Source: Escallonia rubra
Lineage: Eukaryota; Streptophyta; Magnoliopsida; Escalloniales; Escalloniaceae
Assembly: GCA_033065855.1 (NCBI GenBank)
Contig: JAVXUO010000768.1
Coordinates: forward strand, 1-64,000
DNA: 64,000 bases
Direction of reading: 5' to 3'
Position 1 is the first letter of the stretch. Each line of letters opens with the position of its first letter. The notes beneath the pieces are model-generated. The model was not told the DNA's origin. It searched no databases and was given only the letters and a program-made list of their open reading frames with translations. The translations under genes and the position numbers were made by a program. Below, piece after piece: positions 1-64,000 of this stretch.

Positions 1-199
1 ACTCGCAGCCGTACTAGTGGACGCTGATGGCTGTCCAGACTGCTGCTCGGACCCCCTTAGTAGGAGGCCTGCAAAAATAGTGGTTTAACGATATGTTAGG
101 GCATTAATTAATGAAATGGACATCGAGGATAGACAGAAAAAACATTAACAACTTAAACAAATTGACTCACATTGATCCGCCGGGCAATATCTGAAATAT

Positions 200-1335
200 A
201 GTCACCCTCCCGGTGCGCCTCGTCCTTGTCCTTCTTCCGCACATGCGTCTGACTATAGGTCAGAGCTATGACCTCATCATCCTCCAGATCCGGGTGTTCG
301 ACCGGTTCATGTGTCGGACGATATCGTATGGCACCGACCCCCCCCCCCCCCCCGTGTGCGTCGGATCTCTGTTATGTCTGTTCTCGGCCCCGCTCTTACT
401 CTTGGCGTCCCAGCCTGGATCCGCAGCCCACCGATCTATCATCTCCCCATACATGGTGAGATATCAAATGTAGGGGATATCTCGTCATGTCCGTCATCGG
501 GGCACCCTCGGCCAGCATCTTCTTCGCCCGGTCCCGTGAATCGTGGAGCCATCGGCGGTAATTCTTGCCGATGTAGGCAAAGAAAGCATGCTGCCCCAAA
601 CCTGCTGCTGAGGCGTGTCAAACGTAAACCCCTCTTGTAAGGCATTCAATAACACAAATTAACAACAGAAAACAAACTGTAATTAAACATTTACTAACGC
701 TGAAAAAATACTTCACCGTACAAGTCACTCCTCCCGTAGGGCCTCCCTCGCAGCGGCATCACAGTCCTTCCAGTACAGGCGTGGCTCGAAGAATCGGCTC
801 TTCACAAGAACGCCGATCTTCTTCCTCGCCTGATTCTCCATGATCCTGCCAAAGAAGTAAATAAATAAATTAATACAATTCAAATATAAATTAACACCCC
901 AAAATTTAAAATATAAGGCATGAGGTGATATTTTTAGTACTTACAGGCCCTCCTGCGTGAGCGTAACTCTCTGTTTACGCTGGGGGTCGATGCGTACCCC
1001 GCGTGTCGGACCATGGCCTCGTCGAGATCCTACAAAACACAGACATTAATACAATTCAAATATACTTTAAATATAAGGCTAGCGAAAATGTACTAAACAC
1101 CGTTATCAACTATACCTGAGGTAGAACCCACAGAAGATGGAGAATGCACGCGCGTGTGGGATGAATCTGTGTCGGGCTGGGGCGACGGCTGGGGCTGGGG
1201 CCCCATCTGCTATCCGCGATCACTCTGTGCCTCGTCATCAGTAGGCAATGACGAGATGGGACCCACCGGGGAGGAAGCAGCTCGGCGTCCAGCCCGGCCA
1301 CGAATAGCCCGTATCCTATCCATATCTGACTTCAT
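200..1335 (-). pseudogene. TNPA-like gene (Transposase_24, Ptta/En/Spm family), broken
   Basis: Several short blocks on the minus strand resemble the TNPA-like gene of plant CACTA elements. There is an N-terminal block from an ATG at 1335 (MKSDMDRIRAIRG). A block at about 949-1030 ends at a good donor. A block at about 735-853 contains RKKIGVLVKSRFFEPRLYW. Another lies at about 490-600 (QHAFFAYIGKNYRRWLHDS). The last (about 270-450) has the family signature of a basic region followed by NRDPTHTGGG. In known families this protein binds subterminal repeats and acts with TNP2. In-frame stops occur in the first block and near 735, and the 490-600 and 270-450 blocks are in different frames, so I call it a pseudogene. 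A run of 16 C at 338-353 encodes a glycine tract and is a likely length-variable spot. Exon edges are approximate. Confidence 0.6.
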
Positions 1336-1498
1336 ATAGATAAATTACAAAGACATTAACACGTTAAAAACAATAATTTGGTAGAAATCATTATCGGCAC
1401 TATATATATATATATGAACGGATGTGCAAAAACACATCAATAAACACCAAGTTCTAAAATGTTACTACATTTTTCCTGTGATGTTACAACATTACAAG

Positions 1499-4400
1499 TC
1501 AATCATTTTCAGTTTGCGAATCATTTTCAGTTTGCGAATCATCGTCATCACTTTCCTCGTCGTCCTCTTCATCTTCGAATTCATCCTCTTCATCAGTAGA
1601 CTCGGTCATATCATCTCCAACACTTTCCACGTCTTCCGCGTCATCATCTACGACTTCTTCACCTACAAGAAGTGTTGTTGGAAGAGGAAGATCGTCCTCC
1701 TCGTTGTTGACCTCAACAGGGAACAAGACACGTGGTTGGTCGGCTTGAAAGGAGTCTAGCTCACTGTCATATGTCATGGGCAATTTCTTGGACTTGATAG
1801 TTGTATACCAATGAGATTTGGGATTGGCAACGTCCTCCGCGTAAAAGACTTGTACAGCTTGACTAGCAAACACAAAGGGCTCGTCTGATGCAAGTCTTGA
1901 CTTGACATTGACATCTACAATCCCTTGAGAGCTAACACGGATTCCTCTACAGCATGTGACATCGAACCACGTACACTTGAACATTACCAGGCGGTTTTGG
2001 GAACCCAGATATGTTAGCTCAACAATCTCATCTAGCTCTCCGTAAAAGTCTATGCAATTCTCGGCATAACAGTCGCCGTTGACCAAGACTCCACTGTTTT
2101 GGGTTTGTTTTGTTCGATCATCATCTTTTACGTTAAACCTAAACCCGTTGATGATATAGCCTCCGTAACAGGATGTTTGTTTGTTAGGGCCTTCGGCTAG
2201 TAATTTCAAGCAGGAGGCCACTGGTCTATCCATTAACTGAACCTATTATAGATGATGGTAAAATTTAAGGATAAAGCAGTATACTAAGTGGCCACAGAAC
2301 TGTATATAACACATAATATAATTTCGTTAAACAATCTTACACGGATTTTGAACCACTGTACAAATTGTGATTTTCGATGAGATTCAAGTCCAGCGGGATC
2401 AGTGATTAAAGATTCCGCATCGAACTCACTGCAAACCAATATAGTTGACTCGCTTAACACACACTTTCAATTATGTACAGCAATGTAAGTGAATTAAGAC
2501 TTTAACTTACTCAACGAATGTCGAAACTTCATCGTAATTTAGAAGGGCATATATTGTTGCAGCACTGTACTCTTCATCCGTTAGCCATCGAGTATACGTT
2601 TGGCCGAAAGGACTACTTGACTGCTTGAATATTGACAATTGCCCTTCCAAATTTGTGCTTGCTCCGGGGTCATTTCGGCCTAGTTGATTTAACCTTGTAC
2701 CAACATCAGGCCCGAAATATTGACTACAAAAGTTTACAAGTTCTTCCATTACGTAAGCCTCCGCAATTGAGCCCTCAACCCGAGCCTTATTACGGACTTT
2801 TTTCTTTAAATGGAACATGAACCTAGAAGTTTAGCGAATCGAGTTAGGTGGAATATCAATGATAACAGATGTCGCATTAAGTGTAAACGAACAACTGTAA
2901 CAATTTAAGGATTACCTCTCGAAGGGATACATCCACCGATATTGCACGGGTCTACCCATCTTAGCATTATATGACAAGTGAATAGGCAGATGCTCCTGTG
3001 AATCAAAGAACGAAGGTGGGAAAAGTTTCTCCAGCTGGTAAATCGTCGCCCCAATGTTCTTCTCAAGCACTTCCATGTTACTCACCCGGATCGTAGAAGA
3101 ACATATATCTCGAAAGAAATGAGATAATTCAGTCAAAGTCTCGCAAATAACTCGTGGCAACAGTCCCTGGAAGGCAATAGGAATGAATCTCTCCATGAAT
3201 ACGTGGCAGTCGTGACTCTTCATCCCTTGGAACTTGCATTCCGATACATTGCAACAACAAGATATGTTGGACGCAAACCCATCCGGAAGCTTCAAATTCT
3301 TAACCCACTGACAGACCTTCTCTACCTGGTTCTTGTCTAGACAGTAACGTGCCTTCGAGAGTATGGTCCTCCCATTGACTGTCCGAGGATGCAATTCACG
3401 GCGTACACCCAACTGTTGTAGATCCCTTCTCGCTTTAAGGTGATCTTTCGATTTGCCCTTGACATTCATCACTATGTTGAACACATTATCAAAAACATTC
3501 TTCTCAATATGCATCACATCCATGTTGTTTCGGATAACGAGCGTCCTCCAATAGGCTAACTCCCAGAAGATACAAAATTTTCTCCAGTTGTGCTCTTTCC
3601 CGAACCCTGGAATCTTCTGATCTGGCACACCCTTACCGTGTGGTATGTCAGTATCAAGTGCCTCCAGGTGTGAGAGTACTTCTTCACCAGATGGGTAGTC
3701 CAGTGTGACAACCTCACGCTCGATTGTCCCGTCAAATTTATCCTTCTGCCTACGAAACTGATGGCCTGATGGCAAAAGCTTACGGTGACATCCGAACCAC
3801 GAGGCCTTTCCACCGTGCTTTAACATATGACCGGGGTTCACGCCCATACAAGCAGGGCATGCTAGCAGGGTTCACGCCCATACAAGCAGGGCATGCTAGC
3901 AGGGTTCACGCCCATACAAGCAGGGCATGCTAGCTTCCCATGTGTGCTCTAGCCACACGTCATTCCCAATGCGGGGAAATCATGTATAGTCCACATCAAA
4001 GCAGCCCTCATCTGAAAATTTTGTTTAAGGGATGCATCATATGTTTCGACTCCATGATTCCATAACTGTTTTAACTCATCAATCAACGGCCTTAAATACA
4101 CATCTATATCCTTACAGGGACTCTTCGGCCCCGGAATAAGCAACGACAAGAACATATACAGCTTCTTCATGCACATGCCTAGTGGAAGGTTATATGGGAC
4201 ATTAATAATAGGCCAATATGAATAAGGCATGGTAGATTCACCGAAAGCGTTGAACCCATCGGTTGCCAGACCAAGTCTAACATTCTGAACTTCCTGAGCA
4301 AAGGCTGGATGCCTACGGTCAAACTCCTTCCACGCCTCTCTATCAGCTGGGTGTGTCAGCACATCGGCATCGTTGCTGCGAGTCTTACGGTGAGCTCTCA

Positions 4401-5217
4401 TATGTTCAGCCGTATTGGAGGAGTAGTACATTCTCTGAAGCCGTGGTGTGACCGGGAAATATCGCAATATCTTCCATGCAATGTTTTTCTTCTTCCCTTT
4501 GTCCGGTTTGTACCTCGAATGATCACATACTGGACACCGTGAGAAATCCTTATCCTCTTTCAAGAATAATACACAATCGTTATTGCACGCATCTATCCGG
4601 TCATAGCTCAACCCAAGTTTCCTCATAATCTTCTTCGCGTCATAGTACGACGGCGGTAGCTTTTCACTTTCGGGCAGTATTTCTTTGATTAAGGTAACAA
4701 ACTCGTTAAAACCTTTCTCACTCAGCCCGTGGTCTGATTTCAACTGTAATAACCTACTAACCGCAGACAGCCGTGTGTGTTTCGGAGCTCCATCCCACAG
4801 CGGCTCTTCCGCAGCTCTCAACAACTCATAAAACTGATAAGCCCCCTCGTTCGACGGTTGTGGAATGTAGTCACCCCAGTCAACATTAGCATGCCCAACA
4901 TCCATAATCATATCTCGGTAATCATATCGTGCCTCCTCCCTAACTTCAGTTTGACTAGCCGGGTTGGACGACAATACTATCGTTTCCCCGTGCTGCGTCC
5001 ACCTTGTGTATCCACCCATAAAACCGTACCGACGAAGATGCCATTTTACTTCAATTCTTTTTCTCCAGTGCAACAACTCACATCTACCGCATGTACACCT
5101 TATCTTATCAAGGTCAACGTGTGCAGGATGCGCATAAGCGAAGTCAAGAAATTCGTCAACGCGACACTCAAAATCTTCAGCATTCTTCCTTTTCATCCAA
5201 CTTCGATCGACTGACAT
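1499..5217 (-). pseudogene. TNP2-like CACTA transposase, disrupted by a 34-bp repeat and a stop codon
   Basis: Domains in order from the ATG at 5217: a Transpos_assoc zinc-binding N-terminus (MSVDRSWMKRK..., CTCGRCELLH), the Transposase_21 core to about 3949, DUF4218 (about 3850-2916, ending MYPFER), its continuation in exon 2 (about 2823-2511), a short exon 3 (about 2434-2339) and a DUF4216 exon (about 2248-1499) ending in an acidic tail. Exon 1 ends at a GT donor (2916), and the exon joins follow the same plan as the intact gene at 25434. Two lesions are visible. An in-frame TAG follows GMTCG near 3948, where relatives have a tryptophan. A 34-bp unit repeated three times (3834-3934) shifts the frame. 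The gene would encode the DDE-type transposase of the element; this copy is unlikely to be functional. Confidence 0.88.
3834..3934. repeat. 34-bp tandem triplication inside the transposase exon
   Basis: A 34-bp unit starting GGGTTCACGCCCATACAAGC occurs at 3834-3867, 3868-3901 and 3902-3934, nearly identical. Because 34 is not a multiple of three, each unit changes the reading frame. The near-identity suggests a recent slippage or repair event in the Transposase_21 exon. Confidence 0.95.
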
Positions 5218-5935
5218 GACGACTGAATTATCGTACTGTATACCACTTTCAATTATGACCAGTGTTTAGGCATTACCGATGTAAATATCCATGCATGACG
5301 GTTACAACATGTCTACATATTTTCCCTCCACTCTTGAACAGGTAGTGGTCCTATCCCATTCAGAAAAGCACATGTTTATAAAATAGTGAATAACTCATGC
5401 TAAGTCCCATGTCTGTGGAAAATTTGGCAGCACCTCCCCATATTTCTCCAAGTACACGACATTGATTAGGTGTTCTAACATTCATCTAACCTTGCTCAAG
5501 AAGGTTTGACGGATGTTAGAACACCAGATCTGTATGCACCCGGAGAAACACATGAGAACGTGTACCAAATATCCACGACATAGAACACAAAGCATGAGTC
5601 AAAACACTGTTTTATAAACAATTAGCTTTTCCAAATTGTCCAAACTGGACATCCAAAGGCTCATTACAAAGCATTATTTTGTAATGAGTACCTTTGAACG
5701 GGAACTAAGGGTTTCTATGCATGCATGCGTTCAGAAATTGATAACATATGCAAGAATCTTTTCGAAATATCAAAACTGTAGAAAAATCATTACATATGTT
5801 ACCAATTCCACATTAAATAGAATTCGTTGGCAATGAGTTGAACCATATCGTTGCCAATGGACTTCTCAAAACAACAACTAATATAAAGAAGGCAGTGTTT
5901 GTAAACAACGAGTAATTGAACCATCTCTGGGCAAC
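5218..5935. other. Upstream region of CACTA 1, no gene seen
   Basis: AT-rich sequence between the transposase start and the repeat arrays. Short open frames here have no recognisable family. It may hold the transposase promoter, but I cannot place a TATA box or start site with confidence. Confidence 0.5.
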
Positions 5936-6160
5936 ATGGAGTAATTATGGAATGTACAAGGCTAATTAGGGCTAACTGGGTTATTAGGGTTAATTATGAG
6001 TATTAATTATAGCTAATTAGGGTTGATTAGGACTAATTAGGGTTATTTAGTCCTAATTAGGGTTTAATTGTGCCGAGTAGTGCTGATTAGTCCTAATTAA
6101 GGCTAATTAGGCTTAATTGGGTTATCTTAGGGCTAATTAATGTTAATGAGGGATAGTTTC
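5936..6160. repeat. Degenerate (TTAGGG/TAATTAGGGCTAAT) tandem array
   Basis: About 200 bp made of drifting copies of a roughly 12-15-bp unit built around attagggttaattag. No reading frame. It sits inside CACTA 1, next to the G-box satellite. Confidence 0.75.
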
Positions 6161-7130
6161 GGACACGTGTCCGACGCCCACCGACACGCACCTCCAGACA
6201 CATCGGCATACGTTAAATTGTTTTTTAAATGTCGGACACCGTTGATCAGACGTAGTGTCCGTGTCTACGCTAGCTAACAGGTATCTCAATCCAATTGGGT
6301 CCCATCCTCCATCAACAACCTCAATTCTGACACATCATATAGAGTGTCGATATGGTGTCCGATACGTGTCTGACACTTCCTGACACGTGTCTAACACATG
6401 CCGACACGTGTCGGACGCCTTCGGACACGGGTCCGACGCCCACCGACACGCACCTCCAGACATATTGGCATACGTTAATTTTTTTTTAAATGTTGGACAC
6501 CGTCGATCAGACGTGGTGTCCGTGTCTGCGCTAGCTAACAGGTATCTCAATCCAATTGGGTCCCATCCTCCGTCAACAACCTCAATTCCGACACATCATA
6601 TAGGGTGTCGATATGGTGTCCGATACGTGTCTGACACCTCCGGACATGTGTGCGACACATACCGACACGTGTCCAACGCCCACCGACACGCACCTACAGA
6701 CACAACGGCATAAGTTAATTTGTTTTTTAAATGTCGGACACCGTCGATCAGACGTGGTGTCTGTGTCTGCGTTAGCTAACATCTCAATCCAATTGGGTCC
6801 CATCCTCTGTCAACAACCTCAATTCTGACACCTCATAGAGGGTGTTGATATGGTGTCTGATACGTGTCTGCCGCCTTCGGACACGTGTACGACACATACC
6901 GATACGTGTCCGATGCCTCTGGACACGTGTCCGACGCCTTTGGACTCGTGTCCGATGCCCACCGACACGCACCTCCAGACACATCGGCATACGTTAATTT
7001 ATTTTTTAAATGTCAGACACCGTCGATCAGACGTGATGTCCGTGTCTGCGCTAACTAACAGGTATCTCAATCCAATTGGGTCCCATCCTCCGTCAACAAT
7101 CTCAATTCGCAATTCTCATATGCTCAATGC
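6160..7130. repeat. Satellite-like array, about 4 copies of a 240-280-bp unit rich in GACACGTGTC
   Basis: Four imperfect copies are visible. The landmark aatccaattgggtcccatcc recurs near 6289, 6549, 6786 and 7069. Each copy also carries tgtcggacaccgtcgatcag and clusters of the palindrome GACACGTGTC, which contains the plant G-box core CACGTG. Shorter decayed pieces follow to about 7200. Open frames here are repeat artefacts. The array lies in the 5' region of CACTA 1, upstream of its transposase. Confidence 0.88.
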
Positions 7131-7440
7131 AATAAAAATTAACAAAAATCACACATTCAATCCAATTGGGTCCCATCCTCCGTCAATAATCTCAATATCT
7201 CAAATGCTCAATGCACAATTAACAATCTAAAATCATCAATTGTCAACCTAAAATCATCAATTAATAATCGCAATTACTTCAATTGCACAGCTAATAACCT
7301 AAAATCATCAATTAACAACCTAAAATAATCATCGATCAATACTCATAATTTTCAAACGCACAATTAACAACCTAAAATTATCAAACAAATAATCAATGTT
7401 CAAATGGAAAAAAAATTATTCAAAATACACATATCCGATG
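7131..7440. other. AT-rich stretch with short repeats, no gene
   Basis: Low-complexity sequence with recurring aacctaaaatcatcaatta-type words. No coding signal. Confidence 0.5.
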
Positions 7441-8105
7441 CGCTTGAATTATTTCAATTTAGGGTTCGATTGTATTAGGGCATTCAATTTAGGGTTCAAT
7501 TAGTTTAATTTAGTGTTCGGTTCGACTAGGACATTCAATTTAGGGTTTAATTAGGGTTCAATTACATCAATTTAGGGTTCAATTAGGGGGTTCTATTGAC
7601 TCAATTTAGGGTTCGGTTGATTTGGGACATTCAATTTAGGGTTCAATTAGTTCAATTTAGGTTTCAGTTGGATTAGGGCATTCAATTTAGGGTTCAATTA
7701 GGGGTTCAATTAGTTTAATTTAGGGTTCGATTCGATTAGGGCATTCAATTTAGGGTTTAATTAGGGTTCAATTACTTCAATTTAGGGTTCAATTAGGGGG
7801 TTCTATTGATTCAATTTAGGGTTCGGTTGATTTGGGGCATTCAATTTAGGGTTCAATTAGGGGGTTCAATTATTTCAATTTATGGTTCGGTTGGATCAGG
7901 GCATTCAATTAGGGGTTCAATTAGTTTAATTTAGGGTTCAATTCGATTAAGGCATTCAATTTAGGATTTAATTATGATTCAATTACTTCAATTTAGGGTT
8001 CAATTAGGGGGTTCTATTAGTTCAATTTAGGGTTCGGTTGATTTGAGACATTCAATTTAGGGTTCGGTTGATTTGAGACATTCAATTTATGGTTCAATTA
8101 GTTCA
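7441..8105. repeat. Telomere-like minisatellite built on ATTTAGGGTTCAATTAG
   Basis: About 660 bp of tandem units of roughly 16-25 bp with the core TTTAGGGTTC, which contains the plant telomere heptamer TTTAGGG once per unit. Units combine into a higher-order pattern with ggcattcaatttaggg and ggggttctattga variants. It is inside CACTA 1 and is not a pure telomere tract, so it is best read as a minisatellite. Confidence 0.85.
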
Positions 8106-8869
8106 AACTCTTAGAGACTCAAGAACAAATTCATCACCCGGTTGAAGGGCCATACTTGCAGCCCTATCGAAGAAACCAGCATCAGCAGATGTGGACACAC
8201 TCATCAGCATGGAACTTGGCAGAACTGTTACCTTATCTTGAATCAGGCAATACCTCCTGAGGTACTTCCTTTTCTTTCAGCTTGGCATCTTGACAAACGC
8301 AGAACATATATATGAGGTATATCTCTCTAACTTAAAAGTCTAAGATGTTTAATAGTGTTTATAGGCATTTCATTTCCAGTTTTGCCCCTAAATCTCTCTA
8401 TCTTATCTTAAAAGAGCAAACCTGAAATGAACATTTACCTTCCAATATACCCCTTTTAGAAAATGAACATTAAAAGAAACCAATTATTCTTAAAATAAAC
8501 ACTATTAAACATCTTAAAATAAATCTGCAATGGACAATTATTCTTCTTAGCATTTGGTCTGATTTTCTTGATCTTCTATCGGAGGATGGAGGTCTTCAGA
8601 ACTCAGACCGGTGCTGCCGGTGCAGAGGTCGCCGTAAGGCCGTCCTTCGGTTTGTGCTTCGCCGGAGTGAGGCGCCGCGGCGGTAGTGGAGGCTTGGTGA
8701 CACGGCGGCAGTGGAGCCTTGGTGGCGCGGCGGCAGTGGAGGTGGATATGGTGTCGGGGGGAGGATGAGGTGTTGCCGGCGGTGGGGTATAGTGAAGATG
8801 AGAACGATGAGAACGACAGTGAGAACAGGGCAAACGGGGAGAGAGAAAACCAGATCGGGGGGATTTATT
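8106..8869. other. CACTA 1 subterminal interior; possible captured exon and GC-rich block
   Basis: On the minus strand near 8100-8240 there is an open stretch that reads like coding sequence (contains SADAGFFDRAASMALQPGDE) and begins next to a possible splice site. I do not recognise its family. From about 8590 to 8790 a GC-rich stretch repeats a roughly 30-bp ggcggcagtggag unit. No intact gene is present. Confidence 0.35.
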
Positions 8870-9219
8870 AAACACTTTTAGTGACGGAATAAAGCAGTCG
8901 CTAAAAGTCCGTTGGTGAAGGTCGCACTTTTACCGACAAATGTTTTAGCGACGGAGTTATGCCGTCGCTAAAAGTGTTTTATTAAACCCTGGGAAATAAA
9001 AAAATTCTAAAAAAGTTTTAGCGACAGAAGTTCTGTCGCTAAAAGACCGCCGACAAAATTCCGTCGCTAAAAACTTTTTACGACGTCTGATTCCGACGCT
9101 AATAGTATTTAACGACGGAATTTTTACCGACGAGACTTTCCGTCGGTGAAAGACGATTTAGCGACGGAATAACTTCCGTCGCTGAAAATCCGTTGCAAAA
9201 GGCCTCTTCTCTTGTAGTG
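8870..9219. repeat. Subterminal repeats and right terminus of CACTA 1
   Basis: The motif GCGACGGAA and its inverse (ttccgtcgct) recur about ten times, ending at the terminal cttgtagtg (9211-9219). Such arrays are the binding sites of TNPA-type proteins in this superfamily. The motif differs from the one in the CACTA element at 21340. Confidence 0.85.
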
Positions 9220-9271
9220 GAAAGAGGGATGGAGGGAGAGGGAGAGAGAGAGAGTAGGTGATGGATCTCCA

Positions 9272-9320
<49 letters not shown>

Positions 9321-10450
9321 ACTAGAGGTAAACTTGAGGGTACAATTTTGGGATTAAGCCATAAGAATACAAGTACAAACTGAAAATGGAAATGATATAA
9401 GTATACAAACCCGACAGAAAAAGTAGCTGAAGTTTTTTCATGACAATAATAAAAGTACACGAGCGTGTTTTCTAACTGAATACGAAAGTCATGAAAACGA
9501 AAACTAAAAATAAATACAGAAAACAAAACTGCTTAGCATACAGCCCGTATAGTATGAGTAATTCAAATCTGAAGAAGAAATATTATTTCCACCACTTCAA
9601 TAGAATCGAACTTTTCATTTATACGGTGATTAAGAACACGATAATTAATTTTGAGTAAAGGAAGTTCTTTCTACTCAATTTTTTGTTGCTTTTAATACTT
9701 ATACAAAGTAATAAATCGGTCCTTTAGTTCCATTGGATTGCAAATTTGAGGGTATTTACTGATTTTATACTAAATACCACATTTGAAACGGAGAACAAAG
9801 CACCTGATGGGAATATTTGATAGTTTAGTGATAATCGATATGCGAAAGGCCGAATTTAATTCTAATAATTTGTTTTATAGTATTATTTTCAGTTGTCCCA
9901 TTTTTATCTTGTTTAATTTGACAGAACACAGTTTTAGGATTCACACTGTAATGTTTTAATCTTTGTATTAAAAATTATTAAAAGGCTTAAAGGGGATTAG
10001 ATAAATCGAGATTCGAGCAAAGCTCGAGTTAGCTAATAAAATGCATTATAGAGCTCTAAAAAAAAATGAAATAATTCATAGTGCAGAACTTTAACATAAA
10101 AACTAACGTCTTATAGAATAATATATACCTACTTCCATTAAATAAATGACTATAGGGCGGACGTTAGTCCACACAATTGTTATTGAATGCTTGCAATTAT
10201 TATCACTAATGGATTCTATTTTGGTCAAAGTCAAATTCTAATGCTTATAATTAGTCTAAGAACTTGAATTGATCGTATTGTTCATGTGAATTTAATTAAT
10301 ATTAAAAAAATTATCGTTAGATTTCAGTGCGTTTCTCGGTTCGCTTTTTATATCTTGTATGAATTGCACTGGCTTCACTAATTGTTATCTTGCAGACATC
10401 ACTTGTTGGTATTAAGATTGAAACTATTAATGTCGTGCACTTTCTTCCAC
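9220..10450. other. Intergenic flank, no gene seen
   Basis: AT-rich sequence to the right of CACTA 1. It starts with purine-rich GA repeats, then a (GT)n(GA)n microsatellite at about 9272-9320. No recognisable coding sequence on either strand. Confidence 0.6.
9272..9320. repeat. (GT)n(GA)n microsatellite
   Basis: A compound dinucleotide repeat, GT followed by GA. Confidence 0.95.
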
Positions 10451-12365
10451 CCCATGGGGTTGGCCATTATTGTTAACACTTTAACTTCCTAAAACTTCGA
10501 TCTAACATCGAATTTGGACTTATTTTTTGTTCCAAATTTGGCCTCTCTACAAACCAAACATCAAAGGAAAACAAATACTTTCACAAAATAGGTAGTGCAG
10601 ACTATCTCAAAATCTTACCCAGACTCTAACTTCTCCTCACGTGATCTACTGCTGGTGACTACCTGCAGAACGGAACAAACAAGGATGAGCTTTTGAGAGC
10701 TCAGTAAGGTCGTTCAAGAATAATTCCTAAAGGAGTTATAACGATTCAAAGACAACTGCTAAGGGATTACAAACTCGTCGTAACAATTTGATAAAAACAG
10801 GGGAACGAGTTTGAAATCAATCCCCTTTGGTAACATATCCGAACAATTGTTTTCAATCATTCTTAGAGCAATAATTTAAGATACAACATAAATAAATTAC
10901 GAAGATATTGACCATGGACAGATGCAATGTCATACAGGCAATGCTCAATATAATGTACACATGCATTATGTATGACTACTACTCCATTTAGGTACTAGCC
11001 TGCGTTCCACGCAGGAGTAGACTAGCCTTATAACGCCGCCTCAGAATAGACCCCCATGTCAATATACAGAAAACAAATATCATGGAACCAATAAACAACT
11101 CAATGCTCAACATGCAATAAAAGTTGAGCATGGATAAGAGTTCAAATAATCGAATCAGGTTCAATATCTAGGTTTAATTGACAATAACGAACGCAAGTTG
11201 CTGACTTAAGGTTCGGATAGAAACCTTTATATGGGTCCAAAGCTAAGTTACTCTAACCATATAGTCCTTTGCCTTAACCTAAACCAAACAATCTAATGAT
11301 TAGAATACAATTTATATTACCGTATTATAAACCTTCCCGCAGATAAAACCACTTAAATATCCCACTGCATGTGAATTTATGCAAAAATACTGTTTCTAGG
11401 TAAAATTATCAAAATACCCCTATAGGTAGCAAACTATCAAAATACCTCATGGGGGTTTCTAGCTCCAAACAAAATCTAAAAATACATTAAAACGCTATTT
11501 TAAGGATCCTGAAATCATTTTTAGCTAAAATATATTTTTTAAAAATTTCGCTCGAAAATCCCAAACGGTGTCCGGACCGAGTGTTCAGAAGCCGATTCTG
11601 CTAGAAAATAGGTATTAGCCTCAGAATGGCACAAAATTTTAGAAAATAGTGATGCCAATGAAAGTGGGTTCGTACTTACGTGGAGGTGCCACAAAGGCTG
11701 CAGTCCGAGTCAGCTTCCAAGTATGTTGATGTGAGACACAGCAAGGGTGGAACAAGGGCAGAGACCAAGGGCTTCCCAGACAGAGCTTGAGGGTGGCAGT
11801 GCTGCGAGGGCGATAGCGCAGGATGAATATACGACGACAGTCACAGTCCGATGCTTAGGTCCAGAGTCAGGGTCCTGTATGTTACTCTCTCTAGAATTCT
11901 AGAGTGAGAAAGTGAAAATGTCCAAAATGTTCTCCTCCCCAAATGAATTCTCAAGACCTCTATTTATAGAGATTGAGATGATGATGTCATAAACCGACAC
12001 GTGGCGCTCCCCGGGAGTGACACGTCACCGGGGGGTCCACGGGTGCCGGTGCTCCATGGACTGTCAGATCGCATATTCAACCGGCCTGCTCCTCACAGCG
12101 TCGCTCTGTCTGTCTGGAAAGACTGGCTCCCACCGCATCGGTGTGGCCAGAGAACCCCCTTGATCTAGCCTCCAATCCAAGCCCTTGCGGAGTCCCACAG
12201 GCCTGGCAGCGGTGGGGAAGACCCGACGCCCAACTGCCAGGTGAACTAGGCGCGATGCCCTCCGAAGACCTGCTCCCGTCTCGGAGTGACCCGGGGGTCA
12301 TAGTCCCTAGGGGTGCCGACGCAAGCCCCCAGTGCCGGAGCACGTAGGCCAGTCACGCAGGCACC
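10451..12365. other. Unclassified degraded repeat sequence
   Basis: Wording such as gagctcagtaaggtcgttca (near 10700) and a TATA-like ctatttatagag (near 11960) recalls the ends or leader of plant LTR-type elements. I cannot find matching terminal repeats, so the class stays open. GC content rises after about 11650. No gene is supported. Confidence 0.3.
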
Positions 12366-13050
12366 CTGACGGAGATAGTGTCCCGGAGGAGTCGTCTATT
12401 CCGCAGGCCAAGGTAGCATCCCGGAGGAGCCGTCTACCCGGCCGGCCAAGGTAGCATCCCGGAGGAGCCGTCTACCTGGCGGAAGGGGAGTTGAAGAGCT
12501 CCCTGGCAGAGATAGTGTCCCGGAGGAGTCGCCTATCCCCGCGGGTGAGTCCTTATGCCGGAGCACTCGGAGCATGTCAAGGTAGCATCCCGGAGGAGCC
12601 GTCTACCCGACTGGCCGAGGTAGCATCCCGGAGGAGCCGTCTACCTGGCGGAAGGGGAGTTGAAGAGCTCCCTGGCAGAGATAGTGTCCCGGAGGAGTCG
12701 CCTATCCCCGCGGGTGAGTCCTTATGCCGGAGCACTCGGAGCATGTCAAGGTAGCATCCCGGAGGAGCCGTCTACCCGACTGGCCGAGGTAGCATCCCGG
12801 AGGAGCCGTCTACCTGGCGGAAGGGGAGTTGAAGAGCTCCCTGGCAGAGATAGTGTCCCGGAGGAGTCGCCTATCCCCGCGGGTGAGTCCTTGTGCCGGA
12901 GCACTCGGAGCATGTCAAGGTAGCATCCCGGAGGAGCCGTCTACCCGACTGGCCGAGGTAGCATCCCGGAGGAGCCGTCTACCTGGCGGAAGGGGAGTTG
13001 AAGAGCTCCCTGGCAGAGATAGTGTCCCGGAGGAGTCGCCTATCCCCGCG
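12366..13050. repeat. 169-bp GC-rich tandem repeat, about 3.8 copies
   Basis: The unit begins ggtagcatcccggaggagcc and recurs at about 12411, 12580, 12749 and 12918, nearly identical. It contains smaller internal repeats of tcccggaggag(t/c)cg. Long open frames on both strands arise only because the unit lacks stops; they are not genes. Confidence 0.93.
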
Positions 13051-13099
13051 GATGATGTACACTCCGGAGAGTGGGTTGAAGCATGTTCCATGACCAAGG

Positions 13100-13440
13100 C
13101 AAGGTGCGCATGGTGTGATGAATGAGTGTGGTGCCCGGGGGCATGATGACATGATTGTGGCGCATGGGCGCGATGAAGTGAGTAAGGTGCCGGGGGCACG
13201 TCTATGTCAATGGCGCGGCGCATGGGCGCGATGGAGTGCGTAAGGTGCCGGGGGCATGTTTGTGTCAATGGTGGCGCATGGGCGCGACAGAGTGCGTAAG
13301 GTGCCGGGGGCACGTTGGTGTCAATGGTGGCGCATGGGCGCGACAAAGTGCTTATGGTGCCGGGGGCACGGTAGTGTGACAGAGAGCCTGGGGGCACAGC
13401 TGTATCAGCGGCGCGGCGCATGGGCGCGGCGAAGTGCGTA
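13100..13440. repeat. About 57-65-bp GC-rich tandem repeat
   Basis: Imperfect units around gcgcatgggcgcgac and gtaaggtgccgggggcac, four to five copies. They grade into the 67-bp array that follows. Confidence 0.85.
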
Positions 13441-13795
13441 AGGTGCCGGTGGAACGTATCATGACGATGGCGCGAGGGCGCGACAACGAACGTCGCGGGG
13501 CAATACTTGGTGCCGGGGGCACGTATCATGACGATGGCGCGAGGGCGCGGCGACGAACGTCGCGGGGCAATACTTGGTGCCGGGGGCACGTATCATGACG
13601 ATGGCGCGAGGGCGCGGCGACGAACGTCGCGGGGCAATACTTGGTGCCGGGGGCACGTATCATGACGATGGCGCGAGGGCGCGGCGACGAACGTCGCGGG
13701 GCAATACTTGGTGCCGGGGGCACGTATCATGACGATGGCGCGAGGGCGCGGCGACGAACGTCGCGGAGCAATACTTGGTGCCGGGTACGTATCAT
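13441..13795. repeat. 67-bp tandem repeat, about 5 near-identical copies
   Basis: The unit is gtgccgggggcacgtatcat followed by acgatggcgcgagggcgcgg and a short tail. It recurs every 67 bp from about 13446 to 13790. The unit contains the short palindrome gtgccgggggcac and may fold. Open frames here are artefacts. Confidence 0.93.
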
Positions 13796-13799
13796 GCCG

Positions 13800-14300
13800 A
13801 AAATGGGTTTGCGCGGAGGGGTGAACCACAGGGGGAAAGTGGCCGAGGCCAAGCCCTCCAGGAGGCCGAGGCCGACCCCCATGGCCTGGGGAAGGCCGAG
13901 GCCGACTCCCTGGGGTTGGCCAAGCCCAAATGGTTGTCTTCCATTTTTGGAGCCCAAGGTCACTTCTCCTTTTGCGAACTTGGGGTGCGCCGTCGGTGGG
14001 TGTTTTGCTAAGCATTGATGAATCCGGAAGTTACGTTATGACGAGTGCGTTGCCAAGAACCATACCCACATAGCGGACGAGGTGCCAAGGTTACGTATGG
14101 AGCGTACGAGGGGAAAGAAGTACGAAAAAGGGGTAAGCGGAAAAGGGGTTAACCATCGGGGGAAAATGACCAAGGCCAAGCCCCCCAGGAGGCCGACCCC
14201 TATGGCCTGGGGAAGGCCGAGGCCGACCCCTATGGCCTGGGGGAGGGCGAGGCCGACCCCCGGGGGTTGGCCAAGGCCATTTTCCCCCTTGACCCCGTTT
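13800..14300. repeat. G-rich short tandem repeats (ccatggcctggggaaggccg type)
   Basis: Two clusters of a roughly 30-bp unit (about 13850-13930 and 14170-14280), separated by unique sequence. No gene. Confidence 0.75.
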
Positions 14301-14981
14301 CTCCAAATGCGCCGTCGGCCGATATTTTTGATGAAAAGGTGTTCGGATGGTCTCGGTGTGACGATCGCGTTAGCGTTAGTGACGTCGATGCGAAATAAAA
14401 TGTCTAAGTCACGCACGAAGCACGCGGAACGAGAAAAACACACGTGTCTTGGGCGCGGGGGCGCTAACAGGTTTGATGCGTTGGAAAATTGACCGTTGAC
14501 AATGTCGACGTGTTCGCGTGAAATAGGACTCCTATTGGGCCCTTGGGTATGACCAGAATAGGTTGGGAACAAATAGAATATATTAGTAAAATAAGGTTTT
14601 CCTAAAATTTCAGATTAAAATAGCTTAGTTTGCTATGCTAAATAATTCAATAATTATTTTCAACCGATACCCTAATTTATCATCCTTCACAGACACCAAA
14701 AAATTTCGTAGCGTACGTCTCGTAAAAGTAATTGTGGTTACTGTTTTGAGTTTTGTCAAAAGTCTGATCCGAACTCTGTATAAAAATTGCACAAAACTGC
14801 ATAACTTACCCCCACTTTTAGTGACAATTACAGTCACTATTTACGATCAAAACACACACCATTTCACCTTAACTACACACACTTCATCTTTAACCTCACT
14901 GCCCAGCCCCACACTCTCACAGAACCTCCACTTCACTCAATAACACACACAGAGACACACAATTACATATACACCCAATTA
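14301..14981. other. Non-coding stretch left of the hAT relic
   Basis: The GC-rich flank gives way to AT-rich sequence and then an AC-rich tract (about 14850-14970). No coding signal. Confidence 0.5.
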
Positions 14982-17530
14982 GGGGTGGCAATGGGCGAGT
15001 TGGATTGGGTTGGGTCAAAGAATTATGGGTCATATATGGGTTGAGTCAGGTACGGGTTGGGTCAGAAACGGGTCCAGCATGCCATGGGTTGGTGCGGGTT
15101 GGGTAAAAAATGGGTAAGTCATTCAGACCCGACCCGACCCATTTTTTTTTTTTGGTCTTCTCTTTTTTTTTCCCTGTGCAATTGATACTGTTATCATGAA
15201 GGCATTTCCATCCCATTATATTACAAATTAACAAAAAACTAATTAACACCTATTGCAAACTAAAACTATTAAAAAGGAAAACATTACTTTTACATAGTTA
15301 AAGTTTCATGAAACCCAAAACACATGACAATCTTTACATTTGCAACCATACAACTACATATTTCAATGAATCTGCATGGCCACTGCAGAAGAAATCTGAG
15401 CAGGAGAAATGTCTCCCAAACAACACAATATATATAAATAGTCCTAGGAAAAATTAAAAGAGTTAAACCCAACTAATCCCTATCTGAATCCTATCAACTT
15501 ATTCAAAAGCTTCCATCTGTTCCCCTGTCTACTCATCAGTACCCTGTAGGATACTTGCAAGTGCCAAATCCTGCAAAGACAAGCCCAAACTTAGTCCAAG
15601 ATGAAGCAGCTAAAGGAATTTGAAATGAACAATTCAGTGCTCGCAAATACAACCTCCATGGCCACTGATAAAGCAGATGTATCTCAATGAATCTCATAGA
15701 TGCTACTGAATTGCAATTGCTGAAAACGTTTCTTTACATAATGCCAAGTTATCCAGGTTGTGGTTCCCCTGCTTCTTGTTGTTCCCAATCCATATCTAAA
15801 AGTGTCAAGCTAAAAATTTCAAACAAAAGAAAGAAAGTAAAACTGCCTCTTAACATTGATGATTGCCATCGTTATCATAGCATCAAACCAAAAGTTTCCT
15901 AATTATCCTAGAAAGAAAGTACAAAGGCGGAGTATATACGATGTCTAACGTGCTTCAGACACGATTTCTTAAAAATTTGCAAAAAGTTATGTGATGAAGG
16001 TAATTTATTTCAAGTCAAGTTAAGCAGGCAAGAGAACTCTGAGATTTGTGTCCCCAGAGCTCACAATTGCTTTATAAGATACCTGATGATTGCCAGCAGC
16101 ACCTTGGATCTCGCACAGTTCTAGAGGCAATGATTCATAAGCTCTGTTTATTTCTAAACAATCTCGCACAGCCTTCTCTTTTCTACATGAGGGCAATTCT
16201 AGCAACAGCATTAGTCCAAACACTTTAGTAATAAGAACAACTGTGAACTGATGCATTGGAATGAACACTGCTGAATGTGAAGGAATCACTGAAAAATAAG
16301 TGAAAGCACCCATATTATGTCTTCAGAATGTGAAGGAATCACTGAAAAAGGACATTAGAGAATACCAAGTATGAGTTTTTGGGGCTGTAGAGAGGGCAAA
16401 CAACTTATTTTCTATTCCAACTGCATAATGAAATATAAAAGTTAAAGTCAGTCATCGTTATCATAGCATCAAACTGAAAGTTTCAATGATTAATAACATG
16501 TAACGATAAGTTTATCAAACTAAAAAAGGTAGTACCCTGATCCTTTTTTAGGAAGAGGAAGAAGCACTAGAATCTAAAGAAGAAGATCTAGGGAAAGGGG
16601 GAAGACTATAGAGATCAAACTCCAAATATGCCTTGTTGTCATCTTTGGTATCACCTGCATTATTAATAACATTGATTAACAACAACAATTACCAAGATTG
16701 CATGACTATAATACAACTTAGGGACATACTACCTTGTGACCCGAAAAGCCAATCATTGGTGCAAATCAAAGCTTGAACATTTTCCGGGGTAAGTGAAGAG
16801 CGATATTGATCTAAGACCCTCTTTCTAGTGCTGAAAGCTGCTTCAGAGGCCACGGTAGAGATATGGATGCTCAAGACGTCTCGAGCTATCCGTGCAAGCT
16901 CTAGAAAACGGTAATCAACCGATCGCCAATACTTCAAAATGTCCAAAGGCAGCTTCCAATCAAGACAAGACTCCTCTAAGTACATATCCAACTGCGACTT
17001 CTTCACCCCGACCGCAACTTCATTCTCAAAATCGTCAAAATTGGCCATTTCATCGTTACGTCCACTACCAATAACATGAGACATACTTGAACCGGATGCT
17101 TGAACATCACTTGTCGAGGGCATAGAATAAAGGCTAACATACTCATCATATATATCTTTAAGATCATCAAGGATAGCCTTAATCTTACTTTTACCGACTG
17201 TAGACCCATAAAGCTTTTTTAGAGAGAACTCAATCAGCTTCATTTTATACCTGGGGTCAAAAACTGCAGCAATCGAGAGTACTTTTCGCGAAGAACTCAA
17301 GTACCTCAGGACTATTCCTGAAGGGCATTGACTCCGTAAATGGCGTCTCATATTAGACGTGCCATGAGAACTACCAGCAATGTAAACTTTTTGACAATAC
17401 TTGCACTCTGACACAACTTTACCCTCATACGTTGTACTCTTGATATAAAAACTCCATACTCCTGACTTCGTTGTTCCGTGAGCTTCTTCGAAGTCCAAAG
17501 TATCCTCGAACGTAGTCGACATTCTTTCAA
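14982..17530 (-). mobile_element. hAT (Ac-type) element relic; left terminus and transposase visible, right terminus not found
   Basis: The sequence TAGGGGTGGCAATGGGC at 14982 matches the typical terminus of plant Ac-type hAT elements. It is followed by the usual (a/g)ggttgggtc-rich subterminal DNA to about 15140. A hAT transposase-derived gene reads toward it on the minus strand (16548-17522). I could not find a matching inverted terminus to the right, nor an 8-bp target duplication, so the right end is lost or lies somewhere in 17.5-18.9 kb. The interval 15140-16547 shows no other gene. Confidence 0.6.
16548..17522 (-). CDS. Internally deleted hAT transposase: BED zinc finger joined to C-terminal dimerisation domain
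   Basis: Exon 1 runs 17522-16733 and exon 2 runs 16654-16548, joined at GT...AG sites. Together they give an open frame of about 298 aa. Residues about 20-70 form a BED-type zinc finger (ECKYCQKVYIAG... then HLRSQC). This is followed almost at once by the late part of the family (VLSIAAVFDPRYKMKLIEF) and the hAT dimerisation region (LDMYLEE... DVLSIHISTVASEAAFSTRK). Relatives of the RICESLEEPER type are usually about 600-700 aa, so the middle, including most of the RNase H-like catalytic core, is missing. The deletion kept the frame. The product could bind DNA and dimerise but not transpose. Whether it is expressed is unknown. Confidence 0.75.
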
Positions 17531-18960
17531 AAACAGATTTATGTTCTCTGTTAAATTTGCCTTCTTATCAAAGCTTAAAAGTTTATAATTAACAACCTAC
17601 AAGCTGGCAGAGATTTAATCAAGCATTGCACATCCCTCAATCAAAGAGCTACTACCAAATAACTTTTGCTTCAAATCAGTTAATTTGCTTGATCAACTTT
17701 TCTATATTTTGAGGCATGCTAATGTATCTGTCCTAGTGCATATAACTTTAAAGTATTTAATAGATTTTCCCCTCTAAATTTATAGCATCCTTACTATATA
17801 CAGGTTTCGAGAATGCAGCAATAGCATGTTGTGGGACTTGAAGGTTTGAGATGAGTTACATGTGTGACAAATTTAACCCTTTTGAGATGAGTTACAAGTA
17901 AGCATATCTGTCATATAGCACAAAGTTAACACTCCTTAAACACCCTAACACAAATAAACACACATATTAACACACTTACATACACAATTATACACACATA
18001 CACACACCTGAATGTATACATTCACTATCAACACCAAGAACACACACTGTCACCCACTCCTATCTCTCGGCAGTACACACAAAATCACTTCATTTCTCTT
18101 CTAAACACACCTGATCACCACAAATGCACATTATACACAATTAATCCCACATGAATCCCAAACCCGAACTCACACACACTGCAACCACTCCAAAAACCCA
18201 CTGCACAACTACGATTCCTCTCCCTCACCCTTATAAGCATACAACCCATCAAAGATTAACTTAACTACTAATATTACACAAAACATAACCTCAATCCCAC
18301 ATCTGAAGCGTCAAATAATACGCAGAAAATACTTTCCTTACACAGCCATGTTCATGCCTCAAGTACGGACACACTCCACAGTGGTTTAAAACACACACTA
18401 AATCCACAAACACACGCTAGGACACATACACTAGAGATTTGGAAGCTCACCTCTGGAAAATGGACTTTATTCTCTCTTCTTTCTCCCTATTTTTCTACCT
18501 CCCTGCGCCTACTTTGTTTTCCCTTTTTCTTCACCGTTTCTTTGTCTATTTCTTTTTTTTCCTCTTCCATTACTTGAATTTCCTTTTTACCTAGTTATAC
18601 ATTATTTCATTGTTAAATTAACTTAGTAATCACAATTAAGTAGGAGGTGTCACTATTTAAAGACATGGTTTCCTAAGATTTTTACACCTTTATAAACCTA
18701 GTCGGCTCCCAGTTTCCCAAAATTATAAAATAGGCCCTACACTTTTCTTATTTACAAAATGGCCCACATAACTTTTAAAAATTATAATTTAACCCCAAAA
18801 TCCCTTTAATATTTCATAGTTCAATAATATTTGAGTAGTGCGCAATATTATTGCTCTATTATTATTTTTCAGACACCCGATAGTTATTATCATTTCAGAA
18901 GAAAAAATATTTCTAACACGCGAAAAATTCGGGGTATTGCAGTTTTGAACGTGTTTGAGG
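17531..18960. other. Non-coding, AC-rich then AT-rich repeat-like sequence
   Basis: An AC-rich tract (about 17930-18430) resembles the one left of the hAT terminus at 14850-14970, as if the hAT relic split one older sequence. The stretch ends near gaaaaattcggggtattgca, a style common at the ends of plant LTR-type repeats. I could not identify paired ends. Confidence 0.35.
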
Positions 18961-19426
18961 AGTCTTTTGAAGGGGTTTAAATTCTGAAAAAATTGGTTCT
19001 TTCATCTCCTCTTTAGGATAAGATAGTTAAATGTGTTTAATGGGTTTCTAAGTTGTGGATAGGGTTGCTTGTTATATACGCGTAATACTTTAATATTAAT
19101 TATTTGTCAAATTGTTGAATACTTGTTCATAAGTGAATCTAAACATAATTAACATATTGGAGATTATGGAAGACGCGAAATAGGTTATAATTCATTTGAA
19201 TTAGGAATTTATGTTAAATTAGATATGGTTAGAACAAGATTTTGAACATGTTTGCTAAGTTACATAAATGAAGCTCATTTATCGAATATAAATGATTTTT
19301 ATTACATGTTCAAGATGTTATTAAGATGATATTTCATGATAAAAATGACTAAATATTTGATAGTTAAGTGTTATGGTATAAGTACATGCAGATTACAATA
19401 ACTACATCTATGAAATGATTTGTTTG

Positions 19427-19483
<57 letters not shown>

Positions 19484-20472
19484 TATTGTGTTTCCCCTTT
19501 CAAATGTTTGGGTGTTGATTTGATTGTGTTTGAGTAGCGGTGCACCGTTTGAGCCGAATAATTGTAACTTTGACTGCTACCCGAGGTAATATCGGTGTTC
19601 ACAGTTACTTTGGCTTTGGCTGAGGAAAAGGTTGTGAAATTACATCCCGGGCGTGATAATGTAAGGGTGGACTATTGATGGGGTTGAATTCAGAAATGAT
19701 AAACTCTTGTAGTACTCAACTTAGTGTGAAAATTTGATATGTGTAATGTGCACATGTAGAACTGCTTAATGTAAATGACTTGCAATAGCATGCATATCCA
19801 TATTCATGAGTTAAAAGTTACATTTAAATGTCTTTGATTATTTTATTGAGCCAGTGGGGCTGACAGGTTTTTATCCATATATTTTATATTAAAGAGTTGG
19901 TCCCTTAAAAGAAAAGAAAAATGTGTGAGGCATTGTGAGAAGACGGGCAAGGGGACATTTGTACATTTGTGAATTAAATTGTACTTGATATAGAATAGTT
20001 TGTCAACTCTGAGATCTGGCAGAGAGCTTGCTAGGTGTGTTTTGTAAAAGTAAACTCTTTAATGTTATATGATATGGTATAATTATCAAGTAAGTTTGAA
20101 TGAGTTATATTATCAAAATGATTTGATTAGCCACAGTGTCGTAATACTCAAGTCGGGTTAACATAACCCTAAGTTAGGACGTTACAGAATCCATCACCCA
20201 TATTATGGAAGTAATCATTTGATATCAATCGAGTGGATCAAATCTTTGATCATCTCTTGAAGATTAAATTCATTCAGCATCAAGATCCTCTTAGGGCTCT
20301 TAAAGATAAGAAGGCTAAATTTTGTAAGTGGCACAACACTATTAATCATAATAGTAATTGAGCCCAATAAAATAATTAACCCAATAGAGGGAAGGGTGAA
20401 TAGGATTTTAAGACTACTTTAAAAGATTAACAAGTAATCATAACCGACTTTGAGAAACTAGGATGAACACTT
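18961..20472. other. Intergenic repeat-like sequence, no gene
   Basis: AT-rich DNA holding a (CA)n(TA)n microsatellite (19428-19483). The end of one repeat may be aagttaggacgttaca near 20170. From about 20390 the words agagggaagggtgaatagg mark the start of another plant repeat type that seems to continue, interrupted, at 34795-35710. Confidence 0.35.
19428..19483. repeat. (CA)n(TA)n microsatellite
   Basis: About 34 bp of CA followed by about 22 bp of TA. Confidence 0.95.
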
Positions 20473-20960
20473 GGCTCTGTTTGATTTTATTTTCGTTTTT
20501 AGCTTTTTTTTTCAGTTTTGTAAACTGAAGAAAAAAAATGCGTTTGACACATAATTTTCGATTTTTTTTCCTTCAGTTTTGAAAACCAAATTTTAAACAG
20601 GGCTGTTTCTTAAAACTCTCATTTAGGAGTTTTGAGTTTTTATTTTTGGTTATTATTTTGAGACCACCACCACCACCCTCCTCCCACCGCCACAGCCACC
20701 GGGCATCGCCTGCCGTCGGAAACCACCGGAGACCACTGCCGGTGGGCCACAGTCGGCCACTGCTGGGGACCGCCGCCGGCCGGCCACCCTTACGCCCCAC
20801 CACCGCCGCCACAAACCACCACCAAAGAAAAAACTCAAAATAAAAACTGGGTAATCAAACACCCATTGTTTTTGTAAAAAATAAAAACTAAACTGGTTTT
20901 TGTTTTTTTTTGTTTTGGAAACCGAAAACCAGAATTGGAAGTGATTTTAAACGCTACCTT
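20473..20960. mobile_element. Probable MITE with imperfect terminal inverted repeats
   Basis: The ends ggctctgtttgattttat and, inverted, ggtagcgtttaaaatcactt match loosely. The arms are T-rich on the left and A/T-rich inverted on the right. The centre (about 20660-20820) is a GC-rich CCACC-type block without a convincing gene. No clear target duplication was found, so the superfamily is open (hAT-like or Harbinger-like). Confidence 0.5.
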
Positions 20961-21339
20961 AGATTCTCAAATATCAAACCTCAAACATTATATCTCAAAT
21001 GAGCAAGCTAACTAATCTCAACACAAATATAACGCAATAATGTAAAGAGAGAAGGGTTTAGAGATACTTGATACTTAGTATTTAGGTGGTTCGGCTCAAA
21101 GTACCCTTAAGCCTATTCAAGGAAGTCCCTTAAAAGGCCCTACCACTAGAATAATCTTTCTTAACGGTTAAGATTGAACCTCTTACAACCCCTTAATACT
21201 ATACCCACATAAAGAACAAGCTTTGACAATCCCAAAGTTCCCAAGCTTGACAACCCCAAATTTTGATATAAGAAACTTTAGATGAAATGTGTACAAAGAA
21301 TCACTCTCAAGTAGTTGATGAGTACATGTTTAAGCTCTA
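20961..21339. other. Flank of CACTA 2, repeat-like, no gene
   Basis: Contains wording such as atttaggtggttcggctcaa found in plant repeats. Together with 34795-35710 it appears to be one older repeat into which CACTA 2 inserted. Confidence 0.4.
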
Positions 21340-21640
21340 CACTACAAGAAAAATGCCCTATAGCAGCGCTCTATAGCAGCGGCCAAAAAAACCGTTGGCA
21401 TATATTATATATAGCAGCGGTTTATAGCAGCGGAATTAGATGCCGCTGGTATAGACGGTTTACAGCAGCGGCTACTTTTCACCGCTGCCATAGCTCGTAA
21501 AAAAATTGCCCACAGCTGCCGCGCGGCTGAAACTTTACGCTCCAAAAACCCGCGAAATCTCCGCGCCAATTGAAATCCAATAGAAGCGGATAAGAAAAGC
21601 TAGGCAGCGGATATACCGCTGCCATAGACACTCCCACTTT
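21340..21640. repeat. Left terminus and subterminal TAGCAGCGG repeats of CACTA 2
   Basis: After the terminal CACTACAAGAAAAA, the motif (TA)TAGCAGCGG and its inverse occur about six to eight times, including 21373, 21413 and 21426. These are the presumed binding sites of the TNPA-like protein. Confidence 0.9.
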
Positions 21641-22857
21641 TTTTTTTCATTCCCTTTATCCCACGAGCTCACGTAATCACTTACCTTCCCCAATCGACTC
21701 TGGTTATGTTCTTCTATCTGATGCAAATACAAACACAAACACACATCAGAAGCATATACACAAACAAATCGACTCTCGATCTCCCTCTCTCCGTTCTACA
21801 ATCAAACGCGGGATCTCCCTCTCTCCGTTCTACAATCAGACGCAAACAATCAAACGCGGGATCTCACTCTCTCCGTTCTACAATCAGACGCAAACAATCA
21901 AACGCAAACACAATCGCAGGACTCAAACAATCAGGCGCAAAAGTAATCAGGTTACTTCAAACTCAGATTTCGATCTCCCTCTCTCAATTCTATCCCTCGA
22001 TCTCCCTATCTCTAAAGAGCACACACATAACCAGTGGCGGAGGCAGCGGGGGTCACAGAGGGGCACGTGCCCACCTGCTGCCTCCTCCTCCCTCGTTTAG
22101 ACTACCCAGCAATGGTGCCCGGCCTTGCCGCCGACATGGAATAATCCACCGGTCACTGCATCCACCTTCACTTGCAGGTTCGGCGCAGTCCATCCCCGCT
22201 GCTGAATACACCATCGGCGGCCAGCAAACTCCAAATCTGATCTCTCTATCTCCATTCATCTCAACCCATTATCCAATCTTTTCGTGTCCACCAATGATTT
22301 CCTTATCTTCCCTTCCTTTGTTTTTCAGCTTTTCCAGATGTATGTATATAGATTTCGAAAAGTGGAGATAACAGAGAAGAAAGACCCAGATAGATTTAAG
22401 ATGGGTTACCCCTCCTTTGGTTTGTTTCATTGTCAAATTGACTATGATGTTAATGCTATAATTAGAAGTTAATTGAGGCATCTTATTTCCCACTTGTCCA
22501 GCTGGTATTATGTGAGGCATGCCCTGCCAAGGCATGCACAAATTTAAGCGTTACTTTGTAATCACTTGTGCAAGTTTTAATTTTACTGCCGCTAGCAAGC
22601 ATTGTATTTCGGGTAGTTAAGAGGTTGATCCAGCTAACTCCTTCCACGCATAAGGTATTCCTTCTTTCTGTTTCTATATATTGTGGTTCATCTTTACCTC
22701 TTAGTTGTTCTAGATATAGTCTGACACCAAGGCAGTATTAGTAATTCTAATGGGTGATGGGTGCCTTGACTCGTGGCGTACAAGATATCTATCAGATCTC
22801 TATCATCGTTTCCTAGCCAACATTCTCTTAGTAATGCTACTCTTTTGAATATAGGCA
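21641..22857 (+). other. Leader region of CACTA 2 with short tandem repeats
   Basis: Between about 21775 and 21905 the phrase tctccctctctccgttctac recurs in a short array. At about 22035 the words ccagtggcggaggcag resemble a hAT-type terminus, possibly a small insertion remnant. An open frame at 21706-22371 has a repeat-like composition and no known family. This may be transcribed leader of the transposase gene. Confidence 0.4.
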
Positions 22858-22904
22858 TTAAAGTGTGTTGTTACATGGACCCATCAACAAAATCAGTGGA
22901 GAGT

Positions 22905-23747
22905 GACCCTGTTTGCAAATGTAATTTTTGAGTTCATTCAATGTAATAGCAAAACGTGACAGATTATATCTAGTGGGGAACTGGGGAGGCTTGCTCCTCT
23001 TCCAGAGCAAATGAGCATCTGATAGAGATTCAAACCCTTTTCCTTTCCTGGAGCAGTCTCCAGTTACATAGTGCATGCTCTCATCCCACTTCCCAAACAG
23101 AGTTGCCAGAGTTTTTCCATTGCTTCCTTGTACAATGCCTTGTACCTGCAAAATATCACGTTCATTGAACTTAAACAGGTGTCCCTGTAAAGTGTGGGCA
23201 GTTAGTTTTCTTTTGTTATTTTACTCATATGCAACACAACCGCGCTGACACATACACTCACATACGGGGAGGGAGGGAGGGAGAGAGAGAGAGAGAGAGA
23301 GAGAAGGGGGGGGAGAGAGACTCACCTGGTGAGGATTTCGGTCTATAATGGACTGCTCCTTAAATTTCAGCTTACACGAATATTTACAGTTCCCCTGACT
23401 ACGCATTGTGCCATAGTGGTCGCAATAGAGTTTTCCCAAAATAAGATTGTATATCGATGTGGTTACCTGACATAAAAAGTCTTATCATTTTTTTTTCTTC
23501 TTGATAAGTAAAGAGAGAGATAGGATAACCATATCAACCAAACCATACATATAAATTATTGTAACCATCACGGTAATACCTTACTCCATTGAAGAACTTC
23601 TCCATCATCAAATTCCAGGGTCAAAACACCAACAGGATCCAGCTGAATAGAACGACCCCAAAATTTGCTTCTCAGATTGATATTTCCCCAAAATCTCCAG
23701 CCAGTACCCTCACAGTGGCATGCAACAATCATTGGGTGATGGCTAAC
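22905..23747 (-). pseudogene. Captured fragment of an oxysterol-binding-protein-related (ORP1-like) gene, three exons with introns
   Basis: Three consecutive exons read on the minus strand, opposite to the transposon genes. Exon A is 23580-23747 ([19 protein letters not shown]...), exon B is 23326-23466 ([19 protein letters not shown]), and exon C starts at 23145 ([15 protein letters not shown]... FAITLNEL) and loses similarity near 22905. GT/AG splice sites are preserved. The VSHHP motif is the hallmark of OSBP-related lipid-transfer proteins, which move sterols and phosphoinositides at membrane contact sites. Exons before and after are absent, so this is a captured piece, not a gene. Intron retention shows it was copied from DNA rather than from mRNA. 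Confidence 0.9.
23271..23322. repeat. (GGGA)n(GA)n microsatellite in the captured ORP intron
   Basis: Purine-rich simple repeat just downstream of the donor of ORP exon B. Confidence 0.9.
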
Positions 23748-24336
23748 CTGATTAAAAGTAACACTTAAGTTTTTAGTTTACATAACAAGTAAATTTAGCC
23801 AAAAAAAAAAGCAAAATGGAAAAAGGAAAATAAGCATTAGCTGCTCCTAACAATCAATCCAGACCATCTCTACACGTACACTACTCATTCATACCACCGG
23901 GATTGAGTATTTCCTTTTCAGGTAAGCAACCTTTGAAGTCAGTCTTGTAAAAGAGGACCAAATTTCATGTAGCGTTTCATGTGCTATTCCAAAAGGACCG
24001 ATAATCGATTTCTGTTTTCACTCCTCTTTTACTTCAGATAGAAAGACCCAAAAGTTCCAGTCCTGACATTCCTACATGACAATCTATGCCTTAAGATGCC
24101 TTATGTTTATAATTTTTAGAAATGCCAAGAAATATTTAAGGAGTACTAGCAAAATTCAAACAACAAATTTACAAAAATATACGTAAAGATTGCTGTGTAA
24201 TGTTTGCTGGGCCGTGCCTGGCGTCGGGAGGAACCAACACTTGCATAAAGTGCATTGCCTTCAAAACTGAACTAGAGTGGCCGGTTGACCAATTTAATCA
24301 TGAACTGGTCACTCCACTGGTGTGTGTGTGTGTGTG

Positions 24337-25197
24337 TGGAAAGAGTACTGAAAATGAGACTCTTTAATCAGGAGACGATTATATTGCCTACTTAAATTGT
24401 TTTTTTACTAATCGGCTGTGACTAGAAAGTCTGGGAGTTGTGTGCCCTAATTGCACTATAGGAGAGTCAAAATTTAGAGCTCAAGAAGGGAAAATGTGTC
24501 CTTGTGATGAGTTTAGATGCAACTCTGTTAAGCTGCTTATATCGATCCTCTGGCATCATGAGGTTATGTACATTTTTGCGGGCACTTCTTTACTGCCGCT
24601 TGTCGTTCAAATCAGAACAATTCTTTTGCAGGAACTTGCTGAGATGATATTCCAATCTGCAATGTAGAGCAGGGAGTTTTGAACGTGATTGAAAGGTCAT
24701 CTGCATATTGCTTCTTCTGAGGAATAATAGTCATAGGATCAACAGTTGCACCAACTTGAGTTATTCCTAAAAATAGATGTTGTACTTGGCCAGCTATTAG
24801 TGTTGTTCCTAAAAATAAAGGCTTTCTATTGTGTAGTCGGCTATTAATCTTTTCACTTGCATTTCGAAGTGTTCATGCGTCTGCTGAAAAACTATGAAGA
24901 ACCTCTATACCAAATATGTGAAGTCAATTTTTTCAGTCCGAGCAACAAACACAGACATGTAAAAATTTCAGTTTGTACGCGTTAGCTTTCGTTTTGCTAA
25001 AGAACTCATGCAAAATGGGGCAGTACAATCCTCAATCTAGGTATAAGAAAAGCATTACCGAATAAATTGCTGGCCTCTAGAATAAATTTAGACTCAATTT
25101 AGATTTCCTAGTCACAGCTGATTAGAAAAAAAAACAATTTAAGTAGGCAATATAATCGTCTCCTGATTAAAGAGTCTCATTTTCAGTACTCTTTCCA
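24337..25197. mobile_element. Foldback-like insert with about 90-bp inverted repeats inside CACTA 2
   Basis: The arm at 24337-24425 (tggaaagagtactgaaaatg... gtgactag) is the near-perfect inverse of 25108-25197. About 680 bp lies between them, with no recognised gene. A GT microsatellite abuts the left arm. Flanking duplications are not clear. It may be a small non-autonomous transposon or an inverted duplication. Confidence 0.75.
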
Positions 25198-25433
25198 CAT
25201 CTCCTTTGAGGGTTTGAAAGGAAATGCTTGATTTTTTTAGGTTAACAACTGATTACACATTATTTGGTTGTTTCTAGTTTCTTAGATTTTTGCACATCAA
25301 TTGTTGTTGTTGTCATATTGGAGATTTCTCATATTAGGCCATAGTTTATTGTCATCATGATATCTTTGGAATTACATTTCTCTTATTGTTGTTTGTGTTT
25401 CTGCTTTGGCTTTCTTTATACAAGAAAGATAAT

Positions 25434-28400
25434 ATGGACAAGGTATGGATGACGCACTCTAGGGAAACTGATACTTATTGTGCTGGAGTCGACATGTTTT
25501 TGGATTTTGCATTTGCAAATACGGCAACAATCTTTAGAGAGATTTTGTGTCCGTGTAGAGATTGCGTTAATAGCATGTTCCGCACGCGTGAAACTGTGCA
25601 AGAACATTTAATAATAAGGGGATTTATGAGCAATTATACAGTATGGACAGTTCATGGGGAAGGCTCGTCTTCTCGTTCAAATCGCATGGAAAATGATGTA
25701 GAGCTCAACATTGGTGGTGGTGGAGCTATGCATGAAATGGTAAATGACATATTTACCAGCCGATCGGAGGAACCTTGTGTTAAAGTTGCAAACTTCTATA
25801 AATACATGAGCGATGCAGATCGACCATTATATTCGGGGTGCAAGACTGAGACAAAGCTATCATTTATTGTGTGGTTATTTAATCTGAAATGCACCAGTAA
25901 ATGGACAGACAAGTCCTTTGATTTGCTACTTGGTAAGTTAAAAGAAATAATTCCTAACGGTGAGACGTTGCCTGCCAACTTTTATGAAACAAAAAAGATG
26001 ATTGGTGACTTGGGATTCAGCTACGATAAGATTGACGCTTGTCCCAATGATTGTATATTGTATTGGAAGGAAGATAGCACATTGAATTCGTGCAGGGTGT
26101 GCAAGAAATCAAGGTGGAGGATGGTTCAAAGGGAGGCAGAAAAGGAAGGAGAATCTAGACCTTGTAAAGAAGGAAAAAAAATAGCTGTCAAGCAACTGCG
26201 TCATTTTCCTTTGATACCAAGACTGCAAAGGCTATATATGTCACCAAAGACGGCTGAATTAATGATATGGCATGATAAAAAACGTCGAAAAGACGAAGGA
26301 CAACGCCATCCTGCTGACTCAGAAGCTTGGAAACACTTTGATCGCTTAAATCCAGACTTTGCTTCAGACCCTCGTAATATAAGACTCGGGTTATCAACTG
26401 ATGGTATGGATCCTTTTCGCCACGGAGCAAGTCATAGCATATGGCCAGTTACCGTGGTTATTTATAACTTGCCTCCGGGAATGTGTATGCAACAACGATT
26501 TTTCATTATGCCTTTGCTAATACCTGGTCCAACTTCCCCTGGTAATGATATTGATGTGTATCTTAGGCCGTTAATTGAGGAGCTCAAGGCGTTGTTCGAT
26601 GGTGTTGAAACTTATGACGCCTTCACCAAAACTAACTTCAAGATGCGTGCAATGCTCATGTGGACTATTAGTGACTTCCCAGCTTATGCAATGTTGGCAG
26701 GTTATAGCACGAAGGGCAAGTTGGCGTGTCCAGTTTGTCAAGAAGACACTCGATCTTGTAGATTACGTGGTAAGCAATGTTATATGGCACACCGATCTTT
26801 TCTAGATCCAGATCACATATATAGACTCGACAAAAAAAAATTCAACGGGCTATGTGAGTATAGAGAACGTCCGGTTATTCGTTCGGGATTTGATGTGCTT
26901 GAAATGGTGAGCGACATCAATGTTACGTTTGGAAAGGCTAGTAAAGCTACTGTGCCTAAGGATCCTAACCATAACTGGAGGAAAAAAAGTATTTTTTTTG
27001 AGTTGCCATATTGGAGGTTTCTCATCTTACGCCATAATTTGGACGTAATGCACATTGAGAAGAATTTCTGTGATAATCTGCTTGGGACATTGTTGGGTAT
27101 CAAAGGGAAGACAAAGGATACTCTTAAAGCTCGCTTAGACATGCAAGATATGAACATACGACAAGAACTGCATCCAGTTGAAGTTGGTGTAGGCAAGTAT
27201 AAGTTGCCTGCTGCACGTTTCACAATGTCTAAGGACGAGAAAAAGGATTTTCTCCATGTGTTGAAGAATGTCAAGGTTCCTGATGGCTACTCGTCTAATA
27301 TTAGCCGTTGCGTACTTGAAAAAGATGGCAAGATTTCAGGTCTTAAGAGTCATGATTGCCATATCCTAATGCATCAAATTCTTCCGATAGCAATAAGAGG
27401 GGTTTTGCCAGAGGATGTTTGCTCTGCTGTAGTTGACATATGTCAATTCTTTAAAGAATTGTGCTCTAAAAATTACCGAGTAGAAGACTTTGAACGACTT
27501 AATAGGAAGATTGTATTGACACTTTGTCATCTTGAGATGATATTTCCACAGGCTTTCTTCGATATAATGGTCCATTTGCCTGTTCATCTTGCCGAGGAGG
27601 CAAGGATCGCTGGACCTGTACAGTATCGCCAAATGTATCCATTTGAAAGGTAAAATACTTTTCATTATTTTTTATTTGATATTATATGACACTTAGAGGC
27701 TAATGTAGTTTATATTACATGATTATAGATACATGTTTAAGTTAAAAGGCTATATTCGATGCAAGAGCCGCCCCGAAGGGTCGATTGCAGAAGGGTTATT
27801 AGCGGAAGAGTGTGTAAGATTTTGCTCAATGTACTTAGAAGGTTCTCATCCAGCATGGACTCGACCGGGAAGGAATGAAGATGGATATGTTGAAGAAGTG
27901 ACCAGAAGTTTGTACGTTTTTTGCTGCAAAGGTAGATTTTTAGGTACTCCTTCTATTAGTCATCTAGATGTGAAGGATATAGAGATGGCACATCGCTACG
28001 TGTTGTTTAACTGTGATGAGTTAGAAGAGTATCGAAGGTAAGCATTTTTCTCAAAGTATTGTTAATATATTTATTTTTGGCATATGGATAATATGTTAAT
28101 ATACCATGTCATTGCAGCCTATGTCAAAGTGTGTGCACAATGATGCTAGGAAGACGTAGAAAGAAACCTACGCCAAGGGAAGTTGATAACTGCTTAAAAA
28201 ATGAGTTTGCCAAATGGTTTAGTGGTCACGTGAGTTCTCTTTATGCATTCAAGATTAGTTTTCTGAATTTGCATTTATGAGTTATTTCTTATTACTTGAT
28301 TTGCAATTGCACAGGTAAAAACTTTGAGAGCTGGGGTTTCAAAGGAAATAATTGCCCTTGCACGTGGTCCAAATGATATTGTGAAGAGAGGCAATGGCTA

Positions 28401-29250
28401 TTTGATAAACGGATATAGGTTTCACACTGAGCGCCTCGAGCTAAAAAGAAAAACACAAAATAGCGGAGTGTTTGTTTCTGCTAGTACACGTGGTTATTCA
28501 TCGTCTAGAGATAGAAATCCTGCAGAAGACTTATTAGAGTACTTTGGCGTTTTGGAAGATGTAATTGAGCTAGATTATTTTGGAGCTGGAAAGGTCGTAC
28601 TTTTTAAATGCAAATGGTACGACACTGTGAATCGAAATACAGGGATCAAAACAGATCCATATGGATTTACACTTGTTAACTCGAAGAGATTTATTTATAA
28701 AGAGGAACCATTTGTGTTGGCCTCTCAAGTGGAGCAGCTGTTCTTTGTGGATCATCCAAGGGACAGTGGTTGGCGTGTGGTTATTCGAACAAGGCCAAGA
28801 GACTTTTGTGAAGATGTGGAAGAGGAAGACAATGAACACGAGGAGTTATCATCCCTTTCCTCAAGTGAGTCACATGTTGTTCAAGATGCAGAAAATATAA
28901 TAGGTGACATCACTTGGGCCAGAAATGACATTGAAGCAGAAATAGTCGAGGAACGTCCAGCAAAAAGGTCCAAAAACGCACAAGCAAGGGAGCAAGCTAT
29001 AGATAGAGGGACTAAAAGGCATAGACTTGACACTTCTCTAGAAAGTGGTGGGGCTGAAAAGCGAAGACTTGAAACCTTTGTAGATGACGAGGAGGAGGAA
29101 GAGGAGGAGGGAGATGAGGACGAGGACGATGAGGACGAGGACGATGAAGAGGACGAGGATGAGGAAAAGGAGGAAGTGGCAGAGGAAGATGAAGATGAAA
29201 ATGAAAATGAAAATGAAGAGGCAGAGAGTGATTCTATGAGTAGTGATTGA
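25434..29250 (+). CDS. TNP2-like CACTA transposase (Transposase_21), intact, about 1,190 aa
   Basis: Four exons, 25434-27649, 27729-28037, 28118-28229 and 28315-29250, join at GT/AG sites into one open frame of 3,573 nt. I chose the ATG at 25434 (MDKVWMTHSR) because family members start this way; an upstream in-frame ATG at 25386 adds 16 hydrophobic residues. Domains: Transpos_assoc zinc-binding N-terminus (about 1-75, CPCRDCVNSMF), Transposase_21 core (about 200-480; LGLSTDGMDPF, PGPTSPGNDIDVYLRPLIEE), DUF4218 (about 540-840, through MYPFERYMFKLKG), DUF4216 (about 900-1050; GYLINGYRFHT). The protein ends in a long Asp/Glu tract. It should cut and join the element ends together with the TNPA-like protein. 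No stop or frameshift was seen. Acidic tails are common in this family. Confidence 0.93.
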
Positions 29251-29449
29251 TTTGTTTTTCTGCTTGCTATTTATTTCTGTGTACTATCTATTTCTGAAGA
29301 AAACTTCTAAATGAATCATATCTTTGTTTGTTCGTTTATTTTGTTTCTTGTAGTCTCTTAATTAAAGGTTAACTTCAATTTTTCTTTCAGTCATTATCTA
29401 TTCCAGTTTTGGTTATGTTTATACGTATATTTGTGTCTATAGTGTTTCC

Positions 29450-32400
29450 ATGGCTAATAGACGGCAGCTTCGAGCACGAGTTGGTTGCAGCACACAAGTG
29501 CCATCACGAGATTCTCCCCAGATCAACGAGCAGATCAACGAGCAGCACAATGTCGAGGTACAAACTGATGCCAATGTCGCTGCGATTACCGATACACCCA
29601 ACATCGAGGATGAGGCGCTTGATGCTGAGATGACCAGTCATCTTGAGGGGTCACAAAGTGACCCACCATCCACAGGTAAAGCTGAGTTTTGAGAAGGAAA
29701 AATCTGATTTTATTCTATCTATATTGTCATAATTGGTAGTCCATGTTTGGGGTGATTGGATTGCTATCTATATTGTCATAAGAAGGTAATTACACAGCAA
29801 TAGTGAGTTTGAGCTAGCGCTAGATCAAATACGTTGGGCAATACCAAGAGGCTCGCATCAAGTAGTGAATAATCAGATTTCTTGAACTCTCTTCTAATTA
29901 TGATTTGGAAATTGTTTTCATTTTCCTTTGGTTATCTGATTATGCGGTGACAGATTTGTGTATCTTGTTTATCAGTGATTTTGTGTCTACCTTTAGAGTA
30001 TAGTACCCTGTGGAGTCGCCCTTGGAAAGAAACACGTAAGTTACAGAATTAACGGGTAACAACAAGCAATTGGGTTAAGATAATATTGTGTCTCTTTTCC
30101 CATAACCTGTGTGTTCATGCAGTAGATATAAGCTTCCTTTGCAAAGAATCTTGCCCATATGAGTATTTCAACAAACATCCAAATGACAATTGACAACAGA
30201 GAACTAGAGAAAAACCCATTGGGGAACTTCCAAGTGGGAGAATTCACAAGTTTCCGAAAAGAAACTTGTGAATTCTCCCAGTAATCAAACCCAGCCTTTG
30301 CAAGGATTTGATTAGTGGGTTGTTGGCTGTATTTGGTGTCAGGTAGGTTCTAATACCCATCATACGTAATTAAGATTTGTTGCCTGCTAGTTAAACATAT
30401 TAATTATATGTGCTTGTAAGCAGCATAATTAGATTTTCTTTGCAGAAAATGTAAAGCTTGGTGCAATATCGGAAAACTAGTTTCAAACAATAAAATTTTA
30501 CTTTAGGGTACCCTTGTATATCTCTTCTTAATCATATCCCCACAGGAGTACTACCATTACACTAATAATCCCGGAGCATACTTAGCTTTGTATTCTGACC
30601 AAAGCTGATCAACTGGCTTCCCTAACAACTGAACAAAGTAATCTTCACTATAAGCATATCTCATTTTGTTGTTCAGTGCAGCTGTAAACCCAGTCATGAG
30701 GCTATCACAATATTCTAAAAATCGAGCTGTGACTTCATATCCCTCATCCCACCTATCACCTTGCCCAGGTAGAGCAAAGCCAGTCCCGTTTAGTTTAGCT
30801 CTTAGGACCATGTAGTCGGCAATTTCTTCAGTCAGCGGACCCGGGGCTGTAAAGTTCCCTGACCATTGAAATACATGAGTCATCTCATGGTACATTAGAG
30901 CCGTGAACGCCGTCCTGAGTTCATCACCTTGCATGCCTTGCAAGTACACTGCACTAATATTAATCAAGTTGTTGGAAATGTCAACAAATCCTTCAAGTAC
31001 ACTGCACTAAACTGTAGGGTGTGATGTATTATCTTGTTTATAATCCTCAGCACAATGTTCAATGCCTCCTCATTCTTGTACTTTTAAGTCCTGCATGCCA
31101 TGCTAGTAGCTTAAACTGAATCAGTCCCCTGTTTCATTTTTCTCTGTTCATGAACTGCAACCCCCAGTTTGTTGCTGATTATTTGATCTCACAGGATGTT
31201 GAAGCTTATCAATCATATGTACCTACGCTGGGTCGACCTTTAAACTTCTGAAGACACACACACGATGAAAACTAGTTTATTATCATTTCTCTTTCTATGC
31301 ATTTGAACCCAGAAATGAAATCTATATCTCAACCATCCTATTCGTATTTTAGTATACTAATTGCCATAGCTATCCTGTGAGAACTCAGTTATGATGTTAA
31401 ATTACCAGCACCTCTGAAAATTTAAACTTTAAGAGAATGGCCTAACAGAGTCTGCCATGCTTAAGAATGTTTGTGACCTTATGCCTCAGCTGTTATACTC
31501 ACTTATGCTTTGCTCATCAACAAGATCTCATGCTGCCAGAAAACCTGATTGGACTACAAATTGTTTTATTGATTTCATGGGACATGTTCTTTTCTTGCAG
31601 GTTCTAGTTCATCAAAAAAGCGAGGCCCCACTAGAGGGGCTGAAATATGGGTGAGGGAGACGCAAAAATATGTAGGGTATGACAATTGGGGTCATGCTAA
31701 TACCGGTGCATTTCATGAGCTTGGTACCTTTATAGGTTGTGTGGCACGTTCGAGCAAGCTGTTACCTATTACTTACACCAAGTGGGCTGATGTTCCAGAG
31801 GAGGACAAAGAAAAGGCTTGGGAGGAGATCGAGGTATTATTAAGTTATGCATTTCCTAAATTTATCCGAAGCTATTTGAAATTTTTTGATGCTATTGTAC
31901 TCGTGGTCACAGAAGAGATTTACAACGGATCATCCTCTTGCTAAAACTGCTATAATGCGCACTCTTAACACCCGTTGGAAAGATTGGAAGTGCTCGCTAA
32001 AAAGGAAATTCTTCAAGCCGGATGATATACCAGCTTCAAATGCACTTGTTGCAACTGAAAAAAGGGCAGATTGGCTGCAGTGGCAAACCTTGGCGAGCTA
32101 TTGGCAGCGTGAAGAAGTTATAGTATCCACTAAACTTACATTTATTAACATAATTCATGTTTTTATTTGATACCTACTAATTAATGTGCTTTAAATTGCA
32201 GAAGGAGGCAAAGTTAAACAGCAAAAACGCGACGAGCATCAATGCAATTCCACACACGCTAGGCCGAACATCCAGTTCGCGGAAGGAGGAAGAATATGTA
32301 CGAACTTTTACTACCTTGTTATACATTAGTATACTCCTTTTTGGGACTAAATCTTAATGTAGTCATATTTTATTGTGGTTTTGAAGTTTGAGACACATAA

Positions 32401-34099
32401 TGTTAGGCCAGGTAGGGCAACAATGTGGGTTGTGAGTCGCAAATCAAAGAAACTTAAAGGAGATGTCCTCCCGCAAGCGCGTAATAAGGCTGTAAGTTGC
32501 TTCACTTGCTTTTCATTTGTTGCATTCCCATCTTTATCTTTCGGTCTCAATCTTTTATTGATAATGACTTCGTTTTTGTTTATCTTTTAGGATGATATTG
32601 AAAGACTCCAACAGGAGGCCTCATTGCCCGAGGATGATAGCGGTCCAAATGATATTCTTTCCAAGGTTATGGGTAAGGACCGGCATGGTAGGGTGAGGGC
32701 AATGGGGCCCATGGCCAATATCTCAAACACATGGGGTTCTTCCAACAATGTGAAAATGCAAGAACAACTTTGTTCTCTTAAGGAGCAGCTGGCCGGAATG
32801 AATGAAATGAAAGCACGAATGGCGAAAATGGAAGAGGCTCTTGAACGACTTACTGGGAACAGTTTCACAGACCATGCTACTAGTTCTAGTCAGGTACACT
32901 CACACAACATAGTGATTTACTATGTGAATTCCAACTGCATCATAGTGATTGCATATGGATAATGACTTACTGGGAACAGTTTCACAGACCATGCTACTAG
33001 TTCTAGTCAGGTACACTCACACAACATAGTGATTTACTATGTGAATTCCAACTGCATCATAGTGATTGCATATGGATATTTTCTCTTCTTAAACCTTTAA
33101 GACAGTCATCTCCCTCCCCCTTTTGAGAAAAATGCAGCAGATTACTGTGTGCTCTTTTTGATGAGGAGTAATGCTAGACATTGAATTTCTGCGTCAATTA
33201 AACTATTGATTGTTATGCATGCGATACAACCACGTGTGACGGCATCCAATGCACAAAAGGGTAGACTAAATTGAGATGTAAAACAGGTCAATATTGTGCT
33301 TTGCTTCGCCCCTGAGAGTCAGCAAGACAGGTTGGAAATGAATTGGGTGATCTGCATTGTCAAAGCACCCATGCATGTGTGCTTCTTTTACTAAATGCTC
33401 TGGTCCTGGGTGTCTTCCAGTGGTGTTGTAGTCTTAGAAAAATTCCCAAGCAGTTGAACTACATGGTTATGCTTCACCATTTTGGCCATCTCTTGTTCTT
33501 CTTGAAAATCTTTCTCCTTTCATGCCTCCTAAAGAATTGGAGATGAGTTGTGTGATTTTTCCTTGATCAAGGACACCCACAGATTTATTCCTTGGCTTGG
33601 TGCTCTAGTCTCATTGCTGAAATACTCATAAGATATTGTATGCATAAATTAGTCACCTAGCTAGCTACATGCATATATACTGCATATCATCTTGTATGCA
33701 TTGACTTGTTCCCCCTTGAACGATTCTTGTAACGGTTATGCTATGGTCCAAAAGCATATTCTACCTGTCAATATAGTATTAGTTAAGCGCATATGATGAG
33801 GCATGAGCATGGTCTAATGCTTCACAAGGGGCTCAACCATGGTATTTTCAACAAGCGCTCGATTATGTTCACACTCTTACCAATAATCTCTAACAAGACT
33901 TGTTCCGGTCTCTTTTCTGCTGGGTGTTTGAATTTTATGATCATTCACTTTGAGAAACTTAGTTTTTACATTTTTATTAACTTAAGAAAGTTAAACGAAC
34001 TTCATGGGAGTAACTGAGTTGTACACTAATTGATGCTTGATTATGTCACAGGCTAATGTGGAGGCAAATGCAAATAGATCGAGTAATGGTAGTGACTGA
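29450..34099 (+). CDS. TNPA-like protein of CACTA 2 (Transposase_24 / Ptta family), intact, about 404 aa
   Basis: I assembled seven exons: 29450-29675, 31601-31833, 31913-32116, 32202-32297, 32387-32491, 32591-32893 and 34052-34099. All phases agree (1,215 nt, stop at 34097-34099). Family landmarks are KKRGPTRG at the start of exon 2, WLQWQTLASYW in exon 3, INAIPHTLGRTS in exon 4 and MGKDRHGRVRAMG in exon 6, followed by a heptad-like coiled coil (LKEQLAGMNEMKARMAKMEE). Such proteins bind subterminal repeats and help the TNP2 product. The donor after exon 3 (GAA/GTTATA) is weak, so that junction is the least certain. Intron 1 (1.9 kb) contains the copied basic secretory protein fragment; intron 6 contains the second copy of a 117-bp duplication that starts in exon 6. 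Confidence 0.82.
30235..30280. repeat. 46-bp near-perfect palindrome (20-bp stem, 6-nt loop)
   Basis: The arm TGGGAGAATTCACAAGTTTC at 30235-30254 is followed by the loop CGAAAA and its exact inverse at 30261-30280. It lies in TNPA intron 1, left of the basic secretory protein fragment. Confidence 0.9.
30557..31010 (-). pseudogene. Captured basic secretory protein (BSP, PF04450) gene fragment
   Basis: The minus-strand frame (about 136 aa, 30557-30967) matches the C-terminal two thirds of plant basic secretory proteins. It contains ISAVYLQGMQGDE, the zinc-metalloprotease motif HEMTHVFQW (HExxH), and then EEIADYMVLRA, GQGDRWDEGYEVTARFLEYC and LLGKPVDQLWSEYKAKY. The family is secreted, often induced by pathogens, and usually about 220-240 aa with a signal peptide. 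The N-terminus and signal peptide are missing. A short repeat of agtgcagtgtacttgaagg near 30985-31005 shows where the homology breaks down. It lies antisense inside the TNPA intron, so it was copied into the element and is probably not expressed as protein. Confidence 0.9.
32847..33077. repeat. 117-bp direct tandem duplication across the end of TNPA exon 6
   Basis: The segment from gacttactgggaacagtttc at 32847 is repeated from 32964 with almost no change, including the donor site. The duplicate adds a second exon end plus donor within the intron, an alternative splice option. Confidence 0.95.
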
Positions 34100-34409
34100 T
34101 TGATGTTGCAAATTGCGCTGCGTTTCATCTTTTGAACAGCTATATTTGTAGGCCTTTTGCCCCCTTAGAAGGTGTTTCTAGTGAAAATTTTCATAGTTAA
34201 TGTAAAGTTTACAGCAACTTGACCTTTCTTTTGTTTGTAAATATACAATGTCTTATGCAATGACATTTGAGTGCATGGCTTTGATATTTTTTTTGGCTTG
34301 TTTATAAAGTTGAGTAAGTACGTTACTTTTTTTAACAGGTTGGATGAGTTGGCTACATATCTTTAATTGAGTCGATATGTATTCTACAATTAATTAAAAA
34401 AAATTGCAT

Positions 34410-34791
34410 ATCTTTAGCAGCGGTCAATGTGCGTTGCCATAAGTTTTTCATTATGTAAAAAAAAAAAAAAAAGAATCATATAAAAATGTTACAGCAGCGT
34501 GGCAATCCGCTGCCATAATTTCAAATTTAAATTCAGGTGACCACCTATAGCAGCGGTCGCAGACTCTTGCCATAGATTGGCCGCTGCCATAGGAGGCCTT
34601 TAAAGCGCCAATTTTGGAATCAATGTACCAGCGGTTGACCGCTGCAGTAAAGGTGTCTGACCACTGCTGTATGTCTATGGCAGCGAGGCCTATAGCAGTG
34701 GCCGGGGGCCGGTGGGAAAGCCTTTCGCAGTGGATGTTCAATCTATAGCAGCGGTTTTTGACCGCCGCCATAGCCACTTTTTCTTGTAGTG
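34410..34791. repeat. Right subterminal repeats and terminus of CACTA 2
   Basis: Copies of TAGCAGCGG, TATAGCAGCGGT and the inverse ccgctgc(c/t)at occur about ten times, ending at ctttttcttgtagtg (34777-34791). Confidence 0.92.
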
Positions 34792-34794
34792 CTA

Positions 34795-35739
34795 GCATAA
34801 TAGATGAGTGTATTGATGATCGACTTATGAACGTGTCTATCTCTAAAATGTAAACTCACAATGAATGCTCTCTTGAATTTGACGTGAAAACAATGAAAAC
34901 AGAGAGCTTGAAGAATTGCTTTAAGCTTAGAGTATTTGCAGGATAATAGGGCTTTGAATGCAACGGATGAATCGAAACTATGCCCAAAATCAATTTATGT
35001 ATGTGTAGGAATTAATATGACCGTTTGGAAATAGGTAGGGCATTAAGTGCGCCAAACGGTGAAGCAGTCAATGCACCATTATAGTCGACTGTATTCCCAA
35101 AGTAGCCTTTGGAAATTCAAAATTTCCAATTGCAGTTGAATGTATTCCAATGCAGTCAACTGTAATAGGCTGCTGGAAATCATTGCGGTTGACTGCATTC
35201 AATGCAGTCAACTGTAACAGCTAACTGCAAACTTGCAGTTGACTACATTCCAATGTAATCCACTGTATTCCTTCAAATGCAGTTTTCTCTATTTTGAAAG
35301 TATGAAAAATTATATGCATGCAAGGGACGCAGTCGATTGTAACAGCCTACTGTCAAAACTTGTAGTCGACTGCATTGTAGTCCACTGTATTCATTGGAAT
35401 GCAATTTTTTCTATTTTGAAAGTATGACAAGTTTTATGCATGTACGAAAAACCTATGGGCAATTTCTAGGTCACAGTCATCGATACGATCAACTCTCTTT
35501 GTCTAATTACAAAGTAAAGGAATAAAGCACTTACAGTTAAATTGAATTATTCCATCTTTAAAGCATTCTGCTAAATATCTTTGATCAATATTTTGCTCGT
35601 CTAATTGCCTGTTGCATAAGCGTGAGATTGTATCTAACGCTTCATTAACTCAATGCATGTTAGACAACATAATCGTCAATGTTGGTTATCATCAAAATCG
35701 AATATAATCATAGGTTAAATAACTATAGAGCTAATAACA
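34795..35739. other. Flank of CACTA 2: repeat with (cagt(c/t)gactg) palindromes, no gene
   Basis: From about 35040 to 35420 the words gcagt(c/t)(a/g)actg(c/t)a recur in imperfect direct and inverted copies. The sequence reads on from 21336 across the transposon and ends in wording (ggttatcatcaaaatcg, near 35690) typical of one plant repeat type. Confidence 0.5.
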
Positions 35740-36160
35740 TTAATAATTGTGTTGTTTTTTAGAATGCAGTGCGGGATCAGATCGAGGCAGGACTGCTAAA
35801 GTTTGTTGATTAGGACAAGGAGACGACGGAAGTCGACAACGACCCTTTTCAGAGATGGTGATAGATGTTAAAGACAGGAAGCCATTAAAAAGGAGCATCA
35901 GTAGCAAAAAGGCAAAGGAAAAGATTGAATGGGCTGATGAAGAGTTCAATTCCAACATGGAAAGGTGTATTAGTTGCGACAAAAAATTAAAAGAGAAGAT
36001 CATATGGGATGATGAGAACTCCAGTGCCAGCAAGGATAGTTTGTTGCTGAAACTTAGAAACTCTATCTCTAAAATTGGGCCGGATGGAGAACCAGTTTGT
36101 CAAAACTGTGATTCCTCAAGTGAGTGGTCTAAAAGAATGTTGGGAAAATAAAAAAATGTT
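35740..36160 (+). other. Short retroelement-like remnant and an unidentified open frame
   Basis: A stretch at about 35762-35860 resembles a small piece of a plant Ty3/gypsy-type polyprotein region; it is an old, broken remnant without visible ends. Overlapping it, an open frame of about 98 aa at 35855-36151 is rich in Lys, Ser and Asp, has CISC and CQNC pairs, and matches no family I recognise. Confidence 0.35.
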
Positions 36161-37069
36161 TTAAAATTTGGCCTGGTTAGGCATACAGCTCCATTGTCTG
36201 CCGTTACATAAAGCCTGGTTAGGTATTTGCCTAGTCAACTTCTCCACTGTCCAGGCGTCCGCCTTGTCAGATGCCCAATCGCCTAGTCGTGTGCCACAAT
36301 TGCCTATCCCTGCCTAGCTTAACACCTCAAGGCCTTGACGTTCACCAAGTCAAACTCGCGCCATTTAGGCATCTACCCAAATAGCTAAGTAATCGCCTAA
36401 TCCAACATCTTCTTTTTCTTTTGTATTGTCTTTTAGGAATTAATTGGTTCATGTGGCGTCGAAGAGCAAGACCCAACAGCCAAAGAAGACAACACCCCAA
36501 TATCATCTGACTTCTCTTGATAGGCCCATAATCGTATATCATTTCTTGGCCACAATCTGGCATGACCTCCCCTCATATGATTGCTTTATCTAGTCGTACC
36601 AAAATAAGGATGTGGGCCTTGACGCGAGTTTGAAACTTTGCGAAGGTTTAAACCTTGATAAAGATCCCAGTGAACTGAATGGGAGTTCAGATTCGAATAT
36701 CGATAAATGCTTGAGACTTGGTTTAGGTTTAGTATTCGAATCGGGAGGATCTTGGTTTGGGGCGGCCAGAGTCCGACCTAGTCGTTTATGTCTTTCATCC
36801 AGGGTTAGAAAATTATCCTTTCACCAAGACTTTAGGTTGGTACCATTGAACTGGTTCATAAAAGAGTTGAACCGGCCTTTTTTTGGCCTTTCTATTCAAG
36901 GTTTCATTTATGAAGGGCGGCATTTTTAGTTGCAATAGCAGTTTCCCCCGCCCTTTTGGCTCGGTTCGCTCTCTGAACAATTGTGTTCATAAGGCTCAGC
37001 AGTCGCCAGTGCTACAGCATTGCCATCAATTTGTTTGCTTCCTTCACAGCAACAAGAAAGTTTACCCTT
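36161..37069. other. Intergenic, repeat-like
   Basis: Includes a stretch with repeated gcctagtc/gcctggttagg words (about 36170-36330). Open frames here have no recognisable family. Confidence 0.35.
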
Positions 37070-37560
37070 TTTAATGAACTTCCTTATCAGAGAAAATTTT
37101 TAACAAATTGAACAAGTCCTTCTGCTGTTTTATTGACATCCCCAGTTGTCTCTCCAATAGGGTTTTTCCTGTGGCACGAGTAGGATCGAGAGCCACGGGA
37201 TGAGTGTGATATCCCGAGGTCCTTCGAATAGGGGGTACCATAGGTGCCACCCTTGGGACGGCCGGAGTCGAACGACATCCCGAGGCCCCTAGGGCTGGTG
37301 ACATTGCCTTTAAAATGACATGACGAACAAAGTGTTCCGAGGCTTCTGGGATGGGTGATGCTATCCTTGAGAAGACAAAACACACAAAGCGTCACGAGTT
37401 CTCTGGGACTGGTGATGCCACCCTAAAAAAGACAGGATGAACAAAGCGCCCCAAGGCCTCTCGGGTGGGTGCTTTGGGAAAGGCGTCTTTCCAAAAGGTT
37501 GGATGGCTGATCTCTAGTGACGAAGGCCTTTTAATTATCATAACATACTTTGGTCGAGTT
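37070..37560. repeat. Imperfect tandem repeat, about 60-bp unit
   Basis: Units resembling gggatgggtgatgctatcct plus gacgaacaaagtg recur from about 37200 to 37480 (three to four diverged copies). No gene. Confidence 0.55.
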
Positions 37561-39131
37561 ATTTCGACTTCTGCGTCCCTATAAGCGATAAGATGCGAGT
37601 GAGTATGTTTTTCATAACAATCGAACGAGAAAAGATATTGGTTTCTTTATATAGAGATGGGAGGAGTGACAGGTCCTGGAGGGCAGGCCAAATTTTGTTA
37701 ACGCCGATTTTGAGACTTTAAAGAACAAAAGGTCCATCAAAAATCAAGTACGAACAAACATCCATCGACATTGAGTTTTGCTACCGATGTTTATCTTTTG
37801 GTTGTGGGGATGTTATCTATGATCAGACACCTGACATATTGTTAATTACAACATTGAACAAACTAACGATAAAAAACTTTGATTCTAGATAAACTAAATA
37901 AAAAACCAACATGAACTATAAAAAAAAGCGAAACTTTATTGAAGACAGGGGATTAACTCCTAAGTTACAAAGTTTTCCACCAATCGGTGGTTGGAACCTT
38001 ATACCTGTAAGCTATAGTGCTTCAAGGTTTCTATAGAGCTTCTGTTTCTCTATGTTTTTAGTCTCTTTTTTCTCTCTCTAACTCTTTTTTGAAACTTGAT
38101 CCTCTGCGTTTACATAGGATTTGTTGTTTCCTTTTATAGGGGCTTCAACCAGGAATCTTTTGAAGCTTATCAGGTTGTTTCTCCAGAGTAGTCTTCCTCC
38201 ATTTGGCTTATCCTCCCCAGAAGATAATTCAACCATGTAACGAATATCCTTCTTTTGGGTTTGCGCTTCAGACTTTGACGTAAAGTCAGAATGGTTCGAA
38301 CTTAAAGGGTTCGAAACCTCAATGCCCATTTATTGACGAAGTCTATCTTCGAGCCCACATGCGTGAGTTCAAACTTCAGTGAGGTTTGAAACCTCGTCAG
38401 GCCCATAAAACCTTTAAATTTCATCCCAATGGCTGGTAGTGAACCTTGTGCACCCTGTACGCCTTTATTTAATCTTCAAATCAAAATGATGCGAATCCGA
38501 CTGATAAAGTTTGAAACCTACTTGCCTCGTCTGAACTGTCCAGTACGAATATAAATTACTTTGGGTTGAAATTTAAGTGCCAACAAGGTCTAAGAAAATA
38601 AACTGAAGACCTGGAATATCACTTAAGATTATCTCTGTGTGCTGTTTTATTAATATTCATAGGAGCTTTTGAAATTGGTGCTTAGGAAAGTACATTTTAA
38701 CCTCACCCTAGAATAATGGTCTCATTTTCCTTCAAGAAGCAAGGTAGGATGTTTAGAGGAAAGAGCTTAAAAGCCAGACTGTGCAAGCTATCTGTGGCCG
38801 TAACAAATATATTTTATAGGGCAAAAAAGGAACTCCGGGATTTTGAAGCATAAAAATGCAAATGTACAGGGATGCCTAAATGTTATCTAGCACGCAATGG
38901 GTAAGATACAGAGTTTGTAGTTGGAAAAGCTCTCCATTTACAACTAAATACAAAGAGCTCTGTCAAGCATGGGAGATCGATGCCCATAGCCTTTTAAGAG
39001 GAGCAGCTTAGGGGAATGGTTTTTCTTGTTCAAGTGTATACAAGCGTATAGTTTTTTGTGTATGATACTGTAAATAGTTTGAACTTGAATGAAATACAAG
39101 GAATTTTGACCAAAAAAATTATTCTAGTTTT

Positions 39132-39134
<3 letters not shown>
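37561..39134. other. Intergenic, nothing identified
   Basis: AT-rich sequence without a coding signal. The stretch near 37920-38330 has a repeat-like character but no visible ends. Confidence 0.4.

Positions 39135-39192
<58 letters not shown>
39135..39192. repeat. (AT)n microsatellite
   Basis: 58 bp of AT. The Pumilio-like duplicate starts directly after it. Confidence 0.97.
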
Positions 39193-39195
<3 letters not shown>

Positions 39196-39835
39196 AACTA
39201 ACTATCTGCTCAATATGATTGTTTTTCTTCAGGAACAATGTTGGGCAGCATGTCCTCAAGCTTCAAAACCAAGAGCTCACAGGCAAAATCTGCAATAAGC
39301 TTGGAGGCCATTATATAGACTTGTCATCAAGGAAAGGTGGCAGTAATGTCATGGAGAAATGCAAAAGTTCTTCGAACAAAGAGATGAAATACGGAGTTGA
39401 AGAGTTTCTAGAGAACAGAAGACACTCGGCAAACTTGCCCGCAACCAGTATGTAAACTATGTGATCCAGAGAGCTCTGAAAGCCACAAAGGTTCGTCTAT
39501 CTTGCCTTCACTCTAATTCTACCCATGGAACTTGATTGTTTCCGAATTGATTATCTTCTAATCAGGTTTCTTTTATCACTTCCACTCTTCAGGTTCAGGA
39601 TAGAGAGCATTATAGACGTCTTGCATCCGTCCTCCTCCAGAACTCGGGTCTCGAGAACTGTAAGAATGGAAATAATGTAGTTGAGCTGATGAGGATCCTG
39701 GAACAAGCCAAGTTTTAAGGAGGAAGTCGTCATGTGTCTGTGTTCAGTGTTAGCCATGTCATGGCTTTTGTTTGTTTAGGGGGAATTGGTATCTCGTTTC
39801 ATTATGTAATCTACCACTAGTTGCAATGCTCTAAA
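39193..39835 (+). pseudogene. Partial duplicate of the 3' end of a Pumilio gene
   Basis: It begins in what was an intron, keeps the acceptor, and encodes HVLKLQNQELTGKICNKLGG, LSSRKGGSNVMEKC and VEEFLENRR. One frame away it encodes ARNQYVNYVIQRALKATK, and after another intron QVQDREHYRRLASVLLQNS and the stop after ILEQAKF. These are the last two PUF repeats plus tail of a Pumilio RNA-binding protein. A one-base shift lies in the penultimate exon (near 39430). Homology to the locus at 49.2-49.7 kb (opposite strand) runs from the AT repeat to about 39835, through the 3' untranslated region. No other Pumilio exons lie nearby, so it is a partial DNA-level duplicate. Confidence 0.85.
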
Positions 39836-40499
39836 TTTGTAATCCCTACATTTTTTTTATCATCAATTTGTTATCGGTTATTGAAGTTAACTTTGAAAAC
39901 TGGGATGTATGGTTCTACAGTATTATTCTTGAATGAACTCCTTATTCGAAAATTAAGCGGTCGAATTGCCGACAAAATGGTTAATATTGCACAGTGGTAA
40001 TCATATTTGATGTATGGTTCTGCTTATTGCGCTTAATACATGTTTCCTAACAAGAAAACTTGTTCTGCAATGCTCCTTGGAGCAGAAGACCATGCCAGTC
40101 AGGTATGCTGCCAAACTTTATTAGAAGAAATGAAGTTTGTCAAGTTCTTTCCTTCTATGGGCAATGATACTCCCAATCCCCGGAAGAATGTCTTCTTCTT
40201 GGCATATCGCCCTTAGCAAAGTATCCGAATCGGTTTAAAAGGAGAACGTTGACGATGCCAATGTCGCTCCAATCATAGCGATTGAACATCGCGCGTGCCA
40301 TGACCATCAGTAGACAATAAACAACGAGGAATATAAATAGTAGATCATTAACGATAAAAAGCTGGATGCGGCGGTGGTTAAGACAAACATTACCAGAAAG
40401 TGGGTCATGAATGACAATTGTTTTTAGTGGCAAAATAAAAACGGTCACTATCAATCACCAAGAGAGAAGGGTAAGGCTTCCATCCATTGAGCAACACAA
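39836..40499. other. Intergenic, nothing identified
   Basis: No supported gene. A 99-aa minus-strand frame (40155-40454) has a hydrophobic middle but no family I recognise. Confidence 0.4.
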
Positions 40500-40866
40500 G
40501 TAATGATTGTTTTTTGGTTACAAAAATGATGGAACCATAAGGCTCTGATCCAACCGGCAGGGAGTATTGCGCCTTGGGGACCTACAAGGCCGCCACATAC
40601 ATCTGAGCCCCTAATTCCGGTACTTATACGGTGTCGAAGTGCACGGACAAGTGCTACAAGGCCATCACATAACATCTAAGCCCCCGATTTCAGCACCTAT
40701 GTCGGGGTAAAAGTGAACGGGTAACTCACATGTGGAGCACACGCAGGGCGATGACGCATATTTGCCCCCCAATAAGAAACGATGGGCAGAAGACTCGAAC
40801 CAAGGTGGTATGCCTGTATTGAGCCCCTGCGATCCGCGCGCTGAACTATCTCCTTGTCGGTCATGA
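40500..40866 (-). mobile_element. Possible tRNA-derived SINE
   Basis: On the minus strand, a box A-like gatagttcagcgcgcgg (about 40835-40852) is followed about 40 bp later by a clear box B, GGTTCGAGTCTTCTGCC (40785-40801), the RNA polymerase III promoter layout of tRNA-derived SINEs. The body contains an imperfect internal duplication around ggccttgtag and ttaggggctcagatgt. The 3' end and target duplications were not resolved. Confidence 0.45.
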
Positions 40867-41322
40867 GTAAAGACTGACATTTCCTCTTGTTTGTAACTAA
40901 GTCTAATATTAAGCATGTGCTACAGGAAGGCACTCAATGAGTGGACAAGCTTGCTAACGTGCATGTGACCCAACCAAGACGCACGACTTTTGTCTATCTA
41001 GAACAATTTTTGAAAGAAATTATACCGCTGCTGTCGAGATGGCATATTCCCATGACTGATACATCATCTTTAATATTCATACTTAACCAATATATATACA
41101 TATATATATATAGTACGTAAATCGAATCTATCACGAATTATATATTGTGTCTTTAGATCCTACCCACCGACTTACTCGCCTAACGGAAGCGGCAAGACTA
41201 TAAGAAGGCGCTGAAATGTCCAAAAATGCTCGTGTGACGAAATGAACACAACATCCCTGTGAGAAGCCCTAGACCCCCAAAATTGTCGAACAAGCTTCCG
41301 CCTGAAACCCTAACCCCCCAAA
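40867..41322. promoter_or_regulatory. Upstream region of the F-box gene
   Basis: Contains a TA-rich run (41090-41113). Just before the ATG it carries aaaccctaaccccccaaaat, a telo-box-like AAACCCTAA word often found in plant 5' leaders. A TATA-like actataagaagg lies near 41207. The transcription start is inferred only. Confidence 0.35.
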
Positions 41323-42378
41323 ATGCGTAACTACGAGATGCCGGAGCATGTGGTCGAAGATATCCTCCCCCGGATGCGCGTGAACGACATCCTTTGCTTC
41401 AAGGTTTTAGCTAAGGCCTGGTGCGACCGGATGGACAGCCCGGAATTCGTCAAGCTGCACCTCAGGCGATCCATCGGCAGCGGGGCCGGAGTCTCCCTCG
41501 TGCACCGGTTGGGCACCAAGCTCCGTTCCTCGAACCTCAACTCCGTTGCCACAAGCACCAGGTGTTTCTTGCATTGCCGCGAACCGTCCGAGCTTGACGT
41601 AATTGGCTCTTGCAACGGCTTGCTTCTCTTGGCGCTCCACTACGATGAAAAAGGAGGTGTGCTTACATTGTTCAATCCCGGGACCAGACGAGTTAGGTAT
41701 CTGCCTAGTCCAAACTTCCATTGCTCTACTCAGGGGCGTTCCATAGATTACGGGCTAGGTTACGATTCCGGTTGCGAAGATTATAAAATGATTGAGACTA
41801 TCCCGATCCGGCCACAGGATTCGCTGTCTCGTGCTACCCGAGCTAATGTTTACAGCTTGACGCGCAACTCGTGGCGTGAGGTTCAAGCCTTCACTAACGA
41901 TTTCTCCACCCACGGGCCGTGGCGGTGCGAAGTTGGCGGCGCTCTGCACATTCTTGGCCGGATCGAGAGAAGCAAGAAGGTCCAGCACCCAGTGATGGCA
42001 ATCACTGCGTTTCATGTCCGTTCAGAAACGTTTCGGGATGTGCCTTTGCCTGAATATGGACAAGACTACCTTGACATGGCTGTGGCGGAACTAGGGGGAT
42101 GCCTCTGTCTAGCCTGTCATTATAAACCTCGTAGAAACTACAGAGTCGAAGTGTGGATAATGAAAGAGTATGGAGTCGGTGATTCTTGGATTAAAATTCT
42201 ATCGTTTATGCTTCACCTCTTTGGGGATCCCATACCGCTTCCTGTCCCTGTAGCTTATTCAGCAAGAGGAGACAAGCTTCTCTTCAACTGCAGACGATTG
42301 AGGTTATTTTGGTATGACATGACGAATACACCCGACTCTTTGGACCTCCGACCTCGACAAAATAGCACCTCACATTCT
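41323..42378 (+). pseudogene. F-box / F-box-associated (CPR1/CPR30-type) gene, 5' part, split by a Ty1/copia insertion
   Basis: The open frame starts with an F-box (about residues 3-45; MPEHVVEDILPRMRVNDILC). It continues with the FBA_1-type beta-propeller-like region: IGSCNGLLLLALH, LFNPGTRRVRYLPSP, GLGYDSGCEDYKMI, VYSLTRNSWREV and GGALHILG. Proteins of this kind are substrate receptors of SCF ubiquitin ligases; CPR1/CPR30 relatives control immune-receptor levels. The frame is open for 352 codons up to the ATTCT duplication at 42374-42378, where the retroelement starts. The host sequence resumes at 47210 in the same phase. The last residues before the break are host; the few codons after it (from 42379) belong to the LTR. 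The gene is therefore interrupted and probably non-functional unless the element is spliced out. Confidence 0.88.
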
Positions 42379-42600
42379 AGTAGAAATCAAAGGTAGAATA
42401 ATGTTTCCATTCATACTCTTTACATTGTGTGTACATGTATATATACTAATGGAGCAACCAATCTAAAACCTACAATCACTCCAAATCCTATAATCAAGCA
42501 TATAATTATTCCTATAATTAAGCAGTCATTATCTACAATACGGGAAAGTCTTCTCTACAAAATAGGAAATGATCATACAAAAATCATCCAAATCACAACA
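42379..42600 (-). repeat. 3' LTR of the Ty1/copia element
   Basis: 222 bp, bounded on the outside by ATTCT and on the inside by a polypurine tract (gagggggag on the minus strand). Confidence 0.95.
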
Positions 42601-45600
42601 CTCCCCCTCAAGTTGGTGCATAGATATCCCACATGCCCAACTTGCTCAAAAACTTCGAGAATACTCTACTTGAAACTGCTTTAGTGAGAATATCAGCCAA
42701 CTGATCCTCTGATCGAATATGAGGCAACTCCACAATCTTCTCGTCCAATTTCTCCTTAATGAAGAATCTGTCTATCTCCACATGTTTTGTGCGATCATGT
42801 TGAACTGGATTATGAGCAATGTCACAGGCGGCTTTATTGTCGCAATAGAGCTTGATTGGCTGCTTAGATACACAGCCTAAGTCTTGTAACAGAAGTCTTA
42901 GCCATAATGCCTTACATACTCCAAGTGCAATACCTCTAAACTCAGCCTCCGCATTTGATCTTTCAACAACATTTTGTTTTTTGCTTCTCCATGTGACTAG
43001 ATTACCTCCTACAAAGGTGAAGTAACCTGAAGTAGAACGACTGTCATCTACTGCTCTAGCCCAGTCTGCATCCATATATACATCCACACTTTGATGATCC
43101 TCATTTTTAGTGAATAAAATTCTTTGTCCAGGAGCAGACTTTAGATACCTCAAAATACGTAGAACTGCATTCATGTGTTGCTCTCCAGGATTGTGCATAT
43201 ACTGGCTTACAATACTTAATGCATAGGCCAAGTCTGGCCTTGTGTGTGCTAAGTACATCAATCTCCCTACGAGTCTCTGATATCTTCCTTTATCAACCGG
43301 TACTTGATTGGATTCAATACGTAATTTTAATCATTCTTCCACCGGTGTATCTACTGGTTGACATGCTAACATACCAGTTTCTCGTAATAAGTCTAAGGCA
43401 TACTTTCTTTGAGACAGAAAAATCCCTTTATTAGACCTAGACACTTCAATCCCAAGAAAATATTTCAAGGGGCCAAGATCTTTCATTTTGAATTCCCTGG
43501 ACAAGTGACCTTGTAGAGCTTCCCTTTCTTCATGATCATTTCATGTAACCACCATATCATCCACATACACAATTAAGGCAGTGATTTTACCTTGCTTTTT
43601 CTTCAAGAATAATGTATGATCTGAATTACTCTGATGGTAACCAAAAGCTCTCATTGACTTTGTAAATCTTCCAAACCACGCCCTCGGAGATTGTTTCAAC
43701 CCATACAATGCTTTCTGTAGTTTGCACACCTTCTGACTATCTGTCTTCGGCATCATGCATCCAGGTGGGAGTTCCATGTAGACTTCTTCAGACAACTCTC
43801 CATGTAAGAAGGCATTTTTCACATCAAACTGTTGTAATGGCCAATTCAAGTTCGCAGCTAGCGACAGCAAGACTCGTACTGTGTTGATTTTAGCTACAGG
43901 TGCGAAGGTCTCTGTATAATCAATTCCATAGGTTTGGGTGTACCCTTTTGCCACTAGTCTCGCCTTAAAGCGTTCAATTGTACCATCTGCTTTGTACTTC
44001 ACGGTATAAATCCACCGACATCCAACTGGTTTCTTTCCTGGTGGACGATCAATAACTTTTCAGGTTTTATTTTCTTGCAATGATTTTATCTCCTCATTCA
44101 TAGCTTCTTTCCACCTTGGGTCAGCTAAGGCTTCATGCACATTGTTAGGAATAGATACAGTAGATAATTGATTTACAAATGACTGATTTGATTCTGACAA
44201 ATGATGGTTTGACACAAAATGACTCATGGGATATTTAACTTTGCTACACAGTTCAGGTTCATATGTGGGTTTAGGTATACCTCTGGTGAGACGCTGTGGT
44301 AGCTGTTTTCTATGTGGTTCATGAGCATCCTTAGCAAGTGATTGGTGTGGTGTGTTAGTTGCATGTGGTATGTCGAACTCGAACTGAGATGGAGTTACAA
44401 CTTCAGTTTCTGCATGCTCTTGACTACTTTCTTCAACAAATTTCCCCACTTGATTTACAGGTTCAGAGAGTTCATCTTCAGAGATGTCCAAGTTACCCGC
44501 ATCTTCAGAGATTTGAGTATCTTCAGAGATGTGTACATCCACATTTTCAGCGAGTTCATCATCATAGTCTAGAGTCTGAATTTCCTTCTGATGCTCCCCC
44601 TGAAGTTCAGACTCGGTGGAAAAGTACATCAAATCTTCATGAAAAACTACATCCAAAGTAATAAACATTTTATGGGTAGGAGGATGATAGCATCGGTACC
44701 CCTTTTGATGAGCAGCATATCCTACAAAGACACATCGCAACGCTCGAGGGGATAGCTTGTTGCGCTGATGCTTATGAAGATGTACGAAGGTGACACAACC
44801 AAAAACATGAGGAGGTAAATTCGGAAGGACTGGAGCAACAATCGCCTCAACGAGGGCCTGAGAAGGTGTCTGATAATCAATAGTCCTTGAGGGTACCCGG
44901 TTAATCAAATATGCTGCAGAGATGAGTGCTTCGCCCCAATATGACAATGGTAGATGTGCTTCGATCAATGAAGCACGGACAACCTCCAACAAGTGACGAT
45001 TTTTTCTCTCAGCCACCCCATTCTGCTGAGGTGTATTTGAACAAGTAGTTTGATGAATGATTCCATGTGCTTTTAAATACTGCTGAAGTTCAGCACTCAA
45101 GTATTCGCCTCCATTATCACTTCGAAGAACTTGAATTCGTGCATTGTACTGAGTATGAATCATTTTACAAAATTGCTGAAATAATACGTTCACCTCACTT
45201 TTAGATTTCATCAATTGCACCCAAGTCATCCTCGTACAGTCGTCAATAAACGTAACAAACCAACGTGATCCACCCAAGGAATTGACTTTTGATGGGCCCC
45301 AAACATCCGAATGTATGATCATAAAAGGATCTGGACTTTTATTCAAAGCTAACGGAAACGAAACACGATGACTTTTTGCAAGTTCACAGACTTCACACTG
45401 AAAACTAGAAACATCACATTTTGTAAATAAAGAAGGAAATAATTTCTTCAAATAACCAAACGAGGCATGTCCTAGACGTCGATGCCATAACCAAATTTTC
45501 GATTTTTGTATTTTTCCCTCTGAATCATTCACCGTGAGTGCCTGACGCAGCTTGTCCGAACTCTTTGACACCAAGTCCAAGTAATACAATTTTCCTCTCC

Positions 45601-46981
45601 TAACACCACAACCAATCGTTTGCCTCGTGCGGATGTCCTTAAACACGCAAAAATTAGGCCAGAAAATTACAACACAAAATAAGGCAGTGGTAATTTGGGA
45701 GACAGACAACAAATTATAATCCAAAGATGGAACAACTAAAACCGAGTCTAGATTCATATTACTAGTGAGAGGTAAGTGTCCTTCTCCAACAATTGGAGCC
45801 GGAGTGCCATTTGCAGTGGTAACGAATTTTTGTGAGGACTGTTTAAGGGTTGAGACTTGTCTAGAATCAAATGTCATATGATCCGTAGCACCAGAATCAA
45901 TTATCCATGCACTATTAGTAACAAGTGTAGACATATTTAAAGCCTTACCACCATTACATGCCGCCGCCGCTAGTGCCGAGTGTTGTCCAGTAACATCATC
46001 CTCTGTCTTTGTTTCAACCACAAAAGTACTTGAGGTCTTTTTGAAGTTTCTCTTTCGTGGATCGCGGTTATGGTCCCACCATTCTGGATACCCCACAAGT
46101 TCATAGCAGCGGTTTTTGGTGTGACCGTTTTGATTGCAATGGGTGCATTTGTAGGTAGATTTATCTGCAGCATTAGTGGGTTTAGGTTGGTTTTGAGAAG
46201 GCCGATATCGGGTTACCATGGCTGAAGCTTCAGTCCTTTTTGATTCTTCAACCATCTTTGTGCGTCGAACAGATTCACGACGGATCAATGCATGGCATGC
46301 TTTTAATTCGGGAATAGGATCCTTTCTCAAAATTTCAGCACGAACTTGTTCAAATTCACCATCTAATCCAGCAAGAAAAATATGCACCCTTTGTCGTTGG
46401 ACTGATTTTCGATAAGATTCAACATCATTCTCACTCTCCATGATCACTTTATCACGGTGATCTAATTCACCAAAAATTTCAGTTAATTCTCCATAATATG
46501 CAGAGAGAGTTTGGCCACTTTGTTTGGCCGAAAAAGCCCTATGATTCAATACAAACACCTGCAATTCGTCTGATCCATCATAAAAAGCTTTAGAAAGAGC
46601 TTTCCAGATATCTCGAGCGGTGGGTAAACGAATATATCATTTCATGATTTCTGGAGACATAGACATCAATAGCCATCTCTTGACTTTTTGATTTTCTGCA
46701 TACCACTTCTCATACAAATCATCCTCCTTAGTTGGTGGTTGAGAATTACCTCGGATGAATGAAAGTTTCTCCTTCTCTGCAATGTGCATCTCCATAATTT
46801 GAGACCACAAATCATAGTTTGTGTCATTGAGTATTATCCTTGCTTTAAACGATGAACCTTCGGATTCAATAACAATGGGAGAATATTTGGTCCTAGATGT
46901 TTCAAAATCTGGATTGGTCATGGTTGAGAGCGGGATTCAAGATTCAAGTAATTCAGGCTTCAAGTTTGAAGCTCTGTACCA

Positions 46982-47204
46982 AGTAGAAATCAAAGGTAGA
47001 ATAATGTTTTCATTCATACTCTTTACATTGTGTGTACATGTATATATACTAATGGAGCAACCAATTTAGATCCTACAATCACTCCAAATCCTATAATCAA
47101 GCATATAATTATTCCTATAATTAAGCAGTCATCATCTACAATACAGGAAAGTCTTTTCTACAACATCGGAAAGGATCCTACAAAAAATCATCCAAATCAC
47201 AACA
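46982..47204 (-). repeat. 5' LTR of the Ty1/copia element
   Basis: 223 bp, bounded on the outside by the second ATTCT and on the inside by the primer-binding site next to 46981. Confidence 0.95.
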
Positions 47205-47209
47205 ATTCT

Positions 47210-47810
47210 TGGTGTGAAGACGAATGCATTTGCGTTGATAGCATTGTTCCCCTCAATGGCCGGGGAAGAGTTGATAACCTTAATCATGAGGTTTTGTCAC
47301 ACCGGCCTAATGAGGACGAAGCACAGTCTCATTGGCTCCCTCCTCAAAAAGGATGGATCAAGGTTAATTGTGCTGGGGATTGGGACTCTCGTGGAGGCAC
47401 TGTTGGTGTAGTTGGTCGAGACATGCAAGGAAAAGTGAAGTTCCTCATAGCTAAGAGATTGAGTTGTACCTCTGCTGTTTGGGCAGAAGCTGCGGCGTTG
47501 CAGGAGGCAGTGTTAGCGGCCAATGATTTTGGACTTCCGAAGGTAATCCTAGAGATCGATTCCAAGGACCTTATCACTGCTTTGGATTCTAATTTGGCGG
47601 AATTGACCAGATGCTTATGAATGTCATGTCCAAGTCGAGTCGTTTCCAAAATGTGTACTTCTCGTATGTAAAACGATCAGCGAACCAGGCAGCTCGTTGG
47701 CTGAGCCGTCAAGCAAAAGTGGATGTTATTTCTTTGGATGGGGAACAAACGGTTCCGCAAGACCTTAAGCTCTTATGCTCAGCAGATGCTCCCCCTGAAG
47801 GTTAGCTGAT
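47210..47810 (+). pseudogene. 3' part of the split F-box gene, continuing into an RNase H-like (RVT_3) domain
   Basis: Directly after the second target duplication the host frame resumes (WCEDECICVDSIVPLNGRG). The phrase resembles the usual F-box/FBA C-terminus (YVESLVPLN). With no stop it runs on into HWLPPQKGWIKVNCAGDW, VGVVGRDMQGK, VWAEAAALQEAVLAAND and VILEIDSKDLITAL, the plant RNase H-like domain (RVT_3) also found in LINE-derived genes. The frame ends at 47618-47620. Immediately beyond, in another frame, the rest of the domain is recognisable to about 47805 (NVYFSYVKRSANQAARWLSR). So there is a one-step frameshift near 47600. Either the original gene was an F-box-RNase H fusion, or an RNase H fragment joined its 3' end. 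Confidence 0.75.
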
Positions 47811-49239
47811 ACTTTTGTTTGTCTTGTACCCTTGGGCTTGCACTATTATTACAAAGAAACAACATAAGCAACAACACAGAAAGCATGAAAAAAGCACTAA
47901 CAGAATGAAATATAAGTGTATTTTTTTGCTGGCAACAACTTTATGTTTATCAGTTGTCTCTCTGTTGCAACGATTATGTCGAGTATGCCAGAGAACGTAA
48001 CCTTCGGTTAATAACTTAGTGGCTAATTAAGGCTGTCTAGGTCCATCAATGTGTATTAAATGGTGTTACGTCGTTTCTGTTAGAGACTAAGTTTTCAGTT
48101 GCTTCGTCTTTCTCGTTTTCCCACTTGTGCCAGAGTAATTCAGAATCGTTCCCGAAGGAACTGTAGGAAATAAGAAGGAAGTAGAATTAAAAAAGAGGCG
48201 CGTTAAAATGTTTTCATAGACGCTTCTACGGATGCATATAACCTCGGACTTTCTTGAGTAAAAATTTTCAAGTTGGCGAGTCCGATTAGTAATGCATTCA
48301 GTTAATTTCTGGAGATAAGAATTAATCTGATGCTGATAGCAACGTTATAACAGGTGCTGTCAAAATGTGTCTAGTTGATGCTAGTTACTGCCATGAGTAA
48401 TGGGAATTTAATGTTTTGATGATAGGAACCACAGGAGATGATAAGGAAAGAAGCACGGAGGACAACAAGGCTGAGACAGGTTAGCTGGAGAAGATATGAA
48501 GAGGAAGGAGATCAAATCAAAAGGAGTTCAATGAGTCATGTCTGTCAGCTTCTGTAGTAACAGAACCCATCTTTACATTTTTCCAGAGAATAATATTGCT
48601 GCTACTCGATCTATATCTGGGATTTATGTTGTGGGGGATGTGAGAATAACTCATTGAATTGAATATAATAACAAAAAAGTAGAGATTTTCTACTTCAGTA
48701 TCCATCATGTTTATCGAAGATTTGTTATCGATTTCTTGATGGTTCCAGGTTTTTTGGCATGCCAAACATCAATCTTTAGCTTCATGATACCGAGTGTGTG
48801 AGTTCTCAACTTACTTACTGAATCTACTGTTACTACATTAAAATGAAGTTGCGTGGTTCTTCTGAAAATGCTTACGCTTATTGGCTTCACTTTTCATGTC
48901 TTCACTTCATAATATGGACCATCTGAAACTACTTGTAAATGATCTACTGCAATCTCATCTTCGAAGCCCCAATCTTGAATTGCTCTATTCTTTTGCGGCC
49001 GATGATGGGGATTTTGATGGTGGAGGTTGGATTTTCTTGGACATCGTGGCCAGGGTTCCATTGGAGGTGGTGAATTTCTTGAGAGACTCGATTATCTATA
49101 ACGCAGTATTAACCTTTTTTTGTCGGGAAATACCAAGTTTAGAACAAAGAATTCATTTAAGAATAATGCTGTAGAAGAATACACCATACTTTCCAAAGTT
49201 ATTATCAAACAGTTAATAATAAACTAATGATCAACAACA
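47811..49239. other. Intergenic, no gene identified
   Basis: AT-rich. An open frame at 48881-49174 (97 aa, contains DGDFDGGGWIFLDIVARVPL) has no recognised family. Confidence 0.4.
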
Positions 49240-49460
49240 TCAAGATATATTCCCCCTCATACTCGCAGGATTGCAACTAATGGTAGATAACATAAGGAAT
49301 TCAAACACCGATTCACCCTAAACTAACAAAAGCCATGACATTTGATAACACTTAACAGAGTCACATGACTACTTCCTCCTCAAAACTTGGCTTGTTCCAG
49401 GATCCTAATCAGCAACTACATTCTTTTCATTATTATGAGCCGAGTTCTGGAGGAGGGCGC

Positions 49461-52320
49461 TTACAAGACGTCTATAACGCTATCCTCAACCTGAAAAGGA
49501 AGTGATTTCATCCCCTTTATGGAAGAAGTCATGCATTTTTTCACAACATGACTGCCACCTTTCTTTGATGACAAGTCTGTATAATGACCTCGAAGTTTAT
49601 TGCAGATTTTGTCTGTGAGCTCTTGGTTTTGAAGCTTGAGGACATGCAGCACAACATAGTTCCTGAAGAAAAAGAATCAAATTAAACAGATAGTTGCAAA
49701 AGTGTTAGAATCTGAAGCAATCACGTCGTATATAGTAGATGCGGATTGTAGAAATGGAATATTCATAACTAGTACCCAAAAGGATCTTCTGAAAGGAAGT
49801 CTGCGTTCTCGACAATCTCGTTTAGAAGGTCCTTCCTCTGAGAGGTACTGATGCAACCGGTGCAATCGTTCAGGCTTAAGCATCCTGTTTTTTCAGTGGC
49901 TATCTTGCAACACCTTCTAATTGCTTGATCATATAGTACCTGAAATAAGGAAGATTAGTTAAAAATAACTCAATGAGTATGGACAGAATGGGAACTGTAG
50001 GAAAATATACGTTAGAGGCTAAGCGGAGGGAATAGAATTACCTTGTTTGGCTCATCCCCAAGGAGACTAAGGCACTGTTTAATAACATGCCTGCCCGTTC
50101 AATGAATCAAAAGTTCAAAGAATTTAGTGGAAAGAGATGATGTCAACATAGATGCCACTCTGGGGGATTTCTTTAGGTGTCTAATTGGTCTCTCAAATGA
50201 ATTTGTTCTGAAACCGGAACAAGTCAGAAGTTGCAAATGACTGATCACCCAAAAAGAAAAGGATTTCAGTTGAAGGATATGAATGTACTAACCCCAGAGT
50301 GTCAATTGCTAAAGACAACAGTTTCTCTTGATTTAGGGATGCTACCTGGTTTACTATCAGTTCCAACTCATTCCCAGTGCTCCCCTCAAGATGCCTCTGA
50401 AATAGATGGTGTCCATGTTGATCTTCCATCAGCTGCGGAAAATTAGGAACCCTTTCTGTTATCTCATTTATCGTACCCTTGCATTGCAAAAGGCTCTGCA
50501 ATGTATGTGAGCCATACTGATCCGTAGCTAGCATGCAATGTCAAGTTTATTCAGCATTTGTTTGGAACTTTGGTCATCATAAGAGCTAGGACTTGCCACA
50601 TTATTGCTTAAAGAGTACCCAGTGCCCAAGCATGGGCGGAACTACGCTTGTACGAGGGGGGCTATAGCCCCGCCCTGAGATTTTGAAATTTTTTTTTTTA
50701 AAATATATATAGTTTTTTTTTCATTTTCCACTTTTCCTTTCTTTCTCTTTCTCTCTCTCCTCCTCTCTCGGCCGGCTCATAGTCTCACAGTCACCGGACA
50801 GTCGGACACCGGTCGGCGGTCGGTCGCCGTCATGTCGTGGCGTCAGTGAAGCACTCACGCCGTCGCCGTGACGCCGGCATTTCTTCTCCAGTCCTCCTCT
50901 CTCGGCTTTATCAGCCACCGCAGCTCACCGCCCGCACGCCGGCACCACCCACCGACCCACGGCCACCGCCGTCCTCCTCTCTCGGCTCTCTCAGCCACCG
51001 CAGCTCACCGCTCGCACGCCGACACCACCCACCGACCCACGGCCACCGGTCGTCGGCTCAACTGGGCTCTCATCAGTTGGTCGCCGTCCGTCCTCCGATT
51101 CCGAAGCGCGAAGCCGGCGAAGGCCCTCCTCAGTCCGGCGGTCCCCACCCCAACTCCGGCCAGTCCCTACCCAACTCCGGCGACTCCGGCCAGAACAGAT
51201 CTGGGCGGCAGATCTAGCTTATCTACCGTCTGCGGGCCGGCGCACGCACCGAGGAAGTTCCGCCACTGCCGTTCGGCGGTCACGACGCTTGAAATAGTGA
51301 AATTGCATATCATTGCGACAACGACGCCGTTCTGATTTCTGAGGACCGAGGTCAGTGTGCATTTTGAACAATTTCTTTTGCTATTGAGCATTGATTATTT
51401 GATTAATAATTTTAGGTTGTTAGTTGTGTATTTGATAATTTAGATTACTAATTGATGCTTTATGGATGTTAATCGTGCATTGAGCACTAAGATTTGAGAT
51501 TGTTGATGGATGATGGGACCCACTTGAATTTTTATCCCAATTGCGCCTTGGTTATTTGCTTCATAATTTTAGGTTGATTATTTGATTGATAATTATAGGT
51601 TGTGTTAGATGCTGTTTAGTATGTTTTGTGTATTATCGAAAATTGCGCGTTGTTCTTGTGTGCTATTTGACTTATAAAAATATTTATCTCCTTCGGTATA
51701 TTTGTAGCTCCCCCCGGCATAAAATCCTGGTTCCGCCATTGTGCCCAAGTATAGTCCATTGGTTCCACTTGTTGCAGCACTGAGTGCATGATTAGTGTAC
51801 ATATTTGGATCTATATTGTAGGGCCCTACGCCATCATTTAAACTCTGAGATCGTAGACGCTGGCAGCAGGATCATCAAACATGTGAGAATCTTCAAGTTC
51901 GTTAGCTGTAAAACTGGCTGATGGATACCTGTAAAATGGATCCGGAGACATGTTTTCTCCTTTTAGGGCTCCCAGGTATGAATTCATATTTGAAGCTTGA
52001 CCATCCCCCACAAAGATCATCAGGTAAAGAAATTTAGTACTTAAAATTCGGCACACGCCCCTTAAAAATAGTTTCAAACAAGGTCATGGCGTCTTCTGTG
52101 TAAATACAGACATCACACACGCACAAACTAAAATGTACCTCCATGAGAAGAATTCTCATATGTCCAGATGATGTTTTGGTATTCCGAGGTATGACCCGCA
52201 AAGAAGGGAGCAACAGCGGACAGCCCTTCTTATATCCACCTTCACACACTCCTTATCATCATCAGGACAAGTACTAACAGAGGTGGTGGTACCATGGGAT
52301 GTTCTGAGAGTTGATGAGCT
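49461..52320 (-). pseudogene. Pumilio/PUF-domain RNA-binding protein gene, degraded
   Basis: The PUF exons on the minus strand are about 50527-50293, 50090-50042, 49939-49776 and 49662-49461, with matching splice phases. They encode six PUF-like repeats: LATDQYGSHTLQSLL, MEDQHGHHLFQRHLE, IDTLGHVIKQCLSLL, IATEKTGCLSLNDC, EDPFGNYVVLHVLK and SSKKGGSHVVKKC. Pumilio proteins bind 3' UTR motifs and repress mRNAs. Upstream, 52060-51742 and 50622-50530 hold the less conserved N-terminal part. Damage seen: a frame change near 51850, a 1.1-kb transposon in the coding sequence (50631-51741), a frame change just before the first PUF repeat, and a deletion of roughly 220 bp plus a frameshift at the C-terminus compared with the duplicate at 39.2 kb. 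The true 5' end is uncertain; a candidate ATG lies at about 52320. Confidence 0.82.
50631..51741. mobile_element. Non-autonomous hAT-like element, 1,111 bp, inserted in the Pumilio coding sequence
   Basis: The termini CATGGGCGGAAC and, inverted, CAATGGCGGAAC are matched. The 8-bp duplication TGCCCAAG flanks it at 50623-50630 and 51742-51749. CAnnGGCGGAnC ends with 8-bp duplications fit hAT-type elements of plants. The inside has a GC-rich block (about 50760-51250) with an 80-bp tandem duplication starting tcctcctctctcggct (50892 and 50972). No transposase is present. Long open frames in the GC block look like low-complexity artefacts. Confidence 0.85.
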
Positions 52321-52339
52321 CACCATTGAAGGTTAAAAC

Positions 52340-53470
52340 TCACCAAAACAAAAAAGCAGAAAAAGGACAATAGCAAGACAGGAACAATTGCCTTTGTGCT
52401 TGGTGCACCAATGCACATTTATAGGTTGAGCTTGAGGGACAGAGGTAACTGTCCCAAGTTAAATTGGAGAGTGTGATTTGTACTAGAAGAGATAAAAGAT
52501 CGTTTATGTTTATGACTAGGAAACCTAGTTTGCGGGAACCAACATCACCAAAAAATATATATATATTTCCTGGGTTCAAGCTAGAACAACTTTTTCAACT
52601 TTCAATTTACTAACGAGAAGTTGTCACTATGTAACAACCATCTGGCTGTTTTTCAACTTTCTCACCCACTCAATTGTCACAACTTTTTTTTTCACTCCAA
52701 TCACTTGCAACAAACCATCACGATTCAACAAACCAAATGAACAAAAATAAAAATTTGAATTTGGGGGTCAAAATATGGAAAAAGATATATAAGATTCTTG
52801 TTTGCATCAAACTATTCTTGTTTGCCGCCATTAACCATCATTGATCACCCTACCACTGCGTCCAATCACCCAACCACTTGTTTAATTCACCCACCAAGGT
52901 CGAACGACCCACCACCGCCTTAAATCGACCCTCCACAAATCATAATCGCCATCAATCAGCCTTCCACAACCCACCGCACCTCTAGTCAACATGCCTACAC
53001 ACACACACACTCTCAAAACTAATGTTACAGATTTATGTCTGATTTGGCGGCTTTCAAAATTTTTATGTTTGTACTACTGCCGAGGATGTTTGCGGTGGTG
53101 GAGGGGGATGGACGGGGTGGGATAATGTGGAGGCCGACGTTCGCCAACATTGAGATGAGGCCGGTGGGGCTAAGTCGGTTTGCCAACTTTCAAGTTGAGT
53201 GATTGCCGATGAAGGTGCGACGGCGGGGTGGGGGGAAAATTTGGGTTAAAAATCTAATTTGAAAATTTAATATTTGTAAATTTTTTAGTGTATATACTTT
53301 GTAGATACACAATGAGGGTAGTATTGACAATTAAAAAATATGTATTGATGACACAAGCAAAAAATATTTTTTTAATGGATAAATACAAATTTACTTTTTG
53401 AAACTAAGTGTCATTCATTGTAATTTCGCCTTAAATTCAAGGACATGGGTTATTTTGGTGTTGATAATTT
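52340..53470. other. Pumilio upstream region and an older MULE-like remnant
   Basis: The right part (about 53270-53460) resembles the right half of the MULE at 53692-54765: the words gaaactaagtgtcattcattgtaatt and tcaaggacatggg match that element's terminus. A G-rich interior (53095-53240) precedes it. The left terminus is not clear. Confidence 0.5.
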
Positions 53471-53691
53471 TTAAGGTTATGGTTTGATATGGTTTTCTTT
53501 AAAGATGAACAGAGTCTTAACATCATATTTAAAAGATTAGGCTAGATTCACTCCTACATTTTTGTCACTTAAAGATGCATCAGTGAATGTTAACCTATTT
53601 AACATCAAATTGTTTATATAGCACAAAATATTGTAGTTTAGTCTCACCTCTCTAAAAGTAAAAACTACACTTAACTTTTGTAAACCTTTTA

Positions 53692-54765
53692 GGGCTAATT
53701 ACACCTATATCCCTGAGGTTTAGGAGTAATTACAGCCAATGACAATAGTTTGGACAAATTACATTTATGTCCATTGACCAAACGGAATCTTAAAAACCTT
53801 AACGGTTTTAATGAAACGACTTCATTATCCCTGTGTTGGAACCTTATTTATTTTTCAATATCATTTTTTCATCTTCTTATTTTTAATGCCATTAATGTCA
53901 TTACTCTTCGCCCCACCCCTCCCCCCCACCCAAGCCCATTTGGCCATTTTTGTCTCAAACACCATCGACAGCACCCCTTCGCATGTGCCTCCCTGTCGCC
54001 GCACCCTTCCCCTTCCCCTTCCCCGTCGCCCCCACCCTCCCCCTTCCCCTTTTCCCATCGCCGGCATCGCCTTCCCTTGAGATGGCGCCGGTGATAAATC
54101 TCGGGCGGTGGTGGCAGCTGTGAGATGGTTGCGGCGCGGAGGCGTTGGTGATGGCGCTCGGTGAAGGAGCGCCGGAGTTGATCGCCGGTGATGGGGCTGC
54201 TGACCGGAGTTGCTGGCCGGCGACGGGTCTGTCGGCAACATCGATCGGACGGTTACAGTGGTAGCGGCACGGTCGCATCGGTGCGATGCGAGCTGAGGCA
54301 CGATGAATGGGCATTTCGGTGAAGGCGCGGGGAATGGAGTTAGTCGCCGGTGACCGCTTGTGCGGCCGGTAGTGGGGCTGCCATGGCGTGTAAGAGGGGA
54401 GGGGGCTGCCGGCGTGGGGTGAGGGGAAGGGGCTGCCGGCGTGGGGTGAAGGGAGGGGGCTGTCAGCGAGTTAGATGGGGAAGACAAAATAATTATTCTA
54501 ATTATTAAATGACATTTTTTTGTTCAAAATACTCAGTATATACAATAAAAATTACTCAGTATATACAGTATAAGGGTAGTTTTATCATTTTAAAAATACG
54601 TATTGCTGACATCATAAAAAAAGTATACTTTTTTTACGGAACCCTGACGGATGGACACGAGTGATACATTTGAAACACTTTTGGTCACGGAATGTTACAT
54701 TTTGAAACTTAGTGTCCTTGACTGTAATTACTCCCTAACCTCAAGGACATAGGTGTAATTAGCCC
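53692..54765. mobile_element. Non-autonomous MULE (Mutator-like), 1,074 bp
   Basis: The terminal inverted repeats are about 45 bp: GGGCTAATTACACCTATATC on the left and the inverse GGGCTAATTACACCTATGTC on the right. They are flanked by an exact 9-bp duplication AACCTTTTA (53683-53691 and 54766-54774), diagnostic for Mutator-like elements. The interior (about 53900-54480) is GC-rich in an AT-rich neighbourhood and open on the minus strand for about 208 codons rich in Pro, Ser, Thr and Ala. This composition is what captured host sequence in a Pack-MULE looks like, but I cannot name a source gene. No transposase. Confidence 0.93.
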
Positions 54766-54774
54766 AACCTTTTA

Positions 54775-56849
54775 TTTCTAAAAAGGGTATTTTAATGAAA
54801 GAATGTTTAGCCATTTTAATTTCTTGAGATTATTTTATATGCTGGGACCAGATTCTTACCCACTTTGGTTATATTCATAGTCTTTTGTCACTAAAAAATG
54901 CATTAGTGAACTTCTTTAGCTTCAAATGTTTAAAGTTAGTAAACACAGTAGTAATTTAGCCTCACATTTTAAAAAGTCAAGATATTTATAGAACTTTTAA
55001 ACTTGAAAATAATAGTTTAAGAAAAAATATATTTAGTTATTTAACCCATTGCATATCAAAACTAGAGAGTTTTCAAGCTAAAAAAATGAATTAATCATTT
55101 GAGCTGATATAAATTGGAGTCTTTATCAATTGAGTTTCATCTAATCCTATCGCTTAACATGTTATCATGTAAATATATGATATATCGGGATACAATGGAT
55201 CATAGAAAAATAATAACCATATGAAGGATATCTTGTCATGCATACAAATAAAGGTATTCCAATAACTCTAATACGATTAGAGGATTATGTACTTGCCATA
55301 AACTCAAGTTATAATTAGGAGCAAAGTTGTGTGATCTAGAGATTCTTATACATTTAAAATTTCTAAAAGTCCAGTTTTACAATAGCTTTCTTACACCAAT
55401 ATGTATGTAATAGTTTCAACGTAAAAATATATTTGCATTGAAATATATATACATGCAAATTATTGAGATTTGTAGCATAAACATTAACATACAAATATGT
55501 GATACAAAATTAAAAAAGGATTGCATTTCTGATAAAATATTTAATTTAGTTTAGGTAGATTATGTTTAATCTTAAAGGCTATAGAAAACATTGTTCTCTA
55601 CAATTTATTTTCATTAATCGAAATTGATGCAGAACATGTAGTAGCTCTGAGGTATTTAATTTTAATGTGAATGGAAGCGATAGGTTTTGATAGAAATTTT
55701 TTGGTGATCAAAGAACATGCAGTCAAGGGTGATTTTATAAGTTTTCATAGGAATTTTTCTTTTCTTTTTTTTTTTTACAAAAAACAAAAGAACCCTTAGC
55801 TTTATTTAACTAGAGCATAGATTCCTATTGGATATTCTAAGGAAAGAAGTTTGATAACTTAAAAGAAGTCAAATATACCCTTATTTTCTTTAACAACACT
55901 CTAATTCAAAATGGGTATTTGATGGAAAAAATATATTTCAAGTAAAAAACACCCCTAGTCAACATTAATTTTGTATGAAAACTTCAGTTTAAAAAAGGAA
56001 TCTTATGAATAAAAAAATTAGTCATTTAACTCCAGTCAAGCTTAATGCATATAAAAAATCCTAAAGAACTCCAGTTTTACGATAGCTTCCTTATACCAAT
56101 ATGTCCGTATTCAAAATCTAGAATTTAACTTCATGTTTACGATATTTTCAACATACTAATATGTTTGTATTGAAATCTATATACATGCAGAATAATTCAA
56201 GTATGTATAGGCATCGGCATACAAATATGAAATACTACAAAATTAAAGAGGATTGAGTTTCTGACAAAATATTTGATTTAGTTTAGGTACATTATATTTC
56301 TCGAAAAAGGCTATAAAAAATCTATTCTCTGCAAGTATTTTCTTTAATCAAATATGATGGAAAAGATCTAATAACTCTAAGATAGTTTAGTTTTAACGTG
56401 AACAGAGGCGGTAAGGTTCAATAGGAATTTTTTCAATAATTAGAAAACATGCAACAATTCAAAGGTGATTTAATAATATTTTCATAGAGTTTCTTCTCCT
56501 TTTTTTTTAATAAAAGTCAAAACAACTCTTTACTCTAACAAAAACATATTTTTAATAAAGATATTTTGATGAAAGAGACTTGATATTATATGAGAAATCA
56601 AAGATACCCATATTTTTTAATACCACTCTTATTATAACTCTTATCAAAAATAGGTATTTAATGAAAAAACAAGTTTTAAATCAAAAGTAAAAAACAATCC
56701 TTAACTCTAGTCAAAACATATATTTTAAAAAGGGTATTTTAAGGAAAGAGTCTTGATATCATTTGAAAAGTAAAAAAACACCCTTATTTTTAAATAACAC
56801 TCTAATTTAGAATGGATAAGAAAAGATTAGTCATCTAACCCCATCCGTG

Positions 56850-56884
<35 letters not shown>

Positions 56885-56967
56885 GTGTTACGTTGGCAAA
56901 GCTAGATTTGCCAATGTTTGATAGAAATTTCTGAACTTGATGTATTTACATAATTTCGATCGCAAAA
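54775..56967. other. AT-rich region with a diverged 700-bp direct duplication, no gene
   Basis: The sequence at about 55365-55830 is repeated, diverged, at about 56065-56520 (shared landmarks: ccagttttac(a/g)atagctt, tttagtttaggta, aaaggctata). An (AT)n repeat lies at 56852-56881. No coding signal. Confidence 0.6.
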
Positions 56968-57791
56968 ATGGTCTTTAACCCCAGACCAGAAGATCCTTCC
57001 GTATTGTACAACCAAGCAAACTATATTAGTACATCCATATGGAACGCACAAGTAAGATACTTATTTTTGTTTATTTATTTAGTTTCATGAACATTGTATA
57101 CCTTTTGCTTTACTTAAATACTCTTTATTAATTCGTAGGAAATAGCAACTCTTAATACAGTAGAAGTAACGAAATAATTTGGAGAGTGGAGGTTAAACAA
57201 AAAATAGAAAATATTGTTACATGGAATGGGTTTTGAAATTCTTACCTATGACAATATTTTTCAGCAACTTGACCGGACATTAATGTGTCCTTGTTGAAAA
57301 GTTGAGAAGTGAAACGAATACATTTCACTTCTCTCTTTGAGAGATGAAAATAATTTTAGAAGATGTAAGGTATATCTTAGGGTTAATTAACCGTGACGGG
57401 ACGGCCAGTTATTTCTGCTAAGATTTCTGCAACAAATTAGAGACTTGCTAGGGACTTCTTCGGTTCGATACCCGAGGACAAATTTGGGCACGGTGGAATA
57501 AAGTTGAGATGGTTGATAGACATGTTCAAGGCTTTGCCGAAAGACAACACGGAAGAGATGCTTGTGATGCACACAAAGGCTTTCCTACTATGGGTGATGG
57601 GGACAATTCTTTTCTCAACAACGACGACAAAGAACACGGTCCACGCGAAATATTTAGCTATGTTGGGTAATCTGCAAGAGGTTGGGGAGTATGCTTGGAG
57701 TGCAGGCACACTTGCATACTTATATCGCCCATTGCACAAAGCAATGAGACCCGACTGCAAAATTATATGTGCATGTCTCTCATTATTGCAG
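56968..57791 (+). pseudogene. Plant mobile domain (PMD, MAIN-like) relic
   Basis: Exon 1 (56968-57051) reads MVFNPRPEDPSVLYNQANYI...IWNAQ and ends at a GT donor, matching the N-terminus of plant mobile domain proteins. A second block (about 57390-57791) has TVTGRPVISAKI, then FFGSIPEDKFGHGGIKLRWL, FLLWVMGTILF and YAWSAGTLAYLYRPLHKAM, again ending at a donor. PMD proteins include MAIN/MAIL, which act in gene silencing, and many transposon-borne copies. An in-frame TAG (57433-57435) splits the second block, and later exons are not evident. I call it a broken copy, probably transposon-associated. Confidence 0.8.
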
Positions 57792-59922
57792 GTACATCAT
57801 ATAACTCCTTTTAATTCCTTTTTTGATAATGTGCATATCCATAGCTATATGTGCATGTCTATTCATGTCTTAAGCTTCAAGTATATTGCGCCTCCTTAAT
57901 TCTGGAGCTTTAGGTGCAACGTATGATACAACGATCTGGGACTTGCAAAGAGAAGCCATTTCAATAAAGCTGTAGTCTTTAGAAATTTCCACACTCTAAT
58001 CATCTCATGTCTAAAAACTCTTGCCGCCCCACCGTGCGTTAGCGCGCATGGATAGACGGGCGGTCTCTGCGTAGTTATATATGTAATTTTGAAAATTGGT
58101 TTGTGAGTTTGGGGTAGGGGTATAACTTCACCCGTGTCAACCCATAAAAATATAGGCGTTGGCTTTCTTTTACAGAAATCGTGATGGACATGAGCACAAT
58201 AGTTTGGAACCGTGAAATTATGGGTTGGATGGGAAAATTTTTTAAAGACCTGCCCAACTTGTAGAAAATCCACCCCATCCAACTTTTATATATCATAAAT
58301 TACGCATATAAACTTCTTCTTCTTCTTCTTCTTCTTGTTTTCTGATTTGTTTCTTCTTGTAGGAGTAGAGTTCTTAAGATTGTTTCGAAACTTTTGTCTT
58401 TACTTTTTCTTTTATTTTACCCTAAAACATTGTTGTTATATATACATTTTGAGACTTCATTGTACTTTTCTTTATTATATTAGTTAATTAGTGGACTAGG
58501 ATGATAATTGATATGCTTAAAAATTAATTAAACCCAAACTAAATTGTAATTGTTGACACCCGTGAGCAGCCAATGTCCAAGCCGTGCCCACCAAAATTTT
58601 CATGGACTGGGCATGAACAAAAACTATTTAGCCCACAGATGGGATGAGCATAGGCACAAGTTTCTAAGAGTGGGCTGGGCATGGTCCGACCCTTAGGCTC
58701 GTCCAGCCCGTCCAAGTTGCATCCCTTGTTTGTGGTCTTTTTGAGAAGTATAATGAGGGTCGCCGGCAGTAGAGCTGGTTGGTCGAGGGTGGCGTCTCGG
58801 TTCTGGTGCCCTCTCCTTAGATCTACGCGATCTGGGGTGGCGACTTAGTGTTTCTTTCTCCAATCTTGCCAAATTTCTCGAGACCGTGGATGTTCAATTA
58901 GTGCATATATATGTACACATACACACACAGAGAAAGAAAAAGCTTCAATTTTGGGGCTAGGTGTTACATCTCGCTGGTGGTCGCCAAAACCTAGCTTGTG
59001 GCCGGTCAAAATATCAACGGTGGTAGTCTAATCTTGCTTTGATTCAAGTTAATTTTACACACTGTTGAAAATTCTCCCTGCCACTCCTCACCCTTCTTGG
59101 TGTTGATTTAGGGTTGGCGGGACTGGAGGGCGGTTCCGATAGCAGAAGGCATGCTATAGAGGTTCTTAGTCACTTGTTTTCCTTACCTTTTTTTAGCTAG
59201 GTTTGTTACAGTGGGTTAGCCATGGTGTCCTTCTGAGGAGGGGTGTGGGGAATAATGCCTTGGGGGGTTGGTGGGGGAGGGGGTCTAAGGTTAATCGGTC
59301 GAATTTTGGTAGACATTATCAAAGGTAATGTAGGGTAGGGTGGGGTGGGACGGGGTGGGGTGAGGTGCTTAGGATCTTTGTTTTGGTTTAAGTCTCCCGT
59401 TGTAATTGGTCGTAGTTGCTAGCGGGAATGCGCCAACAGTATTCAGAAGTGGCGATAGAAGAGTGCGGATCTTACAGTGATGAGGACCTCTTGTTTGGAC
59501 TTTTGACTCGGGCGGTGAGTTGTGGGTTTTCAACTGTCTCCTGTAATTGTAATAGTCTGTATTGTGTAGTCAGAGTATGTCATGACTTGTTATTTCTTAT
59601 TGAAAAAGTAAAGCCATTACCACTCACCTAACAAAACCTTAATAACTTTTAGTTTATCAGTGTTATTCTCTCGTTTACCAAAACAAATAAAACTTTTAAA
59701 GCATAGTTTCTAGCAACAACGCGCACATATGTAAATTACATACATGTGCGTTGTTATTTCTAGCAACAATGCGCACATAATGTAATATAAGGGGACGTAG
59801 GATCTGTGTGACCACAGGCAACCCTTCTGCGAGACGCCCAAAATATAACTTTTAATGCAAAACAACAAACATCGTGGAGAAAAGAGTCGTTTGCACACAC
59901 ACACACTCTCTCTCTGTCTCTG

Positions 59923-59980
<58 letters not shown>

Positions 59981-60170
59981 CTTTAATGCTATCTGCAGTC
60001 TGGTCTAAATAGCATATCGTCAAAAACAGTTTCACACAACAGAACTTACACATCCTCTTATTGGAATAACTTTTCAATACAAAGAGAGGCCAGAGCATTT
60101 GATCATGAATACAACATATAACCCCAAACACTGGTATAACTGTGTTATCTGCAGGATTCTGTGAAGTATT
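57792..60170. other. Intergenic; microsatellites and repeat-like G-rich stretch
   Basis: No supported gene. Contains a (TTC)n repeat (58312-58336), a stretch with cccgtgagcagccaatgtcc... gggctgggcatgg wording (58557-58730) that looks like the end of a hAT-type repeat, and a G-rich tract ggggtgggacggggtgggg (about 59340-59365). An open frame at 59416-59631 is unidentified. Confidence 0.45.
59893..59981. repeat. (AC)n(TC)n(TA)n(GA)n compound repeat forming a palindrome
   Basis: TC repeats, then TA repeats, then GA repeats give a long self-complementary stretch (about 59920-59980) able to fold into a hairpin. Confidence 0.9.
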
Positions 60171-60171
60171 A

Positions 60172-62979
60172 TCATTTGCATTCAGCTAAAGTTTCTCTAT
60201 CATGAGGTAAAGAGTAGTCAATATTGGGACCGAGGGGAACAATACCAAAGGGGTTGATGGAAGGATGGCTACCATAATAATGCTTCTTGATATGTTCCAT
60301 TTTGACAGTGGTACTAACGCCAGGGATTTGAAAGATATCTTTCGTGTAGTTGAACAGTTTTGGGTACTCACGTAGCAGTTTCTTGTTGCACTTGAAGTGG
60401 ACGGCATAAACCTGCATTTACAGCACATTTTATCTAGTAGCAATATATTATAATTTTGCAAGAAAGATGAGATTGAAACTCGAAAAATTTTCATCCGATG
60501 AAAACGAAGAGACACTCAAGTATATGGTATTGGCAACAGATTCTAGCTGCAATCTCGCAATTGCATGGAGGCTACTTATGAACCGGATTAATTATAGGAA
60601 ATAACCAGCTGGAACTAGTCTCTGTTTGAAGGGATGACAATGTTCATGTAAAGGCTATTCTCATAAGCAGACAAATGACACTGCTCAAATAACACGGATA
60701 TTTATCGGTCGATAATCGGAGTCATCTTTGAGACGTGGGGACAGAAACACACTGGGGAAACTATTTTCACCTCATGAACGCTGCTAGTTCATTACACCTC
60801 TGGCCATCACCCTTAACAATGCAATTGGATATTCTACTATTTTCTAAGATAACATGAATTTAGAGGTCACTTGTCATCTTTAAGATATGGGGATAGAAAA
60901 CGATGCTGAAACTATGTGCAACGCATGAGCATATAGATCACTACCCTAGAAAAAGATGATAGGTGAAGAGTCTTGCTCAATCACTCATTTGATTTAGGAA
61001 ATCTTCAGTCCATGCATTTCAGTTGTTCAGAAGATAGAGGAAGCCATATAGAAACACTGAAGATTTAAGGCTTCAACTTCCTAGCACCTTCCCTCCATCT
61101 CCCACAGAAACGAAGTTTGATATTTTCTTGATTTTCATGATAAAAGCACTGCTCAAATAATATGAATATATGGCGGTCAATGCTGCTGATGAAACTACTT
61201 CCACTTCATGACTGCTGTCAGGTCATTACCTAGAAATTGCAAAATTACCAACTTGCTTCCTAAAATCTAACGAAAATGTAAGACACCGACATAATTTTCA
61301 GTCCATGCATTCAGCTGTTTAGAAGATGGAGGAAACCAAATAAAGTACAAAACCTTCAAATTTTTTAGGCTTCACATTTCATGCTTCTCCATCTCCTTGG
61401 CGACAAAATTGGATATTATAAAGATTTTCTATGAATCTGAATAATATTTTGAATAGACTGCACAGTTGGAAATTTTAGCAGTTTCTGACAGAGTATGATC
61501 ATAAGGAAAGGTAAGTTCCACAAACCAGAGCTTAATAGATTATTTGACCCCTTAAACGTTAATCTATAACTTCTGTAAAGGATATAAGTAATCCTCACAG
61601 TGACATCTTTGGTACTGGATTCAAGCATTTCCCTTTTGATAGGTAGACCGTTGCATAATAAGCACGCCAACCAGAAAATCTTATAAAGAGGATCGTATCT
61701 TCCAAAAAAGAAAGCAAGAGATTTAGTAGTATGCCGGTTCCCTCGAACATATGTACCAGTTTCAGTAAAAAATTTATGGTTATTTTTCAGAAAAGCAAAA
61801 GGCAAACTGCAAAAAGCAAATTAACAAGCATGCACCAAGGCTTCTGGTCAAACCAAATTCATACCTCATCAAACCTTATGAGGGTAACAAACAAGCGAAT
61901 ATCTGCTTCAGTCAGTGCATTCCCACATAAGTATCGCTGCGTGCTAAGTATCTCCTCACACTTGTCCAAAGCATCATACAGTTTTTCCACAGCCTGCAAA
62001 ACAAACATAAATTGATGCATATTCTTTGTCAGATGGCCATGGATAGAAAGCTATATAGGTCATAAGCATTTTCTACCCATCCCTACTGCCTTTTCCTCCT
62101 TTCATGCTCTACATAAGTCCCATGAAATGAGTACCTCGTTGTAAGGCCCTTGTTTCTTTGCAAAGCCGCATTTATAAACACCATTATTTATCCCATCATA
62201 TATCCAGTCATTTACTTCACTGATTTGGGCTTGCAAGTGCGGAGGATAAAGGTCTAGAGTAGCATTTTCTGCAATATCCTTGAATTCTGTATTGAACATC
62301 CGGATTATCTCCTCGCTCTCGTTACTCAAAATCGTTTTCAGTTTCTTATCCCAAAGAACCTATTATTAAGATAACATATCCGTCATATAATATGCAGAAT
62401 ATAAACGTCAAAAGATTTGAACAAAATGTAAAATATTGCTTGTTGACTGACACATACAGGAACTGTATACTTTCCAGAGTAGTTTGTACTTGCAAGCTCA
62501 TATAATTCTCTTATACTTTTTGCTCCATTCAATGGGTCGGGCCCAGCATCTGGTTCCTCCGTATCTGAAGTGGGAAAGACCCATCCCATGTGTTCATCGC
62601 TGTCCTTAGTTCTCTCCCATATGGGCTTGACTGACTGAAATGAAGGAATGCAGCTTACTTATTTCGTAAATTTGTGCAAGAACATATCAAGTTTACAACA
62701 CTGTGCAGTGGCGGGAGAGTCATGCACTCATTACCCTCCGTTTTCCTAAAATTTAGAAGAGCATACCGTGAAAGTGATGGCTTTGTCAAGCCCTTTGATC
62801 TTCAAGTATGCAAGGCATCTGGATGCCCATGGACAAGCATATGATACATAAAGATGATATCTTGCAGCTTCAGCAGGGAAAGTTGCCTCTGGATCTCTTG
62901 ATATAATATTTCGGAACGTCGAAGGAGTTCTCAGGAATGCACCAGATTCCGACATCTCGTCCAGTGCAGAACGAGCCAT
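60172..62979 (-). CDS. Glutathionyl-hydroquinone reductase (Xi-class GST, ECM4/YqjG family), intact
   Basis: Five exons, 62979-62767, 62634-62458, 62359-62135, 61993-61865 and 60411-60172, join in phase at GT/AG sites to a 327-aa protein. The start [15 protein letters not shown] matches family proteins. Residues about 42-120 form the thioredoxin-like domain with the CPWA catalytic motif (YACPWASRC, Cys49), then SVKPIWERT and GWVFP. The helical domain follows ([57 protein letters not shown]) and the C-terminus [16 protein letters not shown]. The enzyme reduces glutathionyl-hydroquinones using glutathione. Family length is about 320-330 aa. No transit peptide is seen, so it is probably cytosolic. 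An acceptor-like ttcag just upstream of the ATG suggests a 5' UTR intron. This is the only clearly intact host gene in the window. Confidence 0.95.
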
Positions 62980-64000
62980 TTTATGAGTGTTCTGAAGATG
63001 CATCACCAGCATAAATTAGTACTAAATAGTGCAAGATCAATGAAATAGTATTGGCATGATTGACCATTGCAGAATAGTAAAATCTTTGCATATTGGAGAC
63101 TTCATGTTTAAGAGGTCAAAGTTCTCAGTAAAACCATCAACGCCATATGCCAAGCAAGTGACAGGCATCCTCATGGTCACGGAAGTGGAGGCCGTGTGGT
63201 GCTGTTTCAGTGTTAGGGTGGGAATGAAGCTGGAACTGCCAATATTGGCGTGGGTTCAAGAAAAAAAACCATGATGGTATTGTGTAGCAGTTTAGTAGCA
63301 AAGGTGTCAATAAATTTCCCTCAAACTGACACAGGAGCTTATGAACTTCCCCTTTTACCAAGTTTGGTATGTAGGGAATTGGCTGCATGTCCAATTGTCC
63401 ACCTATATGTTTAATGTCCTTTTCTTCTTGGTCGGAAAGTGATCTTACCCATCCTTCCAGTTCTACTTCTCCAGAATCCAAGAGACTTTAATGACAGAAG
63501 GTTTCTTGCAACTGGTAACCACTAAAATATGCACGGTTTTTTTTTTTTTTTTTTCTGTTGTGATTTTGGAGTAATTATGCAGGTTTTCCTAAATCTGGCA
63601 GGTCTCTCACTAGGTATTGCATGAGATACATTTTAAAGAGTTTCCGTTCAAGCCAAGCCTTATACAGTTCTTCAACCCCACAATGGCCGGAGCCTTTTGC
63701 ACTTCCCTTCCACCCTCAATATTTATATCCCTCACTCATAGGAGTCGATTTATTTCCAAAAGTGTGTCAAAGCTCAATCGAAGTAACAAGTTAAAAGGAC
63801 GATTCTTCCCTACAGCAAAAGCAAGAACTTATTGCATCACCTTGAAAGAAAATTGATACACCTCCTCCCCAGTGGATAAGGGGATGAGTAAAATCACAAT
63901 CCTGGTGGCTAAGCCAATTTAAGAGGGCAAATTTTTTATGTTACAAACTAAAAGAGTCAACAAAACAAAAGAGAAACTGCAAATTTTCTAAATTTCAAAA
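62980..64000. other. Upstream region of the reductase gene; two unidentified open frames
   Basis: A minus-strand frame at 63137-63481 (114 aa, contains LEGWVRSLSDQEEKDIKHIG) and a plus-strand frame at 63617-63856 have no recognised family. Within the latter, an ATG at 63683 starts MAGAFCTSLPPSIFISLTHR, a Ser/Arg-rich sequence resembling a plastid transit peptide, so it could be the first exon of a divergent gene continuing beyond the window. A T tract lies at 63538-63554. Confidence 0.35.

Follow-up and report, generated by a model that had tools for sequence, protein, structure and literature searches.

The 64-kb window, that is, the whole stretch of Escallonia rubra DNA that was analysed, contains a complete and potentially autonomous CACTA (En/Spm) element that also acts as a carrier of host-gene fragments, one from an oxysterol-binding-protein (ORP) gene and one from a plant basic secretory protease (BSP) gene; a likely account as a whole is that these pieces were captured by template switching and later spread with the element. 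The preliminary description had presented the element as a candidate for autonomy, and every structural claim in it was borne out, while the cargo of two host-gene fragments had been overlooked; it also made no mention of a perfect inverted pair with 72-bp arms or of a 117-bp tandem duplication. The captured cargo is the more informative feature.

The element is placed in the CACTA superfamily by its CACTA-type ends, a 3-bp duplication, two-sided subterminal repeats in both orientations, a TNP2/TNPD-type transposase and a second protein of the TNPA/Ptta type (Table 1). As had been claimed, the 14-bp inverse repeats at 21340 and 34791 are exact, the CTA target duplication is present, and the subterminal repeats are two-sided. 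With at most one mismatch tolerated, the motif TAGCAGCGG has 25 matches in the window against 5.79 expected (at least 25 in 0 of 100 shuffles), 16 of which fall in the two subterminal zones, nine on the left and seven on the right. A perfect-armed inverted pair at 24335-25199 was considered as a nested transposon and rejected; since no target duplication was recognised and single arms occur in a number of related copies, the pair being partly present in other copies, no class was assigned to it. Comparison of 19001-37455 against the window, for dating of the insertion, found no second LTR of the target repeat, and no RNA family matched in the window at the gathering threshold.

Table 1. Positions of the element and of its features in the window
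Feature	Positions	Strand	Basis or remark
CACTA element	21340-34791		13,452 bp
Left target site duplication CTA	21337-21339	none	sequence; same CTA on right
Left terminal inverted repeat CACTACAAGAAAAA	21340-21353	+	sequence; 14 bp, exact
Left subterminal repeats, TAGCAGCGG type	21361-21624	both orientations	9 motif matches
Captured ORP fragment	22929-24187	-	98.3% to donor C2385
9-bp microhomology TGAGTTCAT	22929-22937	none	common to donor and copies without ORP fragment
ORP exon piece, cut at capture junction	22929-23166	-	PF01237, E 3.4e-11
ORP exon piece	23320-23469	-	PF01237, E 4.4e-8
ORP exon piece	23580-23750	-	PF01237, E 1.7e-18
Inverted pair, 72-bp arms	24335-25199 (24335-24406 / 25128-25199)	none	arms 100% complementary
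TNP2 exon 1	25434-27649	+	start codon; Transpos_assoc, Transposase_21, start of DUF4218
TNP2 exon 2	27729-28037	+	remainder of DUF4218
TNP2 exon 3	28118-28229	+	gene model
TNP2 exon 4	28315-29250	+	DUF4216, acidic tail; model's stop codon at 29250 or at most 2 bases beyond
Predicted TNPA exon 1	29450-29675	+	gene model; without independent homology support
Captured BSP fragment	30418-30996	-	PF04450; 96.2% to donor C2057
17-nt exact repeat of 30941-30957 at right BSP junction	30994-31010	none	sequence
TNPA exon 2	31601-31833	+	gene model
TNPA exon 3	31913-32122	+	gene model; start of Transposase_24
TNPA exon 4	32202-32297	+	gene model; Transposase_24
TNPA exon 5	32387-32491	+	gene model; Transposase_24
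TNPA exon 6	32591-32893	+	gene model; end of Transposase_24
117-bp tandem duplication	32844-33077	none	spans end of TNPA exon 6 and its donor site
Predicted TNPA exon 7	34052-34099	+	gene model, stop; without independent homology support
Right subterminal repeats, TAGCAGCGG type	34415-34754	both orientations	7 motif matches
Right terminal inverted repeat, end TTTTTCTTGTAGTG	34778-34791	-	sequence; 14 bp, exact
Right target site duplication CTA	34792-34794	none	sequence

The two transposon genes are open at about the lengths first proposed: the four-exon TNP2 model encodes 1,190 aa, and the seven-exon TNPA model, from 29450 to 34099, encodes 406 aa (about 404 had been given), all introns being GT-AG and neither model having an internal stop. 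Pfam searches of the TNP2 pieces detected Transpos_assoc, Transposase_21 (E 4.1e-86), DUF4218 and DUF4216, and what we take to be motifs holding candidate catalytic acidic residues begin at residues 321, 413 and 539 of the protein; solved structures gave no match to a relative of TNP2 exon 1 at E up to 1. For TNPA, single exons matched Transposase_24 only and below the cut-off, and the spliced model passed it (E 4.9e-15, residues 209-330) with a match that crosses three predicted exon joins. Exons 1 and 7 have no homology support, so the predicted intron 1 may be intergenic, and splicing could be impaired by the 117-bp duplication, which covers the donor site of exon 6. With both genes open and usable splice sites in the predicted models, autonomy of the window copy is plausible, judged, as is any present activity, from its open frames.

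The genome search proposed at the outset, for copies with the same ends, highly identical copies and empty sites, yielded much of what was sought. Near-exact ends number 110 in the 566-Mb genome (0 in the control), and matching 3-bp duplications flank 14 of the 15 copies with both ends recovered. Shorter relatives sharing the ends do exist, namely C2337 (4.6 kb) and C101 (7.2 kb), each flanked by a matching duplication, and uninterrupted homologues of the target were found at C840 (97%) and C651 (96%), each over 400 bases for a 400-base query. Alone among the four other copies compared, C2586 has both genes open; its TNP2 exon 1 is identical to that of the window copy, and the two differ by five substitutions in 3,567 TNP2 coding bases and one in 1,205 aligned TNPA coding bases. 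Over the core at 25340-28839 C2586 matches the window copy exactly, in the introns as well; this suggests that copies have exchanged sequence, which would blur dating. Open full-length copies of TNP2 exon 1 are not rare in this genome among the matches listed, since 29 of 65, from several families, span the whole exon and contain no stop (61 of 3,562 candidates scored).

Alternatively, the window copy might be a structurally complete but dead relic that was moved earlier by another copy and whose open frames survive by chance. Such a relic, to which we give a considerable chance, somewhat short of even, is compatible with the capture history and not exclusive of it. It agrees with the divergence from the four copies compared (1.2-7.2% in the 5' part and 2.2-3.3% in the 3' part), which allows for an older insertion, with the duplication across a splice site and with pN/pS values, drawn from few changes, of 0.39-0.77 for TNP2 and 0-1.01 for TNPA. 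Purifying selection between close copies was rejected as a reading of these values because the changes are too few (2-14 synonymous in TNP2, 1-3 in TNPA) and because the identical introns point to exchange. However, both genes of the window copy are open, every GT-AG site is kept, and the coding sequence is near-identical to that of an independent copy at another locus. A stop is present in TNPA exon 2 of two of five copies (C1386 and C1570).

The ORP fragment, of 1.26 kb, lies upstream of TNP2, antisense to the transposon genes, and retains the donor introns. Its left junction is a 9-bp overlap between donor and acceptor-type sequence, and four copies (C2799, C2269, C317 and C101) have 15 bp where the window copy holds the fragment, which is whole in C1570 and C2586 and partial in C1225 and C1386. 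The BSP fragment, of 0.58 kb and also antisense, lies in the predicted TNPA intron 1, and its donor encodes an open 233-aa protein. Its left junction, read against C880, a relative about 85-90% alike and not a proven acceptor, shows a 3-bp overlap, and the right one a templated filler, made up of about 11 nt (30997-31007) of the 17-nt repeat that are absent from donor and acceptor at the join. This fragment is also found in C1225, C1570, C2799 (three times), C317 and C2269. In two copies the cargo position is occupied by another segment; the one in C1386 has frames of at most 92 aa and finds its best match beyond the two elements in C1771 (95% over query 9-1026). Other DNA fills the predicted intron 1 place in C438, C1488, C430 and C880.

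Different foreign segments at this place, all outside coding exons, raise the tentative and rather doubtful idea that the predicted TNPA intron 1 of a self-sufficient CACTA is an exchangeable cargo dock, loading, spreading and swapping without loss of the machinery, and that antisense RNA to the donors may arise. As both fragments are antisense to TNP2 and TNPA, read-through transcripts would be antisense to two host genes. The cargo might be functional, either lowering host-gene expression or camouflaging the element against silencing, as advanced in parts of the reports on other CACTAs (PMC2528002, PMC8978399). The orientation of the two fragments and their 96-98% identity to the donors are in keeping with such roles, which are nevertheless unlikely, given that several copies lack the fragments or have other DNA in their place, so that spread does not depend on them.

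As for the mechanism, to judge from their families, TNP2 would be the DDE transposase that cleaves the 14-bp ends and TNPA the protein that binds the subterminal repeats; insertion generates a 3-bp duplication, as the ends, the duplications and the empty homologues show. Internal gaps were probably filled by repair synthesis whose template changed to a host gene and then returned to the element under the guidance of microhomology; the 9-bp and 3-bp microhomologies and the templated filler at the junctions argue for such template switching during repair. The BSP fragment would have been captured between TNP2 and the TNPA body, and the ORP fragment upstream of TNP2, most simply later. Since terminal and coding parts were probably spared, loaded elements would have gone on transposing and taken their cargo to further sites, and the loaded copies elsewhere with their own duplications indicate that it has spread, movement after capture being their simplest reading. 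A route through neighbouring elements, in which two nearby insertions and an aberrant excision keep the chromosomal DNA between them, with no template switching, is very unlikely: the model has been described for Pack-CACTA (in the cited parts of PMC8903248 and PMC13317346) and one CACTACAAGAAA lies near the BSP relative at C2058, which is not the best donor (85% vs 96%), but the element is continuous apart from the two fragments within it, no more than 15 bp of acceptor gave way to ORP, the joins carry microhomology and templated filler, and the donor stretches examined (3.9 kb and 5.0 kb) contain no exact CACTACAAGAAA end.

Close precedents of a cargo-bearing CACTA are known (Cactavine-5 and the Chenopodium CACTAs), and the kind itself is not new. 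In the excerpts cited here, grapevine Cactavine-5, of which two copies were found, combines a transposase ORF with part of the coding sequence and 3' untranslated region of a PPR gene, placed downstream of it in opposite orientation (PMC2528002). The window element likewise joins a transposase ORF to an opposite-orientation host-gene piece; it differs in having two host genes, located donors, resolved junctions, both transposon genes modelled open and a BSP fragment found in six elements. Chenopodium CACTAs have, in the part cited, host fragments only 5', upstream of ORF 1, as with ORP here, whereas the BSP fragment lies between TNP2 and the TNPA body, in a place that holds different DNA in other copies (PMC8978399). 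Pack-CACTA elements of Arabidopsis, rice and maize share CACTA ends, host gene fragments and amplification, and are defined in the cited portion as non-autonomous, with no functional transposase gene (PMC8903248); the window element does hold host coding DNA between its ends (ORP and BSP, with donors), but its open TNP2 and TNPA in the predicted models keep it out of that class. Soybean Tgmt* is likewise a large putative autonomous CACTA with a tnp2 domain, but it measures 20.5 kb and its second domain is TNP1 (pfam03017) instead of Ptta (pfam03004), gene fragments being reported, in that excerpt, for another element, Tgm-Express1 (PMC2613891). The Tpn1 family of Ipomoea nil, with TpnA1, also has few coding copies, many derivatives and captured host genic regions, which, as excerpted, substitute the interior of non-autonomous copies, in contrast with their position here beside open transposon genes (PMC5105172). 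A literature search for CACTA together with 'basic secretory protein' found none.

In Pack-CACTA and Tpn1, as the cited portions have it, capture is described in derivatives without their own transposase genes (PMC8903248, PMC5105172), so that the step of capture stands apart from the transposase source. A single assembly here brings together donor, cargo-free acceptor, loaded copies and open transposon genes. From it one can directly read the junctions, the likely order of capture (BSP, then ORP) and the spread that followed, and template switching thereby becomes testable against capture by neighbouring elements. Moreover, the antisense placement of the cargo points to two host genes at which small RNAs might be sought.

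The CACTA (En/Spm) element of Escallonia rubra ends in exact 14-bp inverted repeats with CTA in both flanks, and TAGCAGCGG-type repeats in both orientations are grouped at each end (the two end regions hold 16 of the 25 matches in the window, where 5.79 are expected overall), which confirms in full the anatomy given in the preliminary description. The claim made there that TNP2, the transposase gene, and TNPA are both open also agrees with the gene models, of 4 exons and 1,190 aa for TNP2 and 7 exons and 406 aa for TNPA, with GT-AG borders at all introns, and with the Pfam domains. These are Transpos_assoc, Transposase_21, DUF4218 and DUF4216 in the TNP2 pieces, and Transposase_24 in the spliced TNPA, where it exceeds the curated cut-off and spans three predicted joins; TNPA exons scanned singly gave a sub-cut-off match only. 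Four exons, as in TNP2 here, have been proposed for the ancestral CACTA transposase in the available portion of PMC4158355. Within the element, window 24335-25199 holds 72-bp arms, 100% complementary, with 721 nt between them; no target duplication was recognised for this inverted pair, whose arms are single or otherwise arranged in related copies. Elsewhere in the window, GC content reaches 0.645 at 12001-14000, against 0.31-0.48 in the remaining 2-kb steps, and a repetitive alanine/proline-rich frame lies there at 12915-13592.

Features of the window, with strand and domains
Feature	Position	Strand	Details
CACTA element	21340-34791		13,452 bp
ORP (oxysterol-binding-protein gene) fragment	22929-24187	minus	three pieces match Oxysterol_BP
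BSP (plant basic secretory protease) fragment	30418-30996	minus	in predicted TNPA intron 1; PF04450, E 1.1e-39
Second, different CACTA TNP2 gene, pieces	1499-5265	minus	Transpos_assoc, Transposase_21, DUF4218, DUF4216
hAT transposase piece	16689-17564	minus	BED zinc finger, RNase-H fold, dimerisation region
Copia-type retrotransposon frames	42608-46636	minus	
Copia-type frame	44060-46636	minus	gag-pre-integrase, integrase, SH3-like domains
Copia-type region, further frame	42608-43330	minus	open frame
Frame with reverse-transcriptase-like domain	47000-47620	plus	RVT_3

Other copies with the same ends, for which the preliminary description proposed a search, were found in the 566-Mb assembly (3,222 contigs, named here by C-numbers that also denote the copies, donors or homologues lying on them; the window belongs to C1937). 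A 29-base end pattern with at most 2 mismatches occurred 110 times (54 + 56, certain elements being counted at both ends) and its reversed control 0 times, while at least 40 matches were obtained for the 301-base left end (best 40 of 143 candidates) and for the 401-base right end (best 40 of 155). In 14 of the 15 copies with both ends compared, the 3 bp on the two sides are identical, and twelve sequences are represented among them (CTA, AAA, TAA, TTT, GTG, TCG, GTT, CTC, CAT, TAT, TTA, TCT); the sole mismatch is C1386 (ACG/ACA), and ten one-ended copies are left aside in this count. The right end of C317 is without the terminal motif. When the flanks were joined with a single CTA, 40 matches were listed of 2,100 candidates, the best being C840 (97%) and C651 (96%), each over all 400 bases, so that the target is a dispersed repeat whose empty state is visible in close homologues. 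A 24.3-kb relative with a matching AAA duplication, C2799:24155-48428, contains three copies each of TNP2 exon 1 and of the BSP fragment, both series spaced at 5,771 bp, which points either to triplication in tandem within the element or to an artefact of assembly.

Comparison of both genes with four copies indicated that C2586 keeps both open, with one in-frame 6-bp gap in TNP2, that C1225 has an open TNP2 and a frameshifted TNPA, and that both genes are broken in C1386 and C1570 under the window gene model; by sequence, two of the five copies, the window's included, are thus intact in both genes. For TNP2 exon 1 alone, 29 of the 65 matches listed (61 of 3,562 candidates scored) ran the full length with no stop, and in 6 of these 29, the window among them, identity was at least 96%. 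Since open exon-1 copies are common in the genome, intactness by itself is unremarkable.

The ORP fragment, upstream of TNP2, matches its donor C2385 at 98.3% with introns included, and was therefore copied from genomic DNA. Its left junction is TGAGTTCAT, 9 bp common to donor and acceptor, and at the right one donor and acceptor overlap by about 1 bp; C2799, C2269, C317 and C101 are without the fragment and have 15 bp instead. The whole fragment is also present in C1570 and C2586 and part of it in C1225 and C1386, and in C2337, C847 and C180 matches to the ORP query were confined to 57-88. Plant substitution rates are about 0.7-1.3e-8 per site per year, at which the 1.7% difference from the donor would correspond very roughly to 0.7-1.2 million years.

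The BSP fragment is 96.2% identical to its donor C2057, an open frame for a 233-aa protein. At its left junction AAG, 3 bp, is common to the donor and C880, a relative with only 85-90% likeness, and the right one carries 17 nt that exactly repeat 30941-30957, a stretch within the fragment; about 11 of these 17 nt are filler absent at that place from donor and acceptor. Further copies of the fragment lie in C1225, C1570, C317 and C2269, as well as in C2799; its place is taken in C1386 and C2586 by a different segment, 95% identical to a third place, C1771, and in C438, C1488, C430 and C880 by other DNA. Adjoining it, a perfect 20-nt inverted pair with a 6-nt spacer (window 30235-30280) is matched in C317, C2269 and C2799. 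Three BSP-like matches lie at C2057:102070-109057, the donor among them, its reading frame being the one examined, and an additional relative at C2058.

Because BSP is found in elements lacking ORP (C2799, C2269, C317) and has diverged further from its donor than ORP has, it was, most simply, captured first. Both host-gene pieces were probably copied in by template switching during repair synthesis, as suggested by the microhomology, the few acceptor bases replaced, the templated filler and the finding of no exact CACTACAAGAAA ends in the stretches examined around the two donors. Capture through a neighbouring element, a route treated in the available parts of PMC8903248 and PMC13317346, fits less well, even if one CACTACAAGAAA end near the more distant BSP relative at C2058 counts against template switching. 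For animal Pack-TIR elements, the accessible text of PMC8277862 describes both microhomology and the filling of gaps, and that of PMC8978399 names Rubin and Levy's mechanism for CACTA capture. Loaded elements stand at other loci with duplications of their own (C1225 TAA, C1570 TAT, C2586 TTT, C2269 CTC, C2799 AAA), so that, in the simplest reading, the cargo moved after capture.

The core at 25340-28839 shows 0 differences from C2586, introns included, against 2.0% in the 5′ part and 3.3% in the 3′ part (1.2-7.2% and 2.2-3.3%, respectively, across the four copies). As coding selection alone would leave introns unspared, exchange among copies is likely, which limits dating. The pN/pS values, 0.39-0.77 for TNP2 and 0-1.01 for TNPA, rest on few changes and are thus little informative.

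The element is a CACTA of a kind already known. In grapevine Cactavine-5 a host fragment likewise lies antisense next to the transposase, according to the portion of its description available, and Chenopodium CACTAs carry fragments in their 5′ region in that of PMC8978399. Pack-CACTA elements, as defined in the accessible part of PMC8903248, are non-autonomous, whereas the element here has both genes open and so falls outside that definition. Its contribution lies in resolution: a single genome shows the donors and acceptors, the joins, the likely order of capture and the spread of the cargo, and both transposon genes are open.
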